A stretch of 64,000 bases of DNA from Shouchella hunanensis. GTDB taxonomy: Bacteria > Bacillota > Bacilli > Bacillales > Bacillaceae_D. The notes beneath the pieces are model-generated. The model did not search any database and was not told the origin of the DNA. It worked only from the letters and a program-made list of their open reading frames with translations. This document shows, piece by piece, positions 1 through 64,000 of this stretch. The position numbers were made by a program, and so were the translations under genes. Positions within the stretch are counted from its first letter, which is position 1, and each line of letters starts with the position of its first letter. The stretch spans positions 1,724,001 through 1,788,000 of the forward strand of contig NZ_CP117834.1 of assembly GCF_028735875.1 (NCBI RefSeq), given 5' to 3'.

Positions 1-1
1 T

Positions 2-1129
2 GAAGAACTAACTACGCATAAGGATTTTCATTTAATGATGTACCCACAAGAATATCGGCTAGAAGAACGATTTGCTGACTTGGAACAAGATCTCGCAGAA
101 GACGCAAAGCAAATGGCAGAGTACTATACAGAAGAAACGGTACGATTGCTTAATCAACGGTTAGGAAAAGTCACAAAGAATGATTTTATATTAGGGGTGA
201 AATTAAAGCAGAACTTAGTTAATAGTGATGCTGAACTTAAGGAAAACATGATGTCGATGTTTTCAACGGCTACAGATACAATTGTAAATCTATTAGGGTG
301 GGAACAAAGTGTTTCCACCTCTTTCTTTCAACAATACGAAGAAGCAGAAGAAACAACCGCCAGTTTATGTGCAATGGTGAATGGAATTCGTTTAAGAGAA
401 GACGAATTAATCTATGTAAATCGCTATAACTTCTTACGAGGCTTAGACCATCAAGTAGGGGAAGAGATTGAGAATGCCTCTGTAGATGCGATAACAAACA
501 CGTTAATTGATCCAACCTCTTCTGGTGTGTTGAAACTAACAAGCGATGAATCGGAAGGCTACATGTCATTTGTGGTGATCGACGAGTTTCGACATAATAT
601 GGCAGAAAGTGAACTATTCTATGAGGCGCAAACGCTCCCTTTTCCAGTAGAGATTGAGATGAAAGTGCAAGTCGAAAGCAAATCAAAAACGAAGATGGAT
701 TTGAATTTAAAGAAGCAGCAGCTAAAAGAATCAACGCTGGAACAAAACCGTGTTGGCGATCAAGAAGATTCATCGGTAAGTGCGAGTGCTTATTTAGTGA
801 GACACTTACAAAACGAAATAAAAAAAGATGATGTAGACATGTTGAACTGGTTAGCGGTCATTGTCGTACAAGGGGAGACCAAGAAGGAATGTAAAAATCG
901 GGCAAAGCTTGTGACAAGACATATGAAGTCAGCAGGCATAACGTGTCGTATTCCAGTCGCGGATCAATTGCCTTTGTTCTATAAGTTTCTTCCCGGGGAA
1001 CGATTAGATGTAACAAACCGAAATTGGCTGCAAAAGACTACTCAAGATGGTTTGGCAGAAGGGTTATTTGGTGTATCAGCTGATGTTGGTTCAAAGATTG
1101 GCTTTTTTATTGGTTGGATCCGTTTGTGA
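2..1129 (+). CDS. conE: ConE/VirB4-like conjugation ATPase, N-terminal part (5' truncated by window, frameshifted at 3' end)
   Basis: This is the N-terminal and middle part of the VirB4-type ATPase that powers an ICEBs1-like type IV secretion system at the membrane. The frame is open from base 2 with no natural start, so the gene begins before the window; the first in-frame ATG is at 35. The frame ends at a TGA at 1127-1129, just after the residues KIGFFIGWI. The missing C-terminal ATPase domain continues at once in the -1 frame (next entry). The visible parts plus the missing start would total roughly 830 residues, the size of ConE in ICEBs1. Downstream gene order (yddF, conG, cwlT, yddI, yddJ) supports the name. 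I infer a frameshifted gene rather than two genes. Confidence 0.8.
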   Translation, partial: EELTTHKDFHLMMYPQEYRLEERFADLEQDLAEDAKQMAEYYTEETVRLLNQRLGKVTKNDFILGVKLKQNLVNSDAELKENMMSMFSTATDTIVNLLGWEQSVSTSFFQQYEEAEETTASLCAMVNGIRLREDELIYVNRYNFLRGLDHQVGEEIENASVDAITNTLIDPTSSGVLKLTSDESEGYMSFVVIDEFRHNMAESELFYEAQTLPFPVEIEMKVQVESKSKTKMDLNLKKQQLKESTLEQNRVGDQEDSSVSASAYLVRHLQNEIKKDDVDMLNWLAVIVVQGETKKECKNRAKLVTRHMKSAGITCRIPVADQLPLFYKFLPGERLDVTNRNWLQKTTQDGLAEGLFGVSADVGSKIGFFIGWIRL

Positions 1130-2337
1130 AGCATGCTGATTTACAAGGCGCTATTTCAGCAAGTCGATTTCCTGTTTTGTACCATATGTTCTTAGCCAAC
1201 CAACAGCTCAAAGGGTCAAAGACTCGCTCTCCCCATGTTCTAATAACAGGGGATACAGGCACAGGTAAATCTTTTTTAGCAAAGCTGTTGTTTATCTATG
1301 TCAGCATGCTAAATGTAAAATCCTTGTACATTGATCCCAAGAAAGAATTACGGAAATGGATTGATAAGGTAAAGAAAAACCCGAGAGTACAGCAAGAGTA
1401 TCCACTGTTCACACAGCATCTTGAGAAGTTCCATTTTACAACGCTGGATGCAGCGGATGAAGGGAATTGGGGAGCACTTGATCCAGTTGTATTTCTTCCA
1501 CCGATGCAAGCAAAGGAAATGGTGCAAGTCATCTTTGCTCAAGTGTACGACTTTAAAGGCAAAGACGATGTTCATACCGCTTTTCTACGAGCAATCACCA
1601 ATGTATTGGAACAAAAGCAAAACGGGGAGCAAGTTGGCTCACTGACAATTATTGAACTGATGAGAAACCACGATGATTCCGCAGTCCAAAAGGCTGGGGA
1701 TTTTTTATATGAAGTCGTAGCTGATTCCATTATGAAACTATGTGTTCATGATGGCTCAAATCAAGCACTTTCGTTAAACAAACGTATTAGTATCGTTGAA
1801 ATCGAAAACCTTGATCTACCAGAAGCGACTGATCCAATTGAAAGCTATACAAACTCACAACTGAAATCAAGTGCCGTTATGTTTGCGCTTGGAAAGTTTT
1901 GCGAGCTATTTGGTATGAACAAAGAAGAACGGACAATGGAATTTATGGACGAAGCATGGGTTATCACGTCCAGCCAACAAGGAAGGAAAGTGGAAAAGCA
2001 AATGCGTCGTGTAGGGCGAAGTTACAACAATGCCCTTGTCTTTATTTCACAAAGCACGAAAGACGCATTGCGTGAAGAAGAATCAGGAAACTTCGGTGTA
2101 GCATTTGCGTTTGATGAACCGACAGAACGAAAAGAAGTGCTTAAGTGGATGAATATGGAGCCGAGCGAAGAGAACGAAGACATGATGGAAAACATGTTTC
2201 AAGGGCAATGCCTTTTTAAAGACTATTATGGGCGAACAGCAAAAATGAGCATTGAGTGCTTATTCGACGAATGGTATGGAGCGCTAGAAACCGTTGAGAC
2301 TTCTTCAGTGGCAACGGCGGAAGAAAAATATTTATAG
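1114..2337 (+). CDS. conE: ConE/VirB4-like conjugation ATPase, C-terminal ATPase domain (frameshifted fragment)
   Basis: This is the C-terminal ATPase half of the gene above, shifted by -1. The Walker A motif GDTGTGKS lies at residues 46-53 if translation is counted from the TTG at 1114, followed by a SLYIDPKKEL stretch and a Walker B-like MEFMDEAW near residue 275, the usual VirB4/HerA order. The TTG at 1114 has no good ribosome site and overlaps the upstream stop, so independent translation is doubtful. Homology appears to resume at DPFVKHADL (from 1117). Restoring one or four bases near the GGATCC at 1116-1121 would join the two frames. Without repair the element would probably lack a working conjugation motor. 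Confidence 0.8.
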   Translation: MDPFVKHADLQGAISASRFPVLYHMFLANQQLKGSKTRSPHVLITGDTGTGKSFLAKLLFIYVSMLNVKSLYIDPKKELRKWIDKVKKNPRVQQEYPLFTQHLEKFHFTTLDAADEGNWGALDPVVFLPPMQAKEMVQVIFAQVYDFKGKDDVHTAFLRAITNVLEQKQNGEQVGSLTIIELMRNHDDSAVQKAGDFLYEVVADSIMKLCVHDGSNQALSLNKRISIVEIENLDLPEATDPIESYTNSQLKSSAVMFALGKFCELFGMNKEERTMEFMDEAWVITSSQQGRKVEKQMRRVGRSYNNALVFISQSTKDALREEESGNFGVAFAFDEPTERKEVLKWMNMEPSEENEDMMENMFQGQCLFKDYYGRTAKMSIECLFDEWYGALETVETSSVATAEEKYL

Positions 2338-2351
2338 AAGGGAGGCAGAGG

Positions 2352-2678
2352 ATGAAGTTAGCGATATTAAATTCATTGGTTATTACCAATCAAGGCTTGT
2401 ATAAGGCAGAAAAAATCACCTTAATGGAAGCACGAAAAATGATGTTCGCACATGAAACGAACTATGAAAGCTATGTTGGGCACGAGTCCTCATCACTCGT
2501 TTTAGAAGAACTACTCGGTTTTCCTGTCCCAGTTAACCGTATCCGATTTAGGCAAGAGAAATACCAGAAAGCCCTTTGTTTCAAGTTGTATGACCGCTAC
2601 ATGGAATACAAGAAGCTGACAGAAAAAGAACTACAAAGCGTCAACTATGATTTCTTTCTTCTAACAAGAATGGACTAG
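2352..2678 (+). CDS. yddF: YddF-like DUF1874 protein, possible AcrIII-1/Crn2-type ring nuclease
   Basis: A 108-residue cytoplasmic protein, the same length and position (between conE and conG) as ICEBs1 YddF. It belongs by eye to the DUF1874 / STIV-B116 fold family. The viral member SIRV1 gp29 (AcrIII-1) degrades the cyclic tetra-adenylate messenger of type III CRISPR systems using a histidine and a glutamate. Here a GHESSSLVLEELLG segment puts His44 where I recall the catalytic His, and DRYMEYKKL supplies Arg82 and Glu85 where the second active-site segment falls. A strong ribosome site (GGGAGG) precedes the ATG. It is not known to be needed for conjugation; the anti-CRISPR role is inferred from fold and residues only. 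Confidence 0.75.
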   Translation: MKLAILNSLVITNQGLYKAEKITLMEARKMMFAHETNYESYVGHESSSLVLEELLGFPVPVNRIRFRQEKYQKALCFKLYDRYMEYKKLTEKELQSVNYDFFLLTRMD

Positions 2679-2692
2679 AAAGGAGGGAGAGG

Positions 2693-4849
2693 ATGAACTG
2701 GAAACAAAAAGCGATTTGGATAAGTATTGGAGCAGTGCTCATTGCCCTGCTCTTTTTTGGTTCTCATACACTCGTTTTTGCGAATGACCAAGAGAATATG
2801 ACAGAACCAAAGATAGAAGAAAAAGGCGGCGTTGAGCTTTCCATTAAACGCTTTCCCATATCAAGATACGTAGCCAACAATGAAGATGCTGACGGTCGAA
2901 TTAAAGGGGCGTTCGTAGGCTTTACGAATGTCATCTTTTCTTTAGCTGGGAACGTTGTTCTAGTCGTTGATACTGCAATGGATAAGTTGTATTCATTAGA
3001 GCCAATCGATGAATTTGCGGATACATTAACGATAATTTCAACTACCGTATATGATACGTTGAAAGAACACTTCGGCGAGTTGCTGTTTATATTTGCTGTC
3101 GGGTACATCGTTTACTTATTTATTGCAAAGGGGAGCGTGCAAGAAGCATTAAGACGCTCAATATTATTCTTCTTAGTACTCGTTGTTGGAGGCTACTGGA
3201 TGCTTAATGCTGGTTACTTTATGAAGTCATTGAATGCATTGTCTGTTGAAGCTCAAGGCTACATGCTTGAAGCAGGGAACGGATTAATTAATGTGGCTGA
3301 AGGCGAAGGTGTTTATGCCGATACGAGTCAAATTGATCCTGAAAACAAGATGGATGGTACTATCTCAATCATGAGAAATGTCTACTTTGATTTGGCAATG
3401 AAAAAACCTTATCTCATTGTAAACTATGGTACGACAAGTGAGAACGCAATTAATGAGAATGACCATGCTGATCCAGAAGATTTTCCGGGTGGAAGCCATT
3501 TCAACAGAGTAGATCGCATGTTGGCGTTTCAGTTAACGAGTGATGGCGAAAAAGACAGGCAAAGTTATGTAGATGGTGAAATTGACGAGTACAACAACGA
3601 AAACATGGGTGGAGGAAATGTCTTTCAACAAATGGGGCAATCCTTAATCGCTTTATTTGGTTCCATTCTGCTCGGTATACCGTTCTTGCTTCTAGCATTA
3701 CTAAATTTCCTCTTGCAGCTAATCGCATTAGCACTCGCATTCTTCATCCCATTTGCCTTTGTTATGTCTTACATTCCGCAGCTGGCATACTCGGGTTTTG
3801 TTAGTATCGGAAAGCTCTTAAGTGTATTTGTGTTAAAGGCAATGCTGGGAATTCTCATATTGTTTGTTTACGTCCTTTGTTTCATTGTTGATGCTGTCTT
3901 GCCACCAGAAGGATTTGCGATGTATCTAGTTAATCTAACGGTATTAATTGCTGTATTGCTTCTAATGATTTGGAAACGAGATGCATTAATTAAGATGGTG
4001 ACAGCTGGAAAAGTCACATCGGTTGATAACAACATGCTTAATCAAGTACGGAATGAAATGGTCAATCCGGCTGTTAACGCAATAAAACCACGCCCGGCAG
4101 GTTTACGGGAATCTCCTATACAACAAACCGAGCATCAAGCACCACCTAAAAGTGAGCGTACGAGTGTCAAAGAAGGTCGAAACAATGCGCAACTAGCAGA
4201 AGCGCGAACACCACAGACAGATGGAAAACAAGAAAGTCCGTCTTCGGCTGTAGCACACAATGACCAAATGAAGCGTGCTGAACGGACACCTCAACAAGAA
4301 CGTGAAGAAAAGAAAGCAGAGAAGCGGAAGAAGAAAGCGGAAAAACAAACGTCTAAACAAGAGCAAAAAGAACAGAAGCAACCAAGAGAAGATTTAAGTC
4401 CAGTTGCGGCTCATCAAAAAGAAGAACGCCATGCGCCAAGACAAGAAAGCAATCAAAGAGAACACGAACGAACGAAGCAACCACAGCCGCGTGATAATCA
4501 GGAACAATCGAATTGTACGCCTATCAAACAAGGTGATGTGACGTACTTAGACGATCATCGAGCGTTGCGTTCGGTAGAGAAATCAGAGAGAGACAATCAA
4601 TTACGTCAAACAAAAGGTGGAAATTCCGCTAATCAACGAACGGAACAAAAACCTTCACAAAACGAACCTCAATGGATTCAAAACAAAGAGAATCAAGGGG
4701 TTCAACCAAATAAAAGGCTCAATGAACGCCAGGATCAACCAAAGACAGAAACTATCAGAACCGCACAGCACAATGAAAAAAGAGAATTAGAAGCGATTGA
4801 AAAAGAAGAAGATCGACACACTCGTAGAGCAAAGGGAGCGTCTAAATAG
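2693..4849 (+). CDS. conG: ConG/VirB6-like polytopic conjugation protein
   Basis: A 718-residue membrane protein of the mating channel. An N-terminal hydrophobic segment (residues about 5-30) is followed by an extracellular loop, several membrane spans around 75-185, then a dense cluster of spans around 320-450. The last 240 residues are a cytoplasmic tail very rich in Gln, Glu, Lys and Arg with probable coiled coil. This matches ICEBs1 ConG (YddG), the VirB6/TrbL-like component, which is also the target of the YddJ exclusion protein. The start at 2693 has a strong AAAGGAGGGAG ribosome site. The charged tail is low complexity and should be the most variable part. It lies 14 bp after yddF, so very likely in the same operon. 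Confidence 0.82.
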   Translation: MNWKQKAIWISIGAVLIALLFFGSHTLVFANDQENMTEPKIEEKGGVELSIKRFPISRYVANNEDADGRIKGAFVGFTNVIFSLAGNVVLVVDTAMDKLYSLEPIDEFADTLTIISTTVYDTLKEHFGELLFIFAVGYIVYLFIAKGSVQEALRRSILFFLVLVVGGYWMLNAGYFMKSLNALSVEAQGYMLEAGNGLINVAEGEGVYADTSQIDPENKMDGTISIMRNVYFDLAMKKPYLIVNYGTTSENAINENDHADPEDFPGGSHFNRVDRMLAFQLTSDGEKDRQSYVDGEIDEYNNENMGGGNVFQQMGQSLIALFGSILLGIPFLLLALLNFLLQLIALALAFFIPFAFVMSYIPQLAYSGFVSIGKLLSVFVLKAMLGILILFVYVLCFIVDAVLPPEGFAMYLVNLTVLIAVLLLMIWKRDALIKMVTAGKVTSVDNNMLNQVRNEMVNPAVNAIKPRPAGLRESPIQQTEHQAPPKSERTSVKEGRNNAQLAEARTPQTDGKQESPSSAVAHNDQMKRAERTPQQEREEKKAEKRKKKAEKQTSKQEQKEQKQPREDLSPVAAHQKEERHAPRQESNQREHERTKQPQPRDNQEQSNCTPIKQGDVTYLDDHRALRSVEKSERDNQLRQTKGGNSANQRTEQKPSQNEPQWIQNKENQGVQPNKRLNERQDQPKTETIRTAQHNEKRELEAIEKEEDRHTRRAKGASK

Positions 4850-4884
4850 ACGTTCCTTTTTGTCGTGAAGAGGGAGGATAAGAC

Positions 4885-5919
4885 ATGAAAAAGCTAGGCT
4901 GTGGATTGTTTATTGCTGCCATACCATTTTTATTTGTGGCAATGATCCTCATGGGTGTTGTCATGGTAATTACAGGGGAAAGCAACACGACAGGGAGCGA
5001 TGCCCAATCTGAGATTGAAAGCGACATGGATTCAGAGTATACGTTTAGCGGAGTCAGCCCAGAAATTGAACGGTATCGCCCATACTTTGAACGCTATGCA
5101 AAAGAAAAAGGCATTGAAGACCATATTGAGATCTTAATGGCGATGACGATGCAAGAAAGCGGCGGGCGACTTGCCGATGTCATGCAATCATCTGAATCAC
5201 TTGGACTACCTGTCAATACAATCACCGATCCAGAGCAATCGATTAAACAAGGTGTGAGTTATTTTGCTAATGTCTTGGAAAGTGCTGGTGGCAATACAGA
5301 ATTAGCCTTACAAAGTTATAACATGGGACATGGTTTCATTAATTATGCGAATGAACATAACAATGGCAACTATAGCAAAGAATTAGCACAACAATTCTCC
5401 AATCATATGAAAGAACGCTTAGGATGGAGTGTCTATGGAGATCCTAACTACGTTGATAATGTCATGCGTTATTTAGATAAAACGGAGCCGGATTACGCAG
5501 CAGGTGATGCAGATTGGGCACTGCCACTAAAAAATATACGCATTACCAGCGAATTTGGATGGCGAACACATCCAGTTACAGGAGAAAGGAATACGTTCCA
5601 TGGAGGGCTCGACTTTGGCTGTACACCAGCAGATTCTATTTTAAGCGTGGGAGATGGTAGAGTCGTTGAGGCAAAACATAACAACGTAGGCTATGGCAAT
5701 TATGTCACTGTTCAGCATAGGAAAAACGAGTTTTCCCGTTATGCGCACTTATCTTCTATAGGTGTATCAAACGGTCAGGAAGTTAATCAAGGAGATGTGT
5801 TAGGCAAATGCGGCACAACAGGTTCCAGTACGGGAAACCATCTTCACTTGGAGCATATGACGGAACTTGGTCAAGCGCATCAAGACAAGATAGATCCTAA
5901 AAAAACTCTGGGACTTTAA
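4885..5919 (+). CDS. cwlT: CwlT-like bifunctional cell wall hydrolase (lysozyme-like + M23 endopeptidase)
   Basis: A 344-residue membrane-anchored, outward-facing peptidoglycan hydrolase that would open the wall for the conjugation channel. One N-terminal span (about residues 8-32) precedes a lysozyme-like domain (about 53-170) with the catalytic-type Glu91 in MTMQESGG. A second domain (about 215-340) is an M23 LysM-type metallopeptidase: HGGLD gives His239 and Asp243, and HLH gives His319 and His321 as zinc ligands. ICEBs1 CwlT has the same first domain but an NlpC/P60 domain second, so here the endopeptidase type differs. The ATG at 4885 follows a GGGAGGA site. Position after conG matches the ICEBs1 order. 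Confidence 0.85.
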   Translation: MKKLGCGLFIAAIPFLFVAMILMGVVMVITGESNTTGSDAQSEIESDMDSEYTFSGVSPEIERYRPYFERYAKEKGIEDHIEILMAMTMQESGGRLADVMQSSESLGLPVNTITDPEQSIKQGVSYFANVLESAGGNTELALQSYNMGHGFINYANEHNNGNYSKELAQQFSNHMKERLGWSVYGDPNYVDNVMRYLDKTEPDYAAGDADWALPLKNIRITSEFGWRTHPVTGERNTFHGGLDFGCTPADSILSVGDGRVVEAKHNNVGYGNYVTVQHRKNEFSRYAHLSSIGVSNGQEVNQGDVLGKCGTTGSSTGNHLHLEHMTELGQAHQDKIDPKKTLGL

Positions 5920-5937
5920 CAAGAAAGGGCGGTATCT

Positions 5938-6453
5938 ATGCAAAAGAAAATGATAGCAATAATTGTGTTGTTGCTTGGAACGCTGCTGTTCTTCATCATT
6001 CAAAACAGTAGCTTAAAAAACGAGAATCTAACATTGTCGGAGCAAAACGAACAGCTTAAAAACGAAGACGTTCATGAAGATACAAACAAAGAGGCGAAGG
6101 AGGTAGCTAATGATTTTATCAATGGCTATTTTAACTATCAAGACAAACCAGTGAAGCAAGAAGTAGAAAGCTATGCCACAAATGAAGTCTTGGAACAGTT
6201 ACAGTTTGAAGATTCAGAGGGATTAAAAGAAGTTTACGGCGATAGCGAGATAGAGTCGATTCAATCCAGTGTGGAAAGCTTAAGTCTTTATGAGGGGCAA
6301 TCGTTAGATGATCGTGTGGAGCTTGTTGTTTTATTTGATAATCGAATTGAAGTGAATGATCTATCAAGTGTAGCAATGACCATAATGACGTTAGAAATGG
6401 TAGTAGAAGAGGATCAGTGGAAGGTTGCACACTTGACTTATACACAGCAATAG
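5938..6453 (+). CDS. YddI-like bitopic membrane protein of the conjugation module
   Basis: A 171-residue protein with a single N-terminal membrane anchor (residues about 4-24), a short polar, coiled-coil-like stalk (25-55) and an extracellular domain that reads like an NTF2/SnoaL-type alpha+beta fold (conserved-looking hydrophobic strands ending VVEEDQWKVAHLTY). It sits 18 bp after the cell wall hydrolase with an AAAGGGCGG ribosome site, exactly where ICEBs1 has yddI (about 168 residues). Its function is not known; a scaffold role resembling VirB8-type proteins is possible but is only an inference from topology. Confidence 0.65.
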   Translation: MQKKMIAIIVLLLGTLLFFIIQNSSLKNENLTLSEQNEQLKNEDVHEDTNKEAKEVANDFINGYFNYQDKPVKQEVESYATNEVLEQLQFEDSEGLKEVYGDSEIESIQSSVESLSLYEGQSLDDRVELVVLFDNRIEVNDLSSVAMTIMTLEMVVEEDQWKVAHLTYTQQ

Positions 6454-6539
6454 AAAGTTGGTTGGGGAAATCTATGAACCTCTTAGAATTTAAGTGGATA
6501 GATGTTAGGATGAACCAAAATTAAAAGGAGATGAGGAAG

Positions 6540-6914
6540 TTGAAAAAGAGTTTGATAACTATTATTGTTTCATTAGGATTGTTATTAGGAGCGTGTGCTG
6601 GAAGTGAATATGACGCTGAAATTGAAGAGGTGATTGATTTATATAAGAATGACGAAACGGCTATGATGTGGATGGATGAAGAACAGATAACCCGTGAGAA
6701 TGCAGATATTAGTGTGTATGAAGGAGGGCGTTATATTAAGATTGGTTTCTTTGATTTAGAGGATGGAGATAAGACCGTTCGTTATGAGTTTTATGAGAGA
6801 AGTGGAGATACTTATGAATGGATGCCTAGAATGAATCAGACGGATGATCGATTGGGTTTGGCGGATAGGGAACCGGAATACATTGAGCGAGAGGGAACTA
6901 ATAAAAATAATTAG
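6540..6914 (+). CDS. yddJ: YddJ-like lipoprotein, probable conjugation (entry) exclusion factor
   Basis: A small lipoprotein of 124 residues with signal peptide and lipobox LLGAC, then a domain resembling the DUF4467 cystatin-like fold lipoproteins. ICEBs1 YddJ is of the same size and stops a cell that already has the element from receiving another copy by acting on donor ConG. I place the start at the TTG at 6540: the AAAAGGAG at 6523-6530 directly abuts the in-frame ATG at 6531, which is too close, but is 9 bp from the TTG. An 86-bp gap separates it from the yddI-like gene, so it may have its own promoter. Exclusion function is inferred from family and position. Confidence 0.68.
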   Translation: MKKSLITIIVSLGLLLGACAGSEYDAEIEEVIDLYKNDETAMMWMDEEQITRENADISVYEGGRYIKIGFFDLEDGDKTVRYEFYERSGDTYEWMPRMNQTDDRLGLADREPEYIEREGTNKNN

Positions 6915-7073
6915 TTTTTTTAATATTCTTTAGTTTATAGGATAATATTTATTAAAGAGTTAACGTATTATGTTTTGAGAAAGAAACATAATTATTAGTT
7001 AATCAGATAAAAACATATGTACTCGTTTTTGTTGTATACTTTTATAAGTAAATTACTGAAGGATGTGCAACAA

Positions 7074-8135
7074 ATGAATGTAATAGATATTTTCAGTGGC
7101 TGTGGTGGTCTTTCATACGGGCTTAAGATGGCTGGATATAATGTACTGCTTGGGATTGATAATGACCGTGCCGCACTGGAAAGCTTTGAGTATAACCATA
7201 AAAGTAGTAGGGTTATCAATCAAGATATAACGACTTTACTTACTCAAGATATAATTGATATTATTAATAAAAAAGAAATAGATGTTATAGTAGGTGGACC
7301 GCCATGTCAAGGTATGTCAATTTCTGGACCAAGGCAATTCCAAGATCCAAGAAACAAATTATATTTATCTTTTATTCATAAGGTAGCTGATATACGTCCT
7401 AAAGCTTTTATAATTGAAAATGTACCTGGTCTGGTTTCTTTATTTAAGGGAAAGATAAAAGATAGTATATTGGAAGAATTTAGGGAATTAGGATATAATG
7501 TTTCTCATCAGATTCTGCTAGCGTCGGATTATGGAATTCCACAAAACAGAAAAAGGGTATTCTTTGTCGGTATAAGAGAGGATCTTGCTAGAGGAAAGTT
7601 TATTTTTCCTGCTCCAAATACTTTATTGCAGGATCAAAAAGTTACTGCTGAACAAGCAATTAGTGATTTACCAACACTTTCAGACCATCTATCTTTGGGA
7701 GAAGATTTCCAAGAATATAAATCGGCACCTCAAAACAAGTATCAGAAATTAATGCGTCTTAATTCAACGGTTGTCAGAAATCATATTGGAACTAAACATA
7801 GCGATAAAACTCGAGAAATAATAGGATTAGTACCTGAAGGTGGGAATTATAAAAACTTACCTGAAGAGTATAGGTCATCTAGAAATTTCAATGTTGCGTG
7901 GACAAGGTATCATAGCCAGAAACCCACACACACGATAGATACTGGTCATAGACATCACTTTCACTATAGAGAAAATAGAGTTCCAACTGTTAGAGAAAAT
8001 GCAAGGTTTCAATCATTCCCAGACGATTTTATATTTATAGGTAATAAGACTGAACAATACAGACAAGTTGGGAATGCTGTACCTCCGATTCTAGCAAAGA
8101 TTTTAGGGGAAGCTTTGAGTTTTCAAATAAAGTAA
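7074..8135 (+). CDS. DNA cytosine-5 methyltransferase (first of two)
   Basis: A 353-residue C5-cytosine DNA methyltransferase. Motif I DIFSGCGGLSYGL is near the N terminus, motif IV GGPPCQG carries the nucleophile Cys78, then ENVPGL (VI), DYGIPQNRKRVFFVGI (VIII), and RFQSFPDDF with QVGNAVPP (IX/X), all in canonical order and complete. I choose the ATG at 7074, preceded by GAAGGATG; an in-frame upstream ATG at 7017 lacks a ribosome site and adds a non-homologous hydrophobic leader. It starts an unusually AT-rich three-gene unit; the nuclease gene follows after 24 bp. It would protect host DNA from the linked nuclease. A TATACT box at 7036 may belong to its promoter. Confidence 0.92.
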   Translation: MNVIDIFSGCGGLSYGLKMAGYNVLLGIDNDRAALESFEYNHKSSRVINQDITTLLTQDIIDIINKKEIDVIVGGPPCQGMSISGPRQFQDPRNKLYLSFIHKVADIRPKAFIIENVPGLVSLFKGKIKDSILEEFRELGYNVSHQILLASDYGIPQNRKRVFFVGIREDLARGKFIFPAPNTLLQDQKVTAEQAISDLPTLSDHLSLGEDFQEYKSAPQNKYQKLMRLNSTVVRNHIGTKHSDKTREIIGLVPEGGNYKNLPEEYRSSRNFNVAWTRYHSQKPTHTIDTGHRHHFHYRENRVPTVRENARFQSFPDDFIFIGNKTEQYRQVGNAVPPILAKILGEALSFQIK

Positions 8136-8159
8136 TTATTTTTGCTAGGGGGTTAATCT

Positions 8160-9557
8160 GTGGCATATTATGTTATTCCAAATGAATTTCATTATCCTTT
8201 ACATCATACAAGACCTCGTTTTAAGAGAAATCTAGAAAATGTATTATTCTATGTAAGTTCTGAAATTAGTAGGATAGGTAAAGAAACAAAAGTGGAATTT
8301 CAGAATCAATACATGAATTCACTAAAGAGATTTCCTGGGAACAGTACAAGTACAAAAAAAACTTTAGATAATTGGAGAACGGAGATAGATGCATTATTCG
8401 GATTAATTTATTACGATGAAACAAACGCTTCTCCAACAAAAAATGCAAAAGAACTTGCAGATAATCAAGATTTAGTGAAGTTTTTCAAACGGTTTTCATA
8501 TAAATTTCAATATCCCAGTGGAGCATTAAAAAATCATTTTATTAGAGATTATATTAAGAAAGAAATCTTTTTTAGACCAGGACCTTATATTATTAAAATG
8601 TTAAATGATGCAGAAAAGGAGTCGGGTATTCGCTGTGGTTTATCTAAAGTAGAAGCGGCATACTGTATTTTTAATGATTTAAGAGTTACAAGAGATCAGA
8701 GAGCCCCCTTAAACAGTTGGGAACTAATTAAAGATAATAGGCTCAAAAAACTTGCCTATAATTATACAGGTGATTACGTTAGATATGCTGGGGACATACT
8801 AGATTACCTAGTAATTGCAAGGATGCTAAAGCTCAACCCTGATGGAAAGTACTACCTTAATAAAACTGAGAGTCTAGCGATTGAGCGTTTTTGTCAACCG
8901 GACAAACCGTTTACTGAATATGAAACAGTAGATATTAATAGTACATCTGTATTAAGAGAGATAAACAATTTAAATAACAGTTGGATTAATTATATGAACG
9001 AAGAAATAGATGATGACTATTTTAATACTGATGTATTAGCTTTAATTACTGGAGACTCTACAGACGAATATATTGCTTTAAAAGATCATTTAGAGATGTT
9101 GACTAATGGCGAAGTGAACCCGAAAAAAATTGGAGATATAGGCGAAAGCCTAATTGTTAATCATGAAAAATTATACTTAAAGCTTAACGAACGAGAAGAC
9201 TTATGTCATCTAGTAAAGTTAATTCCTACAGATTTAGCTGTAGGCTATGACATATCGTCTAGAGGTTTAGATGCTACAAGTAAATATATTGAAGTGAAGA
9301 CAACAGCGAGTAATAGCAGGTTGAACTTTTCAAGGTTCCACTTAACAACAAATGAATGGAATACTGCAGACTCTTCACGAGGAAATTATTTTGTCTATAG
9401 ATTATTAGTTAGTAGTGAAGATGTTCGATTACATGTGTTACAAGACCCAGTGGGTCTTTATAAAAAAGATAAAATTAGAATGTATCCAAAAGATGGTGCT
9501 GATATAATTTTCGATCCAGATGAGTGTGGGTTTAGTGAGAAGTTATTATTTGTTTAA
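8160..9557 (+). CDS. Putative restriction endonuclease with C-terminal DUF3883 (NOV_C)-like domain
   Basis: A 465-residue protein flanked on both sides by cytosine-5 methyltransferases, 24 bp and 21 bp away, hence most likely the nuclease of a restriction-modification system. The first 300 residues match nothing I recognise. From about 320 there is a DUF3883/NOV_C-like domain: KIGDIGESL, then GYDISS (Asp364) and KYIEVKTT (Glu378, Lys380), a D-x(13)-ExK arrangement like a PD-(D/E)xK nuclease core. The GTG start at 8160 follows an AGGGGG site. The unit is AT-rich compared with the conjugation genes, consistent with recent acquisition. Recognition site and cleavage are unknown; a defence role other than classical type II is possible. 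Confidence 0.68.
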   Translation: MAYYVIPNEFHYPLHHTRPRFKRNLENVLFYVSSEISRIGKETKVEFQNQYMNSLKRFPGNSTSTKKTLDNWRTEIDALFGLIYYDETNASPTKNAKELADNQDLVKFFKRFSYKFQYPSGALKNHFIRDYIKKEIFFRPGPYIIKMLNDAEKESGIRCGLSKVEAAYCIFNDLRVTRDQRAPLNSWELIKDNRLKKLAYNYTGDYVRYAGDILDYLVIARMLKLNPDGKYYLNKTESLAIERFCQPDKPFTEYETVDINSTSVLREINNLNNSWINYMNEEIDDDYFNTDVLALITGDSTDEYIALKDHLEMLTNGEVNPKKIGDIGESLIVNHEKLYLKLNEREDLCHLVKLIPTDLAVGYDISSRGLDATSKYIEVKTTASNSRLNFSRFHLTTNEWNTADSSRGNYFVYRLLVSSEDVRLHVLQDPVGLYKKDKIRMYPKDGADIIFDPDECGFSEKLLFV

Positions 9558-9578
9558 CTTTAATGAGAGGGATGAATT

Positions 9579-10601
9579 ATGTATAGAGTAGTATCGCTAT
9601 TTTCAGGGTGTGGTGGCGGTGATATAGGACTCCACGGTGGTTTTACTTTCTTAGATCATTATTATGAACCATTAAACTACCAAACTATTTTTGCAAATGA
9701 AATCAACACCAAAATTTCCAATTTATTTAAGGCGAATTTCAATATTCAACCAATTGAGGCGGATATTAGAGAAGTTGAAAATTCTTCAATTCCTGAACAT
9801 GAGCTTTTAGTTGGAGGATTTCCATGTGTATCATTTTCGATGAGTGCACAGAACCCTCCTAGATTAGGAATTAATAATGACCTTAGTGGAAAACTATTTT
9901 ATGAGATGGTTAAGATACTTAAAGATAAACAACCAAAGGCTTTTATAGCAGAAAATGTAAAAGGTTTGTTATCAGCAAATAAGGGAAAAGCGCTGCCATT
10001 AATTATTAATGAATTTAAGAAAGCTGGATATAATGTTAAATACGAAATTATAAATTCAGCTGATTACGGCGTACCTCAAAAAAGGTATAGGATTTTTATT
10101 GTGGGAATACGCAATGATTTAGACTTTGAATATCAATTTCCTGAACCGACACATTTTCCAGCGGATTCTTTTTTTGAGCCAAAATATACGAGACTTACTC
10201 AGGTGATCTTTGAAGAAGATGATATTGATGAGAAGTATTATTTTAGTCAAAAAGCAATAGATGGGATGTTAAGAGCAAAAAAAGATATGAACAAAGGAAG
10301 AGCACAAAATATTAATCAACCTTGTAATACAGTTGGAGCACATTTAGCCAAGGTTAGTCTCAATAGCACAGATCCTGTCTTAAATATTAATGGTAGGTTT
10401 AGAAGGTTTACTCCCAGAGAGGTAGCTAGAATTCAATCATTCCCGGAATCTTATCAATTGACGGAATCAGAAGGAACTCAATACATTGGTTTAGGGAACG
10501 CAATTCCCCCGGTTGTAATGTGGCACATTGCAAAATCATTAAGACCATTGTTTCAGAATGATATAATTCAGACGAACACACCTATGCATTCATTTAGCTA
10601 A
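9579..10601 (+). CDS. DNA cytosine-5 methyltransferase (second of two)
   Basis: A 340-residue C5-cytosine methyltransferase, clearly different from the first. Motif I SLFSGCGGGDIGL, motif IV GGFPCVSFS with nucleophile Cys83, AENVKGLL (VI), DYGVPQKRYRIFIVGI (VIII), and RIQSFPESY plus GLGNAIPP (IX/X) are all present. Having two nonidentical C5 methyltransferases around one nuclease usually means that the recognition site is asymmetric, each enzyme modifying one strand, or that the two overlap in specificity. Start ATG at 9579 follows AGAGGGATG. It ends the unit; no gene follows for about 800 bp. Confidence 0.92.
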   Translation: MYRVVSLFSGCGGGDIGLHGGFTFLDHYYEPLNYQTIFANEINTKISNLFKANFNIQPIEADIREVENSSIPEHELLVGGFPCVSFSMSAQNPPRLGINNDLSGKLFYEMVKILKDKQPKAFIAENVKGLLSANKGKALPLIINEFKKAGYNVKYEIINSADYGVPQKRYRIFIVGIRNDLDFEYQFPEPTHFPADSFFEPKYTRLTQVIFEEDDIDEKYYFSQKAIDGMLRAKKDMNKGRAQNINQPCNTVGAHLAKVSLNSTDPVLNINGRFRRFTPREVARIQSFPESYQLTESEGTQYIGLGNAIPPVVMWHIAKSLRPLFQNDIIQTNTPMHSFS

Positions 10602-10738
10602 TGTTGAACTATTTTCATGTTAAATATTGTTTAAAAACGAATTGTATTTAAATTATCTAATGAAAAAGGCACTAATGTGATTGTTTTGGTTAATTTATTT
10701 CTTGTAAATAGTTTCTTATATAATACGTGAGGTATAAT

Positions 10739-11010
10739 CTGCAAACCAAAATGCTAACAAACTTATAACAAACACATGGAATTAGTGAGACCAAACATGG
10801 GAGAGATACATCAACAATCCTATAATCATGGGCTTCATGGAAAAGCGAAGCCCATACAAATCCCCTGATACAGAAATGGTGTGGTGGTGCTCAGTAATTT
10901 ACTGTTTTTAACAGGCTCATAAGTGCTGTCACATTAGGCTTTTCTAACAATGAAAATGTTCTTTATTTTTTATAGATAAGAAATGCAAACCTTTATCACT
11001 TTAAAGTGTA
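10739..11010 (+). repeat. Structured intergenic repeat, copy 1 of 4
   Basis: First copy of a repeat seen again at 17105, 22299 and 23941. It begins TGCAAACCAAAATGCTAAC, then ATGGAATTAGTGAGA, a perfect stem ATGGGCTTC/GAAGCCCAT around 10827-10854, the box CCCCTGATACAGAAATGG, and ends at CAAACCTTTATCACTTTAAA. A TATAAT-like box lies directly upstream (10733-10738). Copies 1 and 3 share the 3' variant GTGCTGTCACATTAG instead of the hairpins of copies 2 and 4. No reading frame is conserved, so an RNA or a non-autonomous mobile element is more likely than a gene. Family unknown to me. Confidence 0.75.
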
Positions 11011-11031
11011 ATAGCTATAATGTAGTAACCG

Positions 11032-11220
11032 TCAGGTGCGATTGGTATAGCTGTACTCATAACAATTATGACTACGCGCCAAGAGAATCTTATGGCGGCT
11101 AATTTAAGCATGGATATAGCGATGACTAATGGCGTTAATTAAGCTTTAATTTTCGCTGGTAGCACAATGGTCATTGCCTTTATTTTGTCTTAGTTTATAT
11201 CAAAGAGTAACCAGGAATAA
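11032..11220 (+). pseudogene. Remnant of a DHA2-type MFS multidrug transporter (C-terminal end)
   Basis: Translation of this stretch gives SGAIGIAVLITIMTT, then RQENLMAANLSMDIAM, GVN-stop-ALIFAGSTMVIAFILS-stop-FISKSNQE-stop. This reads like the final periplasmic loop and last membrane helix of an EmrB/QacA-type drug exporter, with two in-frame stop codons and no start. I infer a decayed 3' end of a transporter gene. Together with copy 1 of the repeat it fills the 800-bp gap between the methyltransferase and the short-chain dehydrogenase. Confidence 0.6.
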
Positions 11221-11270
11221 GCTCAAAATGAGAAAACAAGCGTAACAGTTGAATGTAGAGCTTATTAAAA

Positions 11271-11293
11271 GAACCCTAGAGGGTTCTTTTTTT
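11271..11293 (+). terminator. Rho-independent terminator
   Basis: GAACCCTAGAGGGTTC stem-loop followed by seven T. It follows the MFS remnant and isolates the next operon from upstream transcription. Confidence 0.75.
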
Positions 11294-11352
11294 ATCTTGA
11301 AAAGTTGGCGATAGAAAAATCAATTATCTATTAAGAGAAGTTTTTTTTTGGC

Positions 11353-11383
11353 TTGACTTAAAGTTAACTTGAAGGTGTAGTGT
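11353..11383 (+). promoter_or_regulatory. MerR-type promoter and palindromic operator of the redox cluster
   Basis: TTGACT (11353-11358) and TAGTGT (11378-11383) are separated by 19 bp, the overlong spacer typical of MerR-activated promoters. The spacer holds CTTAAAGTTAACTTGAAG (11357-11374), an 18-bp palindrome with one mismatched pair. The likely regulator is the MerR protein encoded at the end of this cluster (14528-14947). The site lies 33 bp before the first gene. Assignment is inferred from spacing and symmetry. Confidence 0.65.
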
Positions 11384-11415
11384 GTAATGTAAATAAGAAA
11401 AGGAGTTGTGAGCGC

Positions 11416-12162
11416 ATGGCAATAAAAGATAAAGTGGTAATCATTACAGGAGCTTCTTCAGGTATTGGTGAAGAAACTGCAAAGCTCCTAGCTTCTAAGG
11501 GCGCAAAATTAGTTTTAGGTGCACGCCGAGAAGAAAAATTGAAAGAGATTGCTCAGCATATATCCGACAGCGGTGGTAAAGTGGTCTATAAAAAAATGGA
11601 CGTTGTAAATCCTGAAGAAAACGACGATTTAGTATCTTTAGCAAAGGAGACCTATGGAAAAGTAGATGTCATTTTTTTAAATGCGGGAATTATGCCTAAT
11701 TCACCTCTATCTTCCTTAAAAACAAACGAGTGGAACGACATGATTGATATCAACATTAAAGGTGTGTTAAACGGCATAGCGTCTGTAATGCCAGAATTTA
11801 AGAAGCTAAAAAGTGGGCACATTATTACGACGTCTTCTGTTGCGGGATTAAAAGCTTATCCAGGTGGGGCAGTCTATGGTGCGACAAAGTGGGCTGTAAG
11901 AAATTTAATGGAAGTTCTTAGAATGGAATCGGCACAAGAAGGGACAAATATTCGAACGGCGACAATCTATCCTGCCGCTATCAACACAGAATTATTAGGG
12001 ACGATAACTGATCAAGAAACATTAAACGGTTTTACATCTCTTTACGATGAATATGGAATTTCCTCTGAACGTATCGCCAAAGTTGTCGAATTTGCTATTG
12101 ATCAACCTGAGGATGTAAATGTGAATGAGTTTACAGTTGGTCCAACAAATCAGCCCTGGTAG
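11416..12162 (+). CDS. SDR family NAD(P)-dependent oxidoreductase
   Basis: A 248-residue short-chain dehydrogenase/reductase of the classical type. The N-terminal cofactor motif GASSGIGE, the NAG-type motif (LNAGIMP), the catalytic Ser in TTSSVAG and the YGATK (YxxxK) pair are all present. The start is the ATG at 11416, 8 bp after AAAAGGAG; an upstream in-frame GTG at 11380 overlaps the promoter. It is the first gene of a cluster with an aldo/keto reductase, a second SDR, a maltose-type acetyltransferase and a MerR regulator. The substrate cannot be read from sequence; sister proteins are annotated as acting on small carbonyl compounds. Confidence 0.88.
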   Translation: MAIKDKVVIITGASSGIGEETAKLLASKGAKLVLGARREEKLKEIAQHISDSGGKVVYKKMDVVNPEENDDLVSLAKETYGKVDVIFLNAGIMPNSPLSSLKTNEWNDMIDINIKGVLNGIASVMPEFKKLKSGHIITTSSVAGLKAYPGGAVYGATKWAVRNLMEVLRMESAQEGTNIRTATIYPAAINTELLGTITDQETLNGFTSLYDEYGISSERIAKVVEFAIDQPEDVNVNEFTVGPTNQPW

Positions 12163-12192
12163 GATAATGCTTGATTAATAGGAGGTATTAAT

Positions 12193-13044
12193 GTGAAAAG
12201 CGTTCGAATAGCTGGCAGAAAAGTTTTTCCGATTGGACTAGGAACAGCTAACATGGGAAGTGACAAGTCAATCTACAACCAAGAGCTTGAGGCAATAAGA
12301 GGTGGATTGGAAGCAGGTATACAGGTTATAGATACAGCAGAAAGTTATGGGAATGGCGATGCCGAGAATCTAGTCGGTCATGCAATTGCTCCTTTTGATA
12401 GAAAGAACTTATTCCTTGTTTCAAAAGTCTTGCCAAGTAATGCTTCAAAAACACAAATACCTGTTAGTATTGACCGTTCGTTAAAGCGCTTAAACACTGA
12501 ATACTTAGATATGTATTTGCTTCATTGGAAAGGGAATATCCCCATTGAAGAGACGGTTCTAGCAATGGAGAAAGTAAAAGATAGCGGGAAAATAAAGGCT
12601 TGGGGTGTATCAAATTTTGACGCCGAGGATATATATGCCTTAAGAAGAATGGACGGTGGTATTAATTGTTCTACAAATCAAGTCCGATACAATTTGGGAG
12701 ATCGTGGCATAGAGTTTGATTTACTTCCTACATTGAATCAATTTGATATGGCCCTAATGGCGTATTCTCCAATAGCTAGAGGAGATCAGTTTGGAGCAAA
12801 TCTTACAAAGCAAAAAAAAGTCATCGAATTGGCAGAAAAATATAATGTTGACGTGTTCCAGATCCTTTTGGCGTGGAGCATTCGAGACGGTCAAACGCTT
12901 GCTATACCTAAGTCTAGCAAAATAGAACATGTCTTAAAAAATGTGGATGCCGCAACGATATCGTTAAATAGTGATGACCTGAGAAAACTAGATGAAGTAT
13001 CACCAAAACCGACAAGTAAGATGCCTTTAGCCTTGTGGTATTAA
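12193..13044 (+). CDS. Aldo/keto reductase
   Basis: A 283-residue NADPH-dependent aldo/keto reductase. The catalytic tetrad is visible: Asp and Tyr in VIDTAESYGNG, Lys in LFLVSKVL, and His in YLLHWKG; a typical IKAWGVSNF segment and the C-terminal IPKSSKIEHV phosphate-binding region follow. The length and the residue order fit soluble cytosolic AKR enzymes. The GTG start at 12193 lies 8 bp after AGGAGGT. Located 30 bp after the SDR gene, so co-transcribed from the MerR-type promoter. Likely reduces reactive aldehydes or ketones; substrate unknown. Confidence 0.9.
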   Translation: MKSVRIAGRKVFPIGLGTANMGSDKSIYNQELEAIRGGLEAGIQVIDTAESYGNGDAENLVGHAIAPFDRKNLFLVSKVLPSNASKTQIPVSIDRSLKRLNTEYLDMYLLHWKGNIPIEETVLAMEKVKDSGKIKAWGVSNFDAEDIYALRRMDGGINCSTNQVRYNLGDRGIEFDLLPTLNQFDMALMAYSPIARGDQFGANLTKQKKVIELAEKYNVDVFQILLAWSIRDGQTLAIPKSSKIEHVLKNVDAATISLNSDDLRKLDEVSPKPTSKMPLALWY

Positions 13045-13104
13045 GAGACATGTTAAAGAAATTTGTTTGAATAGCGTTTAAATATCTAAGGAGGATTTAC
13101 AGTC

Positions 13105-13851
13105 ATGGAAAACATTAAAGGTAAAGTAATCGTTATCACGGGGGCTTCTAGAGGGATTGGAAGAGCTAATGCCATTTATTTATCTAACTTAGGAGCAAAA
13201 GTAGTAATAGGTGATCTTCTTGGCGATCGTTTAGAAACGGTTAAAGACGAAATTCGTTCAAATAAAAATAACGTTATAGCAAAAACCACCGACGTGACAA
13301 AACGTACTGATATAGAGGAGCTTGTATCACTTGCGGTTGAACATTTTGGAAGAGTCGATGTTCTAATTAGTTGTGCTGGAGTGATCCCGCAATCGTATCT
13401 TTACAAGAATGAATATGAAGATTGGGAGAATGCAATTGATGTAAATATTAAAGGTATACTTTATGGTATCGGAGCTGTATTACCGATTATGCATAAACAA
13501 GAAACTGGACATATTATTAATATCTCTTCTATTGGAGCGTATAATGTAGGTCCTGGTGGTGCGGTATATAGTGCAACAAAGCACGCGGTTAGAGCTATTA
13601 CTGAAGGATTAAGGCAAGAAGAAGCAGAGGTTGGTAAGAATGTACGGGTTATGAGTGTTTCGCCGGGGTCAATTGATACAGAATTTACTCATTCAATAAA
13701 AGACAAAGAAATTCGAGCGCAATTTGACAAATTAAGTGAAGATGCCATTGAACCAGAATCCGTAGCTCGAATTATTGCATTTGCGATTAACGAAGAAAAA
13801 GATGTAGGTTTAAATGAAGTAATTATTAGACCGAGTAATCAGGTTTTGTAA
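13105..13851 (+). CDS. SDR family oxidoreductase (second in cluster)
   Basis: A 248-residue short-chain dehydrogenase related to the first SDR of the cluster, sharing the cofactor motif GASRGIGR, CAGVIPQ, a catalytic Ser in INISSIGAY and YSATK. Its C-terminal end (EVIIRPSNQVL) resembles the end of the first SDR (EFTVGPTNQPW), suggesting that the two arose by duplication. The ATG at 13105 has an AAGGAGGA ribosome site. It follows the aldo/keto reductase by 60 bp. Function is probably carbonyl reduction; the substrate is unknown. Confidence 0.88.
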   Translation: MENIKGKVIVITGASRGIGRANAIYLSNLGAKVVIGDLLGDRLETVKDEIRSNKNNVIAKTTDVTKRTDIEELVSLAVEHFGRVDVLISCAGVIPQSYLYKNEYEDWENAIDVNIKGILYGIGAVLPIMHKQETGHIINISSIGAYNVGPGGAVYSATKHAVRAITEGLRQEEAEVGKNVRVMSVSPGSIDTEFTHSIKDKEIRAQFDKLSEDAIEPESVARIIAFAINEEKDVGLNEVIIRPSNQVL

Positions 13852-13942
13852 ATGGTAAACAACGATTTATTTTGAGCAAGTTTATGTTAGTTAACGATTA
13901 TTCGAGACAGAATAATTCAATATGAAACGAAGGATGAATGAC

Positions 13943-14515
13943 ATGGAACAAGATATTTTTGATAGAGACAAAAATGGAGAAATTATTTCAATTGATGATC
14001 CTGAATTTCCAAAGATCGGACAAGCAATCGAAAGAGCACAAAAAATTATCTCTAGGTTAAATAACAGCTATCACGATGCGGCGGCTGTACGATCGATTTT
14101 CAGTGAGCTTACTAGTTCCATCGTGCATGATTCTTTTGAATTGTTGCCTCCTTTTTATACTGACTTTGGACAAAACATCCGTGTAGGTAAAGACGTTTTT
14201 ATTAATCAAGGCTGTACATTCATGGACAGAGGTGGAATTACAATTGAAGATAAAGTCCTTTTTGGACCGAAAGTGAATTTAGTTACGATTAACCATCCTG
14301 TAGCTCCGAACGAACGTAGAAGTACGTATAATAAGCCTATTCATATTAAAAAGGGTGCATGGATTGGAATCAATGCGACGATAATGCCAGGTGTGACAAT
14401 TGGGATAAATTCAATTGTCTCGGCAGGATCAGTGGTAACAAAAGATGTTGACGATAATGTTATCGTTGCCGGGGTTCCTGCTAAAGTAATAAAGCAGATC
14501 AATCCGGATGAATAG
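13943..14515 (+). CDS. Maltose/galactoside O-acetyltransferase-like hexapeptide-repeat enzyme
   Basis: About 190 residues. The N-terminal helical part and the left-handed beta-helix repeats (NIRVGKDVFINQGC, ITIEDKVLFGPKV, IGINATIMPGVTIG) match the LacA/Maa acetyl-CoA-dependent O-acetyltransferases; NHPVAPNERR includes the usual catalytic His region. I prefer the ATG at 13943, about 9 bp after GAAGGATG; the in-frame ATG at 13922 has no ribosome site. This type of acetyltransferase is often found next to SDR/AKR clusters with a MerR regulator. Its TAG stop overlaps the ribosome site of the next gene, so translation of the two may be coupled. Confidence 0.85.
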   Translation: MEQDIFDRDKNGEIISIDDPEFPKIGQAIERAQKIISRLNNSYHDAAAVRSIFSELTSSIVHDSFELLPPFYTDFGQNIRVGKDVFINQGCTFMDRGGITIEDKVLFGPKVNLVTINHPVAPNERRSTYNKPIHIKKGAWIGINATIMPGVTIGINSIVSAGSVVTKDVDDNVIVAGVPAKVIKQINPDE

Positions 14516-14527
14516 GGGGGTTATAAC

Positions 14528-14947
14528 ATTAAAATCGGCGAAGTGGCAACTAATTTAGGAATCAAAGAACATACGCTGAGGTATTACGAACAAATTGGAT
14601 TAATTGTTCCAAAAAGAGATGAAAACAATGTACGTTTGTATTCAAAAGAAGACCAGGATTGGGTTGAGTTTGTCATGCATATGAAAGAAACAGGCATGAC
14701 GTTAGAAAAGCTGAAAAGGTATATAGACCTATGGCATTCAGATGACGATATGGAGGAGCTACTAGCAATTCTAGATGAGCATAAGCAGAATGTAAAAAAT
14801 CAAATATCGGTCTATCAAGCAAACTTAGAACTTCTAGACAAAAAGATAACGTTCTACGAATACAGCAAACAAAATGGAACGGATAAAAATTTATTTAAAA
14901 AGTTTGTAGATGATAACCAGGGTAAAAATAAATCTGAAAAAATATGA
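14528..14947 (+). CDS. MerR family transcriptional regulator, apparent AUU start
   Basis: About 139 residues. The N-terminal winged helix reads KIGEVATNLGIKEHTLRYYE followed by QIGLIVPKRDENNVRLYSKE, the standard MerR DNA-binding domain, then a dimerisation coiled coil (about 75-125). The first strand and helix (KIGEVATNLG) require a start at the ATT at 14528, seven bp after AGGGGGG; the only alternative, GTG at 14543, is 22 bp away and would delete part of the helix-turn-helix. An AUU start is rare and keeps expression low. It probably controls the 18-bp palindrome promoter at 11353. No metal-binding cysteines are visible, so the inducer is likely an organic or stress signal. Confidence 0.82.
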   Translation: MKIGEVATNLGIKEHTLRYYEQIGLIVPKRDENNVRLYSKEDQDWVEFVMHMKETGMTLEKLKRYIDLWHSDDDMEELLAILDEHKQNVKNQISVYQANLELLDKKITFYEYSKQNGTDKNLFKKFVDDNQGKNKSEKI

Positions 14948-14985
14948 GACAGTTAAATCAAATTAACTGTCTCTTCTTTTATTTT
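14946..14985 (+). terminator. Terminator after merR
   Basis: GAGACAGTTAA and TTAACTGTCTC form an 11-bp perfect stem around a six-base loop, followed by TTCTTTTATTTTT. It overlaps the end of the MerR gene. Confidence 0.8.
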
Positions 14986-15116
14986 TAGAAAAATTGTGTA
15001 AAAATCTACTAAACCCTTGTCCTCAACTGCACTTTAACCCTTACCCTATTAATACTCTTACTGAATAAAAAAACAAAATTCTGTGAGATATTATTTTGAA
15101 AAATGGAGGGATTAAT

Positions 15117-16214
15117 TTGGAAAAGAAACGTATGATCCGGAATGGGGCGCTGGTTGCTGCACCATTGATAGCTGTTGGTGCCATTATACAATTTACCCTT
15201 GCCGATTCCAGTGGAGAAAATAATGTAAGTGCAGACGAAAATGAAACGGAAACGGTTGAATGGGACAAGACATTCCCTGAAAACGAAAATGTGGAACACC
15301 AAAAAGTTACGTTTGAAAATAGATACGGAATTGAACTGACCGCAGATATGTACTTACCTTCAAATGTGGAAGATTTAGAGAACATGGAAGCAATTATAGT
15401 GGGTCACCCATTTGGAGGTGTTAAAGAACAAACATCCGGACTATATGCACAAGAAATGGCAGATCGAGGGTTTGTGACAATTGCTTTTGATGCATCATTT
15501 AATGGTGAGAGTGGCGGCGAACCGAGGAATATTGCATCTCCAGAAGCATTTGTAGAAGATTTTAGTGCCGCGGTTGATTTCTTAGGTACACAAGAATTTA
15601 TAGATCGCGATCGAATTGGTGTTATTGGCGTTTGTGCAAGTGGGGGCTTCTCGATCAGTGCTGCATCAGCAGACCCTCGATTAAAAGCAGTGGCTACAGT
15701 AAGTATGTACGATATGGGGCGTGCACATCGAGAGGGTCTAGGTTATGCACCAATTCCTGATGAATTTATGACTGAAGAAGAAAGACAATTAGCTTTAGAA
15801 GAATCAGCGGAACAACGTTGGATTGAGTTTGATGGGGGAGAGGTTAGCTATGATTTAGTAGGCGAAGCAGTTCCATTAAAACCTTCACAAGAAGCGGCAG
15901 CAGAAGAGTTCTCAGAGTATTATGGTACGGAAAGAGGTCAGCACCCTCGTTCATTACCAATGACTTTAACAAGTAGAGGCGCACTCATGAATTTTACTCC
16001 ATTTAGTCAAATTGAAACCATTAGCCCTAGACCTATGTTATTTATAGCAGGTGAAGAAGCTCATTCAAGATATTACAGCGAAGAAGCGTATGAATTAGCT
16101 TCTGAACCAAAAACTTTAGAAATTGTACCAAATGCAGGGCACGTTGACTTATATGATCAAGTTGATTTAATCCCATTTGATACATTAGAGAGTTTCTTTT
16201 CGGAGAATCTTTAA
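15117..16214 (+). CDS. Secreted or membrane-anchored alpha/beta hydrolase
   Basis: A 365-residue protein with an N-terminal hydrophobic signal/anchor (about residues 7-30), an acidic linker, then an alpha/beta hydrolase fold. The segment EAIIVGHPFGGVKEQ is the first strand/oxyanion loop, RIGVIGVCASGGFS is the nucleophile elbow and NAGHVDLYD supplies the catalytic His. The elbow GVCASGG places a cysteine or serine as nucleophile, as in dienelactone hydrolase-like and YcjY-type proteins. The TTG start at 15117 has a GGAGGG site 6 bp upstream. It stands between two terminators, so has its own transcript. Substrate unknown; esterase or peptidase activity is possible. Confidence 0.8.
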   Translation: MEKKRMIRNGALVAAPLIAVGAIIQFTLADSSGENNVSADENETETVEWDKTFPENENVEHQKVTFENRYGIELTADMYLPSNVEDLENMEAIIVGHPFGGVKEQTSGLYAQEMADRGFVTIAFDASFNGESGGEPRNIASPEAFVEDFSAAVDFLGTQEFIDRDRIGVIGVCASGGFSISAASADPRLKAVATVSMYDMGRAHREGLGYAPIPDEFMTEEERQLALEESAEQRWIEFDGGEVSYDLVGEAVPLKPSQEAAAEEFSEYYGTERGQHPRSLPMTLTSRGALMNFTPFSQIETISPRPMLFIAGEEAHSRYYSEEAYELASEPKTLEIVPNAGHVDLYDQVDLIPFDTLESFFSENL

Positions 16215-16222
16215 ATTAACTT

Positions 16223-16254
16223 GGAGTGGCTCTGATTAAGAGCTTCTCTTTTTT
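16223..16254 (+). terminator. Probable terminator after the hydrolase gene
   Basis: GCTCTGATTAAGAGC hairpin followed by TTCTCTTTTTT, just after the hydrolase stop codon and 20 bp before the next gene. Confidence 0.6.
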
Positions 16255-16274
16255 ACAGAGGGGTATAAATAATA

Positions 16275-16820
16275 ATGAACTATAAAAAGTTAGTTATTTT
16301 TACACTAGTGTTTTTCCTAATCGGCTGTTCAACGGAAGACCAAATAGATTCAAATGAGGACGATAATATTGAAAATGATATCACAAATAACGACGAAGCC
16401 GGAGAAATAAACGAAGGTGGAGAGGAAAGGGATTTAGAAGATCAGATTGAAAGTGAGGTGGATTCAATGAATCAAATACAATTTACATTTGAAAACGGGA
16501 CTTTTAATGGCGTTTTATATGAGAATGAAACAACTAATGCTTTAATTGAACAGTTGCCGTTGTCCATTACAATGGTAGATTTGCACAACAACGAGAAATA
16601 TTATGATTTAGATGAATCGTTGCCAACACAGAGTGAACGCGTGAACAATATATCAAAAGGTGATTTAATGCTTTTTAATTCAAATACACTTGTCTTGTTC
16701 TATGAAGATTTCTCAACGTCCTATTCTTATACGAAGTTGGGATATGTTGAAGACCCTGATCAACTGGGGCCGGTCTTAGGCACGGGAGATATAGAAGTAA
16801 ACATTCAATTAATTAACTAA
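16275..16820 (+). CDS. Lipoprotein with cyclophilin-like domain
   Basis: A 181-residue lipoprotein: signal peptide with lipobox LIGC, an acidic Asn/Glu/Asp-rich linker (about residues 22-68), then a C-terminal domain of about 110 residues. That domain (IQFTFENGTFNGVLYEN, LIEQLPLSITMVDL, KGDLMLFNSNTLVLFYE, GTGDIEVNI) matches the small cyclophilin-like fold proteins (Cyclophil_like family) which often neighbour SDR/AKR and flavodoxin genes in Firmicutes. These lack demonstrated prolyl isomerase activity. An AGAGGGG ribosome site precedes the ATG at 16275. Function unknown; extracytoplasmic at the outer face of the membrane. Confidence 0.75.
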   Translation: MNYKKLVIFTLVFFLIGCSTEDQIDSNEDDNIENDITNNDEAGEINEGGEERDLEDQIESEVDSMNQIQFTFENGTFNGVLYENETTNALIEQLPLSITMVDLHNNEKYYDLDESLPTQSERVNNISKGDLMLFNSNTLVLFYEDFSTSYSYTKLGYVEDPDQLGPVLGTGDIEVNIQLIN

Positions 16821-17104
16821 CTAACCTTTTTTAGAATTCTAGGTTTTTTTATAGGAATTCCTTTATCCATAAAGCTGTAGGGTTTGATGTTTGGCAATTT
16901 TAAAAGGGACTTAAGACGATTTACCTCTGTTTAAATTCTGAAAAGAGAAGATAAAAATCTCTCTAGACTAAAAGAGTATAACTGTACTGGATGCAATATA
17001 AAATAGAATTAAAGCGTAGTATGAACAAAAATTTAACTAGCTCCATTAGTAAATTGCTTAGTTCAAAAGATGAAGTTTCTACTATATATAATGTGCTAAC
17101 TAAT

Positions 17105-17380
17105 TTGCAAACCAAATTGCTAACAAACTAATAACAAACAGATGGAATTAATGAGATCGAACAGGGGAGAGAGGCACCATCAATCCTTTATTCATGGGCT
17201 TTACGGAAAGGTGAAGCTCGTGCAAAACCCCTGATACAGAAATGGTAAGGTGGGGGTAAGCGGTTCAAGTCCGCTTGGAAGCTTTCGTATAGGTACTGGT
17301 ACATTAGGGTTTCTCCGGTGATGGAGGGGCTTATTTTTTTGTGAAAAGGGGTTTGCATAAAAAATCACAAACCTTTTACA
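17105..17380 (+). repeat. Structured intergenic repeat, copy 2 of 4 (most complete)
   Basis: The most complete copy. In order: GCAAACCAAATTGC mini-hairpin; GATGGAATTAATGAGATCGA; the stem GGGCTT/GAAGCTC; box CCCCTGATACAGAAATGG; hairpin region AAGCGGTTCAAGTCCGCTTGG (17258-17278, which can also fold as CAAG-TCCG-CTTG); GTACTGGTAC; CTCCGGTGATGGAG followed by GGCTTATTTTTTT, a terminator-like end; and GGTTTGCA, the inverse of the starting TGCAAACC. A TATAAT box lies 17 bp upstream. The 650-bp gap between the lipoprotein gene and 17467 is essentially this element plus its upstream flank. Confidence 0.8.
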
Positions 17381-17466
17381 GATAGATCAGTTAAATTTTT
17401 TGAAAGGTAGCTGGAATCCTTTTTAAGATTAAATATTATCATATTTATAAATTTTACAGATAAGTC

Positions 17467-17652
17467 TTAGAATAGAAAAGCTATAATTACAACAACTATT
17501 AATGCCATTGGAACAAGGATTAAATACATTTTAGAAAAAGTACTCATACTTTTTTCATTGCTATAATTAGAATCTGTTGAGTTCATTGCGATGAGCGTAA
17601 CTATTAATCCGACAACACAAATAATTGAAGCGAAAAGTATAATCCAAATCAT
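17467..17652 (-). CDS. Small membrane protein, two spans
   Basis: A 61-residue protein with two hydrophobic segments (residues about 2-22 and 43-61) joined by a polar Ser/Asn-rich loop. A GAGGAG ribosome site lies 11 bp before the ATG, which supports it as real despite the small size. I recognise no family. It stands alone between copy 2 of the repeat and the DsbA-like gene. Confidence 0.55.
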   Translation of the reverse strand: MIWIILFASIICVVGLIVTLIAMNSTDSNYSNEKSMSTFSKMYLILVPMALIVVVIIAFLF

Positions 17653-17794
17653 TTAATTGAGTCTCCTCATAATATATTTTATAAAACTGTATGTATGTCG
17701 TAAGTCTAACATAGAAAACCTAGCAATATTTTGTATATTACTAGGTTTTTAAATGACCTAAAAACAAACGTTTTGTGAAAAATTCTTTAGTTTA

Positions 17795-18421
17795 TTACAT
17801 TGCTTCATTTAAACGTATTTCCAATTTTTCATTAGTCATAACTCCTCCGCCAAGAGGAATTAATTCATCACCTTTTTTAAGAAGCAATGTCGGAAAACTA
17901 TTGATCCCCAGAGCTTGAACCTGTTCAAATTCATTATAGGCGTCTTTGGCAGAAATATTACTATTAAATCTATTTATCACAGCGTCTGCATCTAAACTGT
18001 TGTTTCTAGCAATTTCAAGATATGTTTTCTCAGAACTTAGACTTTTTCCTTCAACATAAAATTTAATCTGCATTTCCGAAGCTAATTTATAGGCTTTATC
18101 AGGGGCAAAGTACTTCAAAGCTGACAGCCCTCTAGCAGCGGCTTCTGAATCTAATACAAAAGAGCCTTCCTCTAATAGCTTTTCGTATTTTTCTCCAAAT
18201 TCTGCCCCTGTTAACTTGTGAATTCTCTTGTTAGCTTCTGGAATATGCGGGTAAGAGCCTATCGAGCTCTTCTTAGATCCAATAAATAAGCCACCTGACA
18301 AAACGGTTAATTTCAACTCAGGATGGGATGCGTGGAAAGCCTTTAAACTATCAGAGAAACCGTAGCACCATCCACAATATGCATCCCACACATAGACAAG
18401 AGACATCCCTTTATTGTTCAT
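17795..18421 (-). CDS. DsbA/FrnE-family thiol oxidoreductase
   Basis: A 208-residue cytosolic (no signal peptide) thioredoxin-fold protein of the DsbA/FrnE type. The active site CGWC sits near residue 16 in VYVWDAYCGWCYGF, and the cis-Pro loop reads GINSFPTLLL near residue 170; an alpha-helical insertion lies between. An AAAGGAG site precedes the ATG. It is the last gene of a three-gene operon with an NAD(P)-binding protein and an azoreductase, opposite an Rrf2-type regulator, which suggests a thiol or quinone stress response. FrnE-like proteins act as disulfide isomerases or detoxification accessory factors. Confidence 0.82.
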   Translation of the reverse strand: MNNKGMSLVYVWDAYCGWCYGFSDSLKAFHASHPELKLTVLSGGLFIGSKKSSIGSYPHIPEANKRIHKLTGAEFGEKYEKLLEEGSFVLDSEAAARGLSALKYFAPDKAYKLASEMQIKFYVEGKSLSSEKTYLEIARNNSLDADAVINRFNSNISAKDAYNEFEQVQALGINSFPTLLLKKGDELIPLGGGVMTNEKLEIRLNEAM

Positions 18422-18460
18422 AGTAAGAATAAACTCCTTTCGATTTATAAATTGTCGTTT

Positions 18461-19099
18461 TTAGCGTTCTCCAACTACAGCAAAACGCTCATTCTTATGC
18501 ATTGGATTTTCAATTTCATCAAGAACAGCAATAGCATAATCTGCGTAGCTAATATAACTCTCACCCTTAGCATTTAAAATTAATTGATCTTTACCTTTTA
18601 AATAAGTTCCATTTCTATTTCCTTCTGGATCAAAAAAACCTCCGGGACTAATATAAGTCCATTGAATTCCTGTGGAATTTTTGAGTTCTTCTAAATTATC
18701 CCCCATATTTTTGGCGGTTGGAAGATACGCTTTTGGGAAATCAAGAGTTTCAAAGACCTTTGAAGTGTTTGACTCATCCACATATAGGCTGCCCGCGCCG
18801 CCAACTACAATTAATCTAGTTTCTTGATTATTTTTTAAAGCCTCTAATAATACTCTACCTGCATCAATGTGTTGGTGTTCTTGTCCATTTGGAGCTTTAA
18901 AAGCATTAATCACCACATCGAACTTTACTAAATCTTCTTTTTTTAGATCAAATAAATTCTTCTCAACTATGGCTATATTATCTTTCAATATCTTAGCTGA
19001 ATTGCGGACAATGGCTGTTACTTCATGCCCGCGATCAATTGCTTCATTAAGAATAAAACTACCTGCTTTACCACTAGCTCCAATAATACCAATTTTCAT
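18461..19099 (-). CDS. NAD(P)H-binding oxidoreductase (YwnB/BVR-B-like)
   Basis: A 212-residue atypical SDR of the NmrA/biliverdin reductase B-like group. The Rossmann motif GASGKAGS is at residues 8-15; the rest reads like B. subtilis YwnB, including LIVVGGAGSLYV and WTYISPGGFFDP. An AGGAGG site precedes the ATG. In B. subtilis ywnB is divergently paired with the Rrf2-type regulator gene ywnA, and the same pairing recurs here (the regulator gene starts at 19969). Middle gene of the operon. The substrate is unknown; likely NAD(P)H-dependent reduction of a small electrophile. Confidence 0.82.
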   Translation of the reverse strand: MKIGIIGASGKAGSFILNEAIDRGHEVTAIVRNSAKILKDNIAIVEKNLFDLKKEDLVKFDVVINAFKAPNGQEHQHIDAGRVLLEALKNNQETRLIVVGGAGSLYVDESNTSKVFETLDFPKAYLPTAKNMGDNLEELKNSTGIQWTYISPGGFFDPEGNRNGTYLKGKDQLILNAKGESYISYADYAIAVLDEIENPMHKNERFAVVGER

Positions 19100-19147
19100 G
19101 ATTTTCCTCCTACTTTTATGATGTTAGTGGCTAAAACACTTCTAGTG

Positions 19148-19786
19148 TTAAAACGTTTTAGCCAATTCTTCTGCTCGCTTAATGCCATCCACTTTTATTT
19201 CTTGTGCGTCATCTGGCATCTTGTTATGACCTTCCACAAAAAGCCCTTGAAAAGATGGAACACCAAAAAAGTTCATCATTGTCTCTAAGTGACGATGACC
19301 CATTTCTAGTTCAATTGTTGGGTTTTCTGAATAAATCCCACCACGCGCTTGAATGTGTAGAGCCTTCTTATCGGTTAATAGCCCTATTGGTTGACCATCC
19401 GGTGAATATTTGAATGATTTACCTGCGACAGAAACAGCATCTAGATACGCTTTCATTACTGGTGGATAGGAAAAGTTCCAAAATGGCGTAACAAAAACGA
19501 ACTTGTCAGCTGAAATAAATTGTTCATTTAACTCGTTAAGACGACTAACTTTATTTTTTTCTTGTTCAGTTAGTTCATCAAAATGATTTCCTGATCTTAA
19601 TTTTGCCCAACCACTAAATACCTCTGAATCAATGTGAGGTATATTTTCTTTATACAAATCAATGTGTATGACCTCATCGTTAGGGTTTAGTTCTTTATAT
19701 TTCTCAATAAACGCTTTTCCTGTTGCCATACCAACTGATGTTAAGTGATCGTTAGGGTTTGCTGTAATATACAATAAAGATGTCAA
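19148..19786 (-). CDS. azoR: FMN-dependent NADH-azoreductase
   Basis: A 212-residue flavodoxin-fold quinone/azo reductase of the AzoR (AcpD) family. The N terminus [20 protein letters not shown] is the FMN phosphate loop and [14 protein letters not shown] is the flavin-ring contact, followed by [14 protein letters not shown] and [12 protein letters not shown]. It starts with TTG at 19786, preceded by AAAGGAAG. First gene of the leftward operon; its upstream region contains an Rrf2-type inverted repeat (19841-19874). These enzymes reduce quinones and azo compounds with two electrons and protect against thiol-specific stress. Confidence 0.88.
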
Positions 19787-19840
19787 TTATTTTACTTCCT
19801 TTCATAAATCAAGTATTGTTAAGTTGTCACAAAAACAGTT

Positions 19841-19874
19841 ACAACTTATGTAACCATAATAGTTACAAGGTTGT
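19841..19874. promoter_or_regulatory. Inverted-repeat operator for the Rrf2/YwnA-type regulator
   Basis: ACAAC-TTAT-GTAAC-CATAATA-GTTAC-AAG-GTTGT: a nested dyad (GTAAC/GTTAC inside ACAAC/GTTGT) in the 180-bp divergent region between azoR and the Rrf2-type gene. The symmetry and position suggest that the regulator binds here to control both directions; this is inferred. Confidence 0.55.
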
Positions 19875-19968
19875 TTTTTGTCAAGTTTTTTATAAAAGGA
19901 ATTTAATAAGGATGATTTATTGACATACAAACATTTACGATTAAAATAAATTTAGAGGAGTGAATATT

Positions 19969-20370
19969 ATGATAAACACGCGACTTTCTGTAGCTATCCA
20001 TATACTTGCTCTTATATCTAAGGACAATACATTATCCTCCGAAAAGATCGCGAGTAGTGTGAACACCAATCCCGTTGTCATTAGAAGGATTAGAGGTCAA
20101 TTAAAAAAAGCTGGAATTATAGATGTAAAAAGAGGGCTTTCTGGAGCTAGCTTAACAAGAAATCCTATTGATATTGATTTACTTGATATCTATAGAGCTG
20201 TTCATATAAATGAAGAGTTATTCCGGGTTCATAATAATCCAAATCCGGAATGCGAGGTAGGAAGAAACATTCAATCTACACTCAATAGTACGTTTGATGA
20301 GGTACAAGCGAAGTTAGAAAATGAACTTAAAAATATTACATTGGATTACGTTATTAATAAACTTCAATAA
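19969..20370 (+). CDS. Rrf2 family transcriptional regulator (YwnA-like)
   Basis: A 133-residue Rrf2-type winged-helix repressor. The N-terminal RLSVAIHILALIS and the recognition region NTNPVVIRRIRGQLKKAGII match YwnA/YwgB-type members; GLSGASLTRNPIDIDLLDIY is the wing. One cysteine (Cys in NPNPECEVG) is in the place where Rrf2 proteins sense oxidants, but the iron-sulfur cysteine triplet of IscR is absent. I choose the ATG at 19969, after AGAGGAG; a GTG at 19960 overlaps that site. Divergent from azoR-ywnB-dsbA-like, which it probably represses until thiol or quinone stress. Confidence 0.85.
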   Translation: MINTRLSVAIHILALISKDNTLSSEKIASSVNTNPVVIRRIRGQLKKAGIIDVKRGLSGASLTRNPIDIDLLDIYRAVHINEELFRVHNNPNPECEVGRNIQSTLNSTFDEVQAKLENELKNITLDYVINKLQ

Positions 20371-20391
20371 ATCAATAACAGAGTTCAATAA

Positions 20392-20422
20392 AAACAGCCT
20401 AGAGTTTAAGAGGCTGTTTTTA
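20392..20422 (+). terminator. Terminator after the Rrf2-type gene
   Basis: AACAGCCT and AGGCTGTT form a stem around AGAGTTTAAG, followed by a T run. It lies 20 bp after the stop codon. Confidence 0.75.
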
Positions 20423-20460
20423 TAATCAATTATTAAGTAGTAATAATGATGGTCTACACG

Positions 20461-21085
20461 TTATTTCTCGTATAGGTTTTTGCAAAACATCGCGATTGCT
20501 TCTCTCGGAATAGATGGCAACAAATGATTATAAGTGTCTAACGTCGTTGTAATACTTGAATGTCCTAATCTCTCCGCTACTACTTTAACCGGAATCCCTT
20601 GTAAGAGCATCAGAGTAGCATGCGTATGTCAGCGAATTGAGGGCACGTTTGCATCTTATTTCAATTGATACCACTTTCGGTTAAGGTTGCGAGGAATTAC
20701 ATATGTACCTAAGCTAGTACAAACAACTGAATCATTATCCTTATATGTCCTTCCAGCTCGTTCTTTCTCATATTCTACTCGTTCTTTCCGCTTTTCTAAT
20801 TCAGTAATAGTTACTTCGTCTAAATCAATCGTACGAGTAAAACTAGCTTTAGTTTTACCATCTGAAGCCCCGTATGGTGTGTGGGTGACAACAGTGCGTA
20901 ATAAACTGTTTTTAATGTCCACGTCCTTCCAACGAAGACCAAGCACCTCACTACGGCACATGCCTGTCATAGCTGCTAAATGAAAAGCAATATAAAGAGA
21001 ATCGTGTTTACTAGAATTGAGAAATTGTAAAAGCTGTTTTTCATCCCAAACATGAATTTCTTTTCGCTCAATTCGTGCAGTTTAT
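20461..21085 (-). pseudogene. Degenerate tyrosine recombinase (phage/ICE integrase), C-terminal half
   Basis: Reading leftward, the translation gives KEIHVWDEKQLLQFL, YIAFHLAAMTGMCRSEVLGL, then WYQLK-stop-DANVPSIR-stop-HTHATLMLLQGI, VAERLGHSSITTTLDTYNHL. This is the catalytic domain of a Tn916/phage-type integrase with the first catalytic Arg in the TGMCRSE box, GHSS and the nucleophile Tyr in DTYNH. It has two in-frame stops and a 12-bp in-frame deletion that removes the FHDLR catalytic box; the N-terminal arm-binding half is missing. It is inactive. Its orientation and place mean it is not obviously the integrase of the conjugative element at the left end. Confidence 0.82.
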
Positions 21086-21098
21086 GTATTGTATTCAT

Positions 21099-21710
21099 TT
21101 AATTAACATTCTTCCATTTTCCTGATACAGCAGAGAGCATTAACCATGGTTCAATTTTTAAGTTTATTAAAACATGTGCAATTATAGGGGCAAAGGTACT
21201 TCTATCAGTCATTATATAAAGACTAGCTAATAGACATCCCAAAACAGTTGTCGAGATAACAACAGGAATTACTATTTTCACCTCACCGCGCAGCAGTCCC
21301 CAAGCTCCGTGAGCCAAGCCAAAAACTACACCTGAGATTAAAATCTGCAAAATATCTGAAATATTTAATCCTTGTAGAAAGTCCATTAAGAATTGTCTAA
21401 ACAGAACTTCTTCAACAATACCAGTCACTATTGCTGCCCATATTCCAATTAATTTAAGCCAAGATATTTCAAATAAATGTTCTTTTACAAAAGGTAAAGC
21501 AATTATTGTATAACCGACATACCCAATTACAATTAACAAGGCAAACAACCATACATATAGATTATCAAAAATGCCGTCTCTAAAACCTATTCGAGTTTCT
21601 ATAAACCGTTGTGGATCTCCAACAAACCAAAATACAATACTAGTAGTTAAAACGGACGAAATACTAATTAATATCCAAGCTGTCTTGACTCGATCATTAG
21701 TTGATAACAT
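21099..21710 (-). CDS. CPBP family intramembrane metalloprotease
   Basis: A 203-residue polytopic membrane protein with the Abi/CPBP (Rce1-like) glutamic protease motifs: EEVLFR (motif 1, EExxxR), FGLAHG (motif 2) and AHVLINL (motif 3, HxxxN). About six spans. Such proteins process prenylated or peptide substrates, or protect against bacteriocins; the role here is unknown. The ATG at 21710 has an AGAGGT site. It stands alone beside the dead integrase. Confidence 0.8.
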   Translation of the reverse strand: MLSTNDRVKTAWILISISSVLTTSIVFWFVGDPQRFIETRIGFRDGIFDNLYVWLFALLIVIGYVGYTIIALPFVKEHLFEISWLKLIGIWAAIVTGIVEEVLFRQFLMDFLQGLNISDILQILISGVVFGLAHGAWGLLRGEVKIVIPVVISTTVLGCLLASLYIMTDRSTFAPIIAHVLINLKIEPWLMLSAVSGKWKNVN

Positions 21711-21935
21711 AAAACGACCTCTTTCTTACCTTTTATATTTATCAACGTATATGATTTTCAAATTTAATAGTAGTGGCTGGGGTAATTGTTTAAGTTTAAT
21801 TGTAGTGACTGAGGTAATATTTTTTTATTCCTGGTTTTTGTTTAAGGTTTTATACATTGCAGTTTGTTTTGGGTGTACTTAAAACGAACATATATAAAAT
21901 TTGTATTCTTCATAAACAGTAGGGGAGTGATTAAA

Positions 21936-22178
21936 ATGGATGATTTTGTAAAACAAAATGATCTTCAAAACAAGTTAAGGTATGTTCACAAGAGTTCCGA
22001 AAGTATTGAACAACACCTTAGAAATTCAGTGCACTTGAAATTACTTCTGCAAAACGAGGCTGACGAATTAGGTCATTTGACTATTACGAAATTTGTAGAC
22101 GTTTTTCAGGACTTATATACGAGCGGTCAAACGGAAAGTTACGAGTTGTTGAAGGATAGAAGGAAGCCAGTGAAATGA
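21936..22178 (+). CDS. Hypothetical small helical protein
   Basis: An 80-residue, mostly helical, soluble protein (begins DDFVKQNDLQNKLRYVHKSS) that I do not recognise. The ATG at 21936 follows AGGGGAGTG. An in-frame extension upstream to 21864 is possible but has no ribosome site and is hydrophobic in an unconvincing way. The repeat-associated motif GCGCAGTATGACC begins only 8 bp after its stop. Confidence 0.5.
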   Translation: MDDFVKQNDLQNKLRYVHKSSESIEQHLRNSVHLKLLLQNEADELGHLTITKFVDVFQDLYTSGQTESYELLKDRRKPVK

Positions 22179-22298
22179 AGTTATAGCGCAGTATGACCAA
22201 ACTGTGCGTTGTGCTCTTGAGGTAACTTGCCCATTAGTTTAATTGCTTCACTAAAATAGATAGATAAAGTTTCTACGATCATACCGTGTTAACTGGTC

Positions 22299-22526
22299 TG
22301 CAAACCAAATTGCTAACAATTTAATAATGAAATGATGGAATTAATGAGATCGAACAGGAGAGAGGAACAATAACAATCCTATACTCATGGGCTTCATGGA
22401 AAAGTGAAGCCTTGGTATTTTATTACACCTGTGTAAGTGCTGTCACATTAGACTTTTTCTGCTGTCACAAAGTCATTTAATTATTTCAATAAGAAATTGC
22501 AAACCTTTACCACTTTAAAGTGTGGT
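22299..22526 (+). repeat. Structured intergenic repeat, copy 3 of 4 (internally deleted)
   Basis: Shares with the other copies TGCAAACCAAATTGCTAACA, ATGGAATTAATGAGATCGAA, CAATCCTATACTCATGGGC, the stem GGGCTTC/GAAGCC, and the end GCAAACCTTTACCACTTTAA. It lacks the CCTGATACAGAAATGG box, and its 3' half has the GTGCTGTCACATTAG variant also found in copy 1. It fills most of the gap between 22178 and 22529. Confidence 0.7.
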
Positions 22527-22528
22527 AG

Positions 22529-23079
22529 TTATATTGAGTATAAAAATGTAATTCCCCCCATTAGTGAAGGGGGATTAGGTTTGTTAATAAGCAATAATAA
22601 AGTATGTAAACAAGCCAAAGCTAGCTTTATGTTAATCTCTTCATTATAGATTTTTATGTAATTATTTAGTGTGGAACCTTTTCTTTTAGTAATTGATTCT
22701 AGCACCTTTTGGTTGCTTTTGTATAATATTCTATTGCTATTGTCATTTTTAACAAAACTGTATATCTCACCATCTTGACTTATCTCAAACTTTCGAGGGT
22801 TAGCCTGCGCAGATATTGGCTCAATGTTAGCCTGATGTTTAATAATGAATTTCCTTTTGAAACTCCAAGATTCTGTAACAATCACTTGAGTGTTTTTTAG
22901 GTCTTCTATTATTACATTTACACAAGATTTAGGTTCTCTATATGTCAGTATCTTATCAATAAAACCCTTATTAAAACGTCTAAGAGTATAAACATGCTAT
23001 TTAATTTTACTGCCACTGCTTCAGCGTCACTATATGTACTGAAATACTCGGGCTGCTTGTTACGGCTGAGAACAACCAT
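22529..23079 (-). pseudogene. Frameshifted gene of unknown function
   Basis: Reading leftward from an ATG at 23079 gives VVLSRNKQPEYFSTYSDAEA, VAVKLNSMF and then a frame that soon ends; the better-looking continuation, LRRFNKGFIDKILTYREPKS followed by VNVIIEDLKNTQ and a further 120 residues, lies in another frame from about 22990. I infer one gene of about 180 residues broken near 22985-22990. The intact remainder begins formally at GTG 22885 (118 residues). No family is recognised. Its 3' end touches copy 3 of the repeat. Confidence 0.5.
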
Positions 23080-23314
23080 TAAATCGCCCCTAGTTATTCA
23101 GTTTGCCACATTAATCCTTAATTAGATAAGGGGATAATTGACAAAAGATTAGAAACTAATTCGCAGTATGAAAAAAGGCAAACTTCGTAATATCCATAAA
23201 CTGAGCGATACCTAGAGAAATTTATAAGAGGCTTCACCCCATGGCATGTAAGAAGAGTAAAATAATAGTATGACAAAATGATTTTTTCAAATATAGAGAA
23301 GAGAGGCAGGACTT

Positions 23315-23851
23315 ATGACAAATGATTTGGGTAAATTTCTCAGTCTGATTTTAAGGCACAAACCTGAAGAAATCGGAATTACGTTAGATAAAAATGGTTA
23401 TGCAAACGTAAATCTTCTTATTGAAAAAATGACTAAGTATGGGAAAAATATTGATCTCGTCACTTTAGAAGAGCTTGTCATCACTGATGAAAAGAACCGG
23501 TACAGCTTTAATGAGACAAAGACTATGGTTAGAGCTAATCAAGGTCACTCTATCTCGCTAAAAATACTTATGAAAGAATGTAGACCACCAAAATGTTTAT
23601 TGCATGGTACCTCTGTTAGTTCTGCAAAAAAAATATTAGAAGCAGGAATATCGAAAATGGAGAGACAATATGTTCACCTCACGGATGATCGGCTCACAGC
23701 AATAGCTGTTGGTGAAAGACGTGGCAATGCAATAATTCTAGAGGTCGCTACAGAGCAAATGTATCTAGATGGATTTATATTTTATTTATCTGATAACAAT
23801 GTTTGGCAAACAGAAAAAGTACCGAGTAAATATTGTAGAGTGATTAACTAG
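23315..23851 (+). CDS. kptA: RNA 2'-phosphotransferase (KptA/Tpt1)
   Basis: A 178-residue KptA/Tpt1-family enzyme, which in eukaryotes removes the splice-junction 2'-phosphate from tRNA using NAD+ and in bacteria has no settled role. The N-terminal LSLILRHKPEEIGI holds the conserved Arg-His, and RANQGHSI, LHGTSV, HLTDD and GERRGNAIILEV are the NAD- and phosphate-binding motifs in order, so it appears intact. Start ATG at 23315 with an AGAGGCAGG site. It lies between copies 3 and 4 of the repeat, and a collapsed second copy exists at 37112. It may repair 2'-phosphorylated or NAD-capped/ADP-ribosylated nucleic acids; that is inference. Confidence 0.9.
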   Translation: MTNDLGKFLSLILRHKPEEIGITLDKNGYANVNLLIEKMTKYGKNIDLVTLEELVITDEKNRYSFNETKTMVRANQGHSISLKILMKECRPPKCLLHGTSVSSAKKILEAGISKMERQYVHLTDDRLTAIAVGERRGNAIILEVATEQMYLDGFIFYLSDNNVWQTEKVPSKYCRVIN

Positions 23852-23940
23852 ACGATATGACCAAAAATGTATGAGTAAACTTTTAGGCTTAGTAATTTTG
23901 CTCCAAGTATGTTTTCTGTTACATGCTGTTCTAACTAAAA

Positions 23941-24210
23941 AGCAAACCAAATTGCTAAGAAACTAATTACAAACAGGTGGAATTAATTAGATCTAATGGG
24001 GGAGGAAGGCACCAACAATCCTATATTCACAGGCTTCATGGAAAAGTGAAGCCCGCTCAAAACCCCTGATACAGAAATGGTAAGATGGTGGTCAGCCAAG
24101 TCCGCTTGGAAGCTTTCGTATAAGTACTAGTACATTAAGGTTTCTCCGATGATGGAGGAGCTTATTTTTTGCGTAAAAAGCGGTTTGCAAACAAATTGAA
24201 AACCTTTACC
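23941..24210 (+). repeat. Structured intergenic repeat, copy 4 of 4
   Basis: Very close to copy 2 in its 3' half: CCCCTGATACAGAAATGGTA, hairpin CCAAG-TCCG-CTTGG, GTACTAGTAC, CTCCGATGATGGAG followed by GCTTATTTTTT, and GGTTTGCA. Compared with copy 2, the base changes fall as G/A in GTACTRGTAC and CTCCGRTGATGGAG without breaking the stems. It begins 90 bp after the kptA stop. The remaining 450 bp to the terpene synthase contain a weak terminator-like GAGCTTGCTC hairpin near 24315 and AT-rich sequence with no gene that I can support. Confidence 0.8.
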
Positions 24211-24499
24211 TTAATAAATTGTAGAAGAAATACTATACTTTATTTTAATTTCATACGAGATTAACTAGAAAAGAATGCATATAAAGTATTATCCTTTTTA
24301 GTAATCTCCATTGAGCTTGCTCTTTAGAGGGGGGCTTTTATGTGTTCTCAAAAACGCTGATGAAAGGATAGCGAGGGGTCAAGGTATTTTAACTTTGTTG
24401 TTTTTTTATGATTATTTTTATATAAGACTAATGAATTTCCTACTTGGGAAATAGGTTTAATATCAGGGAAAATAGATTACTTATTAACTAAAAGATGTA

Positions 24500-24511
24500 T
24501 TGATATATCAA
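24500..24511. promoter_or_regulatory. Perfect palindrome upstream of the terpene synthase
   Basis: TTGATATATCAA, a 12-bp perfect palindrome flanked by TGTA and CATAC, about 150 bp before the terpene synthase start, in otherwise plain AT-rich sequence. It could be an operator; no regulator gene is adjacent. Confidence 0.3.
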
Positions 24512-24658
24512 CATACTGTTAAAAAACTAGAGTTGATGCAAGTTTTCTTTCCCAACCTAGCATGTATATCAATTAAAAATCGCATATGGTACGCTTTTAA
24601 TAGATATAAAAAAACTATTAATTTAGTTTATAAACTATATTTTATAGGAGATGATTGA

Positions 24659-25606
24659 ATGAAACGCGCTGTAGTAATTCCTGAAATTAAGTATCCCTTT
24701 CCAGGTGCAATTAGCAAACATGCAAAAGAGGCTAATTTAATTACATATAACTGGTCAGTTAGCCAAAAAATTTTAGATCCTCTTAGATTAAAGAATTATG
24801 ATAAACAAAAAGTGGGTTATTTAGCAGCGCGAGTACATCCAACTGGTGATTTAGAAGATATTGTATTGACTTCTGATTTTAGCTTATTATTCAGTATGCT
24901 AGATGATTATAGCGACAAAGTGAAAAATGAGATGGAGTTTAAACTTTACATTGAAGAGCTTCTATCAATCTTTCAAAGGGGTTATACTAATAGTAATGAT
25001 ACCTTACTAAGCGCATGGGCAGATTGGTGGATAAGGTTAAAAAAAGTAACTATTGCTACTTGGAGAGAAAGATTTATCTTTGATGCGACTAAGTGCTTTT
25101 ATACAATGATTTGGGAAGTTGGCTACCGTGAGAACAATTCTTCTCCTTCATTACAAGAATATAGAATTGAGCGTCAATTCACTGTGAATAATTTGATGTT
25201 TGATTTGGCAGAAAAATCAAATCAAAACTATGTCCCTAACAAAATTAGAGATGAAAAATTCTATAATACAGTTGAATCCGCTAATAAAATTGTAAATTGG
25301 GCAAATGACCTTGTTTCTCTAAATAAAGAACTGGAAGATGGAGATGCTCATAACCTAGTATTAAGAATCCAAGTTGAAAATAATTTGACATTAAATCAGG
25401 CAATCGATAAAGTGTATCAGATGCATAATGAAGAAATTGTTAACTATACACGGTTCGAGCAAGAATTATTGGATACTAACAACGAGTTCCAACATGAACT
25501 AAAACATTTTACTTTCGGACTAAGAAATTGTATAACAGGATTTTTAGGTTGGAGTGAAGAATCTTCGAGATATAAAACTTCAAATGTAAAAGAAAAGATA
25601 AATTGA
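24659..25606 (+). CDS. Class I terpene synthase
   Basis: A 315-residue all-alpha terpene cyclase. The metal-binding motifs are both present at the expected distance: DDYSD (Asp82, Asp83, Asp86) in FSMLDDYSD, and the NSE triad NDLVSLNKE (Asn216, Ser220, Glu224) in IVNWANDLVSL. The N-terminal part (KYPFPGAIS) resembles bacterial sesquiterpene synthases of the pentalenene/geosmin type. The ATG at 24659 follows AGGAGATGA. No prenyl transferase, methyltransferase or P450 is adjacent, so it would use host farnesyl or geranyl diphosphate. Such enzymes are uncommon in Bacillaceae. Product unknown. Confidence 0.85.
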   Translation: MKRAVVIPEIKYPFPGAISKHAKEANLITYNWSVSQKILDPLRLKNYDKQKVGYLAARVHPTGDLEDIVLTSDFSLLFSMLDDYSDKVKNEMEFKLYIEELLSIFQRGYTNSNDTLLSAWADWWIRLKKVTIATWRERFIFDATKCFYTMIWEVGYRENNSSPSLQEYRIERQFTVNNLMFDLAEKSNQNYVPNKIRDEKFYNTVESANKIVNWANDLVSLNKELEDGDAHNLVLRIQVENNLTLNQAIDKVYQMHNEEIVNYTRFEQELLDTNNEFQHELKHFTFGLRNCITGFLGWSEESSRYKTSNVKEKIN

Positions 25607-25808
25607 AGTAGACTGTATTATCTAAAAATTCAATTCATTAGTGAATTTATAAACAACAAGCACCACATAAAAAAGAGCCTCCAGTGCACTACCATATCCC
25701 ATTGCCGCTGTGAGGCTTACAAGCGGCGCATTTATGTTTATGATCAACCAAAAGGAGCGAGGGGGCAAGTTGATATAAAACGCCAGTTTCGGCTATATAC
25801 TGGTTCAG

Positions 25809-25950
25809 CTAATGCCGATCTTCATGAATCCTCTTGTAGGTATCGACGGAGCTTTGGCATAAACAAGAAATGCCCACATCAGCGCTTTTCTTCTTGTAGT
25901 CGTATTTATTTCGTTTTTCTTCTCTATATACATCGAACGAGCGTCTCATA
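25809..25950 (+). pseudogene. Possible remnant of an MFS permease C terminus
   Basis: One frame gives LMPIFMNPLVGIDGALA-stop-TRNAHISAFLLVVVFISFFF and SIYIERAS, which looks like a last transmembrane helix with a basic end, interrupted by a stop. It has no start and no context. It lies in a 390-bp gap between the terpene synthase and a broken regulator; the rest of the gap shows nothing that I can support. Confidence 0.35.
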
Positions 25951-25991
25951 AAATCAGCTTCTTTTTTCGAATATTCGTCAATCCTATGTGG

Positions 25992-26191
25992 TTATGAATT
26001 TACCAGAAGGAAGTCAGAGGATACGTTGAATAGCTCGCAAAACCTAAAAGAGTATCATAATCCATCTGACTTTTATCCTGCTCATAGTTTGCGTAGGTAA
26101 CTTTATTGATACCTAGCTTATCGGCTACCTCGTACTGGCCCGTATTATGTCGTTTTAGTATGTAGGCTAATCTTTCTCCGAATGTTTCCAT
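25992..26191 (-). pseudogene. Frameshifted Xre/Cro-type helix-turn-helix regulator
   Basis: The first 48 residues read as a full helix-turn-helix: FGERLAYILKRHNTGQYEVA, DKLGINKVTYANYEQDK, DYDTL. After this the frame goes to nonsense, but the +1 frame continues RFCELFNVSSDFLLVNS-stop, the usual end of such small regulators. A single A lost in CTTTTAGG (from CTTTTAAGG) would explain it. The full gene would be about 66 residues. I call it a recent single-base pseudogene. Confidence 0.65.
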
Positions 26192-26437
26192 ATAGATGCC
26201 CTCCGCCCCTAGAATACAATTAGCTAGAACCTGTTATGATAACCTTGCTGGATTAGTGAGTGTACAAATTACTGAAGGTTTAATAAATGGGGGTTATTTT
26301 AACATATTTTTCCTTGGTTGAATGAGAATCTAGTAGAATTATGCCCCTAGGAGCGAAATTTTATAAAAATGAGAGAATGGCTAATGGGATATGAACAATA
26401 GAAGTTCATTCTTGCGAGCGCTTGAGTTAAATGATGA

Positions 26438-26638
26438 TGTTACGGTTTAATCACTCATACTGATCCCAATGTGCTTACATGGACGAGTATTCTCGCTTTT
26501 GACATGAACTATCGTAAAAAAGAATTCGTACACATTTTAAAATCTATCGCTAAAGACAAATCTATGGGTATGAAGCAGCTTGAAGCTGAAATGATACTTA
26601 AAGAAATCTATCATATCCATTTCCTATCCAAACATTAG
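26438..26638 (+). pseudogene. Unidentified gene fragment
   Basis: A 66-codon open stretch with no start codon (GLITHTDPNVLTWTSILAF, DMNYRKKEFVHILKSIAKD, AEMILKEIYHIHFLSKH, stop). The composition is protein-like, but I do not recognise it. The rest of the 600-bp gap from 26192 to 26797 holds the motif CGCAGTACGACCAAAAA at 26688 and nothing else that I can support. Confidence 0.3.
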
Positions 26639-26796
26639 TTAATTCCTAAGGTAGTACATTCTTATTTCATTACATTAGTGATATTTTCGCAGTACGACCA
26701 AAAAGTGATACATAAAAATTTTTGAAATAGGGTAAAGAACCATTGATCGTTAAAACATAATTTTAAAAATTCTATAACATGAAGGAGGAATTTATC

Positions 26797-28173
26797 TTGC
26801 AAAAGGCACTGAAAGTAGTAGTAGTTGCATCAATGACCTCAACGCTTCTAATTGCTTGTAGCAATGATGAAAACGCTTCTTCTGATTCAAATGATTCAGA
26901 AGAACTGACAGAGGAACAAGTAGGAAGTAGCGAAGGCTTACCAGAAAGAAGAGATTTTGATTCGGATGATGAAGAAGATGGAGAAGACGAAGAAGAAGAT
27001 GAAGATGAAGAGTCTTTAAGCCAGCCTACATCTTCAGAAGTTCTCATGCATTTTGATGATGCTGAGCTAATTGATTTTGACGATATTGATGATAATTATG
27101 CAAAGACCATTTCTCAAGAAGGAGGCATTGATAATGTCGTTTACTATGGAGATAATGAATTGCTAACAAGTGAATTCGGTAAAGGCGCTTACCTTTATGA
27201 CATAAATGAGGGTGATACCGTTTGGCAGGATACCTATTTTCACACTAATGGCTACCTCAAATATCGTAATAATTTGCTTTATACGAATAATTTGGAAGGA
27301 CAGATTGCAGCAGTAGATATATGGACTGGAGAAACACAACGTACATATGAATACCGAACCGAAGAAGATGGGGCAGCCATCCCTACTGATATTTTTATCT
27401 TTGATTCTTTGTTGGCTATTAACTTTGAACAGATGTTAAAGGTTTACGATCTTGAGACTACCGAGCAGTTATGGGAGATTGAATTTAGTACCCATTCCAA
27501 TTTCTTAGAAGTTGATAACTTGTTGATGTTTGAGACGTTTGATTCAGATGTTGTCGCACTAAATAAAGACACTGGTGAGGAAGAATGGAGAATTAACGAG
27601 CCAAATTCTTATTCTTCAGGGGGTGGAGAACAACCGTTTGTAGTGGACGATACACTTTATGTCTTTAGCGAAAACTTTGCCGATACATTTAAGCTAGAGC
27701 TCTATGATCTAACGACTCAAAACAAGAAAGATTCAGTTGAGTTAGATGGACGTTTTTTTGCGCGTGAAGAACCGGTTGTAGCAGAAGAAACCATATTCTA
27801 CAGCAGCAATACGGATTATACGAATGGAGACATTGTCGCGTTAGAAAAAAGTTTAGATCAAGAACGTTGGCGCATTGGGAGTGAGGGGTATATAAAACAA
27901 CAATTGCTTTATGACAATGGTTTTTTATATGTGATTGTTAAACCCGATGGAGAGTACGGTGAGCTCTCTCATCTAGTTGTTATAGAAGAAGAAAGTGGGG
28001 ACATTGTTCTAAGAACTGAGATAGGAAGATTTGAACGTTCTATGGCACAACATCCAGAAGAAAATGCTTATATAGATAATGGGAAGCTTCATATTTTTTT
28101 AAGTGAAGGTGGAAATAAAGGTAGCTTTCGTATTTACGAACCAACAGGAGAAATTAATCGGTCATTTGAATAA
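26797..28173 (+). CDS. PQQ-like beta-propeller lipoprotein
   Basis: A 458-residue lipoprotein. A signal peptide with lipobox LLIAC is followed by a highly acidic Ser/Asp/Glu linker (about residues 25-75), then a beta-propeller of PQQ-enzyme-like blades: repeated W-rich units such as NEGDTVWQDTYF, AAVDIWTGE, TTEQLWEIEF, NKDTGEEEWRIN, EKSLDQERWRIG. I choose the TTG at 26797, about 9 bp after AAGGAGG; an ATG at 26779 overlaps this site. Such proteins act as scaffolds or sugar-enzyme modules outside the cell; no PQQ enzyme context exists. A hairpin terminator follows. Confidence 0.78.
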   Translation: MQKALKVVVVASMTSTLLIACSNDENASSDSNDSEELTEEQVGSSEGLPERRDFDSDDEEDGEDEEEDEDEESLSQPTSSEVLMHFDDAELIDFDDIDDNYAKTISQEGGIDNVVYYGDNELLTSEFGKGAYLYDINEGDTVWQDTYFHTNGYLKYRNNLLYTNNLEGQIAAVDIWTGETQRTYEYRTEEDGAAIPTDIFIFDSLLAINFEQMLKVYDLETTEQLWEIEFSTHSNFLEVDNLLMFETFDSDVVALNKDTGEEEWRINEPNSYSSGGGEQPFVVDDTLYVFSENFADTFKLELYDLTTQNKKDSVELDGRFFAREEPVVAEETIFYSSNTDYTNGDIVALEKSLDQERWRIGSEGYIKQQLLYDNGFLYVIVKPDGEYGELSHLVVIEEESGDIVLRTEIGRFERSMAQHPEENAYIDNGKLHIFLSEGGNKGSFRIYEPTGEINRSFE

Positions 28174-28182
28174 TGGGTAAGA

Positions 28183-28216
28183 AGAAAAGTCGCCGTTCGG
28201 CTGCTTTTCTTTTTTC
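28183..28216 (+). terminator. Terminator after the beta-propeller lipoprotein gene
   Basis: GAAAAG-T-CGCCGTTCGGC-T-GCTTTTC-like stem followed by TTTTTT, just after the stop codon. Confidence 0.65.
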
Positions 28217-28370
28217 TATGGATTCATTATTTCGATAACAGATATCCATTTAATGACATAATCTCACAATCATTCTTCTTTTGTTTTGAATATTGCGTGA
28301 GCTCTCTAAATCTGGAAAATGATGATGGGAATTCGTGGTGTAAAAGGAGATTGCTTCATTCAGCAACTAT

Positions 28371-28399
28371 AAAAAAATACAAGCTCAAGGAACTTGTAT
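28371..28399 (-). terminator. Terminator for the leftward small gene
   Basis: On the minus strand TACAAGTTCC-TTGA-GCTTGTA followed by seven T, directly after the stop of the 73-residue gene. Confidence 0.65.
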
Positions 28400-28411
28400 A
28401 TAAATCGATTG

Positions 28412-28633
28412 TTATTTCAAGGTAAGCTTTAATGCCTCTTGATCCAACTCTGTGTGAATATCATATTTTTGCTTATGGTAATCGGCTATGTTGTCTTTGA
28501 AAGTTGCTGAATGCAACAGGCTTGCTGTGTTTATACTTACATTTTTTACTTCACTTGCTGTTATTAAATCATTTAGACGCTCAAGCAAACTTTTAACAAA
28601 TTCGCCATCTTGGTCTGCGGTTTTTGATTTCAT
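28412..28633 (-). CDS. Hypothetical small helical protein
   Basis: A 73-residue soluble protein (begins KSKTADQDGEFVKSLLERLN) that appears to be all helical. An AGGGAGG ribosome site and its own downstream terminator support it as a real gene. It is divergent from the MerR gene at 28784. No family recognised. Confidence 0.55.
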   Translation of the reverse strand: MKSKTADQDGEFVKSLLERLNDLITASEVKNVSINTASLLHSATFKDNIADYHKQKYDIHTELDQEALKLTLK

Positions 28634-28734
28634 ACAATAGAACCTCCCTAAGGATCGTATGTTTAGAATAGCATTAATTGAATGAAAATAAGTGGTTTTT
28701 TCCAGCTAAAATGGTCTCAAATAAATACTTGCTA

Positions 28735-28765
28735 TTGACGTAACGTCAGGTGTTAGAGTCTAAAT
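28735..28765 (+). promoter_or_regulatory. MerR-type autoregulated promoter
   Basis: TTGACG (28735) and CTAAAT (28760) are separated by 19 bp, with the dyad TGACGTAACGTCA overlapping the -35 box. Long spacer plus dyad is the hallmark of MerR-family promoters (as for TipA/Mta-type genes); the gene immediately downstream encodes a MerR protein. Confidence 0.65.
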
Positions 28766-28783
28766 AGAAAGGGAGTGAAGGCA

Positions 28784-29581
28784 GTGACAATGGAAAGAAA
28801 ATACTCGATTGGGGAATTTGCAAAACTGACGGGAATGACTGAGAGAACGCTGCGACACTATGATCAAACAGGGATATTGAAACCTGCTGAATTGACGGAA
28901 TATGGGCATCGCGTTTATAACAACCGTTCCATTATTCAGCTGCAGAAAATACTGGTGTTAAAGTTTTTAGATTTATCACTAGGAGAAATTTTGGCGTATG
29001 TGGAAAGCCCAGAACAAGATTTAGCACAGACAATGGTCGAACAGAAAAAAATGCTGTTGGAAAAACAAAAGCAGATTGATACGGTTATACAAACCATGAC
29101 TCGTGTGCAAGAAACCGTTTCTGGGGCGGATTCTGTCGATCAAGAATTATTGCTTGTCCTTATTCATGCCTTGAAAAATGAAGAGGTACGACAACGCTGG
29201 TTAAGTGAACATGAGTCTGATTCAGTGTATAATAGGCTCCACTCTCATACAGTAGAGCTTGAGTTGAGTAAAGAAATGACGATCTGGGCTAGCAAAATGA
29301 AACAATTTATTCACGCAGGTAAAGCGCCTAGTGATCCTGACGTTCTAGCACATACCGAAGCCTTAGTATCAACTTTAAAACCAGAAGTCAAACCACTTTT
29401 AGACAAAGGGGCAAGAGACGAACTTAAGAAGGGGGAAGGTTCTTTATTTAAGTCTAATCCTTATTTATTCCCGAGTGCGTTTAACAAGGAGGAGGAACGG
29501 TTTATAGAAAAGGTTATTCATGAACTGATCCTCAGTAACATGCCTGGTAATCAGAAAGGTGATAAGAACGGATCTCTTTAG
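28784..29581 (+). CDS. MerR family regulator with TipAS-like effector domain
   Basis: About 265 residues. The N-terminal winged helix YSIGEFAKLTGMTERTLRHY and DQTGILKPAELTEYGHRVY is a complete MerR domain, followed by a long dimerisation helix and a 150-residue helical C-terminal domain that may bind an inducer. I choose the GTG at 28784, about 9 bp after AAGGGAG; an ATG at 28790 is also possible. The promoter has MerR-type spacing and dyad, so autoregulation is likely. The gene is followed by a hairpin terminator at 29590-29622. Confidence 0.8.
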   Translation: MTMERKYSIGEFAKLTGMTERTLRHYDQTGILKPAELTEYGHRVYNNRSIIQLQKILVLKFLDLSLGEILAYVESPEQDLAQTMVEQKKMLLEKQKQIDTVIQTMTRVQETVSGADSVDQELLLVLIHALKNEEVRQRWLSEHESDSVYNRLHSHTVELELSKEMTIWASKMKQFIHAGKAPSDPDVLAHTEALVSTLKPEVKPLLDKGARDELKKGEGSLFKSNPYLFPSAFNKEEERFIEKVIHELILSNMPGNQKGDKNGSL

Positions 29582-29589
29582 TTGAATGA

Positions 29590-29622
29590 GAAGCATACCT
29601 CTTTTTATCGGGTATGTTTTTT
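29590..29622 (+). terminator. Terminator after the MerR gene
   Basis: GCATACC and GGGTATG arms with the loop TCTTTTTATC, followed by TTTTTTC. Confidence 0.65.
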
Positions 29623-29725
29623 CATTTGGGTTAGTTCATCTAGTTCTCATCGATAGCCCGAAAGTGAAGGGGTTTTGAATCAATAGATCATTTGGTATTG
29701 GGGAATAATGAGCAAACAGAAAAAC

Positions 29726-30157
29726 TTAAAGATGCCAGTCGGTTACCCATGTTTCTGGCAACTTAATTCCGTTTGCCTTAAGTGCGATTGAAAATTGGCC
29801 TTGATGTATTCCCTCATGTTGTACAGCTATACTATAGACCTCATCCAGAGTTATTTCACTTCCATTAAATGTTATGTGTTTGTAGTAGCACGTTTTGAAA
29901 TTCTCTAGTAGGGCTGCACAACTGTTTTTTAGTTCTAATTGTACATTAAGTTTTGTGGATGGAAGACTACCCGGAAATGAAATGTTGCCAGACTTTAATC
30001 CTTCACAATAGACGTTACGTACTCTAATCATATGGATAAATAATTTTCGCAAGCTACCTAATTCTTCTAGTAAGGATACATCCCAATGTTTTTTATCAAC
30101 TGAATAGGCTAATTCATTCGTCATTTTCATAGCGTATTCTAGGCCATCTGTCTTCAT
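29726..30157 (-). CDS. DinB family protein
   Basis: A 143-residue four-helix DinB/YfiT-like protein. The metal-binding histidines appear as FIHMIRVRNVY (first) and the pair in HEGIHQGQF (near residue 112). This family includes thiol-dependent transferases such as bacillithiol S-transferases, but many members have no known activity. An AAGGAGTG ribosome site precedes the ATG. It is a single-gene unit. The 350 bp to the next gene (30158-30505) show no gene or clear site. Confidence 0.75.
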   Translation of the reverse strand: MKTDGLEYAMKMTNELAYSVDKKHWDVSLLEELGSLRKLFIHMIRVRNVYCEGLKSGNISFPGSLPSTKLNVQLELKNSCAALLENFKTCYYKHITFNGSEITLDEVYSIAVQHEGIHQGQFSIALKANGIKLPETWVTDWHL

Positions 30158-30504
30158 TTTAACACTCCTTCGTTTTTACTTTTTTTTGCATACAGTGGTC
30201 TATCATAAGGCATTGATGCTTACGACTAACTATTGTTTTCTATTCGCATATAAAGATACCTTTTAATTCTAAATTATTTTTTGAAAAAGACTCAGTGCAT
30301 TAACTGAAAAGGCGCTGTTACAGAAGTAGTATTTAGATAACAAATAGGGAGATAAAGAACGTTAGAATTAAGTGACGACAGTTTATAATAGAGAGAAACG
30401 ATTTGTCCTTAAGGAGTAATGAGACATCGATTGACTCGGCTTTATCATTAAATTTAGTAAACACTAGAAGTTAAAATCGATAGTGAAGAAAGAGGTTTAT
30501 AAAA

Positions 30505-30954
30505 ATGAGAATAGCTGTTCTAAATAAGCATGATTTTGTGGAAATGAGAATGCTTTTCCTAGATGTATTTACGAATGATCCGTGGTTTGACAAATGGAGT
30601 AGCGAAGAACAGTTAGATGCATATATGAGAGATTTAACAGAAAATACGAATTCTCTATCTATGGCACTTTACGACGAAAATGACGTTCTTATTGGTTGCT
30701 CCTTAGGCTATGTATTTAACTGGTGGGAAGGGCGAGAGTACTTTATTAAAGAATTCTTTGTGTCAAGAAAGGAACAAAATCAAGGAGTCGGTAGTGCATT
30801 CCTGGAGTTAATGGATTCGAAATTAAAGGCTATAGAAATTAAATTTATCACGTTAAACACAGAAAAAAATGTCCCGGCTTATCGTTTTTATCAAAAAAAC
30901 AGGTTTTCTGTTTCAAACGAGTCCGTTCTTATGGTTAAAAGACTTGCTGAGTAA
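30505..30954 (+). CDS. GNAT family N-acetyltransferase
   Basis: A 149-residue GNAT acetyltransferase. The acetyl-CoA loop is QNQGVGSAF (pattern Q/RxxGxG/A), after the strand YFIKEFFVSRKE; the last strand/helix FITLNTEKNVPAYRFYQKNR is also typical. Residues 1-60 form the variable acceptor region. Start ATG at 30505 with an AAAGAGG site. Substrate unknown. It stands alone upstream of the ABC-F leader region. Confidence 0.82.
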   Translation: MRIAVLNKHDFVEMRMLFLDVFTNDPWFDKWSSEEQLDAYMRDLTENTNSLSMALYDENDVLIGCSLGYVFNWWEGREYFIKEFFVSRKEQNQGVGSAFLELMDSKLKAIEIKFITLNTEKNVPAYRFYQKNRFSVSNESVLMVKRLAE

Positions 30955-31076
30955 TGGATGTGTATAGGGTACGTTTTGTTAAGAGTAAAGTGAATTATAA
31001 ATAAGTATCTTTACATGATCGATATAACATGTTATGTTTCGTACTACTGAGTAGTCGTGAAGTGGAGGTGAAAGCA

Positions 31077-31208
31077 ATGTTAACTGTTTTTAGGATTTTA
31101 TATGGAATTAATGTAAAAATTGGAAAAGGTGTAGCAGGAAGCGGGAGAAGTCTGCCTTTTTTTACATCATATTTCTTACAAAAACAGTTATCGGCGCTTC
31201 ATTTCTAA
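31077..31208 (+). CDS. Leader peptide candidate upstream of the ABC-F gene (43 residues)
   Basis: A 43-codon reading frame (LTVFRILYGINVKIGKGV... ALHF) with a strong GGAGGTG ribosome site 6 bp before its ATG. It lies about 185 bp before the ABC-F start and is separated from it by a strong terminator hairpin. ABC-F resistance genes are frequently controlled by ribosome stalling on such leaders, which prevents the terminator from forming. This role is inferred from layout; the peptide itself matches nothing known to me. Confidence 0.5.
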   Translation: MLTVFRILYGINVKIGKGVAGSGRSLPFFTSYFLQKQLSALHF

Positions 31209-31287
31209 ACCAACTACATTTTCCTTTCACGACTCAATTTTTGCTCACGCAAGGTTGGGTCGGTCATAGGTAAATTTAGTTGAGTAA

Positions 31288-31316
31288 GACACCGATGATT
31301 GGATCGGTGTCTTTTT
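31288..31316 (+). terminator. Terminator/attenuator in the ABC-F leader
   Basis: GACACCGAT and ATCGGTGTC form a nine-bp stem around GATTGG, followed by TTTTT. It lies between the leader peptide and the ABC-F gene, 78 bp before the ATG. GGGTCGGT just upstream (31257-31264) could pair with the ACCGA of the 5' arm as an antiterminator. Confidence 0.75.
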
Positions 31317-31393
31317 ATGTGGGAAATAAATGATAAGGTTTGGCTATCTCCTTTTTCTGTAGTGAAAAAATGCTATTAAAAGGGATGATAGAT

Positions 31394-32872
31394 ATGTCAG
31401 TTATACACGTACAAAATGTAACGTTTTCTTATCCAAGTCATTTTGATCCGATTTTTGACGATGTAAGCTTTCAGATTAATACAGACTGGAAGCTTGGATT
31501 TATCGGAAGAAACGGTAGGGGAAAAACAACATTTTTCCATTTATTGCTTGGTAAGTTCGAATACAGTGGGAGGATTGACGCTTCCGTTGAGTTTAACTAT
31601 TTTCCTTATGAAGTGGAAAATAAAAGTAAATGGACACATGAAGTCTTAGAGGAAATTTGTCCACAGGCGGAGGATTGGGAATTTCTCCGCGAAATAGCGT
31701 ATTTAGGTGTTGATGCAGAAGTGATGTATCGACCATTTGAAACGCTATCTAATGGGGAACAAACAAAGGTATTACTTGCTGCACTTTTTTTGAATGAGGG
31801 TCAATTTTTACTAATTGATGAACCGACAAATCATTTAGATACGGAAGCGCGTAAACTCGTTTCAAATTATTTGAAGAAGAAAAAAGGGTTCATATTGATC
31901 TCTCATGATCGGCATTTTTTAGATGGTTGCGTGGACCACATCTTATCTATAAACAGATCAGATATTGAGGTGCAAAGTGGGAACTACTCTTCTTGGAAAT
32001 TAAATTTCGATCGACAACAGGAACATGAACAAGCTACAAATGATAGACTACAAAAAGATATAGGAAGATTAAAACATTCCTCCAAACGGTCTGCTGGATG
32101 GTCTAACCAAGTAGAATCTTCAAAAAATGGAACGACGAACTCTGGTTCTAAATTAGATAAAGGCTTTGTTGGACACAAGGCGGCTAAAATGATGAAACGA
32201 GCAAAGAATATAGAAGCGAGGCAGCAAAAAGCCATTGACGAAAAATCAAATCTCTTAAAAAACATTGAAACCGTGGATTCTCTAAAGGTAGAGTCGTTAG
32301 CTTACAAAAATAAAGACTTGATTCAAGTAACCGATTTGTCGATCCTATATGATCATCATGTTGTAAATGAACCGATCAGTTTTACGATTCAACATGGCGA
32401 TCGTATTTTACTGGATGGCAAGAATGGAAGCGGAAAAAGTAGTGTGTTAAAGCTGATTTTAGGTGACGCTATACAGTATAAAGGTACTGTAACCAAAGGG
32501 TCTAACTTACGGATTTCATACGTTCAGCAAGACACTTCTGGTTTAAAGGGAATGCTTTCTGACTTTATTGAAAAGCATCGTCTTGATGAAACCTTATTCA
32601 AATCGATTTTAAGAAAAATGGATTTTGAGCGGAACCAATTTGAGAAGGAGATCAGTAACTATTCAGGTGGACAAAAAAAGAAACTATTAATCGCTAAAAG
32701 TTTATGTGAAAAAGCACATCTATACATTTGGGATGAACCATTGAACTTTATTGACATCTATTCACGAATGCAAATCGAAGCGTTAATAGAGGAATTTTCC
32801 CCCACGATGCTGTTCGTTGAGCACGATAAGTCTTTTCAGCAGTCCATTGCGACAAAAGTTGTTTCAATGTAA
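31394..32872 (+). CDS. ABC-F family ribosomal protection protein, Lsa-like
   Basis: About 492 residues with two ABC ATPase cassettes and no membrane spans, the layout of ABC-F proteins that dislodge antibiotics from the ribosome. Cassette 1 has Walker A GRNGRGKTT, signature SNGEQ and DEPTNHLD; cassette 2 has GKNGSGKSS, signature YSGGQKKK and WDEPLN. The inter-domain linker (about 185-300) carries the charged helices with SAGWSNQVE and GHKAAKMMKRAKNIE, and the whole protein reads like the Lsa group (lincosamide, pleuromutilin, streptogramin A resistance). I choose the ATG at 31394, after AAAAGGGATG. Actual resistance is not proven. The leader peptide and terminator upstream suggest inducible attenuation. 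Confidence 0.88.
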   Translation: MSVIHVQNVTFSYPSHFDPIFDDVSFQINTDWKLGFIGRNGRGKTTFFHLLLGKFEYSGRIDASVEFNYFPYEVENKSKWTHEVLEEICPQAEDWEFLREIAYLGVDAEVMYRPFETLSNGEQTKVLLAALFLNEGQFLLIDEPTNHLDTEARKLVSNYLKKKKGFILISHDRHFLDGCVDHILSINRSDIEVQSGNYSSWKLNFDRQQEHEQATNDRLQKDIGRLKHSSKRSAGWSNQVESSKNGTTNSGSKLDKGFVGHKAAKMMKRAKNIEARQQKAIDEKSNLLKNIETVDSLKVESLAYKNKDLIQVTDLSILYDHHVVNEPISFTIQHGDRILLDGKNGSGKSSVLKLILGDAIQYKGTVTKGSNLRISYVQQDTSGLKGMLSDFIEKHRLDETLFKSILRKMDFERNQFEKEISNYSGGQKKKLLIAKSLCEKAHLYIWDEPLNFIDIYSRMQIEALIEEFSPTMLFVEHDKSFQQSIATKVVSM

Positions 32873-32881
32873 GAACAAGAG

Positions 32882-32925
32882 TCAAGGAGGGGAGAAAATG
32901 AACCCCTCCTTGATTTGTGTCTGTT
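32882..32925 (+). terminator. Terminator after the ABC-F gene
   Basis: TCAAGGAGGGG and CCCCTCCTTGA form an 11-bp perfect stem with a ten-base loop, followed by a T-rich stretch. Confidence 0.75.
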
Positions 32926-32971
32926 TTAAATGTAACTAGTTGAAACCAAGTTGCTGACAGATCAACTATAC

Positions 32972-33760
32972 TTAGGTGCTTTGATTTCTTGTATACAGGC
33001 ACTCTTTATAATTAACTATTATTATGATTAGCGCAATTAGTAAATAGAATAGAGAAGTAACTGTTAAAATAGTTAGTAATTCCCCTACTTGTATGGCGAT
33101 TGTGAAATTGAAGAATTGATGGATTGAAATAGGGATTAAAAGGTTTTTATGTATAGTGAAAAAGGCTGTTATTATGATTGAAATAGCAATAATTCCAATC
33201 AAGAAAGAGAAAATATACTGCAATAAGTGTATTCCTGTATAACCTGATAGAAACCATAACGGTGTATGCCAGAACCCCCAAAAAAAGCCAACAATAATTG
33301 ATGAAATCAAAGGGTTGTAAACTTCTTGCAATTCTTTTAAAACAAATCCTCTCCATCCTAATTCTTCTCCGAGGGGTCCTAATAGTAAATTGTAACCGAA
33401 GATTATAAGTAACGAAGTCCATGAAGCAAGTAGTTGGTCATATACAGGAATGTCCCAAATGAAATAGGTTGTAAAAATACTGCAAAGCAAGACGATTATT
33501 GACATCATACTAATACTGAACATAGTAGACCATTTAATTCTCTTATTAAATTGTCTTTTAACAAATAGCCATAAATTTTCTTCAGGATAGATTCTTCGAA
33601 ACATCAACACAAAAACAAACGTTGACGTCCAAGAGGAGAGCACAATAAATAGATCAATTAGAAAATGCGACTCGAGCAAAAACATTAGGAAACCTATAAA
33701 AAGAAGAAGAACATAGAACATCATATAAGTGCTCATGATATATTCCTTAACCATTTTCAA
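32972..33760 (-). CDS. CPBP family intramembrane metalloprotease
   Basis: A 262-residue polytopic membrane protein (about eight spans) with the CPBP/Abi motifs EELGWRGF, FFWGFWHTPLW and HQFFNF. The initiation codon is either a TTG at 33760, following GGGGGTG, or the ATG eight codons downstream, following AAGGA. It is downstream of a MerR gene on the same strand with a 110-bp gap, and may be regulated by it. Proposed roles in this family include protein processing and bacteriocin self-immunity; none can be assigned here. Confidence 0.82.
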   Translation of the reverse strand: MKMVKEYIMSTYMMFYVLLLFIGFLMFLLESHFLIDLFIVLSSWTSTFVFVLMFRRIYPEENLWLFVKRQFNKRIKWSTMFSISMMSIIVLLCSIFTTYFIWDIPVYDQLLASWTSLLIIFGYNLLLGPLGEELGWRGFVLKELQEVYNPLISSIIVGFFWGFWHTPLWFLSGYTGIHLLQYIFSFLIGIIAISIIITAFFTIHKNLLIPISIHQFFNFTIAIQVGELLTILTVTSLFYLLIALIIIIVNYKECLYTRNQST

Positions 33761-33871
33761 CGTTTAAGCACCCCCATAATACTAAATAGCCAATGGAACA
33801 GTTGACGACTACTCCACTGGCTATAAGATTAAACTAGGGTGTTACGCCCAAGTCAATAAACAAATAGTATT

Positions 33872-34678
33872 TTAGTTATCAACTGGGATATATACCTCAA
33901 GAAATACCTTCTCATCATTTTCTATGTAGGTGATTAGACGGGTTTGGACAAAGGCTAGTCCTTTCGGCTTGAACCCATTTATCTCTGCCCATTCTAAAGT
34001 TGACTTAAATAATTTTTGTTTGATATCGTTAGTCCCACCTTGAAATCTACTATCTTCAACAACTGTATAAATGCATTTCTTATAGTTTAAATCGTGTTCA
34101 GCTTTATTTCCGGTGTCATGTTTCTGCCTATTTACAATATACATCTTAGAATCCAACAGACCATCTTTATCAAAAGTGAATTGTCTTATTATTTTACTTA
34201 GAATATCATCCTTAATCATATCCAAATGCTCTAAGATTGTAGGGTATTCAGGGAAAGAGTAGAAATTAGAAAAATTACCGACCACTTGGTACATTGGAAA
34301 TTCCCTGATTGAATACTTATTTAAGTGTTTCTCTATATCTTTACAAAACGACTTTGTTTCCCGTAATTTCTGAAGCATAAAGCGATCACGAGAGATTTTC
34401 CTCACTAACTCTTCCTCTTTTATTTGTAATAGAGATTCCAGTTCTTCCATTTCAGTTCCTTCTTGCAGCTTTTTAATATCTTTTAAAGACAAGCTCCTTT
34501 TCTTATAGAAGTCTGTAACAAGTAATGTATAAATATCTTTATCACGATACTGTCTATAATGATTGCGTTCATCCTGCTTTGGTTTTAGAATGCCTTGATT
34601 TTCATAATATCTAAGTGCATCTCTGGAGACGCCAATCATCTCTAACAACTCACTCGTTTTATAAGTTATTCGTTGCAT
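33872..34678 (-). CDS. MerR family regulator with GyrI-like effector domain (BltR/BmrR type)
   Basis: A 268-residue regulator: MerR winged helix at residues 3-70 (TSELLEMIGVSRDALRYYEN, HYRQYRDKDIYTLL), dimerisation helix about 80-125, then a C-terminal GyrI/BmrR-like ligand-binding domain that ends KVFLEVYIPVDN, typical of the fold. The ATG has an ATGGAGA site. The natural candidates for control are itself and the CPBP protease gene downstream. Many relatives sense hydrophobic cations or drugs. The 160 bp upstream hold no gene. Confidence 0.8.
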   Translation of the reverse strand: MQRITYKTSELLEMIGVSRDALRYYENQGILKPKQDERNHYRQYRDKDIYTLLVTDFYKKRSLSLKDIKKLQEGTEMEELESLLQIKEEELVRKISRDRFMLQKLRETKSFCKDIEKHLNKYSIREFPMYQVVGNFSNFYSFPEYPTILEHLDMIKDDILSKIIRQFTFDKDGLLDSKMYIVNRQKHDTGNKAEHDLNYKKCIYTVVEDSRFQGGTNDIKQKLFKSTLEWAEINGFKPKGLAFVQTRLITYIENDEKVFLEVYIPVDN

Positions 34679-34840
34679 GTGTATTTCTCCATTTTCTATT
34701 AGGATAACTACTATACTATCTTGACCGTTTCTGAACTTCTCGCCAGTTAATCGTTTGTGGATTTCCTTTTTTATTTCATACCCTGTTGATCCATCAGGTT
34801 ATTTGGGAAGGTCGGAGTGGCCACTTTTGTTTTTATGTAT

Positions 34841-35278
34841 TTATAAAGGTAAACTCATTGAAACGGTTCGTATGTTGAATCCCATTTTCTCATAAAGCTT
34901 AATAGCATTATTTCCTAAAAACGCACTTAAACGTACTTCGGTATGCCCTTCGTCTCTTAGCTGTGCTATAGCTGCTGTCATCAGATGTTTACCCAACCCT
35001 TTTCCTCTAAACGCCTGTATTATGAAAAGTTCGTAAATAAATCCATGCCTACTATCTGTAAATAGGTCTGTACTGGTGCCAACTAGTATCCAACCAATGA
35101 CTCTACCATTATCTACTGCCGCTAAATAATAGCTTCCTTTTATTAAAAGTGATCGAATTAGTTGTTCGCTTTTTTCCGCTGTAGGTTTTGCTGTACCTAA
35201 CGTGCCATCAGACACAGCTTGTGGGGAGAGGGATATGATTGTCTCAATTTCTTGATTAGTGGGTCTTCTAATTTCCAT
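34841..35278 (-). CDS. GNAT family N-acetyltransferase
   Basis: About 145 residues. The acetyl-CoA binding loop is QAFRGKGLGKHL after FIYELFIIQ, and the C-terminal VRLSAFLGNNAIKLYEKMGF is characteristic. An in-frame ATG at 35320 would add 14 basic residues but lacks a ribosome site. One of three acetyltransferase genes in a row on this strand (with those at 35343 and 35997), all different in sequence. Acceptor unknown. Confidence 0.82.
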   Translation of the reverse strand: MEIRRPTNQEIETIISLSPQAVSDGTLGTAKPTAEKSEQLIRSLLIKGSYYLAAVDNGRVIGWILVGTSTDLFTDSRHGFIYELFIIQAFRGKGLGKHLMTAAIAQLRDEGHTEVRLSAFLGNNAIKLYEKMGFNIRTVSMSLPL

Positions 35279-35342
35279 CGTTAAACCACATCTTTCTTTT
35301 TTTGACTTCGCTTTGTGCATAGACTTTTTATTTTATGATTCG

Positions 35343-35846
35343 TTAGAGCTTGCGAACATACCGCAAAGATATGTAGGTGTCATTATTAGAATTGCCATAG
35401 CTATCTTGTTCATGTATACATGAAAATCCCTTTGCTTCATAAAACGGAATTCCTTTATGATTTCCTTTTTGAACGAGTACATATTGCTTGAGTGCCCCTA
35501 AGTTCTTTTGTTGTTCAGATATCGTATCGAGTATTTTCGAGCCGATTCCTTCGCCTCTTCTATCCGGTTTAAGGTACAAAACAAATAATTCTGTGTTCTC
35601 ATCATCGAGCATCCCACCAGCTCCGGCACCTATTACATTACCCTCTTCAACTGCAATAAAGTAGCCACCCCATTTTTTATTCACGGTAGTCACTTCTTTC
35701 AATATGCTTTCATAGTTATAAAATTCCCTAATGATTCGAGCCATATATTCTTTAGAAAAAATGTCGCGATACGTCGCTTTGTAACCTAACGTACATACAT
35801 CCATAATTCCTTGAATATGGTTTATATCTGCTTGTACAATCCTCAC
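35343..35846 (-). CDS. GNAT family N-acetyltransferase
   Basis: A 167-residue GNAT enzyme with acetyl-CoA loop RRGEGIGSKIL following LFVLYLKPD, and the end QKGNHKGIPFYEAKGF. The GTG start follows AAGGAG. It lies 65 bp upstream (in transcription order) of the previous acetyltransferase and may be co-transcribed with it. Similar proteins acetylate small amines or antibiotics; no specific assignment is possible. Confidence 0.83.
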   Translation of the reverse strand: MRIVQADINHIQGIMDVCTLGYKATYRDIFSKEYMARIIREFYNYESILKEVTTVNKKWGGYFIAVEEGNVIGAGAGGMLDDENTELFVLYLKPDRRGEGIGSKILDTISEQQKNLGALKQYVLVQKGNHKGIPFYEAKGFSCIHEQDSYGNSNNDTYISLRYVRKL

Positions 35847-35996
35847 TTTTCATCTCCTTACTTCTCCTTGGCTATAAACAGGATTTTGGATTTACGATTT
35901 TTCTCGTCTTCAATATTTTCCTTTTATCTGACATCATTTTTATATTGTTGCAAGCCCTTCAAAAGCCATGAGGCTAATAGAAAGGAAGGCACGTAC

Positions 35997-36812
35997 TTAT
36001 TCTCCAACCCAAATTGCCTTGGTATAAGCAATATTCAATCCCGCTCTCTCCATATTGTTTTGACTGGGGGAACCAAATGAAGCCTGTCCCACAATGAAAT
36101 GGCATCTTTGTCGTTGTGCTTGGTAGATCCGGTGTTTTATTAAAGCGCTATGAATGCCTTTATTTCGTAGATGTGGCAATGTAGCCGCGGCAGCTAAAGT
36201 AGCGATCCCGTCTTTTGTAAACAAAACGCCTATTCCAGCGGGTTCGTTTTGATAGCTAGCTATGTAAAAATCCCAATTTTTGAGGTGATGAAGTATTTTA
36301 TTATTTTGTGCGATGCCAGCTGTTAAGAATGCGGGCAGTTGGAACCCTTTTGCGTATATTTCTGCATAGGTATCAAATTCGTCTTTTTCTAATTTACGAA
36401 CATTCATCATCTTTTCAGTAAATTCATTACATGTTTCAATTGCATTGGTCAAGGGAGTATAAAGAGTTGTATGAAAACCATTATGAAAATAACCGGCTTT
36501 ATTTAGGGAAGTTAGCAATTCTGATGATGTATGAGCCGGAGTTAATTCAAATCGAATTGGAATCTTTTTTTTCTTATAAAAATCGACGATTTTATCTAGC
36601 TGTTCTTCGTCGCCATCTTGCAATCCTTTTACTGTATTAAAGGAAGGTCCTGGTATGTTCTTGGCCGTAAATGCTGTGGCATTCCCAAACTTCTGGATCT
36701 CTACGTCCATTGGGTTTCCTTTAATTTTTTGAATTTCAGAAAGTCGAGAACGCAGCATGTCAATTTCTGAGGTTTCTACTTGAACAGCTAATGCCTCATT
36801 CATTATGCTCAT
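35997..36812 (-). CDS. GNAT family protein with long N-terminal domain
   Basis: A 271-residue protein. The first 130 residues are an acetyltransferase-like N-terminal half (FYKKKKIPIRFELTP), and the second half a complete GNAT fold with EPAGIGVLFTKDGIATLAAA and TLPHLRNKGIHSALIKHRI as the acetyl-CoA loop. The size fits the two-module GNAT proteins seen in Bacilli. A GGAGAGTG site precedes the ATG. Function unknown. Confidence 0.8.
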   Translation of the reverse strand: MSIMNEALAVQVETSEIDMLRSRLSEIQKIKGNPMDVEIQKFGNATAFTAKNIPGPSFNTVKGLQDGDEEQLDKIVDFYKKKKIPIRFELTPAHTSSELLTSLNKAGYFHNGFHTTLYTPLTNAIETCNEFTEKMMNVRKLEKDEFDTYAEIYAKGFQLPAFLTAGIAQNNKILHHLKNWDFYIASYQNEPAGIGVLFTKDGIATLAAAATLPHLRNKGIHSALIKHRIYQAQRQRCHFIVGQASFGSPSQNNMERAGLNIAYTKAIWVGE

Positions 36813-37111
36813 GTAAATTCACTCTCCATATCTAACTTGTTTGTACATCGGCAGACAATAAATGTGCACGTGCGACGGTTCTTTAGTAATGTCACGTAGT
36901 ACATTCATCATGAGAGTAGTGTTCTTTCAATACTCATTTCCTCATAATAAATATAAAACCCGTTGGTAGTAGATTGCACTTCTACTTAAATTCATACCAA
37001 CTTGTTTAGTTCTGTTACAGGTTAGAGAATTCCTTCTTGTATTTAAAATCCCTTTTCAAAAAAGACTTTGTCCCGTTTATAAACTGTTTAGAAGAGAGGA
37101 ATCATCCATGT

Positions 37112-37276
37112 TTAAAAAATGAGTTGAACAAATTACTCAGTTTGATTTTAAGGCATACACCAGAAAAGATAGGGCTTAAGTTAGATGAGAGTGGCTATGT
37201 GAATGTCAATGATCTTCTCGAGGGAAAAAAAAAGTGGCAGAAGGTACCCAGTCAATATTGTGAGGTCATCAGGTAG
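37112..37276 (+). pseudogene. Collapsed kptA copy (internal deletion)
   Basis: The first 35 or so codons match the N terminus of kptA ([33 protein letters not shown]) and are fused in frame to its last dozen codons ([12 protein letters not shown]). The intact gene at 23315 has about 125 codons between these parts, including the catalytic RANQGHS and HGTS motifs; these are gone here. It cannot be an active phosphotransferase. A longer open frame from 37037 exists but its upstream part is not homologous. The stretch 36813-37111 shows nothing else. Confidence 0.8.
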
Positions 37277-37389
37277 GTTAAGGACAAATGGTTTGCATGT
37301 TAATGTTGAAATAGCCCCTCCATATTGCTCGTTAGTTATTAAAGAAGAGGACACACCTTGTTTTGTGAATCGCATGGATAAAATCTTAG

Positions 37390-37656
37390 CTACTTAGGCA
37401 AATCATCCAGTTTTTTTTGTAATACTTGTATTTGATTTTCCATTGACTTTATACGATTTTCTTGTTCATTGTTTTTTGAGGTTTGCGTTAGATTTTCTTG
37501 GAGTGATTCTTCAATAGCGATTTTTGCTGCGAAGGTAGCAATAGCGTCACCTAAAGTTGTCAATATTCCCCCTAACAATGCGAGTTTTAAGCTCATCGCT
37601 AAATTATCTTCTTCTTGATTCGGTTTTTGATTAGAAGGGTTAGCTCTTCTCATCAT
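37390..37656 (-). CDS. Small protein with hydrophobic helix and coiled coil
   Basis: An 88-residue protein: polar N-terminal tail, a hydrophobic Ala/Gly/Leu-rich helix (about residues 22-48), then a polar coiled coil (about 55-85; IKSMENQIQVLQKKLDDL). A GGAGGT site precedes the ATG. It resembles small membrane-associated proteins of Bacillus with an unnamed family; no function assigned. Confidence 0.6.
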   Translation of the reverse strand: MMRRANPSNQKPNQEEDNLAMSLKLALLGGILTTLGDAIATFAAKIAIEESLQENLTQTSKNNEQENRIKSMENQIQVLQKKLDDLPK

Positions 37657-37747
37657 AGCGAGAACCTCCGTTTTCTTAATAATTATTTATAGTATATTCT
37701 TAACAGCCCAAGGTGTTCCAAAATAAACGATGTAGTAAAAAGTATTT

Positions 37748-38455
37748 TCACTCTAAATCTTTAGGGTGTCTTAATTGGTTCTCATAAGTATTGATAAATA
37801 ATTTATTTGTGGCTGAAATGACAGCGTAAAACACATCTTTGTGTTTAAGGTTTCTTTTTTCTAATTCATTCGACAACCATTCCTCTTGAATCTTATTTTC
37901 TTTCAAGTTCTTATCTAATACTTTTCCATCCATAATCAATTCTACAGGTAATCGATTTTTCTTTAATGGGGCCTGTACATCTTGCTTAGTTACATCTTGA
38001 TATTCGGGTTTTTTTAATACGTTAATTTTTCCATTTGTTTCAACGATTGCATATAAAACTTCTTCGATATTAAAGACGTTTCGTTCTCTTAACAATTGGT
38101 TTAGCTCGTTTAAATTATATCTTGCTTTTCGCATGTTTTTTTCGAGGATCTGCCCATTTTCAATGACCACAGTAGGATTCCCCGTGATCCAACGTCTTGC
38201 TCGATAGGATTTTAACGAAATATAGGAAGTCAAAATACTCACAGCGACGAAAATACTAAAAGCTAATATGGAATGATGGATTTTAACTGATAAATTGAAC
38301 GATAGATTAGCCGTAATGGCTCCAATGGAGATGGCAATAATAAAATCGAGGACATTCATTTGAGAAATGGTCTGCTTGCCTAGAAAGCGAGCGCCTATTA
38401 AGAGAATTGAAAATGCTAAAAAAGAGCGAATGATAATTTCCACATGTTCAGACAT
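37748..38455 (-). CDS. DUF421 (YetF/YrbG-type) membrane protein
   Basis: About 235 residues: three N-terminal spans (LAFSILLIGARFLGK, MNVLDFIIAISIGAITANL, LAFSIFVAVSILTSY) and two YetF-type cytoplasmic repeats, ending with VFYAVISATNKLFINTY. The RFLGKQTISQMNVLDF stretch is the family signature. I choose the ATG at 38455 after CTGGAG; an ATG at 38494 lacks a ribosome site. YetF homologues are spore-associated or of unknown function. Confidence 0.85.
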   Translation of the reverse strand: MSEHVEIIIRSFLAFSILLIGARFLGKQTISQMNVLDFIIAISIGAITANLSFNLSVKIHHSILAFSIFVAVSILTSYISLKSYRARRWITGNPTVVIENGQILEKNMRKARYNLNELNQLLRERNVFNIEEVLYAIVETNGKINVLKKPEYQDVTKQDVQAPLKKNRLPVELIMDGKVLDKNLKENKIQEEWLSNELEKRNLKHKDVFYAVISATNKLFINTYENQLRHPKDLE

Positions 38456-38750
38456 GATTGTACTCCAGTTTGTTTTTAATACTAGAATATCCATATGGTC
38501 AAAGAGCTATTCAGTTGAATTTCCTTTTTAGGCTGTGTTCGTTTCTATGAGAACTGTTGTCGTCTTCAGACTTTATTAAGACCGTAACAAACGGTTCCTT
38601 GTAATGAAGACCTTAATGGAAAAAACCATTGCCGATAACTTTATTAAGAAGGTAATGCTGCATAGAATGCTTGATAGAGAAACGGTAATGGTGGTGTTAA
38701 AAATTTGTTTTTCATAAAAAGAGCTTACCTCGTTTATTGAGGCAAGCTTT

Positions 38751-39533
38751 TTAGCGGAAGGAAGTGTGACGCTTTTCGTACCACAATTTGTATGCATGGA
38801 GTAATGAAAGGAATGTAGAGGAATCAATTGTTTCTACTTTGTATACATACTGAAGCTCTTGAATGATGGAATCATTAGGAAAGTAGGCCTCTAGAATGTT
38901 CAATTGATCTTGTATAGTGGTTGCCCAGCTTTCATCCTCCACATTTATTGTTAAATAGGTACCGCGTATCATTTTCTTAATCATGCTTTGCTTTTCTAAT
39001 GCTGAAGTTTTAGTCCCACTCTTCAATGTATCCATAAAACGATTCGTTTGCGGCATAAGATCTTTATTTAACGAGCTGCTGATAAATTTATTGGGCTTCA
39101 TCACTGGGAATTGAGTAGAAAGGTCTTCACCATGTATACAACAACACATATGTTTTAACCAAAATCCCCACTCATAATAGTTATCGGGATGGAGCGCCTC
39201 CTTTACTTCGCCCATATCGTAATCAACTTTGGTCAGTTGCTTATATTCTTTAAGTAGTTCGGAAGTTTCTGCATGAATTCTATTTTTTGTGGTCGAGCTA
39301 ATAGGAGAATATAAGATAACGGTTAAATCTAAATCTGATTTAAAGGGGATCGCTTCCCCTCGTGCAACACTGCCATATACATACATGCTATGTACGTTTT
39401 CCCCTAAACGATTTAGTAGTAATTGAAGTAGGGTGTGTAGTATAGGCTTGATATGCTCCTGTAATTTATTTAGATGAGTCGGATTCACGATATACCCGTT
39501 TTGGTCAGTACCCATCCTAGTTGGTAATTTCAT
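38751..39533 (-). CDS. Nucleotidyltransferase-domain protein (aminoglycoside adenylyltransferase-like)
   Basis: A 260-residue protein. Residues 45-75 contain the polymerase-beta-type motif GSVARGEA...SDLDLTVIL (GS...RG plus DxD), the metal-binding core of Pol beta nucleotidyltransferases. The rest is helical, resembling the C-terminal DUF4111 helper of AadA-type enzymes, but the similarity is weak to me. A GGGGTGA site precedes the ATG. Antibiotic modification is possible; housekeeping function is equally possible. Confidence 0.72.
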   Translation of the reverse strand: MKLPTRMGTDQNGYIVNPTHLNKLQEHIKPILHTLLQLLLNRLGENVHSMYVYGSVARGEAIPFKSDLDLTVILYSPISSTTKNRIHAETSELLKEYKQLTKVDYDMGEVKEALHPDNYYEWGFWLKHMCCCIHGEDLSTQFPVMKPNKFISSSLNKDLMPQTNRFMDTLKSGTKTSALEKQSMIKKMIRGTYLTINVEDESWATTIQDQLNILEAYFPNDSIIQELQYVYKVETIDSSTFLSLLHAYKLWYEKRHTSFR

Positions 39534-39819
39534 ACGCTCACCCCTTTGTAATGTAGCGGTACATTCTCTACTTACTACCTAATTCGTGTTCGAGCTGGTA
39601 GCGACAACGTTTTACTTTATTATAAGCCATATGTAAACCGTTTGATTCGAAAAGTGCCGATAGTGCTTCAGCTCGTTTGGACATCTTTCTGTCCTATTTA
39701 AAAGCGATTTGCAAATGACGTAGTGTTAGTGGACAAGTGATTGAGCTAAAAAGAAGTTTCAAAAATTGAAAAAAGGCTATGTTCTAATGGATAACTAATT
39801 TTTGAAAGGTTTGGTATTT

Positions 39820-40452
39820 ATGAAGAAAACGACAACGTTGATGGTTACATCTATTTTTGCTGCGGGCTCACTATTGTTTGCGGCTTGCAGTGATTCAGAT
39901 GTAAATCAAGAACCTGCTGAAGAGAACACTTCCAATCAAGGGAACACAGATGAAAATGAACATACTCAAACGAATGATGAAGAGGATGAGACTATTGGTG
40001 AAAACGATGGAGAGGACCAAATGGATTTGAAGGTTGGAGACACAGCGATTATGCACAGTAATATCTCTTCTTTTGAATTTACGCTGAACAGTGTTGAGAT
40101 GGTTGATGAAGTGGACGGTGAAATGTCCGATTTAGACGCTTTTGTCGCTGCTTCCATTACGATTAAAAATATTGGTGATGAACCCATTGATGCAAAAGAA
40201 AATGCTGGTTTATTTGAATACACGGCTGACCTTGACGGGTCTGGTTTCGGTGATGAAGCTGAATATACTGAGGATTATCAGGATGGTGCCGTTGAAGGGG
40301 AATTAGCTCCTGGAGAAGAGGTTACAGGCACCGCTTTGTATACGAGCTACATAGATGATGAGAATTACATTCGTGTAAAAGCTGGAACGGCTGCGACTGG
40401 ATTAATTAATAACGCTGTCTTTACTTTTAGTGAGGATGAGTTGATCAAATAA
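39820..40452 (+). CDS. DUF4352-like lipoprotein
   Basis: A 210-residue lipoprotein: signal peptide, lipobox LFAAC, an acidic Glu/Asn/Asp linker (about 28-70), then an immunoglobulin-like domain with DTAIMHSNISSFEFTLNSVE and VAASITIKNIGDEPIDAKE, typical of DUF4352 (telokin-like) surface lipoproteins. The ATG at 39820 follows GAAAGG; the in-frame TTG at 39802 includes this site. A terminator follows. Located upstream of the big surface protein gene but separated by terminator and promoter. The 290-bp gap before the gene shows no other feature. Confidence 0.75.
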   Translation: MKKTTTLMVTSIFAAGSLLFAACSDSDVNQEPAEENTSNQGNTDENEHTQTNDEEDETIGENDGEDQMDLKVGDTAIMHSNISSFEFTLNSVEMVDEVDGEMSDLDAFVAASITIKNIGDEPIDAKENAGLFEYTADLDGSGFGDEAEYTEDYQDGAVEGELAPGEEVTGTALYTSYIDDENYIRVKAGTAATGLINNAVFTFSEDELIK

Positions 40453-40464
40453 AATATTCCTATT

Positions 40465-40490
40465 AAGCCCTTGCATGCAAGGGCTTTTTT
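40465..40490 (+). terminator. Terminator after the DUF4352 lipoprotein gene
   Basis: AAGCCCTTGCATGCAAGGGCTTTTTT: perfect palindrome with T run, 13 bp after the stop codon. Confidence 0.88.
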
Positions 40491-40912
40491 GTGCGTGATC
40501 ATCCGTTTCCTTGAAAAATGGAGAGGGAGTTAGGGTTACTTCAAAAAGACGCTCACATGTTAGTGTTGGTGAATTATCGCTTTCCAATGGTGGAGAATGC
40601 CACCGACGATTAGAGCACGCGTTCTTAACAGGATAAAAAGAGATAAAGTTAATAGGTCTAAAGCTTCTCTTGATTTACTTTTATTATTTCCGTTTGTAAA
40701 TAATAAACAATTTTCAATAAATAGGTCTTTTTATCCAATTCATATAATGACTGAGTTGAATGTGTAATTAGTAGCAAAACGATTGATCTATCGTAAAGTC
40801 TTGCATACTAGTAAATTTTTCTTATTATTGTAGAAATAAATCTTTAGATCTATTTAAAATCCTTGTTATTACAATCGTTTTAGTATAATATTTCGATTTA
40901 TCATTCTATAAT

Positions 40913-40940
40913 TTGACAGATTGTTTAACGGTGCTATGAT
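40913..40940 (+). promoter_or_regulatory. Sigma-A-type promoter of the surface protein gene
   Basis: TTGACA (40913-40918), 16-bp spacer, TATGAT (40935-40940), about 90 bp before the surface protein ATG. The 580 bp between the preceding gene and the start otherwise show only AT-rich sequence without a gene. Confidence 0.65.
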
Positions 40941-41032
40941 TTGTGTAAATATATGGACTAAAAATGCACCTTTTGACGTTTAATCGTATTTATTGTCCTA
41001 TATATTACTAATTTAATTTTGGGGAGGGTTAT

Positions 41033-44000
41033 ATGAGAAGACAGAAAGGGGTCAAAAAAAGTTTTATTGTTATTCTTATTTTCTTAATTCTTTTTTCGCC
41101 ATATGGACAAATTGGTTTAACACAGGCTTCGGAAAGAGAATTCAATGAGGAAGTAGATATCTCTGTTCAAGGGGTACCAACAGAAGAACAGGTTATTCTT
41201 AATGTCGAAACGACCTATTCTAATTTGGTTAATTTGGAGTTTATTCTTCCAGATGGAATCAAATATGATGAAGAGAGTACAAAAGCGTTAAAGTCCGATA
41301 GTACGATGATCTATAATAACGAGGAAAATAGTTTAAATATTCATAAAGAAGAATTGTCTCCTCTATCTGCGACTATCATTTTAACTGGTTTTAATGTAGG
41401 TGAGAATAGTCTAGAAGTTAGAGGTCATCTTAATGATGGCAGTACGGAGAGTCTTGACTTTTTTGTGACAGTGGAATCAGATCCTTCCGATGCAGATGAA
41501 GGCTTAAAAGAATCTGGTACGGAAGAGAATAAGGAAAACAATTCGGACCAATCAGACGCAAGTCGCTCTGGTGACGATGAAGGTGTAGAAGAAGCTAACC
41601 CTGAAAGTGACAAGTCCGAGGAATCAAGCGACGTGAATTCAGAAGACTCCTCTTCAGAAGAAGAGTCTAAGCAACAAAAAGAAACAAATCAAGGTGAAGA
41701 TGGGAATGATGATCAGGACGAGCCTATTTTTAAACCAATGGTGGGAGATCTAAACGTAGATATTGATGTTTCGCCGTTAAATGCTAATGTTCTTGCAGGA
41801 AACGATGCAGCATATAAGCTGGTTTTTAAAACAACAGGTTCTATCACAGAGTACACAAATGCCATCATAATAGTTGATCTACCACTTTCAAGTGAAGTGA
41901 ATTTTAATCAATCATTATCAGAATTAAGAATAGCTGGTGTAGAGCCAACTTTTGATTCTGAATCAAGCCAATTAATCTATCAATTTGACACGTTACAAGC
42001 CGGTCAAACCTATGAAAATATTATTAAATTGCAAACAACGAATGGTTTGATAGCAAGTGGCACAGAGTTAGATGTGCAAGCATCTTTTCAAGCAGATCAA
42101 TTTGAACCAGTACAAGATTTAGCAACTGTCGTTATTGATGCATCAACCACAATCTCTGCTTCTAAGCGATATACGGAAGCTAGGGGGAATGATCGGAATA
42201 TACCAATTCCTAATTCGCAAACAGTTTGGGAAATGAACGTAGATATCCCTAAAACTAATATTGGCCAAAATTATTTGGAGCCGGGCTCTCAGATTACCGT
42301 AGTCGATACGCTGCCAAATGGTCTATCCTATCAATCTACCATTACAGGTCCTGAGCCAGAACAAAATGGTAATACTTTAGTATGGACATTTGAAGCGCCT
42401 AGCATTGAAGAGCAAGCAGCTGCAGAAGACACACTGTTTAACACTGAGTTAGAAGTCGTCTTAACAGTAGGTCGTAACACAGTTGATCAAACATTAACGA
42501 ATCATGTTGATGTAAGCGCTAAATTTATTGGAGAAGATAATGAAAACTCAGTAAATGCTAACCACAGTGTCACGATTGCTGATTCTGATAAGGCGACTGG
42601 TGAGATAAGAGGAAGTGTGTTTATTCCTGGACATATCGGTCCTATCGATGAAAGAGGGAATATTGGTTCAAATACGAATAGAGACCCGAATCCTCTTGTT
42701 TATGACGATGCACTATTAGCCTTTTATCATAATATTTCTCCTTTACATGAAAGTAATGAAGGAGATTTTAGAGCGTATACAACTGTGATGAACATTGATG
42801 AGAATTTAGTTTTCAAAGAAATGAGAACAGGGGGATCAGGGGCTAGATTTATATATAGACCCACAAACCAATTCCCAGAGGGTGTTCCATTTTTAGATCC
42901 CCCTCGATTTAATATTGAGGCAGACGTGAATGGAGAAAGACTAGTTTTAATTGAAGATGCTGAGATTAGAAGAATTTACACTAGAAATGACTTAGGAATT
43001 GAAGCAGATGCAAGAGTAAGTGCTATCTATCTAAATTTCACACATGCTCCTAGTGGAATGGGTGGGGCTCATCCAACATACTATTTTGATGTAGAACCGG
43101 GCTACGTTGGGAGTGTAACAAATGAATTTGATGTGTTCGGTATCGGGGGCGAAGGGACAAGTTTCGGTAAGGGCACGAATGGCAGGCACTATGGATCAAA
43201 CACAATTGCCACTCCACGTTCTGCACAAATTGCTCCACGACCAACTGATCAACCACCGATTGCTACGGTTGATGTAGAGTTAACGAATCACCAAGGATCC
43301 TATGTTGATTTTGGTGATAACCGTATGCGTGTAAACTTAAACACGGAGAATAGTTCTACGTTGGCTATGAGTGAACCATTAGAAGCCGTGGTCTTGTTAC
43401 CACCTGGTGTAACGATCTCCGATGATCCAGACGCTGAATTTATCGATGCGGATGGAAATGCTTCAGATGGAACATATGAAATTGTAAGTGATAATTACAA
43501 TGATACAGGGCGACAGCTGGTCAAGTTTAATTGGACTGATCGATTATTAAGACCAAGCAACAATCTAACTTCTGAGATTACTATCCAGATTAATGAAGGT
43601 GCATCAAATGTACTCTCATTCGATGTGTATGGATTCTCTGGAGATGAGGAATTAACTGTTCCATCTGTTGATAATCCAGGACTTACGGATACCATTTTAC
43701 AAACAGATGTTGAGGATTTAAATGGAAACGGAAGTACAGATCAACCGCGTTTGAAATCAGGGAACGAATATTATATGAGCGGACAGTATAATATCCAAAC
43801 TGAGAAACTTGTCAGAGGAGAATTAGATGATGAGTTTACTACGTTTGGAAGAACGGTTCCTGGAGGGGCCATTGACTATCAATTAACCCTAACGAATACA
43901 ACAGGAAGTACGATTTCTACGATGACATTAATGGATGTTTTACCATCTGTTGGTGATTTAGGGATTACTGATAATATTGATCGTGGTAGTCAATTCACGC

Positions 44001-47000
44001 CACAGCTAACAGAAGCGATTCAGCTCCCATCGCAATGGGATGGTCGAGTGGATGTATATTATAGTACGGCACTCACGCCGGAACGTGATGATTTAATAAG
44101 ACATACCAACTACCCTGACACAACAGAGCAACTATCTAATCCTGAAGGGGCACAGGCACCGAATTGGGTCTTGGCATCTGAGGTCGACGATTGGTCTTCC
44201 GTTCACTCATTTAAGATTGAGCTCCGAGATGGAGTGGAATGGATTGATGGAGAAGATATCGCCATTGCTTTCTCGATGATGGCTCCAGAAGCAGCAGACG
44301 TTGACTCTAGTGTATTGGATAAAACGGTTAACCCTGCGCAAAGAGCCGCATGGAACTCTTTTGCCATCGCGACAGATCAAGGACAACCTGTTGAACCAGC
44401 AAGGGTTGGCGTGTACATGGATCTAGATAACTCTGTTCAACTAACGAAACAGAGTGAGGATGGAGAGCTTCTTGAGAGAGCCGTATTTACTCTAATCGAT
44501 GAAGCAGGAGAAGAGTTAGCAACAGGTTTAACTACCGATGAGAATGGAATTCTTGTCATTGAGGATCTTTTGCCTGGAAACTACGAATTAATTGAAACAG
44601 AGGCACCAATTGGTTATGTATTAGATGCTACACCTATTCCTTTTACCATTGAGTTGGCCGTTCAAGGTCAAATTGAACTGATAAAAGAGAATAGTCCCGT
44701 ACCAGGGTCTGTAGAACTACTTAAAATCGGAGAGGATGGCGAAACGCTTGAAGGAGCTGTTTTTAGCCTATTTGATGCAGAAGATAATGAACTACAAACT
44801 GGCCTAACAACAAACGAAGAAGGTCTATTAGTCGTAGAAGACTTAGTGCCAGGCAGCTACTATTTTGTAGAAACTGAGGCACCCTTTGGTTATGTGTTAG
44901 ACGATACACCATTACCATTTGACATCGTCTTTAACCAAGAAGCACAGGTAGAAGTAACGAAAGAAAACACGTTAATACCAGGTGCGGTTGAACTGACGAA
45001 GGAAGATGAGGATGGAACGATTCTTGAAGGCGTGGAGTTTGAACTTCAGGATCGTGATGGCAATACAGTGCGTGAAGGTTTGTTTACGGATGAGGAAGGT
45101 AAACTTTTCATTGACGATTTATCACCAGGAAGTTATCAACTAGTGGAAACAGCAACATTCCCAGGATATGAGCTGGATCCAACACCAATTCCATTTGAGA
45201 TTGGCTTAGGACAAACAACCGTAACGGAAGTAAGCTTTGTGAACGAGTTTACGCCAGGGTCGGTCGGTTTAACAAAAGTTGGAGAGAATGAAGAGACGCT
45301 CGAAGGAGCTGTCTTTAGCTTATTTGATGCGGATGACAATGAACTGCAAACGGGTCTAACAACCAATGAAGAAGGGCGGTTAGTTGTAGAAGATTTAGCA
45401 CCAGGCAGCTACTACTTTGTTGAGACTGAGGCACCGTTTGGTTATGTGCTAGACGATACACCATTGGCCTTTGAAATTGACTTTAACCAAGAAGCGCAAC
45501 TGGAGTTAACAAGAGAAAATGTCTTGATTCCGGGTGCGGTTGAATTAACAAAAGTTGATGAAGAAGGAACCATTCTTGAAGGCGTAGAGTTTGAGCTTCA
45601 GGACAGTGACGGTAGTGTGCTACGTGAAGGATTACTCACAGATGAAGAAGGTAAACTTTTCATTGACGATTTAACACCAGGTAGCTATCAACTGGTTGAA
45701 ACAGCAACACTCCCAGGATATGAGCTAGATCCAACACCGATTCCATTTGAAATTGGTTTAGGGGAGACGGCAGTAGGTGAACTTAGCTTCATTAATGAGT
45801 TTACGCCAGGATCGGTTAGCTTAGAAAAAGTTGGGCAAGACGGGGTAGTGCTTGAAGGAGCGGTCTTCAGTTTATTTGATCGTGAAGACAATGAACTACA
45901 AACGGACCTAACAACGAACGAAGAAGGACGAGTGATAGTAGAAAATTTAGCACCGGGAACCTACTATTTTGTAGAAACAGAAGCACCATTTGGCTATGAG
46001 TTGGATGACACGCCATTAGAGTTCGAAATCATCTTTAATCAAGAATCAGAGCTGGAGTTAACGAAAGAAAATACAGTGATTCCAGGTGCTATTGAATTGA
46101 TAAAAGAGGATGAAGAAGGAACGATTTTAGAAGGTGTGGAATTTGAACTTCAAGATAACGATGGCAATACAGTACGTGAAGGTCTGCTTACGGATGAAGA
46201 AGGTAAACTTTTCATTGACGAACTGGTACCAGGAAGCTATCAGCTAGTCGAAATAGCTACACTTCCGGGATATGTATTAGATCCAACCCCAATTCCTTTT
46301 GAGATTACACTTGGTCAAACTGAAACCGTCGAACGAAGCTTTGTAAATGAGTTTAGCTCAGGTTCTGTCGGATTGACAAAGGTTGGAGAGAGTGGCGAAA
46401 CACTCGAGGGGGCAGTCTTCAGTTTGTTTGATACAGAGGGGAACGAGCTTGAAGCGGGTTTAACAACCGATGAAGACGGAAGAATTGTTGTTGAAAATCT
46501 TGAACCGGGAAGCTACTATTTCGTTGAGACTGAAGCGCCATTCGGTTATGAGTTGGATGATACGCCGCTAGCGTTTGAAATTGTGTTTAATCAAGAGGTG
46601 CAACTGGAGCTGACGAAGGAAAACACCTTGATTCCAGGAGCTATTGAGCTAACTAAAGTGGATGAAGATGGGACTATTTTAGAAGGTGTGGAATTTGAGC
46701 TTCAAGATAGCGAAGGAAACACCTTGCGTGAAGGATTACTTTCAAACGAAGAAGGTAAGCTGCTTATTGATGATTTAGCACCAGGACATTATCAACTTAT
46801 TGAAACAGCGACGCTTCCAGGCTACGAGCTAGATTCAACACCGATTGTCTTTGAAATTGGATTAGGTGAGACAACGGTAGGAGAACTTCGCTTTGTCAAC
46901 GAATTCACGCCAGGATCGGTCGGACTGACTAAGGTCGATCAAGAAGGAGAAACCCTTGAAGGAGCGGTCTTCAGCTTATTCGATGTAGAAGACATTGAAT

Positions 47001-49081
47001 TGAAAACAGGACTAACAACAGGTGAAGATGGTCGCTTAGTCGTAGAGGGATTAGCACCAGGAAACTACTACTTTGTAGAAACAGAAGCACCATTTGGATA
47101 TGAGCTGGACGCTACACCACTCGAGTTTGAGATTGTATTCAATCAAGAAGCACAGCTAGAGGTAACAAAAGAAAATGTATTGATCTTAGGTTCCGTAGCA
47201 TTAACAAAAGTGAACGAAAATGGAACGGATCTTGAAGGGGTAGAATTTGAACTCCAGGACACTGAAGGAAATACACTGCGTGAAGGGCTGCTCACAGACG
47301 AGAATGGTGTGCTGTTGTTAGATGATTTAGCACCAGGCGGCTATCAATTCATTGAGACAGCAACGATTCCAGGATATGTGTTAGATCCAACGCCGATTTC
47401 CTTTGAGGTTGAACTAGGTCCAACGGAGATCATTGAATTGAGTTTCGTCAATGAATTTACACTAGGCTCTGTCGGACTGACTAAGGTTGATGAAGAGGGA
47501 GAAACGCTTGAAGGAGCAGTCTTCAGTTTATTCGATGCAGAAGACAATGAACTTCAAACGGGTATCATAACAGATGAAGAAGGACGTTTAGTTGTAGAAG
47601 AGTTAGCGCCAGGAACGTACTATTTTGTCGAAACAGAAGCACCATTTGGGTATGAACTTGATAACACGCCGCTTGAATTCGAGATTGTCTTTAATCAAGA
47701 AGCACAGCTGGAATTAACAAAGGAAAATACTTTAATCCCAGGAGCTATTGAACTGACGAAAGAGGACGAAGATGGGGCAGTTCTAGAGGGAGTTGAGTTT
47801 GAGCTTCAAGATAGCGAAGGAAGCGTGCTGCGAGAAGGATTACTGACAAACGAGGAAGGTAAGCTGCTTATTGATGATTTAGCTCCAGGGAACTATCAAT
47901 TGGTAGAAACCATGACACTTCCTGGGTACGAATTAGATCCAACGCCGATTGTCTTTGAAATTGGATTAGGGGAAACAACCGTTACAGAAGTAAGCTTTGT
48001 GAATGAATTTACACCAGGATCTGTTGGACTGACAAAGGTTAATAAAGAAGGAGCAACGCTTGAGGGAGCAGTCTTCAGCTTATTTGATGCAGAAGACAAT
48101 GAACTCGAAACGGGCTTAACAACAGATGAAGAAGGACGATTAGTCGTAGAGGAATTAACATTAGGAACCTACTATTTTGTCGAAACAGAAGCACCGGAAG
48201 GGTATGAACTTGATAACACGCCGCTTGAATTCGAGATTGTCTTTAACCAAGAAGTTCAACTGGAAGTTATAAAGGAAAACTCTGCAAGCCCGGGCGCCGT
48301 TGAACTGACAAAAGTGGATGAAGAGGGAGAGACACTCGAAGGAGCTGTCTTCACTCTATATGACTCTGAAGATAACGAACTCCAAACCGGTTTAACCACA
48401 GACGAAGAAGGCAAACTAGTGGTCAATGATTTATCCCCAGGCAGCTACTACTTTGTAGAAACGGAAGCACCGTTTGGCTACGAGCTCGATGAAACGCAAC
48501 TAGCATTCGAAATAGAGTTTAATCAACAGGAAGTCGTGATGGTAGAAGCCGTCAATCAGTTGATTTTAGGTAATGTTACGATTATTAAAGTTGATTCTGA
48601 AAGCGATGCAACGTTGCAGGGTGCTGAATTTGAAATTCGAAATGATGAAGATCAAGTAGTGGAGACAGTAACTACAAATAACCTTGGGTTAGTAGATGTT
48701 CAAGGTTTAACTCCAGGCGACTATCAATTGATTGAAACAAAAGCGCCTGACGGTTATCAAAAGTTAGAGGATGAAATTAGATTTACGGTGCAGGTTGGAG
48801 CGGAAGAAATTTTGGAGCTAGTCGTGCAAAATACGAAAGAACCGACAGAAGAGCTGACTCCTCCACCACCATCTGAAACACCAGATCCACCAACTACACC
48901 AGAACCACCATATGAACCATCTGAAACGGCCCCAACGGATGACAAATCAGAGGATTTGCCTAAAACATTACCTCAAACAGGGGAAGAGTGGTTTAGATAT
49001 CTATTAATAGCAGGTTCGTTATTCATTATCTGCGGAAGTCTGTTACTAGTGTTTAATCGAAGAAAGGTTATAAGTGCTTAA
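41033..49081 (+). CDS. Giant LPXTG cell-wall surface protein with SpaA/CnaB-type repeats
   Basis: 2682 residues. Order: signal peptide (1-34), short N-terminal region, Ser/Glu/Asp-rich linker (about 150-235), a large non-repetitive head (about 240-1130) built of immunoglobulin-like beta domains that look like DUF11/adhesin modules, then sixteen 92-residue SpaA/CnaB-type units (about 1132-2603), a Pro/Thr-rich wall-spanning stretch, LPQTG (2646-2650), a membrane helix and a basic tail. Units contain the expected isopeptide residues: Lys in LTKV, Glu in VETEAP, Asn in KEN or VNEF. Each unit would be self-crosslinked. AGGAGGG-like site before the ATG. It is followed by a sortase gene whose start lies 20 bp beyond; the two form one unit. 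Confidence 0.92.
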   Translation: MRRQKGVKKSFIVILIFLILFSPYGQIGLTQASEREFNEEVDISVQGVPTEEQVILNVETTYSNLVNLEFILPDGIKYDEESTKALKSDSTMIYNNEENSLNIHKEELSPLSATIILTGFNVGENSLEVRGHLNDGSTESLDFFVTVESDPSDADEGLKESGTEENKENNSDQSDASRSGDDEGVEEANPESDKSEESSDVNSEDSSSEEESKQQKETNQGEDGNDDQDEPIFKPMVGDLNVDIDVSPLNANVLAGNDAAYKLVFKTTGSITEYTNAIIIVDLPLSSEVNFNQSLSELRIAGVEPTFDSESSQLIYQFDTLQAGQTYENIIKLQTTNGLIASGTELDVQASFQADQFEPVQDLATVVIDASTTISASKRYTEARGNDRNIPIPNSQTVWEMNVDIPKTNIGQNYLEPGSQITVVDTLPNGLSYQSTITGPEPEQNGNTLVWTFEAPSIEEQAAAEDTLFNTELEVVLTVGRNTVDQTLTNHVDVSAKFIGEDNENSVNANHSVTIADSDKATGEIRGSVFIPGHIGPIDERGNIGSNTNRDPNPLVYDDALLAFYHNISPLHESNEGDFRAYTTVMNIDENLVFKEMRTGGSGARFIYRPTNQFPEGVPFLDPPRFNIEADVNGERLVLIEDAEIRRIYTRNDLGIEADARVSAIYLNFTHAPSGMGGAHPTYYFDVEPGYVGSVTNEFDVFGIGGEGTSFGKGTNGRHYGSNTIATPRSAQIAPRPTDQPPIATVDVELTNHQGSYVDFGDNRMRVNLNTENSSTLAMSEPLEAVVLLPPGVTISDDPDAEFIDADGNASDGTYEIVSDNYNDTGRQLVKFNWTDRLLRPSNNLTSEITIQINEGASNVLSFDVYGFSGDEELTVPSVDNPGLTDTILQTDVEDLNGNGSTDQPRLKSGNEYYMSGQYNIQTEKLVRGELDDEFTTFGRTVPGGAIDYQLTLTNTTGSTISTMTLMDVLPSVGDLGITDNIDRGSQFTPQLTEAIQLPSQWDGRVDVYYSTALTPERDDLIRHTNYPDTTEQLSNPEGAQAPNWVLASEVDDWSSVHSFKIELRDGVEWIDGEDIAIAFSMMAPEAADVDSSVLDKTVNPAQRAAWNSFAIATDQGQPVEPARVGVYMDLDNSVQLTKQSEDGELLERAVFTLIDEAGEELATGLTTDENGILVIEDLLPGNYELIETEAPIGYVLDATPIPFTIELAVQGQIELIKENSPVPGSVELLKIGEDGETLEGAVFSLFDAEDNELQTGLTTNEEGLLVVEDLVPGSYYFVETEAPFGYVLDDTPLPFDIVFNQEAQVEVTKENTLIPGAVELTKEDEDGTILEGVEFELQDRDGNTVREGLFTDEEGKLFIDDLSPGSYQLVETATFPGYELDPTPIPFEIGLGQTTVTEVSFVNEFTPGSVGLTKVGENEETLEGAVFSLFDADDNELQTGLTTNEEGRLVVEDLAPGSYYFVETEAPFGYVLDDTPLAFEIDFNQEAQLELTRENVLIPGAVELTKVDEEGTILEGVEFELQDSDGSVLREGLLTDEEGKLFIDDLTPGSYQLVETATLPGYELDPTPIPFEIGLGETAVGELSFINEFTPGSVSLEKVGQDGVVLEGAVFSLFDREDNELQTDLTTNEEGRVIVENLAPGTYYFVETEAPFGYELDDTPLEFEIIFNQESELELTKENTVIPGAIELIKEDEEGTILEGVEFELQDNDGNTVREGLLTDEEGKLFIDELVPGSYQLVEIATLPGYVLDPTPIPFEITLGQTETVERSFVNEFSSGSVGLTKVGESGETLEGAVFSLFDTEGNELEAGLTTDEDGRIVVENLEPGSYYFVETEAPFGYELDDTPLAFEIVFNQEVQLELTKENTLIPGAIELTKVDEDGTILEGVEFELQDSEGNTLREGLLSNEEGKLLIDDLAPGHYQLIETATLPGYELDSTPIVFEIGLGETTVGELRFVNEFTPGSVGLTKVDQEGETLEGAVFSLFDVEDIELKTGLTTGEDGRLVVEGLAPGNYYFVETEAPFGYELDATPLEFEIVFNQEAQLEVTKENVLILGSVALTKVNENGTDLEGVEFELQDTEGNTLREGLLTDENGVLLLDDLAPGGYQFIETATIPGYVLDPTPISFEVELGPTEIIELSFVNEFTLGSVGLTKVDEEGETLEGAVFSLFDAEDNELQTGIITDEEGRLVVEELAPGTYYFVETEAPFGYELDNTPLEFEIVFNQEAQLELTKENTLIPGAIELTKEDEDGAVLEGVEFELQDSEGSVLREGLLTNEEGKLLIDDLAPGNYQLVETMTLPGYELDPTPIVFEIGLGETTVTEVSFVNEFTPGSVGLTKVNKEGATLEGAVFSLFDAEDNELETGLTTDEEGRLVVEELTLGTYYFVETEAPEGYELDNTPLEFEIVFNQEVQLEVIKENSASPGAVELTKVDEEGETLEGAVFTLYDSEDNELQTGLTTDEEGKLVVNDLSPGSYYFVETEAPFGYELDETQLAFEIEFNQQEVVMVEAVNQLILGNVTIIKVDSESDATLQGAEFEIRNDEDQVVETVTTNNLGLVDVQGLTPGDYQLIETKAPDGYQKLEDEIRFTVQVGAEEILELVVQNTKEPTEELTPPPPSETPDPPTTPEPPYEPSETAPTDDKSEDLPKTLPQTGEEWFRYLLIAGSLFIICGSLLLVFNRRKVISA
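44426..48841 (+). repeat. Tandem array of sixteen 276-bp units in the surface protein gene
   Basis: Unit boundaries fall exactly every 276 bp (44702, 44978, 45254, ... 48290, 48566) with no insertion or deletion among units 2-15. Two subtypes alternate: type A (PGSVGLTKV, EGAVFSLFD, VETEAPFGY) and type B (PGAVELTKV, EGVEFELQD, VETATLPGY), giving a 552-bp higher period. Units 1 and 16 are divergent caps, and unit 15 is type A after type A, breaking the alternation. Confidence 0.9.
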
Positions 49082-49100
49082 ATCAGAAGGAGTGAGTTCA

Positions 49101-49664
49101 ATGAGAAATGTAAAAGTAACAACAGGTATTGTGTCCATACTCATTGGACTCATACTTGTTTCCATTCCGCTTTATCAAGAATGGAAAACAGGAAAAGAAA
49201 TTGAGAAGTTAACTCAGGCTGTAAACCTTATTTCAAATGAAGCAAGCGCGCAAACAATGGACGAAGAGTTTGCGTATGCGAAGGATGTTATTTGGTTGGA
49301 GATTCCAGATATTGATCTTAATCAAATGATTTTACCGGAGACAACAGAAGACAATTTGAGTCTAGGGCTAACACAGATTAAACCTAATCAAGTTCCAGGA
49401 GAAGGGAATTTCACGGTTGCGGGTCACAGGGGCTATAGAGGGGACCGTTTTTTTCGGAATCTTCCTGAAGTACCTATAGGCTCAAAAGTAAATCTGATAG
49501 TAGGGGACCAAACGTACACCTATGAAATTATGACGTCTCAAATCATTGAGCCGACGCAGACAGACATATTATTAGATGAAGAAGGCAAAAATGAAATTAC
49601 GTTGATTACATGCACAGTTGATGGCAAACAAAGAGTTGCTCTTAAAGGGCTTCTGTTAACTTAA
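49101..49664 (+). CDS. Sortase (class D-like) paired with the surface protein
   Basis: A 187-residue membrane-anchored transpeptidase (one N-terminal span, about 5-28). The catalytic triad is complete: His in VAGHRGYRGD, Cys in LITCTVDG and Arg in KQRVALKG. The order HxxxxR and TLxTC are standard sortase motifs. I choose the ATG at 49101, after AGAAGGAGTG; an in-frame start at 49074 would overlap the surface protein gene. It most likely anchors the adjacent LPQTG protein to the wall. Class D assignment is from general appearance; a class C-like or housekeeping-like enzyme cannot be excluded. Confidence 0.87.
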   Translation: MRNVKVTTGIVSILIGLILVSIPLYQEWKTGKEIEKLTQAVNLISNEASAQTMDEEFAYAKDVIWLEIPDIDLNQMILPETTEDNLSLGLTQIKPNQVPGEGNFTVAGHRGYRGDRFFRNLPEVPIGSKVNLIVGDQTYTYEIMTSQIIEPTQTDILLDEEGKNEITLITCTVDGKQRVALKGLLLT

Positions 49665-49720
49665 CAGGAGAGAAAACGGTTCATTTAAATGCCATGAGGA
49701 AAAGAAGAACTTATCTAATT

Positions 49721-49745
49721 AAAAAAGGCCATTATGGCCTTTTTT
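49721..49745. terminator. Terminator after the sortase gene
   Basis: AAAAAAGGCCATTATGGCCTTTTTT, a perfect palindrome with A and T runs on both sides, usable in either direction. Confidence 0.85.
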
Positions 49746-49819
49746 AATTTGTAGTAAGGAATCATTAGACGCTTATGAAGAGATGTGCTCGATAAGTAGC
49801 ATATATAGTCATTACCAGT

Positions 49820-49853
49820 AGTCAGACTCTATTCATTGTCTGACTGCTTTTTT
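49820..49853 (+). terminator. Second hairpin terminator
   Basis: AGTCAGAC and GTCTGACT form an eight-bp stem followed by GCTTTTTT. It lies 75 bp after the first, and could end a short transcript starting between the two. The 520-bp gap 49665-50179 otherwise contains no gene I can support. Confidence 0.65.
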
Positions 49854-50179
49854 AGAGATGACGAAAATGTCACATGAACCTTTGATTTGTCATCTGAATC
49901 GCACGACGTAGAGTAAAGAAAGAATTAGAGTATAGTTATACCAACTTACTTAGAATGTACCAAATGATACATCTGAAACGAAATGAAAGGAAGTTCATCT
50001 TATAGCTAGAGGAGAGGTGCTCAACAGTCATAAAAATCAGACCATTGTAAAACAGGGTTCATTCGTTGCCATCTGTACGGCGTCTTGTTTTCTCAAAGTC
50101 ATCGAGGTTATATTAGCTGGGTTTACCAGTAGTAAAAAAGTACCTTGATAGGTGCTTTAATAGAGAGGAAGAAAAAGTT

Positions 50180-50494
50180 ATGAAAAAAACAATTAGTGTG
50201 TGTCTCGTTTTAGTCATTGCCATTGCCAGCCTATACTTCTTTTCCCGTGAGACATTTGACCGCTTTAACCCATTGCTTACTGAAGAATATGTATTTGTTG
50301 AGGTTCAAGGCGAACCTACTGATGATGACGGACGGTATAAATATGATTTGGAAGGTGTGAATGAAGGGGGAGAGACGAAACGAGTCGTGTTCAGCGCTAG
50401 CACGAGGCTCGATCCAGGCACATTTGTAAGAGTGCTCGCTAAAGGGAGGTATTCAAAACAATATGAATTAATCAATGAAAGTGAAATGCCTTAG
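50180..50494 (+). CDS. YxeA family (DUF1093) exported protein
   Basis: A 104-residue protein with N-terminal signal/anchor (about residues 4-22) and one small OB-like domain (EYVFVEVQGEPTDDDGRYKY, KRVVFSAST, GTFVRVLAKG). It matches the YxeA/DUF1093 family common in Bacilli. An AGAGGAAG site precedes the ATG. Function unknown; extracytoplasmic. Confidence 0.8.
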   Translation: MKKTISVCLVLVIAIASLYFFSRETFDRFNPLLTEEYVFVEVQGEPTDDDGRYKYDLEGVNEGGETKRVVFSASTRLDPGTFVRVLAKGRYSKQYELINESEMP

Positions 50495-50653
50495 CGTGTG
50501 ACAAGTTTGACGGGACTGAACTTCAACATTTTGTATACTTTGTCATGTTAGAAGAAGCGTGTTTGTACATCACGCTTCTTTTTTATCTGTTAAAATGGGG
50601 CTACATAGGTCTAAGAACAAGAGACTTTCGAACAGGTTAGGGTGAGTATCTAA

Positions 50654-50923
50654 ATGAATGGTGAATCAACGAAACATACTAAAATGAATGAAAAAGATGC
50701 ACATCGTTTTAGCTCTCGTCATAGAGCGGAATTGGAACAAGATAGGGTGTGTGGGTGTTTCTTTTGCATCAAGGTATTTGATCCAAAAGAGATTTATGAG
50801 TGGATTGATGACAACCAAACCGCCATTTGTCCTTACTGTGGTGTGGATTCTGTTATAGGTGAAAGTTCTGGATTTCCTATTACAGAATTATGTCTAAAAA
50901 GGCTAAATGATGACTGGTTTTAA
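50654..50923 (+). CDS. Small zinc-ribbon-like cytoplasmic protein
   Basis: An 89-residue soluble protein with four well placed cysteines: CGCFFC near residue 33 and CPYC near 62, in an arrangement like a zinc ribbon, followed by GVDSVIGESSGFPIT. This is a widely spread conserved hypothetical family in bacteria. An AGGGTGAG site precedes the ATG at 50654. No function is known to me. Confidence 0.65.
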   Translation: MNGESTKHTKMNEKDAHRFSSRHRAELEQDRVCGCFFCIKVFDPKEIYEWIDDNQTAICPYCGVDSVIGESSGFPITELCLKRLNDDWF

Positions 50924-50962
50924 TAGGGTGTATTTTTAGGAGTTAAGAATATGATGGGCTTC

Positions 50963-51229
50963 TCATGAAACGAATAAAAAATAAATGTAAATGGTCGCAA
51001 AGGACAGATACATGATTGGAACAGATACCAGAATACGTTTAGTTAAAAGTCCAATGAGTAGTCCAATTAACCATGTGATAAGAATGATGAAAGCTTGGGG
51101 AAAAGCAAACGTGTGGTCTATATGACTTTCGGCAATCGTACCTGATGCTAAGAAAGTAGATAAAGCAAATGCAATAGCGAAACTTGGAATGGCATTAATC
51201 AGAATAATTTTATGCTCCCTTGATTCCAT
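50963..51229 (-). CDS. Small membrane protein, three spans
   Basis: An 88-residue hydrophobic protein with three predicted spans (about 10-28, 43-62, 68-87). A perfect AAGGAGG site precedes the ATG, supporting expression. No family recognised. Confidence 0.6.
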   Translation of the reverse strand: MESREHKIILINAIPSFAIAFALSTFLASGTIAESHIDHTFAFPQAFIILITWLIGLLIGLLTKRILVSVPIMYLSFATIYIYFLFVS

Positions 51230-51309
51230 ACGTAGATTCCTCCTTCAACGCCAATTATTTTGTTCTATCATCTTATGAATTTCTAAATGAATTTGCCCAA
51301 ACATTTCTT

Positions 51310-51837
51310 TTAATAGGTAAACCTGGTATCGTCTCTAATAGTTGAAAGGACTTCATTCAAGGCTGAGGGGTGTATAGAGGTTGTATCATACACAAAGCGT
51401 TGATCAATCTTCTTCCTTGTGAACATTTCTGCTAATTCTAAACACCTTGCACCCATCTGATGTTCTTTTTCTCTTAAAGCGTCTCTTCTTATGAGTTCAG
51501 CGCGATCGACCCATAAGACAACATACTTTATCTCAACATCTTTAACATGGGAACAAAGTTTACGAGAAAATGTTTCTACTTCTTCTGGAAAGGCGACGTA
51601 ATCTATAATGACATGCTTGCGCGCTTGAACGAAATTAATACTTAAATCAGCAATATTTTCCCAAGTGAGTGTTAATGATTCCTCGCTTTCCCATGGTGGG
51701 ACATAGCCACCAACGACCATATGATGAATGAGATCACCTTTAATGTAAGCACTGTGATGAAACTGTTTTGCGAGTTTGTTGGAAGTAGTCGATTTGCCAA
51801 CGCCTGCTGGTCCAGAAATAATATAGATTTGAGTCAT
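51310..51837 (-). CDS. P-loop kinase/AAA-type NTPase
   Basis: A 175-residue P-loop protein: Walker A GPAGVGKST at residues 8-16 and a LID-like region with charged residues (RRDALREKEHQMGAR). The size and layout resemble shikimate kinase/CPT-type small kinases and the AAA_18/AAA_33 group that phosphorylate small molecules or sit next to resistance genes. The ATG follows AAAAGGTG. Substrate unknown. Confidence 0.72.
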   Translation of the reverse strand: MTQIYIISGPAGVGKSTTSNKLAKQFHHSAYIKGDLIHHMVVGGYVPPWESEESLTLTWENIADLSINFVQARKHVIIDYVAFPEEVETFSRKLCSHVKDVEIKYVVLWVDRAELIRRDALREKEHQMGARCLELAEMFTRKKIDQRFVYDTTSIHPSALNEVLSTIRDDTRFTY

Positions 51838-51990
51838 TCGTTTATCACCTTTTCTTTAATAGTCGTCATTGTGGTTTAGAAGTCATGACAAAGAATGTAG
51901 CTACTGAGAGTATTCTAAATGCGTGTGTTCTTATCATGTAGGATTGCTTTTTTATCACACATTTCTCCCTATGTTGTTTGTTCTTTACAC

Positions 51991-52152
51991 TTTATTCCCA
52001 AGCGGCTTATCGATAAACGTGTATTATTGTTTAAGTATTCCGTTTATTTTGATGTATACTCTGATTATAAATTTATTCCCAAGCGGCTTATCGATAAACG
52101 TGTATTATTGTTTAAGTATTCCGTTTATTTTGATGTATACTCTGATTATAAA
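51991..52152 (+). repeat. Exact 81-bp tandem duplication upstream of mepB-like gene
   Basis: The 81 bp beginning TTTATTCCCAAGCGGC and ending TGATTATAAA occur twice in direct tandem (51991-52071 and 52072-52152) with no visible mismatch. Each copy contains a TATACT -10-like box. The duplication ends 60 bp before the MepB-family gene. Because 81 is a multiple of three, open reading frames run through both copies on the plus strand, but they have no coding character. Confidence 0.92.
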
Positions 52153-52213
52153 CGGGATCCGTATAAATTTAAATACAAGAGCTGAGTAAAGGAATCAATT
52201 GGAGGCGTGATGG

Positions 52214-52711
52214 GTGAAAAATTTTTATGAATCTCTTTCTTATATAAACGACACAATCTATAAACCGATTGGATTATCAATTGAACGTGCACAAGGAGAA
52301 GAGCAGAACTCAAGATATGGAGCTGGTACATTCCGAACTCTTCATAAAACCATACGATTTAGAGTTGCGAATAACACACCAAACAAGATTGGCCAGTTTG
52401 TTGCTGTTTGGAAAAAGGATGACGCAAACAAAAATAGACCGTATACGTACGGTGAAGCACTCGATTTATTCGTTGTTACGGTATTTAAAAATCACTTCGA
52501 ATTTGGTCAGTTCGTATTTCCGAAAGACATTCTTGTGAAAAAGAACCTTTTGAAAACAGATACAACAAAAGGAAAAATGGGGTTTCGAGTATATCCTGAA
52601 TGGGACAGGCCGGTGAGTAAGCAAGGGTTGAAAACACAAGAGTGGCAGATGCCTTATTTTGTTTATATGAATGAGCAGAAAAGAGCCGAGATACTAAAAT
52701 TGTACGCTTGA
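52214..52711 (+). CDS. MepB family protein
   Basis: A 165-residue soluble protein matching the MepB family (the third gene of staphylococcal mepRAB), recognisable from GIGQFVAVWKK-like (NKIGQFVAVWKKD), FEFGQFVFPKDIL and KGKMGFRVYPEWD. MepB has no proven activity, though the fold resembles Vsr/EndA nucleases. The GTG at 52214 has a GGAGGCG site. It lies behind a duplicated promoter-like segment. A short spurious-looking 21-codon frame with AAAGGGAG at 52920 lies downstream; the rest of 52712-53061 is empty. Confidence 0.8.
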   Translation: MKNFYESLSYINDTIYKPIGLSIERAQGEEQNSRYGAGTFRTLHKTIRFRVANNTPNKIGQFVAVWKKDDANKNRPYTYGEALDLFVVTVFKNHFEFGQFVFPKDILVKKNLLKTDTTKGKMGFRVYPEWDRPVSKQGLKTQEWQMPYFVYMNEQKRAEILKLYA

Positions 52712-53061
52712 TGGATGGATCAGAAGTCGATGTAAGCTACATTGTACAAAGCCTTATGAATCGCTAGAAATTCTAGTAAACCGTGACGACAAACCGAGCT
52801 ATAGAGGGTATTAGTCAAGAAAACCTCTGTAGTTATATAAAGGTTGCTATTCTAAAACGTTCTTGGTACAGTTATGACTATCTATTACCTTCACTATAAA
52901 GAAAGGGAGTGTCTATACCGTGAAAAAGAAAATACTGGGCTTTTTATCGATGGGTTATGGGTACTCGACTGCTGTTTTTTATTGAGTAGACAGAAATTGG
53001 TGAGGTCTGTCTAATGAATATAAGAATACGCAGAAAAATTTATAGTGAATGAGGTCATGTT

Positions 53062-53454
53062 ATGAAGAAAATTAGTCGAAATAATCCTGATTCTATGCCC
53101 AAACCGGTAGGGAATTATAGTCATGTTACGAGGGTACCAAAAGGTGCTGAGTTGATTGTAACATCAGGGCAAGTGGGCACGGATATGAATGGAGAAGTCC
53201 CTCGACAGTTAAACGACCAAGTAACGAATACATTTGCCAATATGAAAAAGGTTCTCGAATCCGAGGGGTTATCACACGATAGCGTCATCAAAGTAAATAT
53301 TTGGGCGACGGAAGAAATTGATTGGGACTATTTTTACATGAAATGGGATGAATGGTTTCAAGGTGAATATCCTTCCATGACCATTGCTTATATCTCAGCA
53401 TTAGGGTTGCCTGAATTAAAGATCGAAATCGAATTATGGTGTGCAGAGATTTAA
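53062..53454 (+). CDS. RidA family (YjgF/UK114) deaminase-like protein
   Basis: A 130-residue trimeric Rid-family protein. Visible signatures are VTSGQVGTDMNGEV and VIKVNIWATEEIDW. True RidA proteins hydrolyse reactive enamines and carry a key arginine in a C-terminal xxRxxV motif; here the corresponding region reads PSMTIAYISALGLPELKIEIE, without an obvious Arg, so this may be one of the Rid subgroups with another or no deaminase activity. The ATG at 53062 follows GAGGTC. A terminator follows. Confidence 0.82.
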   Translation: MKKISRNNPDSMPKPVGNYSHVTRVPKGAELIVTSGQVGTDMNGEVPRQLNDQVTNTFANMKKVLESEGLSHDSVIKVNIWATEEIDWDYFYMKWDEWFQGEYPSMTIAYISALGLPELKIEIELWCAEI

Positions 53455-53460
53455 TGTAAA

Positions 53461-53489
53461 AAAGGAACAGCCAGAAGCTGTTCCTTTTT
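53461..53489 (+). terminator. Terminator after the RidA-like gene
   Basis: AAAGGAACAG and CTGTTCCTTTTT surround a CCAGAAG loop; the stem could serve both the plus-strand gene and the leftward operon starting beyond. Confidence 0.8.
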
Positions 53490-53520
53490 GTATGCTCAAG
53501 GTTCCGCAAACGAGTATGGC

Positions 53521-54243
53521 CTACGCTTTTTTTCCTTTTCGTTTTTGTAAGAGTGATTGAATGATCCAAATGGTGGTTGGTAGGATAATGGCGCCGGCGA
53601 CCATAGAGAACAAAATGCCTATTGGATTGTTTAAGTCACTGAAAAAAAAGATAAATAGGAGGCATCCTACTAAAACCAAAGGGACGATGGCTCTTGTCAT
53701 AGCGACAAGTCGGTGTTTCTCTTCAACCACCCATTTATTCTTAAATATGGTTAAAACCGTCCAAAGTATTGGAATGGTTATTGCACTTAAAGAAATTGCC
53801 GCAATGGCAAATAGAATCATGGGTAATCCTGAGGTCATAGAAAAACCGGTCCAAGTAATCGCTGTTAAGATAAGTAGTGATAAAGCTATCCATTTAAGTG
53901 GGTTTCCTAAATGTTGATGTTTTTCAACAACTGTTTCACGATCGCTATAAATAGGTTTAGTTCCGGGAAGTGCTCTAAACAGGTGTATATCGCTATTAGA
54001 AGAAACATGCGTCCATCCTGAAGATGCAAAGAAATCAACATACTCCTCACGCTCTTCTTCTTTAATTGTGCGGTAGTCCACGCTGTATATATAGTCAGCG
54101 CTCTGACCCTTCTCGAGCAAGTAGCCCATGAATTTAAACTTAGTAACATGCCATCCCTTTAATGAATAGCGACGTAATTTCTCCATGTCGCGTTCCTCAG
54201 CAAATGCTAAGCCACCTGATGTAATGTATTTTGTTTGACTCAT
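53521..54243 (-). CDS. DUF2812 membrane protein
   Basis: A 240-residue protein: an N-terminal soluble DUF2812 domain (FAEERDMEKLRRYSLKGWHV, ADYIYSVDYRTIKEEE, GWTHVSSNSDIHLFRA) followed by four membrane spans. The start overlaps the stop of the PadR gene by four bases (ATGA), so the two are translationally coupled. DUF2812 proteins nearly always sit beside PadR repressors; their function is unknown. Confidence 0.88.
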   Translation of the reverse strand: MSQTKYITSGGLAFAEERDMEKLRRYSLKGWHVTKFKFMGYLLEKGQSADYIYSVDYRTIKEEEREEYVDFFASSGWTHVSSNSDIHLFRALPGTKPIYSDRETVVEKHQHLGNPLKWIALSLLILTAITWTGFSMTSGLPMILFAIAAISLSAITIPILWTVLTIFKNKWVVEEKHRLVAMTRAIVPLVLVGCLLFIFFFSDLNNPIGILFSMVAGAIILPTTIWIIQSLLQKRKGKKA

Positions 54244-54557
54244 TTTTCGACCTCCTCCAATCCAGTTTCGGCTAAATGAACCATTACTTTTCTAAGCTTG
54301 ATTTCTTCCTTTAAAATTTCTTTTCCTTTTGCAGTAAGCAAGTATGTTTTGCGTCTTGAATCTGTACCATCATGTAAATAAATCCATTCTAGTTTTAATA
54401 GCTTCTTAATAATGGTGTACATTGATGCAGGTCCTATCGTAATCATCCCATTCGTTGTTTCTTCAATTAAGCTCATGATGGCGTAACCATGACGTGGGCT
54501 CGTTAATGAGGCCATAATATAGAACATGGAATCGGTTAGTTGCTCGTTTGTTTTCAT
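54240..54557 (-). CDS. PadR family transcriptional repressor
   Basis: A 105-residue PadR-type winged helix protein: FYIMASLTSPRHGYAIMSLI is the first helix pair, TIGPASMYTIIKKLLKLEWI the recognition helix region, and RKTYLLTAKGKEIL the wing. The ATG has a GAAGGTGAG site. Its own promoter carries repeated ATATATCAC boxes, so it likely represses this operon. Confidence 0.88.
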   Translation of the reverse strand: MKTNEQLTDSMFYIMASLTSPRHGYAIMSLIEETTNGMITIGPASMYTIIKKLLKLEWIYLHDGTDSRRKTYLLTAKGKEILKEEIKLRKVMVHLAETGLEEVEK

Positions 54558-54579
54558 CTACTCACCTTCTTATTTATAT

Positions 54580-54631
54580 CGTTTTGTGATATATCTATGT
54601 ATAATATATCGTAATGTGATATATATGTCAA
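54580..54631 (-). promoter_or_regulatory. PadR promoter with repeated operator boxes
   Basis: On the minus strand: TTGACA (54626-54631), 17-bp spacer, TATATT (54603-54608). The boxes ATATATCACATTACGATAT and ATATATCACAAAACGATAT overlap the spacer and the start region as direct repeats, a good candidate for PadR binding. Confidence 0.65.
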
Positions 54632-54650
54632 TTAGAAAATAAGAAGGGTG

Positions 54651-54998
54651 CTACAGCTGAAACTGCAGCACCTCTTCTACGTCTGCTACCAAGAGAATGA
54701 AGGAGTCGATGTCTTCTAAAAGCACGCCAGACTCGTCTAATCGTTTTTTAACGTTGCTTAACGAAATCCCGAATGATTGTGGTGTTGAGGTGATAAGCAA
54801 ATCGTTCATGGTAATGGTGATGTTCATGGCGTCTGGATCAAACGCTTCTCGTTCTTGTTTGTTAAAGGGGGCATGAATCGAAATGGTGACAGTCTCTTGT
54901 TCGTAGTCGAGTAAGTTCAGGCTTTTTACAGGAATGACAAACCAAATCGGTACTTGCTTGCCATCATAATAGTCATAGTAGACGGTATACGTCATCAC
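54651..54998 (-). CDS. Hypothetical protein, possible membrane-associated DUF
   Basis: A 115-residue acidic protein (starts TYTVYYDYYDGKQVPIWFVI) that appears to be mostly beta strand; no motif that I recognise. GTG at 54998 or the following ATG can start it, after AAAGGATG. It is monocistronic, between the PadR operon and a small zinc protein on the other strand. Confidence 0.6.
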   Translation of the reverse strand: MMTYTVYYDYYDGKQVPIWFVIPVKSLNLLDYEQETVTISIHAPFNKQEREAFDPDAMNITITMNDLLITSTPQSFGISLSNVKKRLDESGVLLEDIDSFILLVADVEEVLQFQL

Positions 54999-55106
54999 TC
55001 AACATCCTTTGTCACTGTATTTTCTTCTTATTTTACTCTTTTCCTGACTGATAATCCTGTGTTTCATCAGAGTTTTAAACGGGAAAAGGACATTCGAGGT
55101 GACGAG

Positions 55107-55223
55107 ATGGGTGAATTGGTAATCATCAAATACTGTGGTTTTTGTGATGCGCCGTTACGAAAAAATGGGCGTTGCAAAAATTGCGGGCGAGATCGTGGTC
55201 AGTTTTTACATAGAAAAACGTAG
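55107..55223 (+). CDS. 38-residue zinc-ribbon-like microprotein
   Basis: A very short gene: ATG at 55107 with a GAGGTGACGAG site, product GELVIIKYCGFCDAPLRKNG, RCKNCGRDRGQF, HRKT. Two CxxC pairs (YCGFC, RCKNC) at zinc-ribbon spacing with a basic tail. Too small for most annotation pipelines but with a convincing start and motif. Function unknown; it might bind nucleic acid. Confidence 0.6.
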   Translation: MGELVIIKYCGFCDAPLRKNGRCKNCGRDRGQFLHRKT

Positions 55224-55320
55224 AGCGTCGTTATAACGGCAGCTCTTTTTTTATGCAGAGAACATAAAAAAGAATGAAGTGGCAAAAGCTAGAGCATATC
55301 TATAAAAAGGAGTCTTTTTA

Positions 55321-56061
55321 ATGATGAAGAATCGAATGGTAGCTGCTTTGTTCATGTTAACGGTGTTCGGAATTGGTTTATTTGGTAGTGAACAAGCTCA
55401 TGCACAGATTGTTCCAATACCCGCCTTGCAAGATGAATTCCCCGGATCTGTATTCGCACACGGAGATCGTGAAAGTAAGAGAATTGCGTTAACATTTGAC
55501 GATGGTCCTGATCCCCGCTTTTCTGGAAAAGTATTAGATAAACTGGAGCAGTATAATGTTCCTGCAACATTCTTTGTCTTGGGAATGCGAGCGAATGAAG
55601 ACCCTGAGTTACTTAGTCGAATTCAAGCTGGAGGACATGAAATTGCTAATCATACTTACTCGCACCCAAATTTGACCGACAAAAGTGTGACTGAACTTGA
55701 GCAGGAAGTCAATCAAACGAATGATGCGATTGAAAGTATAACAGGGAATACACCGAAGTTATTCCGTCCTCCTTATGGGTTCATTACGAGAGAACAAGCG
55801 GAACGTCTCGTCACCTTAGGCTATTCCATTATTGGTTGGGATGTAGATACACTTGATTGGTCCGGTATTCCTGCAAGCGAAGTGACGGACACAGTCTTAC
55901 AGGATACGCAAGCTGGTAGTATTATTTTAATGCATGATGGTGGAGACGTTGATACGGCGAATCCGGAAATTTACTCAGCAGATGCTCTTGATGCCATCAT
56001 CCCAGCATTGCAAGGTCAAGGATACACGTTTGTGACCGTTTCTGAATTAATCGGACAGTAA
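55321..56061 (+). CDS. Secreted polysaccharide deacetylase (NodB/CE4 family)
   Basis: A 246-residue exported carbohydrate esterase family 4 enzyme: signal peptide (1-28), then the metal-dependent deacetylase motifs TFDDGPDP (motif 1, Asp-Asp), HEIANHTYSHPNL (motif 2, HxxxH), RPPYG (motif 3), DVDTLDW (motif 4) and ILMHDGG (motif 5). All catalytic residues are present. It would remove acetyl groups from peptidoglycan or chitin-like sugars outside the cell. An AAAAGGAG site precedes the ATG and a terminator follows. Confidence 0.92.
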   Translation: MMKNRMVAALFMLTVFGIGLFGSEQAHAQIVPIPALQDEFPGSVFAHGDRESKRIALTFDDGPDPRFSGKVLDKLEQYNVPATFFVLGMRANEDPELLSRIQAGGHEIANHTYSHPNLTDKSVTELEQEVNQTNDAIESITGNTPKLFRPPYGFITREQAERLVTLGYSIIGWDVDTLDWSGIPASEVTDTVLQDTQAGSIILMHDGGDVDTANPEIYSADALDAIIPALQGQGYTFVTVSELIGQ

Positions 56062-56063
56062 GA

Positions 56064-56096
56064 AAAACCACGTTGTGTCAGTGCAACGTGGTTTTT
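56064..56096 (+). terminator. Terminator after the deacetylase gene
   Basis: ACCACGTTG and CAACGTGGT form a nine-bp stem around TGTCAGTG, with A run before and T run after. Confidence 0.82.
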
Positions 56097-56181
56097 AAGT
56101 CATTCGGATGTAGATTCCTTCCAGTTTTTAAACACATGTGGATAAAGAGGGGTGATTGATGTGTCTTGAATGCACCAAAAA

Positions 56182-56207
56182 CAACCGGCTCTACAAAGAG
56201 CCGGTTG
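56182..56207 (-). terminator. Terminator of the YjcZ-like gene
   Basis: CAACCGGCTCT and AGAGCCGGTTG form an 11-bp stem; on the minus strand it is followed by TTTTTGG. It lies 40 bp after the stop codon of the leftward gene. Confidence 0.78.
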
Positions 56208-56246
56208 TGTTGGCAAACGTATCAGCGCTTGCGTGGGGTGCACGAG

Positions 56247-56402
56247 TTATTTTACGTAAGCCGCTCCAATGATAATCAAAAGAATGAATAAGACAACGAT
56301 TAGCGCGAATCCGCCACCGTAACTGCCGCCACCGCCACAAGTACCGCCTACTGGTCCGTAGCCGTAACCTTCACAGCCGTAACCTCCGCCGTAGTAACCC
56401 AT
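56247..56402 (-). CDS. YjcZ family sporulation-related small protein
   Basis: A 51-residue protein: Gly/Tyr-rich N-terminal tail (GYYGGGYGCEGYGYG) and the family hallmark hydrophobic helix GGGFALIVVLFILLIIIGAA at the C terminus. This is typical of the YjcZ/SscA-type small sporulation proteins. I start at the ATG at 56402, which has an AAAGGTGG site and matches family length; a longer frame from 56465 has no such support. Confidence 0.85.
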   Translation of the reverse strand: MGYYGGGYGCEGYGYGPVGGTCGGGGSYGGGFALIVVLFILLIIIGAAYVK

Positions 56403-56600
56403 GTGTGTACACCACCTTTGTGTTAGGATACTATACCCTATGCAAGAATCGCTTTTTGGCGACAAAACTGGGCGATGATTTTACGATTGTATAAGGATGA
56501 AGAAAGTAGCCTATACTAGCAAAGGGATTGATTAAAAAAAATATAAAAAAACAGTTGCACAGAGAGAATCCATTTGTTATTATATAACTTGTCAGTAAGC

Positions 56601-56672
56601 GGCCCGTTGGTCAAGCGGTTAAGACACCGCCCTTTCACGGCGGTAACACGGGTTCGAATCCCGTACGGGTCA
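56601..56672 (+). tRNA. tRNA-Glu (UUC)
   Basis: Acceptor GGCCCGT pairs with ACGGGTC; anticodon stem CCGCC/GGCGG with loop CTTTCAC gives anticodon TTC; GGTTCGAATCC T arm. The 3' CCA is not encoded. First gene of the stable RNA cluster. Confidence 0.95.
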
Positions 56673-56721
56673 TTGTGAATTTTCTGGTTTACAATCGACT
56701 TACTGAGGGTATAATCTATAG

Positions 56722-56838
56722 GTCTGGTGGCAATAGCAAAGAGGTCACACCCGTTCCCATGCCGAACACGGTCGTTAAGCTCTTTTGCGCCGATGGTAGT
56801 TGGGGGCTTCCCCCTGTGAGAGTAGGACGTTGCCAGGC
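56722..56838 (+). rRNA. rrf: 5S ribosomal RNA
   Basis: About 117 bases that follow Bacillus 5S very closely: CTGGTGGCAATAGCAAAGAG, CACACCCGTTCCCATGCCGA, ACACGGTCGTTAAGCTC, CCCCTGTGAGAGTAGGACG, TTGCCAGG, with closed terminal stem. It stands alone inside a tRNA cluster; no 16S or 23S gene is adjacent in the window. Confidence 0.94.
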
Positions 56839-56899
56839 TTACATAGTTTCATTAATTGACGAATAGAAGCAGAAATGTTGCTTACTTGCAGTCATATTT

Positions 56900-56975
56900 G
56901 GAGGATTAGCTCAGCTGGGAGAGCACCTGCCTTACAAGCAGGGGGTCGGCGGTTCGATCCCGTCATCCTCCACCA
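56900..56975 (+). tRNA. tRNA-Val (UAC)
   Basis: Acceptor GGAGGAT/ATCCTCC, D arm TTAGCTCAGCTGGGAGAGCA, anticodon loop CTTACAA (TAC), T arm GGTTCGATCC, CCA encoded. Confidence 0.95.
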
Positions 56976-56989
56976 TACTTTCCATATGT

Positions 56990-57074
56990 GGAGGGGTAGC
57001 GAAGTGGCTAAACGCGGCGGACTGTAAATCCGCTCCCTCCGGGTTCGGCGGTTCGAATCCGTCCCCCTCCACCA
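56990..57074 (+). tRNA. tRNA-Tyr (GUA)
   Basis: Class II tRNA with long variable arm; acceptor GGAGGGG/CCCCTCC, anticodon loop CTGTAAA (GTA), T arm GGTTCGAATCC, CCA encoded. Confidence 0.95.
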
Positions 57075-57085
57075 TTTTCTATGAT

Positions 57086-57160
57086 TGGGCTATAGCCAAG
57101 CGGTAAGGCAACGGATTTTGATTCCGTCATTCCCTGGTTCGATCCCAGGTAGCCCAGCCA
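57086..57160 (+). tRNA. tRNA-Gln (UUG)
   Basis: Acceptor TGGGCTA/TAGCCCA, D arm TAGCCAAGCGGTAAGGCA, anticodon loop TTTTGAT (TTG), T arm GGTTCGATCC, CCA encoded. Confidence 0.95.
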
Positions 57161-57162
57161 TC

Positions 57163-57235
57163 GAGCCATTAGCTCAGTTGGTAGAGCATCTGACTTTTAA
57201 TCAGAGGGTCGAAGGTTCGAATCCTTCATGGCTCA
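57163..57235 (+). tRNA. tRNA-Lys (UUU)
   Basis: Acceptor GAGCCAT/ATGGCTC, anticodon loop CTTTTAA (TTT), T arm GGTTCGAATCC; CCA is not encoded. Only 2 bp separate it from tRNA-Gln. Confidence 0.95.
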
Positions 57236-57239
57236 TCCT

Positions 57240-57266
57240 AAAACGACTTGTATAAGTCGTTTTTTG
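57240..57266 (+). terminator. Terminator inside the tRNA cluster
   Basis: AAAACGACTT-GTAT-AAGTCGTTTTTT: nine-bp stem with T run, after tRNA-Lys and only 4 bp before tRNA-Ala. It should end the Glu-5S-Val-Tyr-Gln-Lys transcript, leaving tRNA-Ala dependent on read-through or an unseen start. Confidence 0.82.
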
Positions 57267-57270
57267 TTAA

Positions 57271-57343
57271 GGGGCCTTAGCTCAGCTGGGAGAGCGCCTG
57301 CTTTGCACGCAGGAGGTCAGCGGTTCGATCCCGCTAGGCTCCA
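57271..57343 (+). tRNA. tRNA-Ala (UGC)
   Basis: Acceptor GGGGCCT/AGGCTCC, D arm TTAGCTCAGCTGGGAGAGCG, anticodon loop TTTGCAC (TGC), T arm GGTTCGATCC; CCA not encoded. Confidence 0.95.
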
Positions 57344-57355
57344 TTTTCATAAAGA

Positions 57356-57384
57356 AAAGCGACCAGCATGCTGGTCGCTTTTTT
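57356..57384 (+). terminator. Terminator after tRNA-Ala
   Basis: AAAGCGACCAGCATGCTGGTCGCTTTTTTG: a palindromic stem with T run. Also usable leftward for the Spo0E-like gene. Confidence 0.85.
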
Positions 57385-57405
57385 GTTTATTATAGGTTCA
57401 TTCAT

Positions 57406-57588
57406 TTAGTCACAAGGCGTATTGGAAAGGTTTTCGTATTGATTGAGTAGGCTATCAAGTTTCCGACTCAATTGTAGCATATGTGGTGAATTCAGTGAGT
57501 ACGATGATGCTGAAACGTTTAGTTCCATTCGTACGTCTTCTATTGAACGCGATAATGGATCAACAAGGTGCACATTCGACATAGCCAT
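57406..57588 (-). CDS. Spo0E-like aspartyl phosphatase peptide
   Basis: A 60-residue protein with the Spo0E family pattern: IEDVRMELN then LNSPHMLQLSRKLDSLLNQY, where SRKLD corresponds to the conserved SxxLD signature near the phosphatase core. Such peptides dephosphorylate Spo0A-P and delay sporulation. An AGGGAGG site lies before the ATG. It stands between the tRNA cluster and sigW; Spo0E-like genes in this position are familiar from other Bacilli. Confidence 0.8.
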   Translation of the reverse strand: MAMSNVHLVDPLSRSIEDVRMELNVSASSYSLNSPHMLQLSRKLDSLLNQYENLSNTPCD

Positions 57589-57683
57589 ACCTCCCTTTCT
57601 TTATTAAGGAACAATTCGGTACTAAAATAGAAAAATCCTTCCAAATTTAAGAAAAAAGTTAATTTTTCTGTTATTATAAAAAA

Positions 57684-57710
57684 CGAAACTTTATTCTAGA
57701 GTGTTCCGTA
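57684..57710 (+). promoter_or_regulatory. Sigma-W autoregulatory promoter
   Basis: CGAAAC (57684-57689), 17-bp spacer, CGTA (57707-57710), matching the TGAAAC-N16/17-CGTA sigma-W consensus, 25 bp before the sigW start. SigW is known to drive its own operon. Confidence 0.8.
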
Positions 57711-57734
57711 AGTTAAATGTAGGTAGGGGATGTC

Positions 57735-58298
57735 ATGGATTCGTTAACAAAGCGCTTAATTTCGGAAATTAAACAGGGTGATGACCAAGCATTCGCAGAA
57801 TTAGTTGACCTTTACAAGGACAAAGTCTATCAAGTGGCCTATCGAATGGTCGGTCATCCTCAAGAAGCGCAGGACGTTGCACAAGAAGCATTTTTAAGAG
57901 TATATACAAATTTAGAAAAGTATGATGTGAATCGAAAATTTTCTACTTGGCTTTTCAGGATTGCTACGAATGTAGCGATTGATCGATTAAGAAAGCGAAA
58001 ACCGGACTTTTATTTACAGGACAAGGTCAAGGGAACAGAAGATATTACGTATGAATCACAGTTGGCAGCCACCGATGATTTACCAGAGGATCAAGTTGTC
58101 CAATTCGAATTACAAGATTGGATTCAAGCTGAAATTAATCATTTACCACCTAAATACCGTACAGCTATTATATTAAAGTACTTAGAAGATTTATCTTTAA
58201 AAGAAATTAGCGATATTATGGATTTACCAGTCGCAACAGTAAAGACAAGAATTCATCGAGGTCGTGAAGCGTTACGTAAACGCATGCGCCATGTTTAA
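57735..58298 (+). CDS. sigW: ECF RNA polymerase sigma factor SigW
   Basis: A 187-residue ECF sigma factor. Region 2 (FAELVDLYKDKVYQVAYRMV, AQDVAQEAFLRVYTN, FSTWLFRIATNVAID) and region 4 (LPPKYRTAIILKYLEDLSLK, MDLPVATVKTRIHRGREALR) are complete. Full length compares with 187 in B. subtilis. It directs the envelope-stress and antimicrobial-peptide regulon. It sits directly upstream of its anti-sigma factor, and is preceded by a sigma-W promoter. Identification is secure from sequence and locus. Confidence 0.97.
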   Translation: MDSLTKRLISEIKQGDDQAFAELVDLYKDKVYQVAYRMVGHPQEAQDVAQEAFLRVYTNLEKYDVNRKFSTWLFRIATNVAIDRLRKRKPDFYLQDKVKGTEDITYESQLAATDDLPEDQVVQFELQDWIQAEINHLPPKYRTAIILKYLEDLSLKEISDIMDLPVATVKTRIHRGREALRKRMRHV

Positions 58299-58320
58299 AT
58301 AAGGAGGAGTGACACATATT

Positions 58321-58968
58321 ATGGATTGTCATTCTTACAATGAACTGATACACATTTATCTTGACGGGGATGCAACACCAGAGCAAAAAGCGGAGTTGTA
58401 TGCGCATATGGACATGTGTCCCGAATGTAAAACACATGTAAACGAGCTGAAAAAAGCCATTGCCTTTATTCAAAGCTCGTCTCATATAGAAGCGCCGTCT
58501 CATTTTACGACAAGTGTCATGGCCAATTTACCTAAAAAGAAAAAGCGTGCCCCTAAGGTGAAACGGTTGTTTAAAAAGCACCCGATTCTTGTTGCTGCTG
58601 CCGTGTTTTTCTTAATGATGTCAACAGCTGTTTTCTCCACTTGGACTCAAAATGACAGCATTGTTGTATCTGGAAATGGACCGTTTGTTATTGATAAAGT
58701 AAATGGTGTTGTTACTGTTCCGGAAGGTGCAGTGATTGATGGGGATCTCATGGTAAGGAACGGTACGCTGCAATTAGATGGTGAAGTGCGCGGGGATGTA
58801 TTGTTATTAAACAGTTCTTTTGATAAAGATTCGCTTTATGCATCGCCTAATCAAGTGACAGGGGATATTGAAGAAGTGGACCAATTCCTTCACTGGATTT
58901 GGTTCAATACAAAGGATTTCTTTACAGATGTTTTTTCTTTCTTTGACGATAGCGGTTCAAATGAGTAA
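58321..58968 (+). CDS. rsiW: Anti-sigma-W factor RsiW
   Basis: A 215-residue transmembrane anti-sigma factor. The cytoplasmic part holds a zinc-binding ZAS motif (AHMDMCPECKTH), one membrane span follows (HPILVAAAVFFLMMSTAVFS, about residues 80-100), and the outer part has polymer-forming-like strands (VIDGDLMVRNGTLQLDGEVR). Envelope stress leads to proteolysis and release of SigW. I prefer the ATG at 58321; a GTG four codons earlier is too close to the AGGAGG. It starts 22 bp after sigW, in the same operon, and is followed by a terminator hairpin. Confidence 0.94.
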   Translation: MDCHSYNELIHIYLDGDATPEQKAELYAHMDMCPECKTHVNELKKAIAFIQSSSHIEAPSHFTTSVMANLPKKKKRAPKVKRLFKKHPILVAAAVFFLMMSTAVFSTWTQNDSIVVSGNGPFVIDKVNGVVTVPEGAVIDGDLMVRNGTLQLDGEVRGDVLLLNSSFDKDSLYASPNQVTGDIEEVDQFLHWIWFNTKDFFTDVFSFFDDSGSNE

Positions 58969-58992
58969 TTGTAGGGAAGAGTAAAAGAACAT

Positions 58993-59036
58993 GGAGTTTC
59001 TGTGTAAAACGGGAACTCCTTTAGTTTTTTATGAAA
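58993..59036 (+). terminator. Probable sigW-rsiW terminator
   Basis: GGAGTTTC and GGGAACTCC pair imperfectly, followed by TTTAGTTTTTT. A TATAAT box at 59044 just after it probably belongs to the cdaA operon promoter. Confidence 0.65.
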
Positions 59037-59133
59037 CTAATGGTATAATGATAACGTTTGACACAATGCCGTTTAGTTTCTTAAAGATATGTCAAAGGTG
59101 TAAAGAAGAGTTTGTTTATGTGGAGGGGCGGAT

Positions 59134-59961
59134 ATGTTTTCTGCTAATCTTGAAAATTTTCCCTGGCTCGTATATATCGGACAAATTGTCGATATTTTAC
59201 TTGTTACATACGTTGTCTATAAATTAATTATGATTATACGTGGCACCCGTGCCGTTCAATTGGTAAAAGGGATTGTTGCCATTTTTATTGTGTGGTTTAT
59301 TAGTAATTTCTTAGGTTTGAGTACGTTAGAGTTTATTACAAGGCAGACGGCAACGTTTGGTTTGTTAGCGATTATTATTATTTTTCAACCAGAACTTCGT
59401 AGAGGTCTTGAGCAACTTGGACGTAGTCGACTCTTTAATAGCCGATCGGCTCAAAAGGATGATGCACTCAAGCCCACCATTGAAGCGCTTGTTAAAGCTA
59501 CAGTCTATATGGGTAAGCGTAGAATCGGGGCACTCATCTCCATTGAGCGTGAGACTGGTTTAAATGATTATGCGGAAACGGGTATACCGCTAAATGCCCA
59601 TGTATCATCGGAGCTTTTGATTAATTTGTTTATTCCTAATACACCGTTGCATGACGGAGCGATTGTATTAAAAAATGATAAAATTCTTGCGGCCGGTTGT
59701 TATTTACCGTTATCTGAAGATAGCTCGATTTCGAAAGAACTAGGCACGAGGCACAGAGCAGCCCTCGGTGTAAGTGAAGTAACGGATGCTTTAACGATTA
59801 TCGTATCAGAGGAGACAGGTGCGATTTCCATATCGAAGCGAGGTACGCTTTATCGAGATTTAACAAAGGAACAATTGCAAGATTTGTTAGAGCAAAATTT
59901 ATTAAAGCCTTCAACAGCCACCGACAACCGTTGGCAGTGGGGAGGTAAAAAAGATGGATAA
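59134..59961 (+). CDS. cdaA: Diadenylate cyclase CdaA
   Basis: A 275-residue membrane-bound c-di-AMP synthase. Three N-terminal spans (about 10-90) precede the DAC domain with its ATP-binding motifs DGA in PLHDGAIVL and RHR in GTRHRAALG. It is the main essential diadenylate cyclase of Firmicutes, and acts at the inner face of the membrane in a complex with CdaR and GlmM. A GGAGGGGCGG site precedes the ATG at 59134. It overlaps cdaR by eight bases, which indicates translational coupling. Confidence 0.96.
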   Translation: MFSANLENFPWLVYIGQIVDILLVTYVVYKLIMIIRGTRAVQLVKGIVAIFIVWFISNFLGLSTLEFITRQTATFGLLAIIIIFQPELRRGLEQLGRSRLFNSRSAQKDDALKPTIEALVKATVYMGKRRIGALISIERETGLNDYAETGIPLNAHVSSELLINLFIPNTPLHDGAIVLKNDKILAAGCYLPLSEDSSISKELGTRHRAALGVSEVTDALTIIVSEETGAISISKRGTLYRDLTKEQLQDLLEQNLLKPSTATDNRWQWGGKKDG

Positions 59962-61180
59962 GATGCTAAATAGTATTTGGTTTGTAAGAATATTAGCGTT
60001 TTTTATTGCCTTAATGCTGTTTTTTATGGTGAATCAGAATACGATTGGGTCGCCATCTTTATTGCCGGATGCCCCGAATGCACCTTATGTATTAGAAGAT
60101 GAGCCGCTAGTGGTCCTTTACGATGAAGAGCGCTTCGAGCTAGTTGAAGAGCCTGGAACAGTAGATGTGGAGCTTCGTGGTTCCCAAGTATCATTATCGT
60201 TATTCCAAATTACAAGTAATCGATCGACTGAAGTTTTTGTTGATGCATCTGAAATAGAAGAAGAGGGAAGGCACCAACTTGCCGTTAGTCATCGGAACTT
60301 CCCGAGCGACTTATCTGTTACGGTGGAACCGCAAGTCGTATCCATTACATTGAGAGAGCGGCAAACGGCTTCATTTCCCGTTGAAGTTCAGCTAGAGAAT
60401 GAAGATGATATTGGTGAAGACCGCTCTCTAGGGACGCCAATTGTAAGCCCTCTTAACGTGAATGTTACGGCAAATCGAGAAACCATACAGGCAATAGAAG
60501 ATGTGCTTGTATATGTCGATTTAACAGATGCAAATGAATCGATAGAAGACGAATACCCTGTTCATTTTTATAATGAAAATGGTCATCAGTTAGATGTTCA
60601 ATCAGATCCGCAGTTTGTTACTGTAACGGTTCCTTTAACAAGCCCGAATAAGCTCGTCCCCATCAAAATTATTCGAGAAGGGGAGCTGCCTGATGGTTTA
60701 AGTTTTGAAGATGTGACGGTTTATCCAAATGAAGTAACGGTGTATGGTTCAACTGATGACATTGAGGCAGTTGATTTTGTTGAGAGTGAGCCGATTGATT
60801 TGAGTGAACTGAATGAAAGCGGAGAATTAACAATTGGTTTAGAGGCCCCTAATGACGTAGAGAGAATTGACCCTGAAGAAGTGACGGTAGCGTTTACGTT
60901 AGCGGAAGAAGAAGAGATGGCATTTGAGTCCGTTCCAATTGTCATCACAGGAAATGATTCGAGCGTTAATTTTGACACAGATGCAGCGACGACTGTGAAT
61001 GTGACAGCCTTTGGTTCTCAATCTAGATTAGAGGAATTAATTGAGAGTGATATTCAAGTAAGTGTGGATGCGACTGGTTCTTATGAAGGAGAGCAAACCC
61101 TTCCTTTAAGTGTCACAGGTCCATCATACATTCGCTTTGAGCTAGATAACGATGAAACCGTGTTGCGCTTTAATGAATAG
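59954..61180 (+). CDS. cdaR: CdaR (YbbR), regulator of CdaA
   Basis: A 408-residue protein: an N-terminal membrane anchor (about 9-27), then four extracytoplasmic YbbR repeats (for example FELVEEPGTVDVELRG, VEPQVVSITLRERQ). Regulates the activity of CdaA in the membrane complex. The start ATG at 59954 lies inside the end of cdaA, with the GGGGAGG site in the cdaA coding region. In this operon cdaA, cdaR and glmM are co-transcribed, as in B. subtilis. Length and repeat layout are normal. Confidence 0.95.
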   Translation: MDKMLNSIWFVRILAFFIALMLFFMVNQNTIGSPSLLPDAPNAPYVLEDEPLVVLYDEERFELVEEPGTVDVELRGSQVSLSLFQITSNRSTEVFVDASEIEEEGRHQLAVSHRNFPSDLSVTVEPQVVSITLRERQTASFPVEVQLENEDDIGEDRSLGTPIVSPLNVNVTANRETIQAIEDVLVYVDLTDANESIEDEYPVHFYNENGHQLDVQSDPQFVTVTVPLTSPNKLVPIKIIREGELPDGLSFEDVTVYPNEVTVYGSTDDIEAVDFVESEPIDLSELNESGELTIGLEAPNDVERIDPEEVTVAFTLAEEEEMAFESVPIVITGNDSSVNFDTDAATTVNVTAFGSQSRLEELIESDIQVSVDATGSYEGEQTLPLSVTGPSYIRFELDNDETVLRFNE

Positions 61181-61213
61181 TGTGTAACAGTGTGTAGAAG
61201 AAGGAGCGATACA

Positions 61214-62554
61214 ATGGGTAAATATTTTGGAACAGACGGCGTACGAGGTGTAGCGAATACAGAATTAACACCTGAGCTAGCATTTAAGCTTGGCCGCGCT
61301 GGAGGCTATGTTTTAACAAAAAAAGCAACGCAACCAAAAGTATTAATTGGTAGAGATACACGGATATCTGGAGAAATGCTTGAAGCGGCCTTAGTGTCGG
61401 GGTTAGTTTCCATTGGTGTGGAAGTGATGCGAATCGGCGTGATTTCAACGCCTGGAGTGGCATTCCTAACGAAACAACTGAGCGCGACGGCAGGTGTTAT
61501 GATTTCTGCTTCTCATAATCCAGTTGAAGACAATGGGATTAAATTCTTTGGATCAGATGGATTTAAACTTTTAGATGCACAGGAAGAAGAAATTGAGGCA
61601 CTTATCGATAGTGAAGATACAATGCCGAGACCAATTGGAGCAGCACTGGGGCAGATTAATGACTACTTTGAAGGTGCGCAGAAATACATGCAATTCCTAA
61701 AACAAACCGTCCAGGGGGATTTTGAAGGCATTCATGTCGCAATTGACTGTGCAAATGGATCGGCTTCATCTTTGGCGACGCACGTACTAGCTGATTTAGA
61801 AGCTGATATTTCTTCAATGGGTGCATCTCCTGACGGGACAAATATTAACAACTGTTGTGGCTCAACCCATCCAGAAGAATTAGCAAAGCTCGTAGTGGAA
61901 AAGCAAGCGGATATTGGGCTCGCTTTTGATGGTGACGCGGATCGATTAATTGCAGTTGATGAAAAAGGAACGATCGTTGATGGTGATCAAATTATGTTCA
62001 TCGTTGCGAAGCATTTTAGTGAGCAAGGCAAATTGAACAATAATACGGTTGTCGCAACTGTTATGAGTAACCTTGGTTTTCATAAAGGATTGGAAGCGAA
62101 AGGCATTCAAACCAAGCAAACGGCTGTAGGAGATCGATACGTCATGGAAGAGATGCGTAAAGGGAACTACAACCTAGGCGGCGAACAGTCTGGTCATATT
62201 ATTTTTCTTGAGCATAATACAACGGGAGATGGCTTGTTATCAGGTGTCCAGCTCATTCAAATTATGAAGCAAACAGGCAAACCGTTATCCGAGCTTGCTG
62301 GAGAGATGGAAACGTTTCCCCAATGCCTCATAAACGTACGCGTAACAGACCGTGATGCGGTAAAAGAAAATGAGCGCGTAAAAGAAATCATTGCTGAAGT
62401 GGAAGCTGAAATGGACGGAGAAGGGCGCGTGCTCGTGCGCCCCTCTGGTACGGAGCCACTTGTACGGGTTATGGTGGAAGCGAAAACCGACGAATTATGC
62501 GAGAACTATGTAAATCGAATTGTCGATGTAGTAAAAGAAGAACTTGGTGAGTAA
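61214..62554 (+). CDS. glmM: Phosphoglucosamine mutase GlmM
   Basis: A 446-residue alpha-D-phosphohexomutase converting glucosamine-6-phosphate to glucosamine-1-phosphate for peptidoglycan and teichoic acid precursors. The phosphorylated serine is Ser100 in ISASHNP, the metal loop is DGDADR, the sugar loop GGEQSGH and the phosphate loop RPSGTEP. N-terminal YFGTDGVRG is typical. The start is the ATG at 61214 (AGAAGGAGCG); an in-frame upstream GTG at 61190 adds eight non-homologous residues. It also binds and inhibits CdaA, joining cell wall synthesis and c-di-AMP. A strong terminator follows. Confidence 0.97.
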
Positions 62555-62569
62555 AGAAAAGAAAAAGAG

Positions 62570-62604
62570 CATTCTCTGTATTTCAGAGAATGCTCTTTTT
62601 TAAT
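62570..62604. terminator. Terminator after glmM
   Basis: AAAGAGCATTCTCTG and CAGAGAATGCTCTTT form a 15-bp stem around TATTT, flanked by A and T runs, so it may work in both directions. Confidence 0.88.
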
Positions 62605-62918
62605 AATAACGGCTTAATCGTATATCAGGCTGGTCGGTGTTTGTTGCCACTTTATTTAGCTGTTTCTTTCCGCACGTTACACATACATGGATAAGTTGGT
62701 AGCCTTTTTTGTATGGTAGTGCAATGCTGTGGTTCCATTAAGCCGCCACACGTACTAGCCCGATCTCCGGGAATGATGTCTTGGTGCTTTGAGTATAAGC
62801 AAAATGGACAGTGATTTCTGTAACTGCCATTAGCTCTGGTAATAGATGCTCTTATGGGGCACAGTCGTTAGGCATCGTCCCCTCGCAGGGCGGAAAGCGT
62901 GAAAGAGCATAGATTCAT
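62600..62918 (-). pseudogene. Degenerate RNHCP-domain protein gene
   Basis: On the minus strand, three frames together give an RNHCP-domain protein: RANGSYRNHCPFCLYSKHQD, GDRASTCGGLMEPQ, then in another frame LPYKKGYQLIHVCVTCGKKQ, NKVATNTDQPDIRLSRYY-stop. The N-terminal cysteine part (after an ATG at 62918 with AAAGGAG) is also out of frame and interrupted by a stop. At least two frameshifts are needed to restore the gene. The RNHCP family consists of conserved small zinc-ribbon-like proteins of unknown function. The 380-bp space between glmM and the ribozyme is mostly this remnant. Confidence 0.72.
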
Positions 62919-63074
62919 GACATCAGCTCCTTTACCGTTATGATTATAGCAATCCTAAAGCACCTTTTGAAGACACACGCATAAAGTAAAATTGTGAAGA
63001 ACCATTGAACATAATTGACGACGGTTCTTCCATCCTATATGATGAATCTTGTATGATTGGATAAGACTCATACA

Positions 63075-63225
63075 AAAAGCGCCAGGACTGACATGAGGTC
63101 AGTTGACGAGGAGAGGGCTAATCGATAATCGGCGGGTTCCCTCCGGCTGCGTGTGACAGCCGTAAGCTTTTGTAAAAAACAGTAAGGTGACTTAGTGTAC
63201 AAAAACAAAAGCCGCACACACATAC
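63075..63225 (+). ncRNA. glmS self-cleaving ribozyme (glucosamine-6-phosphate riboswitch)
   Basis: The conserved glmS ribozyme core is readable: AAAAAGCGCC with cleavage expected between 63078 and 63079, the GACTGACATGAGGTCAG stem, TTGACGAGGA, AATCGATAATCGGCGGGTT, CCTCCGGCTG and ACAGCCGTAAG, as in the B. subtilis example. It binds glucosamine-6-phosphate as cofactor, cleaves the mRNA leader, and lowers glmS expression when product is plentiful. Followed about 70 bp later by glmS. Confidence 0.93.
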
Positions 63226-63292
63226 AAAAACAAAGAGTGGGGGTAAGTCTGCCCCTGCGGTGATTTACTCCCACGTCGGGAGGATATTTACT

Positions 63293-64000
63293 ATGTGTGG
63301 AATTGTTGGTTACATCGGAAATGAAGATGCAAAAGAGATCTTGTTGAACGGACTTGAAAAGCTGGAGTATCGTGGTTATGACTCGGCTGGTATTGCAGTT
63401 CGTACAGAAGACGGCATGCATGTCTTTAAGGAAAAAGGACGAATTGCGACATTGCGTGACGCTGTTGATATGGATGTTGAGACGACTGTCGGGATTGGTC
63501 ACACACGTTGGGCGACCCATGGTGTACCAAGTCAGTTGAATGCCCATCCTCATCAAAGCTCTACTGAACGCTTTACCCTGGTTCACAATGGTGTCATTGA
63601 GAACTATCAACAAATGAAGCGTGAGTATCTTCAAGATGTACAGTTACAAAGTGACACGGACACGGAAGTAATTGTTCAGTTCATTGAACAGCTTTCTAAA
63701 GATGGCTTAACAACAGAAGCTGCAGTAAGCAAAGCGCTCTCCATGATGAAGGGTTCTTATGCGATTGCGCTTCTCGATAAAGAAGAGCCAGAGACTATTT
63801 TTGTAGGCAAAAATAAAAGCCCACTGCTTATTGGTGTTGGAGACGGTGTAAACGTTATTGCGTCGGATGCCATGGCGATGCTAAATGTGACCGATCAGTT
63901 TGTTGAAATTATGGATGAAGAGCTTGTGCTTGTTAAGCGTGATAGCATTGAAATTAAAACTCTTTCTGGAGAGGTTCAAAGCCGTAAGCCTTACACAGCA
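63293..64000 (+). CDS. glmS: Glutamine-fructose-6-phosphate aminotransferase GlmS (3' end outside window)
   Basis: The first 236 codons of glmS, continuing past the window. ATG at 63293 follows CGGGAGGAT. The mature N terminus starts [15 protein letters not shown] with the glutaminase nucleophile Cys next to Met1; further glutaminase-domain motifs are [29 protein letters not shown] and [10 protein letters not shown] (here [10 protein letters not shown]). It forms glucosamine-6-phosphate from fructose-6-phosphate and glutamine, the substrate of GlmM encoded upstream. Expression is set by the ribozyme in its leader. Confidence 0.96.

Follow-up and report, generated by a model that had tools for sequence, protein, structure and literature searches.

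Intergenic repeats of Shouchella hunanensis as probable composite attachment sites of units stacked behind tRNA-Thr(GGT)

The window analyzed here, a 64,000-nucleotide stretch of the S. hunanensis chromosome (G000), contains four copies of an intergenic repeat, and each copy is very probably a composite attachment (att) site at which two consecutive integrated units adjoin. The shared 5' part of about 155 nt is the right end of an integrated unit (hereafter the module), and the 3' part is the left end (or tail) of the following unit. Their boundary is ATGGTAA, which forms the anticodon loop of tRNA-Thr(GGT). The resulting array is of a known kind, ICE/CIME tandem accretion, in which a group of integrase-free units is less expected.

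Repeat copies and the displaced tRNA halves

The four copies reported by the first-pass annotation are real: a repeat search recovered them in direct orientation (family D7 at 10719, 17085, 22278, and 23920) and separated their 3' parts into families D9 (copies 2 and 4) and D10 (copies 1 and 3). The sequence boxes quoted for them were found as well, the CCCCTGATACAGAAATGG box being missing from copy 3, as claimed. A 301-nt query around copy 2 gave six matches on the chromosome with E-values from 2.1e-155 to 2.4e-22, far beyond chance, and none in the plasmid and phage collections. The repeats are about 150 nt long and mostly 80–90% identical. The exact 18-base start of the repeat occurred in 18 stretches of the genome contig collection, from many phyla. 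Four of these (L036, L043, L044, and L053) were used, all from Shouchella-group records (S. miscanthi, S. oshimensis twice, and Bacillus sp. JCM 19041); the remaining 14 were not considered further, as they are probably chance matches.

All four copies lie on the + strand. Copy 1 (10735–10889) is the module of unit U1, with the core ATGGTGT at 10876–10882; its profile E-value of 2.9e-44 was obtained with copy 1 itself in the training set. Profile matches also delimited copy 2 (17101–17255), the module of U2 with the core ATGGTAA at 17242–17248, and copy 4 (23941–24091), the module of U4 with the core ATGGTAA at 24077–24083. Copy 3 (22294–22417), located by profile search, is the truncated right end of U3 and has lost its core. 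Elsewhere, a partial module at G000:2070001 does not fit the explanation so far, and the modules in G9a, G3c, and G073 have no recognized tail.

The intact tRNA-Thr(GGT) gene lies at G000:1711165–1711237, 12.8 kb upstream of the window. Its 3' half (positions 32–73) recurs at 17242–17283 (+), 98% identical to the intact gene, and is followed, within the left end of U3, by a terminator-like hairpin and T run (17307–17340, +), as after the intact gene, and by a candidate arm-type site with weak statistics, GGTTTGCA...CAAACC (17350–17375, +). The left end of U5 (24077–24216, +) is laid out likewise, with a tRNA-Thr 3' half (24077–24114, 86%), terminator-like sequence, and a candidate arm-type site. 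The terminator of copies 2 and 4 is also present after tRNA-Thr in some relatives that are free of the module. Similar stretches in the two arms, candidate sites for the integrase N-terminus, were compared with shuffled sequences, and 56, 73, 259, 447, and 1540 of 2000 shuffles reached the score of the five pairs; these arm-type direct repeats are suggestive by eye and weak against shuffles.

An integrative element targeting a tRNA gene is defined in Islander by an intact tRNA gene with a displaced 3' fragment in the same orientation and an integrase inside, as well as by a site-specific breakpoint between filled and unfilled sites (PMC4383910). Here, the intact gene at 1711165 and the 3' fragments at 1741242 and 1748077 are all on the + strand, and a tyrosine integrase lies within the island. 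Breakpoints were found in one two-sided case (G073/G267, not at a tRNA gene) and one one-sided case (G000/G100).

An ICE and the units stacked behind it

The ICE that starts at the intact tRNA-Thr (G000:1711165) terminates at copy 1, and U1 (1–10876, +) is its right part in the window, with conjugation-type genes followed by cargo: two cytosine methylases and a type II restriction-enzyme-like gene (7017–10601). The tyrosine integrase of the ICE (1712988–1714103) has arm-binding, SAM-like, and catalytic domains. Also encoded 3' of the tRNA are an excisionase-family protein, a Peptidase_M78 and HTH pair, a Rep_trans/MobT-like relaxase (NCBIfam MobT match of 320.8 bits, below the curated cut-off of 600), and a VirB4-type ATPase. 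Together with the coupling protein, the integrase, excisionase, MobT-type relaxase, and VirB4 ATPase make the Tn916/ICEBs1-type gene set complete. The VirB4-type gene is nevertheless split over two overlapping ORFs (428 and 407 aa), while it is a single 832-aa ORF in G003 and G009, and U1 may therefore not be self-transmissible.

U1 has in common with the ICEBs1/Tn916 superfamily a MobT-like relaxase, an FtsK-like protein, the Peptidase_M78 and HTH pair, and the three-domain integrase. ICEBs1 targets a tRNA-Leu gene, whereas the target in Shouchella is the anticodon loop of tRNA-Thr(GGT). In sequence, the U1 integrase resembles the Int protein of the solved structures 6emz/6en0.

U2 (10876–17242, +) is an integrase-free cassette of 6.4 kb whose left end (10872–11015, +) carries a tail termed sub1, without the tRNA 3' half. 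Its genes are of the short-chain dehydrogenase, aldo/keto reductase, hexapeptide transferase, MerR, and alpha/beta hydrolase types. U3 (17242–22417, +) is a decayed unit with a tRNA-type left end, DsbA-like, NAD(P)-binding, flavodoxin-like, Rrf2, and Rce1-like genes, and an integrase remnant (20470–21081, − strand) that contains internal stops and matches the ICE integrase at 90% identity over 208 aa. An interior joint of U3 at w20584 and copy 3 are off-core and look like later deletions. U4 (22417–24077, +), a 1.7-kb cassette encoding an RNA 2'-phosphotransferase (Tpt1/KptA; 23315–23851), begins with a partial sub1 tail (22412–22528, +); its left joint, copy 3, is damaged. As in CIMEs, U2 and U4 have att sites on both sides and neither integrase nor conjugation genes among the ORFs searched, a set that covers part of the small ORFs. 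With regard to a derivation from an ICE or IME by deletion, ICE genes were absent from this set, and the sub1 tails make up a separate group. For U5, whose left end is of the tRNA type, no integrase was found, and its right end was not recognized within the window.

This anatomy suggests a mechanism in which a Tn916/ICEBs1-type ICE would integrate at the anticodon loop of tRNA-Thr(GGT), with ATGGTAA as the 7-bp crossover, by means of its own tyrosine integrase, and would rebuild the tRNA with the 3' half and following terminator that it carries. Later arrivals, as well as integrase-free cassettes moved by the same integrase, would recombine at resident att sites, which would account for the head-to-tail stacking and for joints laid out as a circular attP (right arm, core, left arm). 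The action of the integrase on all of the ends, its binding at the arm-type sites, the order of events, and any present-day excision are what we infer from this layout.

Breakpoints between strains and rival explanations

In G100, a genome of the same species, U1 and U2 are absent, while U4 and the copy-4 module are shared with G000 (99.2% over 1.9 kb). The last 389 bases are identical up to ATGGT of copy 4, and the sequences diverge directly after it, into a sub1 tail in G100 and a tRNA-type tail in G000. The suggested recombination between 3' subtypes was correct. In another family, G267 and G073 have common flanks (4.7 kb at 95.9% on the left, 1.3 kb at 92.5% on the right), and only G267 contains an extra 3.6-kb unit, bordered by the cores GTGGTAA (left) and ATGGTAA (right). 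This unit carries retron II-A-like genes as well as an integrase gene that is broken into three ORFs. No tRNA gene lies at the G073/G267 site, so other or relic sites are used by the element as well. For the G006 C63 unit, both flanks were used to look for an empty site in 13 genomes of the genus, and none was found.

It is unlikely that the array grew and was rearranged through homologous recombination of long repeats instead of integrase activity. The length and identity of the repeats could permit RecA-dependent exchange, and the off-core joints (w20584 and copy 3), which resemble later deletions, are in keeping with it. However, both cleanly resolved breakpoints, from two families, are confined to the same 7-bp core of the repeat, and a related integrase gene adjoins the tRNA.

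The first-pass annotation had also proposed that the copies are genes for a structured small RNA, each with its own promoter and terminator, a reading that we regard as very improbable. A GGGCTTC/GAAGCCC stem is indeed predicted in five of six folded copies, two of these six outperform about 98% of their shuffled versions in folding (z-scores from +0.41 to −2.11 over the six), and slid versions of the stem pair far less (27–58% vs 91.7%). The statement that differences between copies leave the stems paired holds for the 91.7% of stem cells that pair over 16 copies, but column shuffles give 91.4%; covariation did not exceed that of column shuffles, the stem value of 0.226 comparing with 0.214 in the shuffles, of which 153 of 500 reach the observed value. 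Promoter-like boxes are at chance level (2 found vs 1.5 expected in the copy 2 region, 3 vs 2.5 in the copy 1 region), and none lies on the + strand upstream of a copy in the scanned regions around copies 1 and 2. As for terminator-like ends, one hairpin was detected at copy 2 (0.3 expected) and none at copy 1. The terminator and the CCAAG-TCCG-CTTGG stem of copies 2 and 4 belong to the displaced tRNA-Thr 3' half and the sequence that follows that gene, and the 3' half is exchanged at the core between strains. No relevant Rfam match was obtained at gathering thresholds or, for copies 1 and 2, at relaxed E-values.

A non-autonomous transposable repeat (MITE or IS end) hopping as a unit of about 280 nt is scarcely credible despite several copies per genome and the ends TGCAAACC/GGTTTGCA in copies 2 and 4, as tail and module lie about 2 kb of cargo apart in G006 C63, the G9a module occurs without a tail, the gain in G267 is a 3.6-kb unit between two modules rather than the repeat itself, and all four window copies have the same orientation. 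The suggested relation to mobile elements was right, but the repeats are joints of integrated units, each a junction of two larger units instead of a self-contained element.

Two groups of left ends and their relation to known systems

An integrase or its remnant was found in all six bounded units with a tRNA-type left end and in none of the 13 bounded units with a sub1 left end; the units compared are not phylogenetically independent. Within the genus, 5 of 13 genomes (G000, G003, G006, G009, and G100) contain module matches. In an integrase comparison with a limit of E 1e-60 and a genome set without G100, matches at 70% or more came from G000, G003, G006, and G009, and none at that level from the other eight genomes of the genus. 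G100 contains an integrase remnant. In G005, there is an 82-aa integrase remnant, and the module is reduced to a 46-nt piece.

We tentatively propose, as a possibility somewhat short of even, that the units with sub1 ends (about 1 to 8 kb) belong to one dedicated and long-lived family of gene cassettes without an integrase, which have given up the tRNA-restoring segment and form an integron-like array on a tRNA island, using the ICE integrase in trans. Loss of that segment would limit their placement to positions behind an ICE or to secondary sites. This group is the less expected part of an otherwise known ICE/CIME accretion.

Tandem accretion of ICEs and CIMEs has been described in composite islands of S. 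salivarius (PMC7563491; review PMC5704250). There, as in Shouchella, att-flanked units are stacked beside one target gene, with the least decayed unit adjoining the target and integrase-free units farther away. Unlike those of S. salivarius, the integrase-free units of Shouchella have their own left-end group, which lacks the segment that restores the tRNA, and they resemble a family more than relics of local deletions. Moreover, an ICE stands in the Shouchella array together with an ICE remnant whose integrase is closely related to its own, whereas a tandem of two ICEs was not reported for S. salivarius (PMC7563491). The ssrA islands of Dehalococcoides (16 with and 15 without an integration module; PMC3146451) are likewise numerous and in tandem behind one RNA gene; they rely on a serine recombinase and a 20-bp tmRNA repeat, in contrast to the tyrosine integrase and att joints of about 300 nt in Shouchella. 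Integron cassettes are also small, carry one to several cargo genes, and form head-to-tail arrays with recombination sites at their borders, but the att sites of Shouchella derive from a tRNA, and no covariation was seen in the single stem tested. An integron proper was rejected, the integrase scoring 52.5 against 265 bits with the integron integrase model, far below the cut-off. No description of this Shouchella array was found in the literature searched, which mostly did not include subscription papers.

In place of a puzzling "unknown RNA", the repeats offer a legible history of genes acquired one after another behind a single tRNA. Cargo units can be located by the joint sequence both in Shouchella and in another family of the same order; among the units examined, restriction-modification, Hachiman-, Gabija-, and retron-like genes occur as cargo. 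Should the integrase-free group be a true lineage, small cassettes would persist by relying on an ICE both for movement and for holding their place beside the tRNA.

Copies of the repeat and the tRNA-Thr gene

A repeat search recovered all four copies of the intergenic repeat reported by the first-pass annotation, all in direct orientation and with the same two 3' subtypes (copies 2 and 4 versus copies 1 and 3). A 301-nt query around copy 2 matched six places in the 4.06-Mb chromosome of the genome under study (G000): the four copies, position 2070001 (5' part only) and position 1711196 (3' part only). At 2070001 lies an isolated partial 5' module, far from the array (locus L063, 8001-8112). 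Position 1711196 falls within an intact tRNA-Thr(GGT) gene (1711165-1711237), located behind 23S, 5S and tRNA-Asn. Copies 2 and 4 resemble this gene from tRNA position 32, where the anticodon loop begins, onward through the terminator; identity to the tRNA 3' half is 98% for copy 2 and 86% for copy 4, the latter with a 4-base gap. Judged from these alignments, the 3' part of copies 2 and 4 is tRNA. With tRNA-Thr as the query, ten matches were obtained in G000. Three are the intact gene and its two displaced 3' halves; the other seven, at 73-83% identity, we take for other tRNA genes.

The region following tRNA-Thr was compared by eye in nine relatives without a full module. The terminator-like sequence is common to G001, G002 and G005, partial in G008 and G018, and absent from G007, G010, G016 and G031 in this alignment. 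The tRNA array of G000 is broken up: tRNA-Glu, the next array member in a relative (L029), sits 69 kb farther downstream, at window position 56601. On contig C11 of G006, a congener, a different, non-tRNA sequence precedes the tRNA-Thr 3' half (L061, 2870-2910); this may be where a different type of element, sharing the crossover, has its right end.

The module as an RNA or as an integration joint

The first-pass annotation had proposed an unrecognized structured repeat, either a small RNA gene with its own promoter and terminator or a non-autonomous mobile element carrying a structured RNA. The stem of the module does form a real inverted repeat, as pairing drops to 27-58% when the partner is slid. 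Across 16 module copies, 91.7% of cells pair, compared with 91.4% in shuffled columns, and the covariation score is reached by 153/500 shuffles. RNAalifold gave -4.13 kcal/mol over 161 columns, with a double change in 2/17 pairs, and folding z-scores for six copies were -1.04, -2.09, -0.75, -1.26, +0.41 and -2.11. In these alignments, the inverted repeat is not kept by compensatory change; in its position near a core, it might equally serve as a protein site. The structured RNA was not upheld, the promoter claim is weakened, and a tandem ICE/CIME array is favored instead.

Tyrosine integrases cross over inside a short core. The anticodon stem-loop of tRNA-Thr, CACC-ATGGTAA-GGTG, has the form of a symmetric core, at which a tyrosine integrase would cross over. 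Each joint between two units runs from right arm through core to left arm, the same order as in a circular attP. Islander (PMC4383910) lists the anticodon loop among its tRNA subsites.

The ICE and the units beyond it

The element downstream of tRNA-Thr in G000 (unit U1) is, by its predicted gene content, an ICE, which extends 23.7 kb to copy 1. A single 503-aa gene separates tRNA-Thr from the integrase (371 aa; Arm-DNA-bind_4, Phage_int_SAM_3 and Phage_integrase domains), whose distant relatives with solved structures include the Int of 6emz/6en0 (Tn1549 Int). A Peptidase_M78 protein, an HTH regulator, an excisionase-family protein, an FtsK-like protein, a relaxase (Rep_trans; the MobT model match is under the cut-off) and a VirB4-type ATPase follow. 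The VirB4-type gene is split into two ORFs in G000 and is whole in the congeners G003 and G009. The cargo is a type II-like restriction-modification set (window 7017-10601).

The retrieved loci were scanned with profiles of the 5' module and of both kinds of tail (the left end of the next unit); some matches arise by construction, because the profiles were trained on some of the same sequences. The window reads U1, copy 1, U2, copy 2, U3, copy 3, U4, copy 4, U5, and U3 contains what remains of an integrase, with 90% identity to that of the ICE. A tRNA-Thr(GGT) gene followed by modules in the same orientation is also present in G003, G009 and G100, the last of the same species. In G100, a HamA/HamB (Hachiman)-like pair adjoins tRNA-Thr (L067, 2568-6789). 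In G009, a second integrase remnant (89%; C1, 4206665-4207144) lies 22 kb from a pair of joints with sub1 tails (4229560 and 4230627) flanking a 131-aa ORF.

In the order-wide sample, the module was matched in 8/397 genomes at E 0.001 and in 4/397 below 1e-30, the latter being G000, G003 and two members of one other family (G073 and G267). Within the genus, 5/13 genomes have matches; four of these five carry the integrase at 70% or more, and the fifth (G100) has a 170-aa remnant. None of the eight remaining genus genomes has an integrase at or above 70% (limit E 1e-60; the best match in G004 is 37%). G005 has an 82-aa integrase remnant beside tRNA-Thr together with a 46-nt module piece, and so resembles an older case that has decayed.

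Descriptions of CIMEs and accretion, with the most decayed units furthest from the target gene, are given in PMC7563491 and PMC5704250, and tandem ssrA islands, some without an integration module, in PMC3146451. Here the unit with the intact integrase adjoins the tRNA, and beyond the ICE the window array runs through a cassette, then a decayed unit and then a further cassette.

Three other features lie elsewhere in the window: a 2682-aa ORF, adhesin-like by appearance only (41033-49081; about sixteen 276-nt repeats at 44.4-48.7 kb), a perfect 81-bp tandem duplication (51991-52152), to both halves of which the single copy of G100 aligns, and an ordinary glmS ribozyme with a strong Rfam match (63067-63221).

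Strain breakpoints and two kinds of left end

G000 and G100 share an identical run of 389 bases that ends with CTGATACAGAAATGGT in copy 4. Beyond it they diverge; a tRNA-type tail follows in G000 and a sub1 tail, without the tRNA half, in G100. This is a one-sided case, because the right-hand neighbors differ. U1 and U2 were not found in the compared G100 region (matches over 150 nt). An additional breakpoint at window 20584, inside the integrase remnant and away from any core, looks like a secondary rearrangement. G073 and G267 share a 4.7-kb left flank terminating in module and core (here GTGGTAA) and a 1.3-kb right flank from the core onward. G267 has an extra 3.6 kb that starts with a tRNA-type tail and ends with a second module; its cargo, an NDT and a reverse transcriptase, matches retron II-A models (L088, 9095-11139), and its integrase gene, split over three ORFs, is 72% identical to the window ICE integrase in a one-frame alignment. 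No tRNA gene was found at this site. Directly left of the G073 module lies a Gabija GajA/GajB pair (L064, 6872-9563), and the same two ORFs are present in G267. On contig C63 of G006, about 2 kb separates a left tail from a right module, and the site has no tRNA gene; an empty site for this unit was sought in 13 genus genomes and not found.

An unrooted tree of 23 tails (9 tRNA-type and 14 sub1; the partial tails of copy 3, its G100 counterpart, L056 14622 and G6_d excluded) separated the two kinds with support of 1.000 for the whole alignment and 0.997 for the part downstream of the tRNA. The sub1 tails are distant kin of the tRNA-type tails (profile E down to 8.9e-12) and lack the tRNA 3' half. 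Among units bounded on both sides, an integrase or remnant (tblastn, E 1e-10) was detected in 6/6 with a tRNA-type left end (U1 and U3 of G000, the first units of G100, G009 and G003, the last with a partial right module, and that of G267), versus 0/13 with a sub1 left end (two in G000, two in G100, three in G009, one in G003 and five in G006; U4 is counted in both G000 and G100, and one G009 unit has an internal partial tail). Omitted were units with no right boundary (sub1: G9d, G9f and G3b; tRNA-type: U5, G6_d and that on G006 C11, of which only C11 has an integrase) and stretches with no recognized left tail (those following modules G9a and G3c, and the one with the Gabija genes in G073/G267). 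The one-sided exact probability of the split, calculated by hand, is 1/27132; since the units are not independent of one another, this figure overstates the case. Tandem ICE/CIME arrays are of an already known kind; less expected is that the integrase-free cassettes form a group of their own, with a distinct left end and many kinds of cargo, in five genus genomes.
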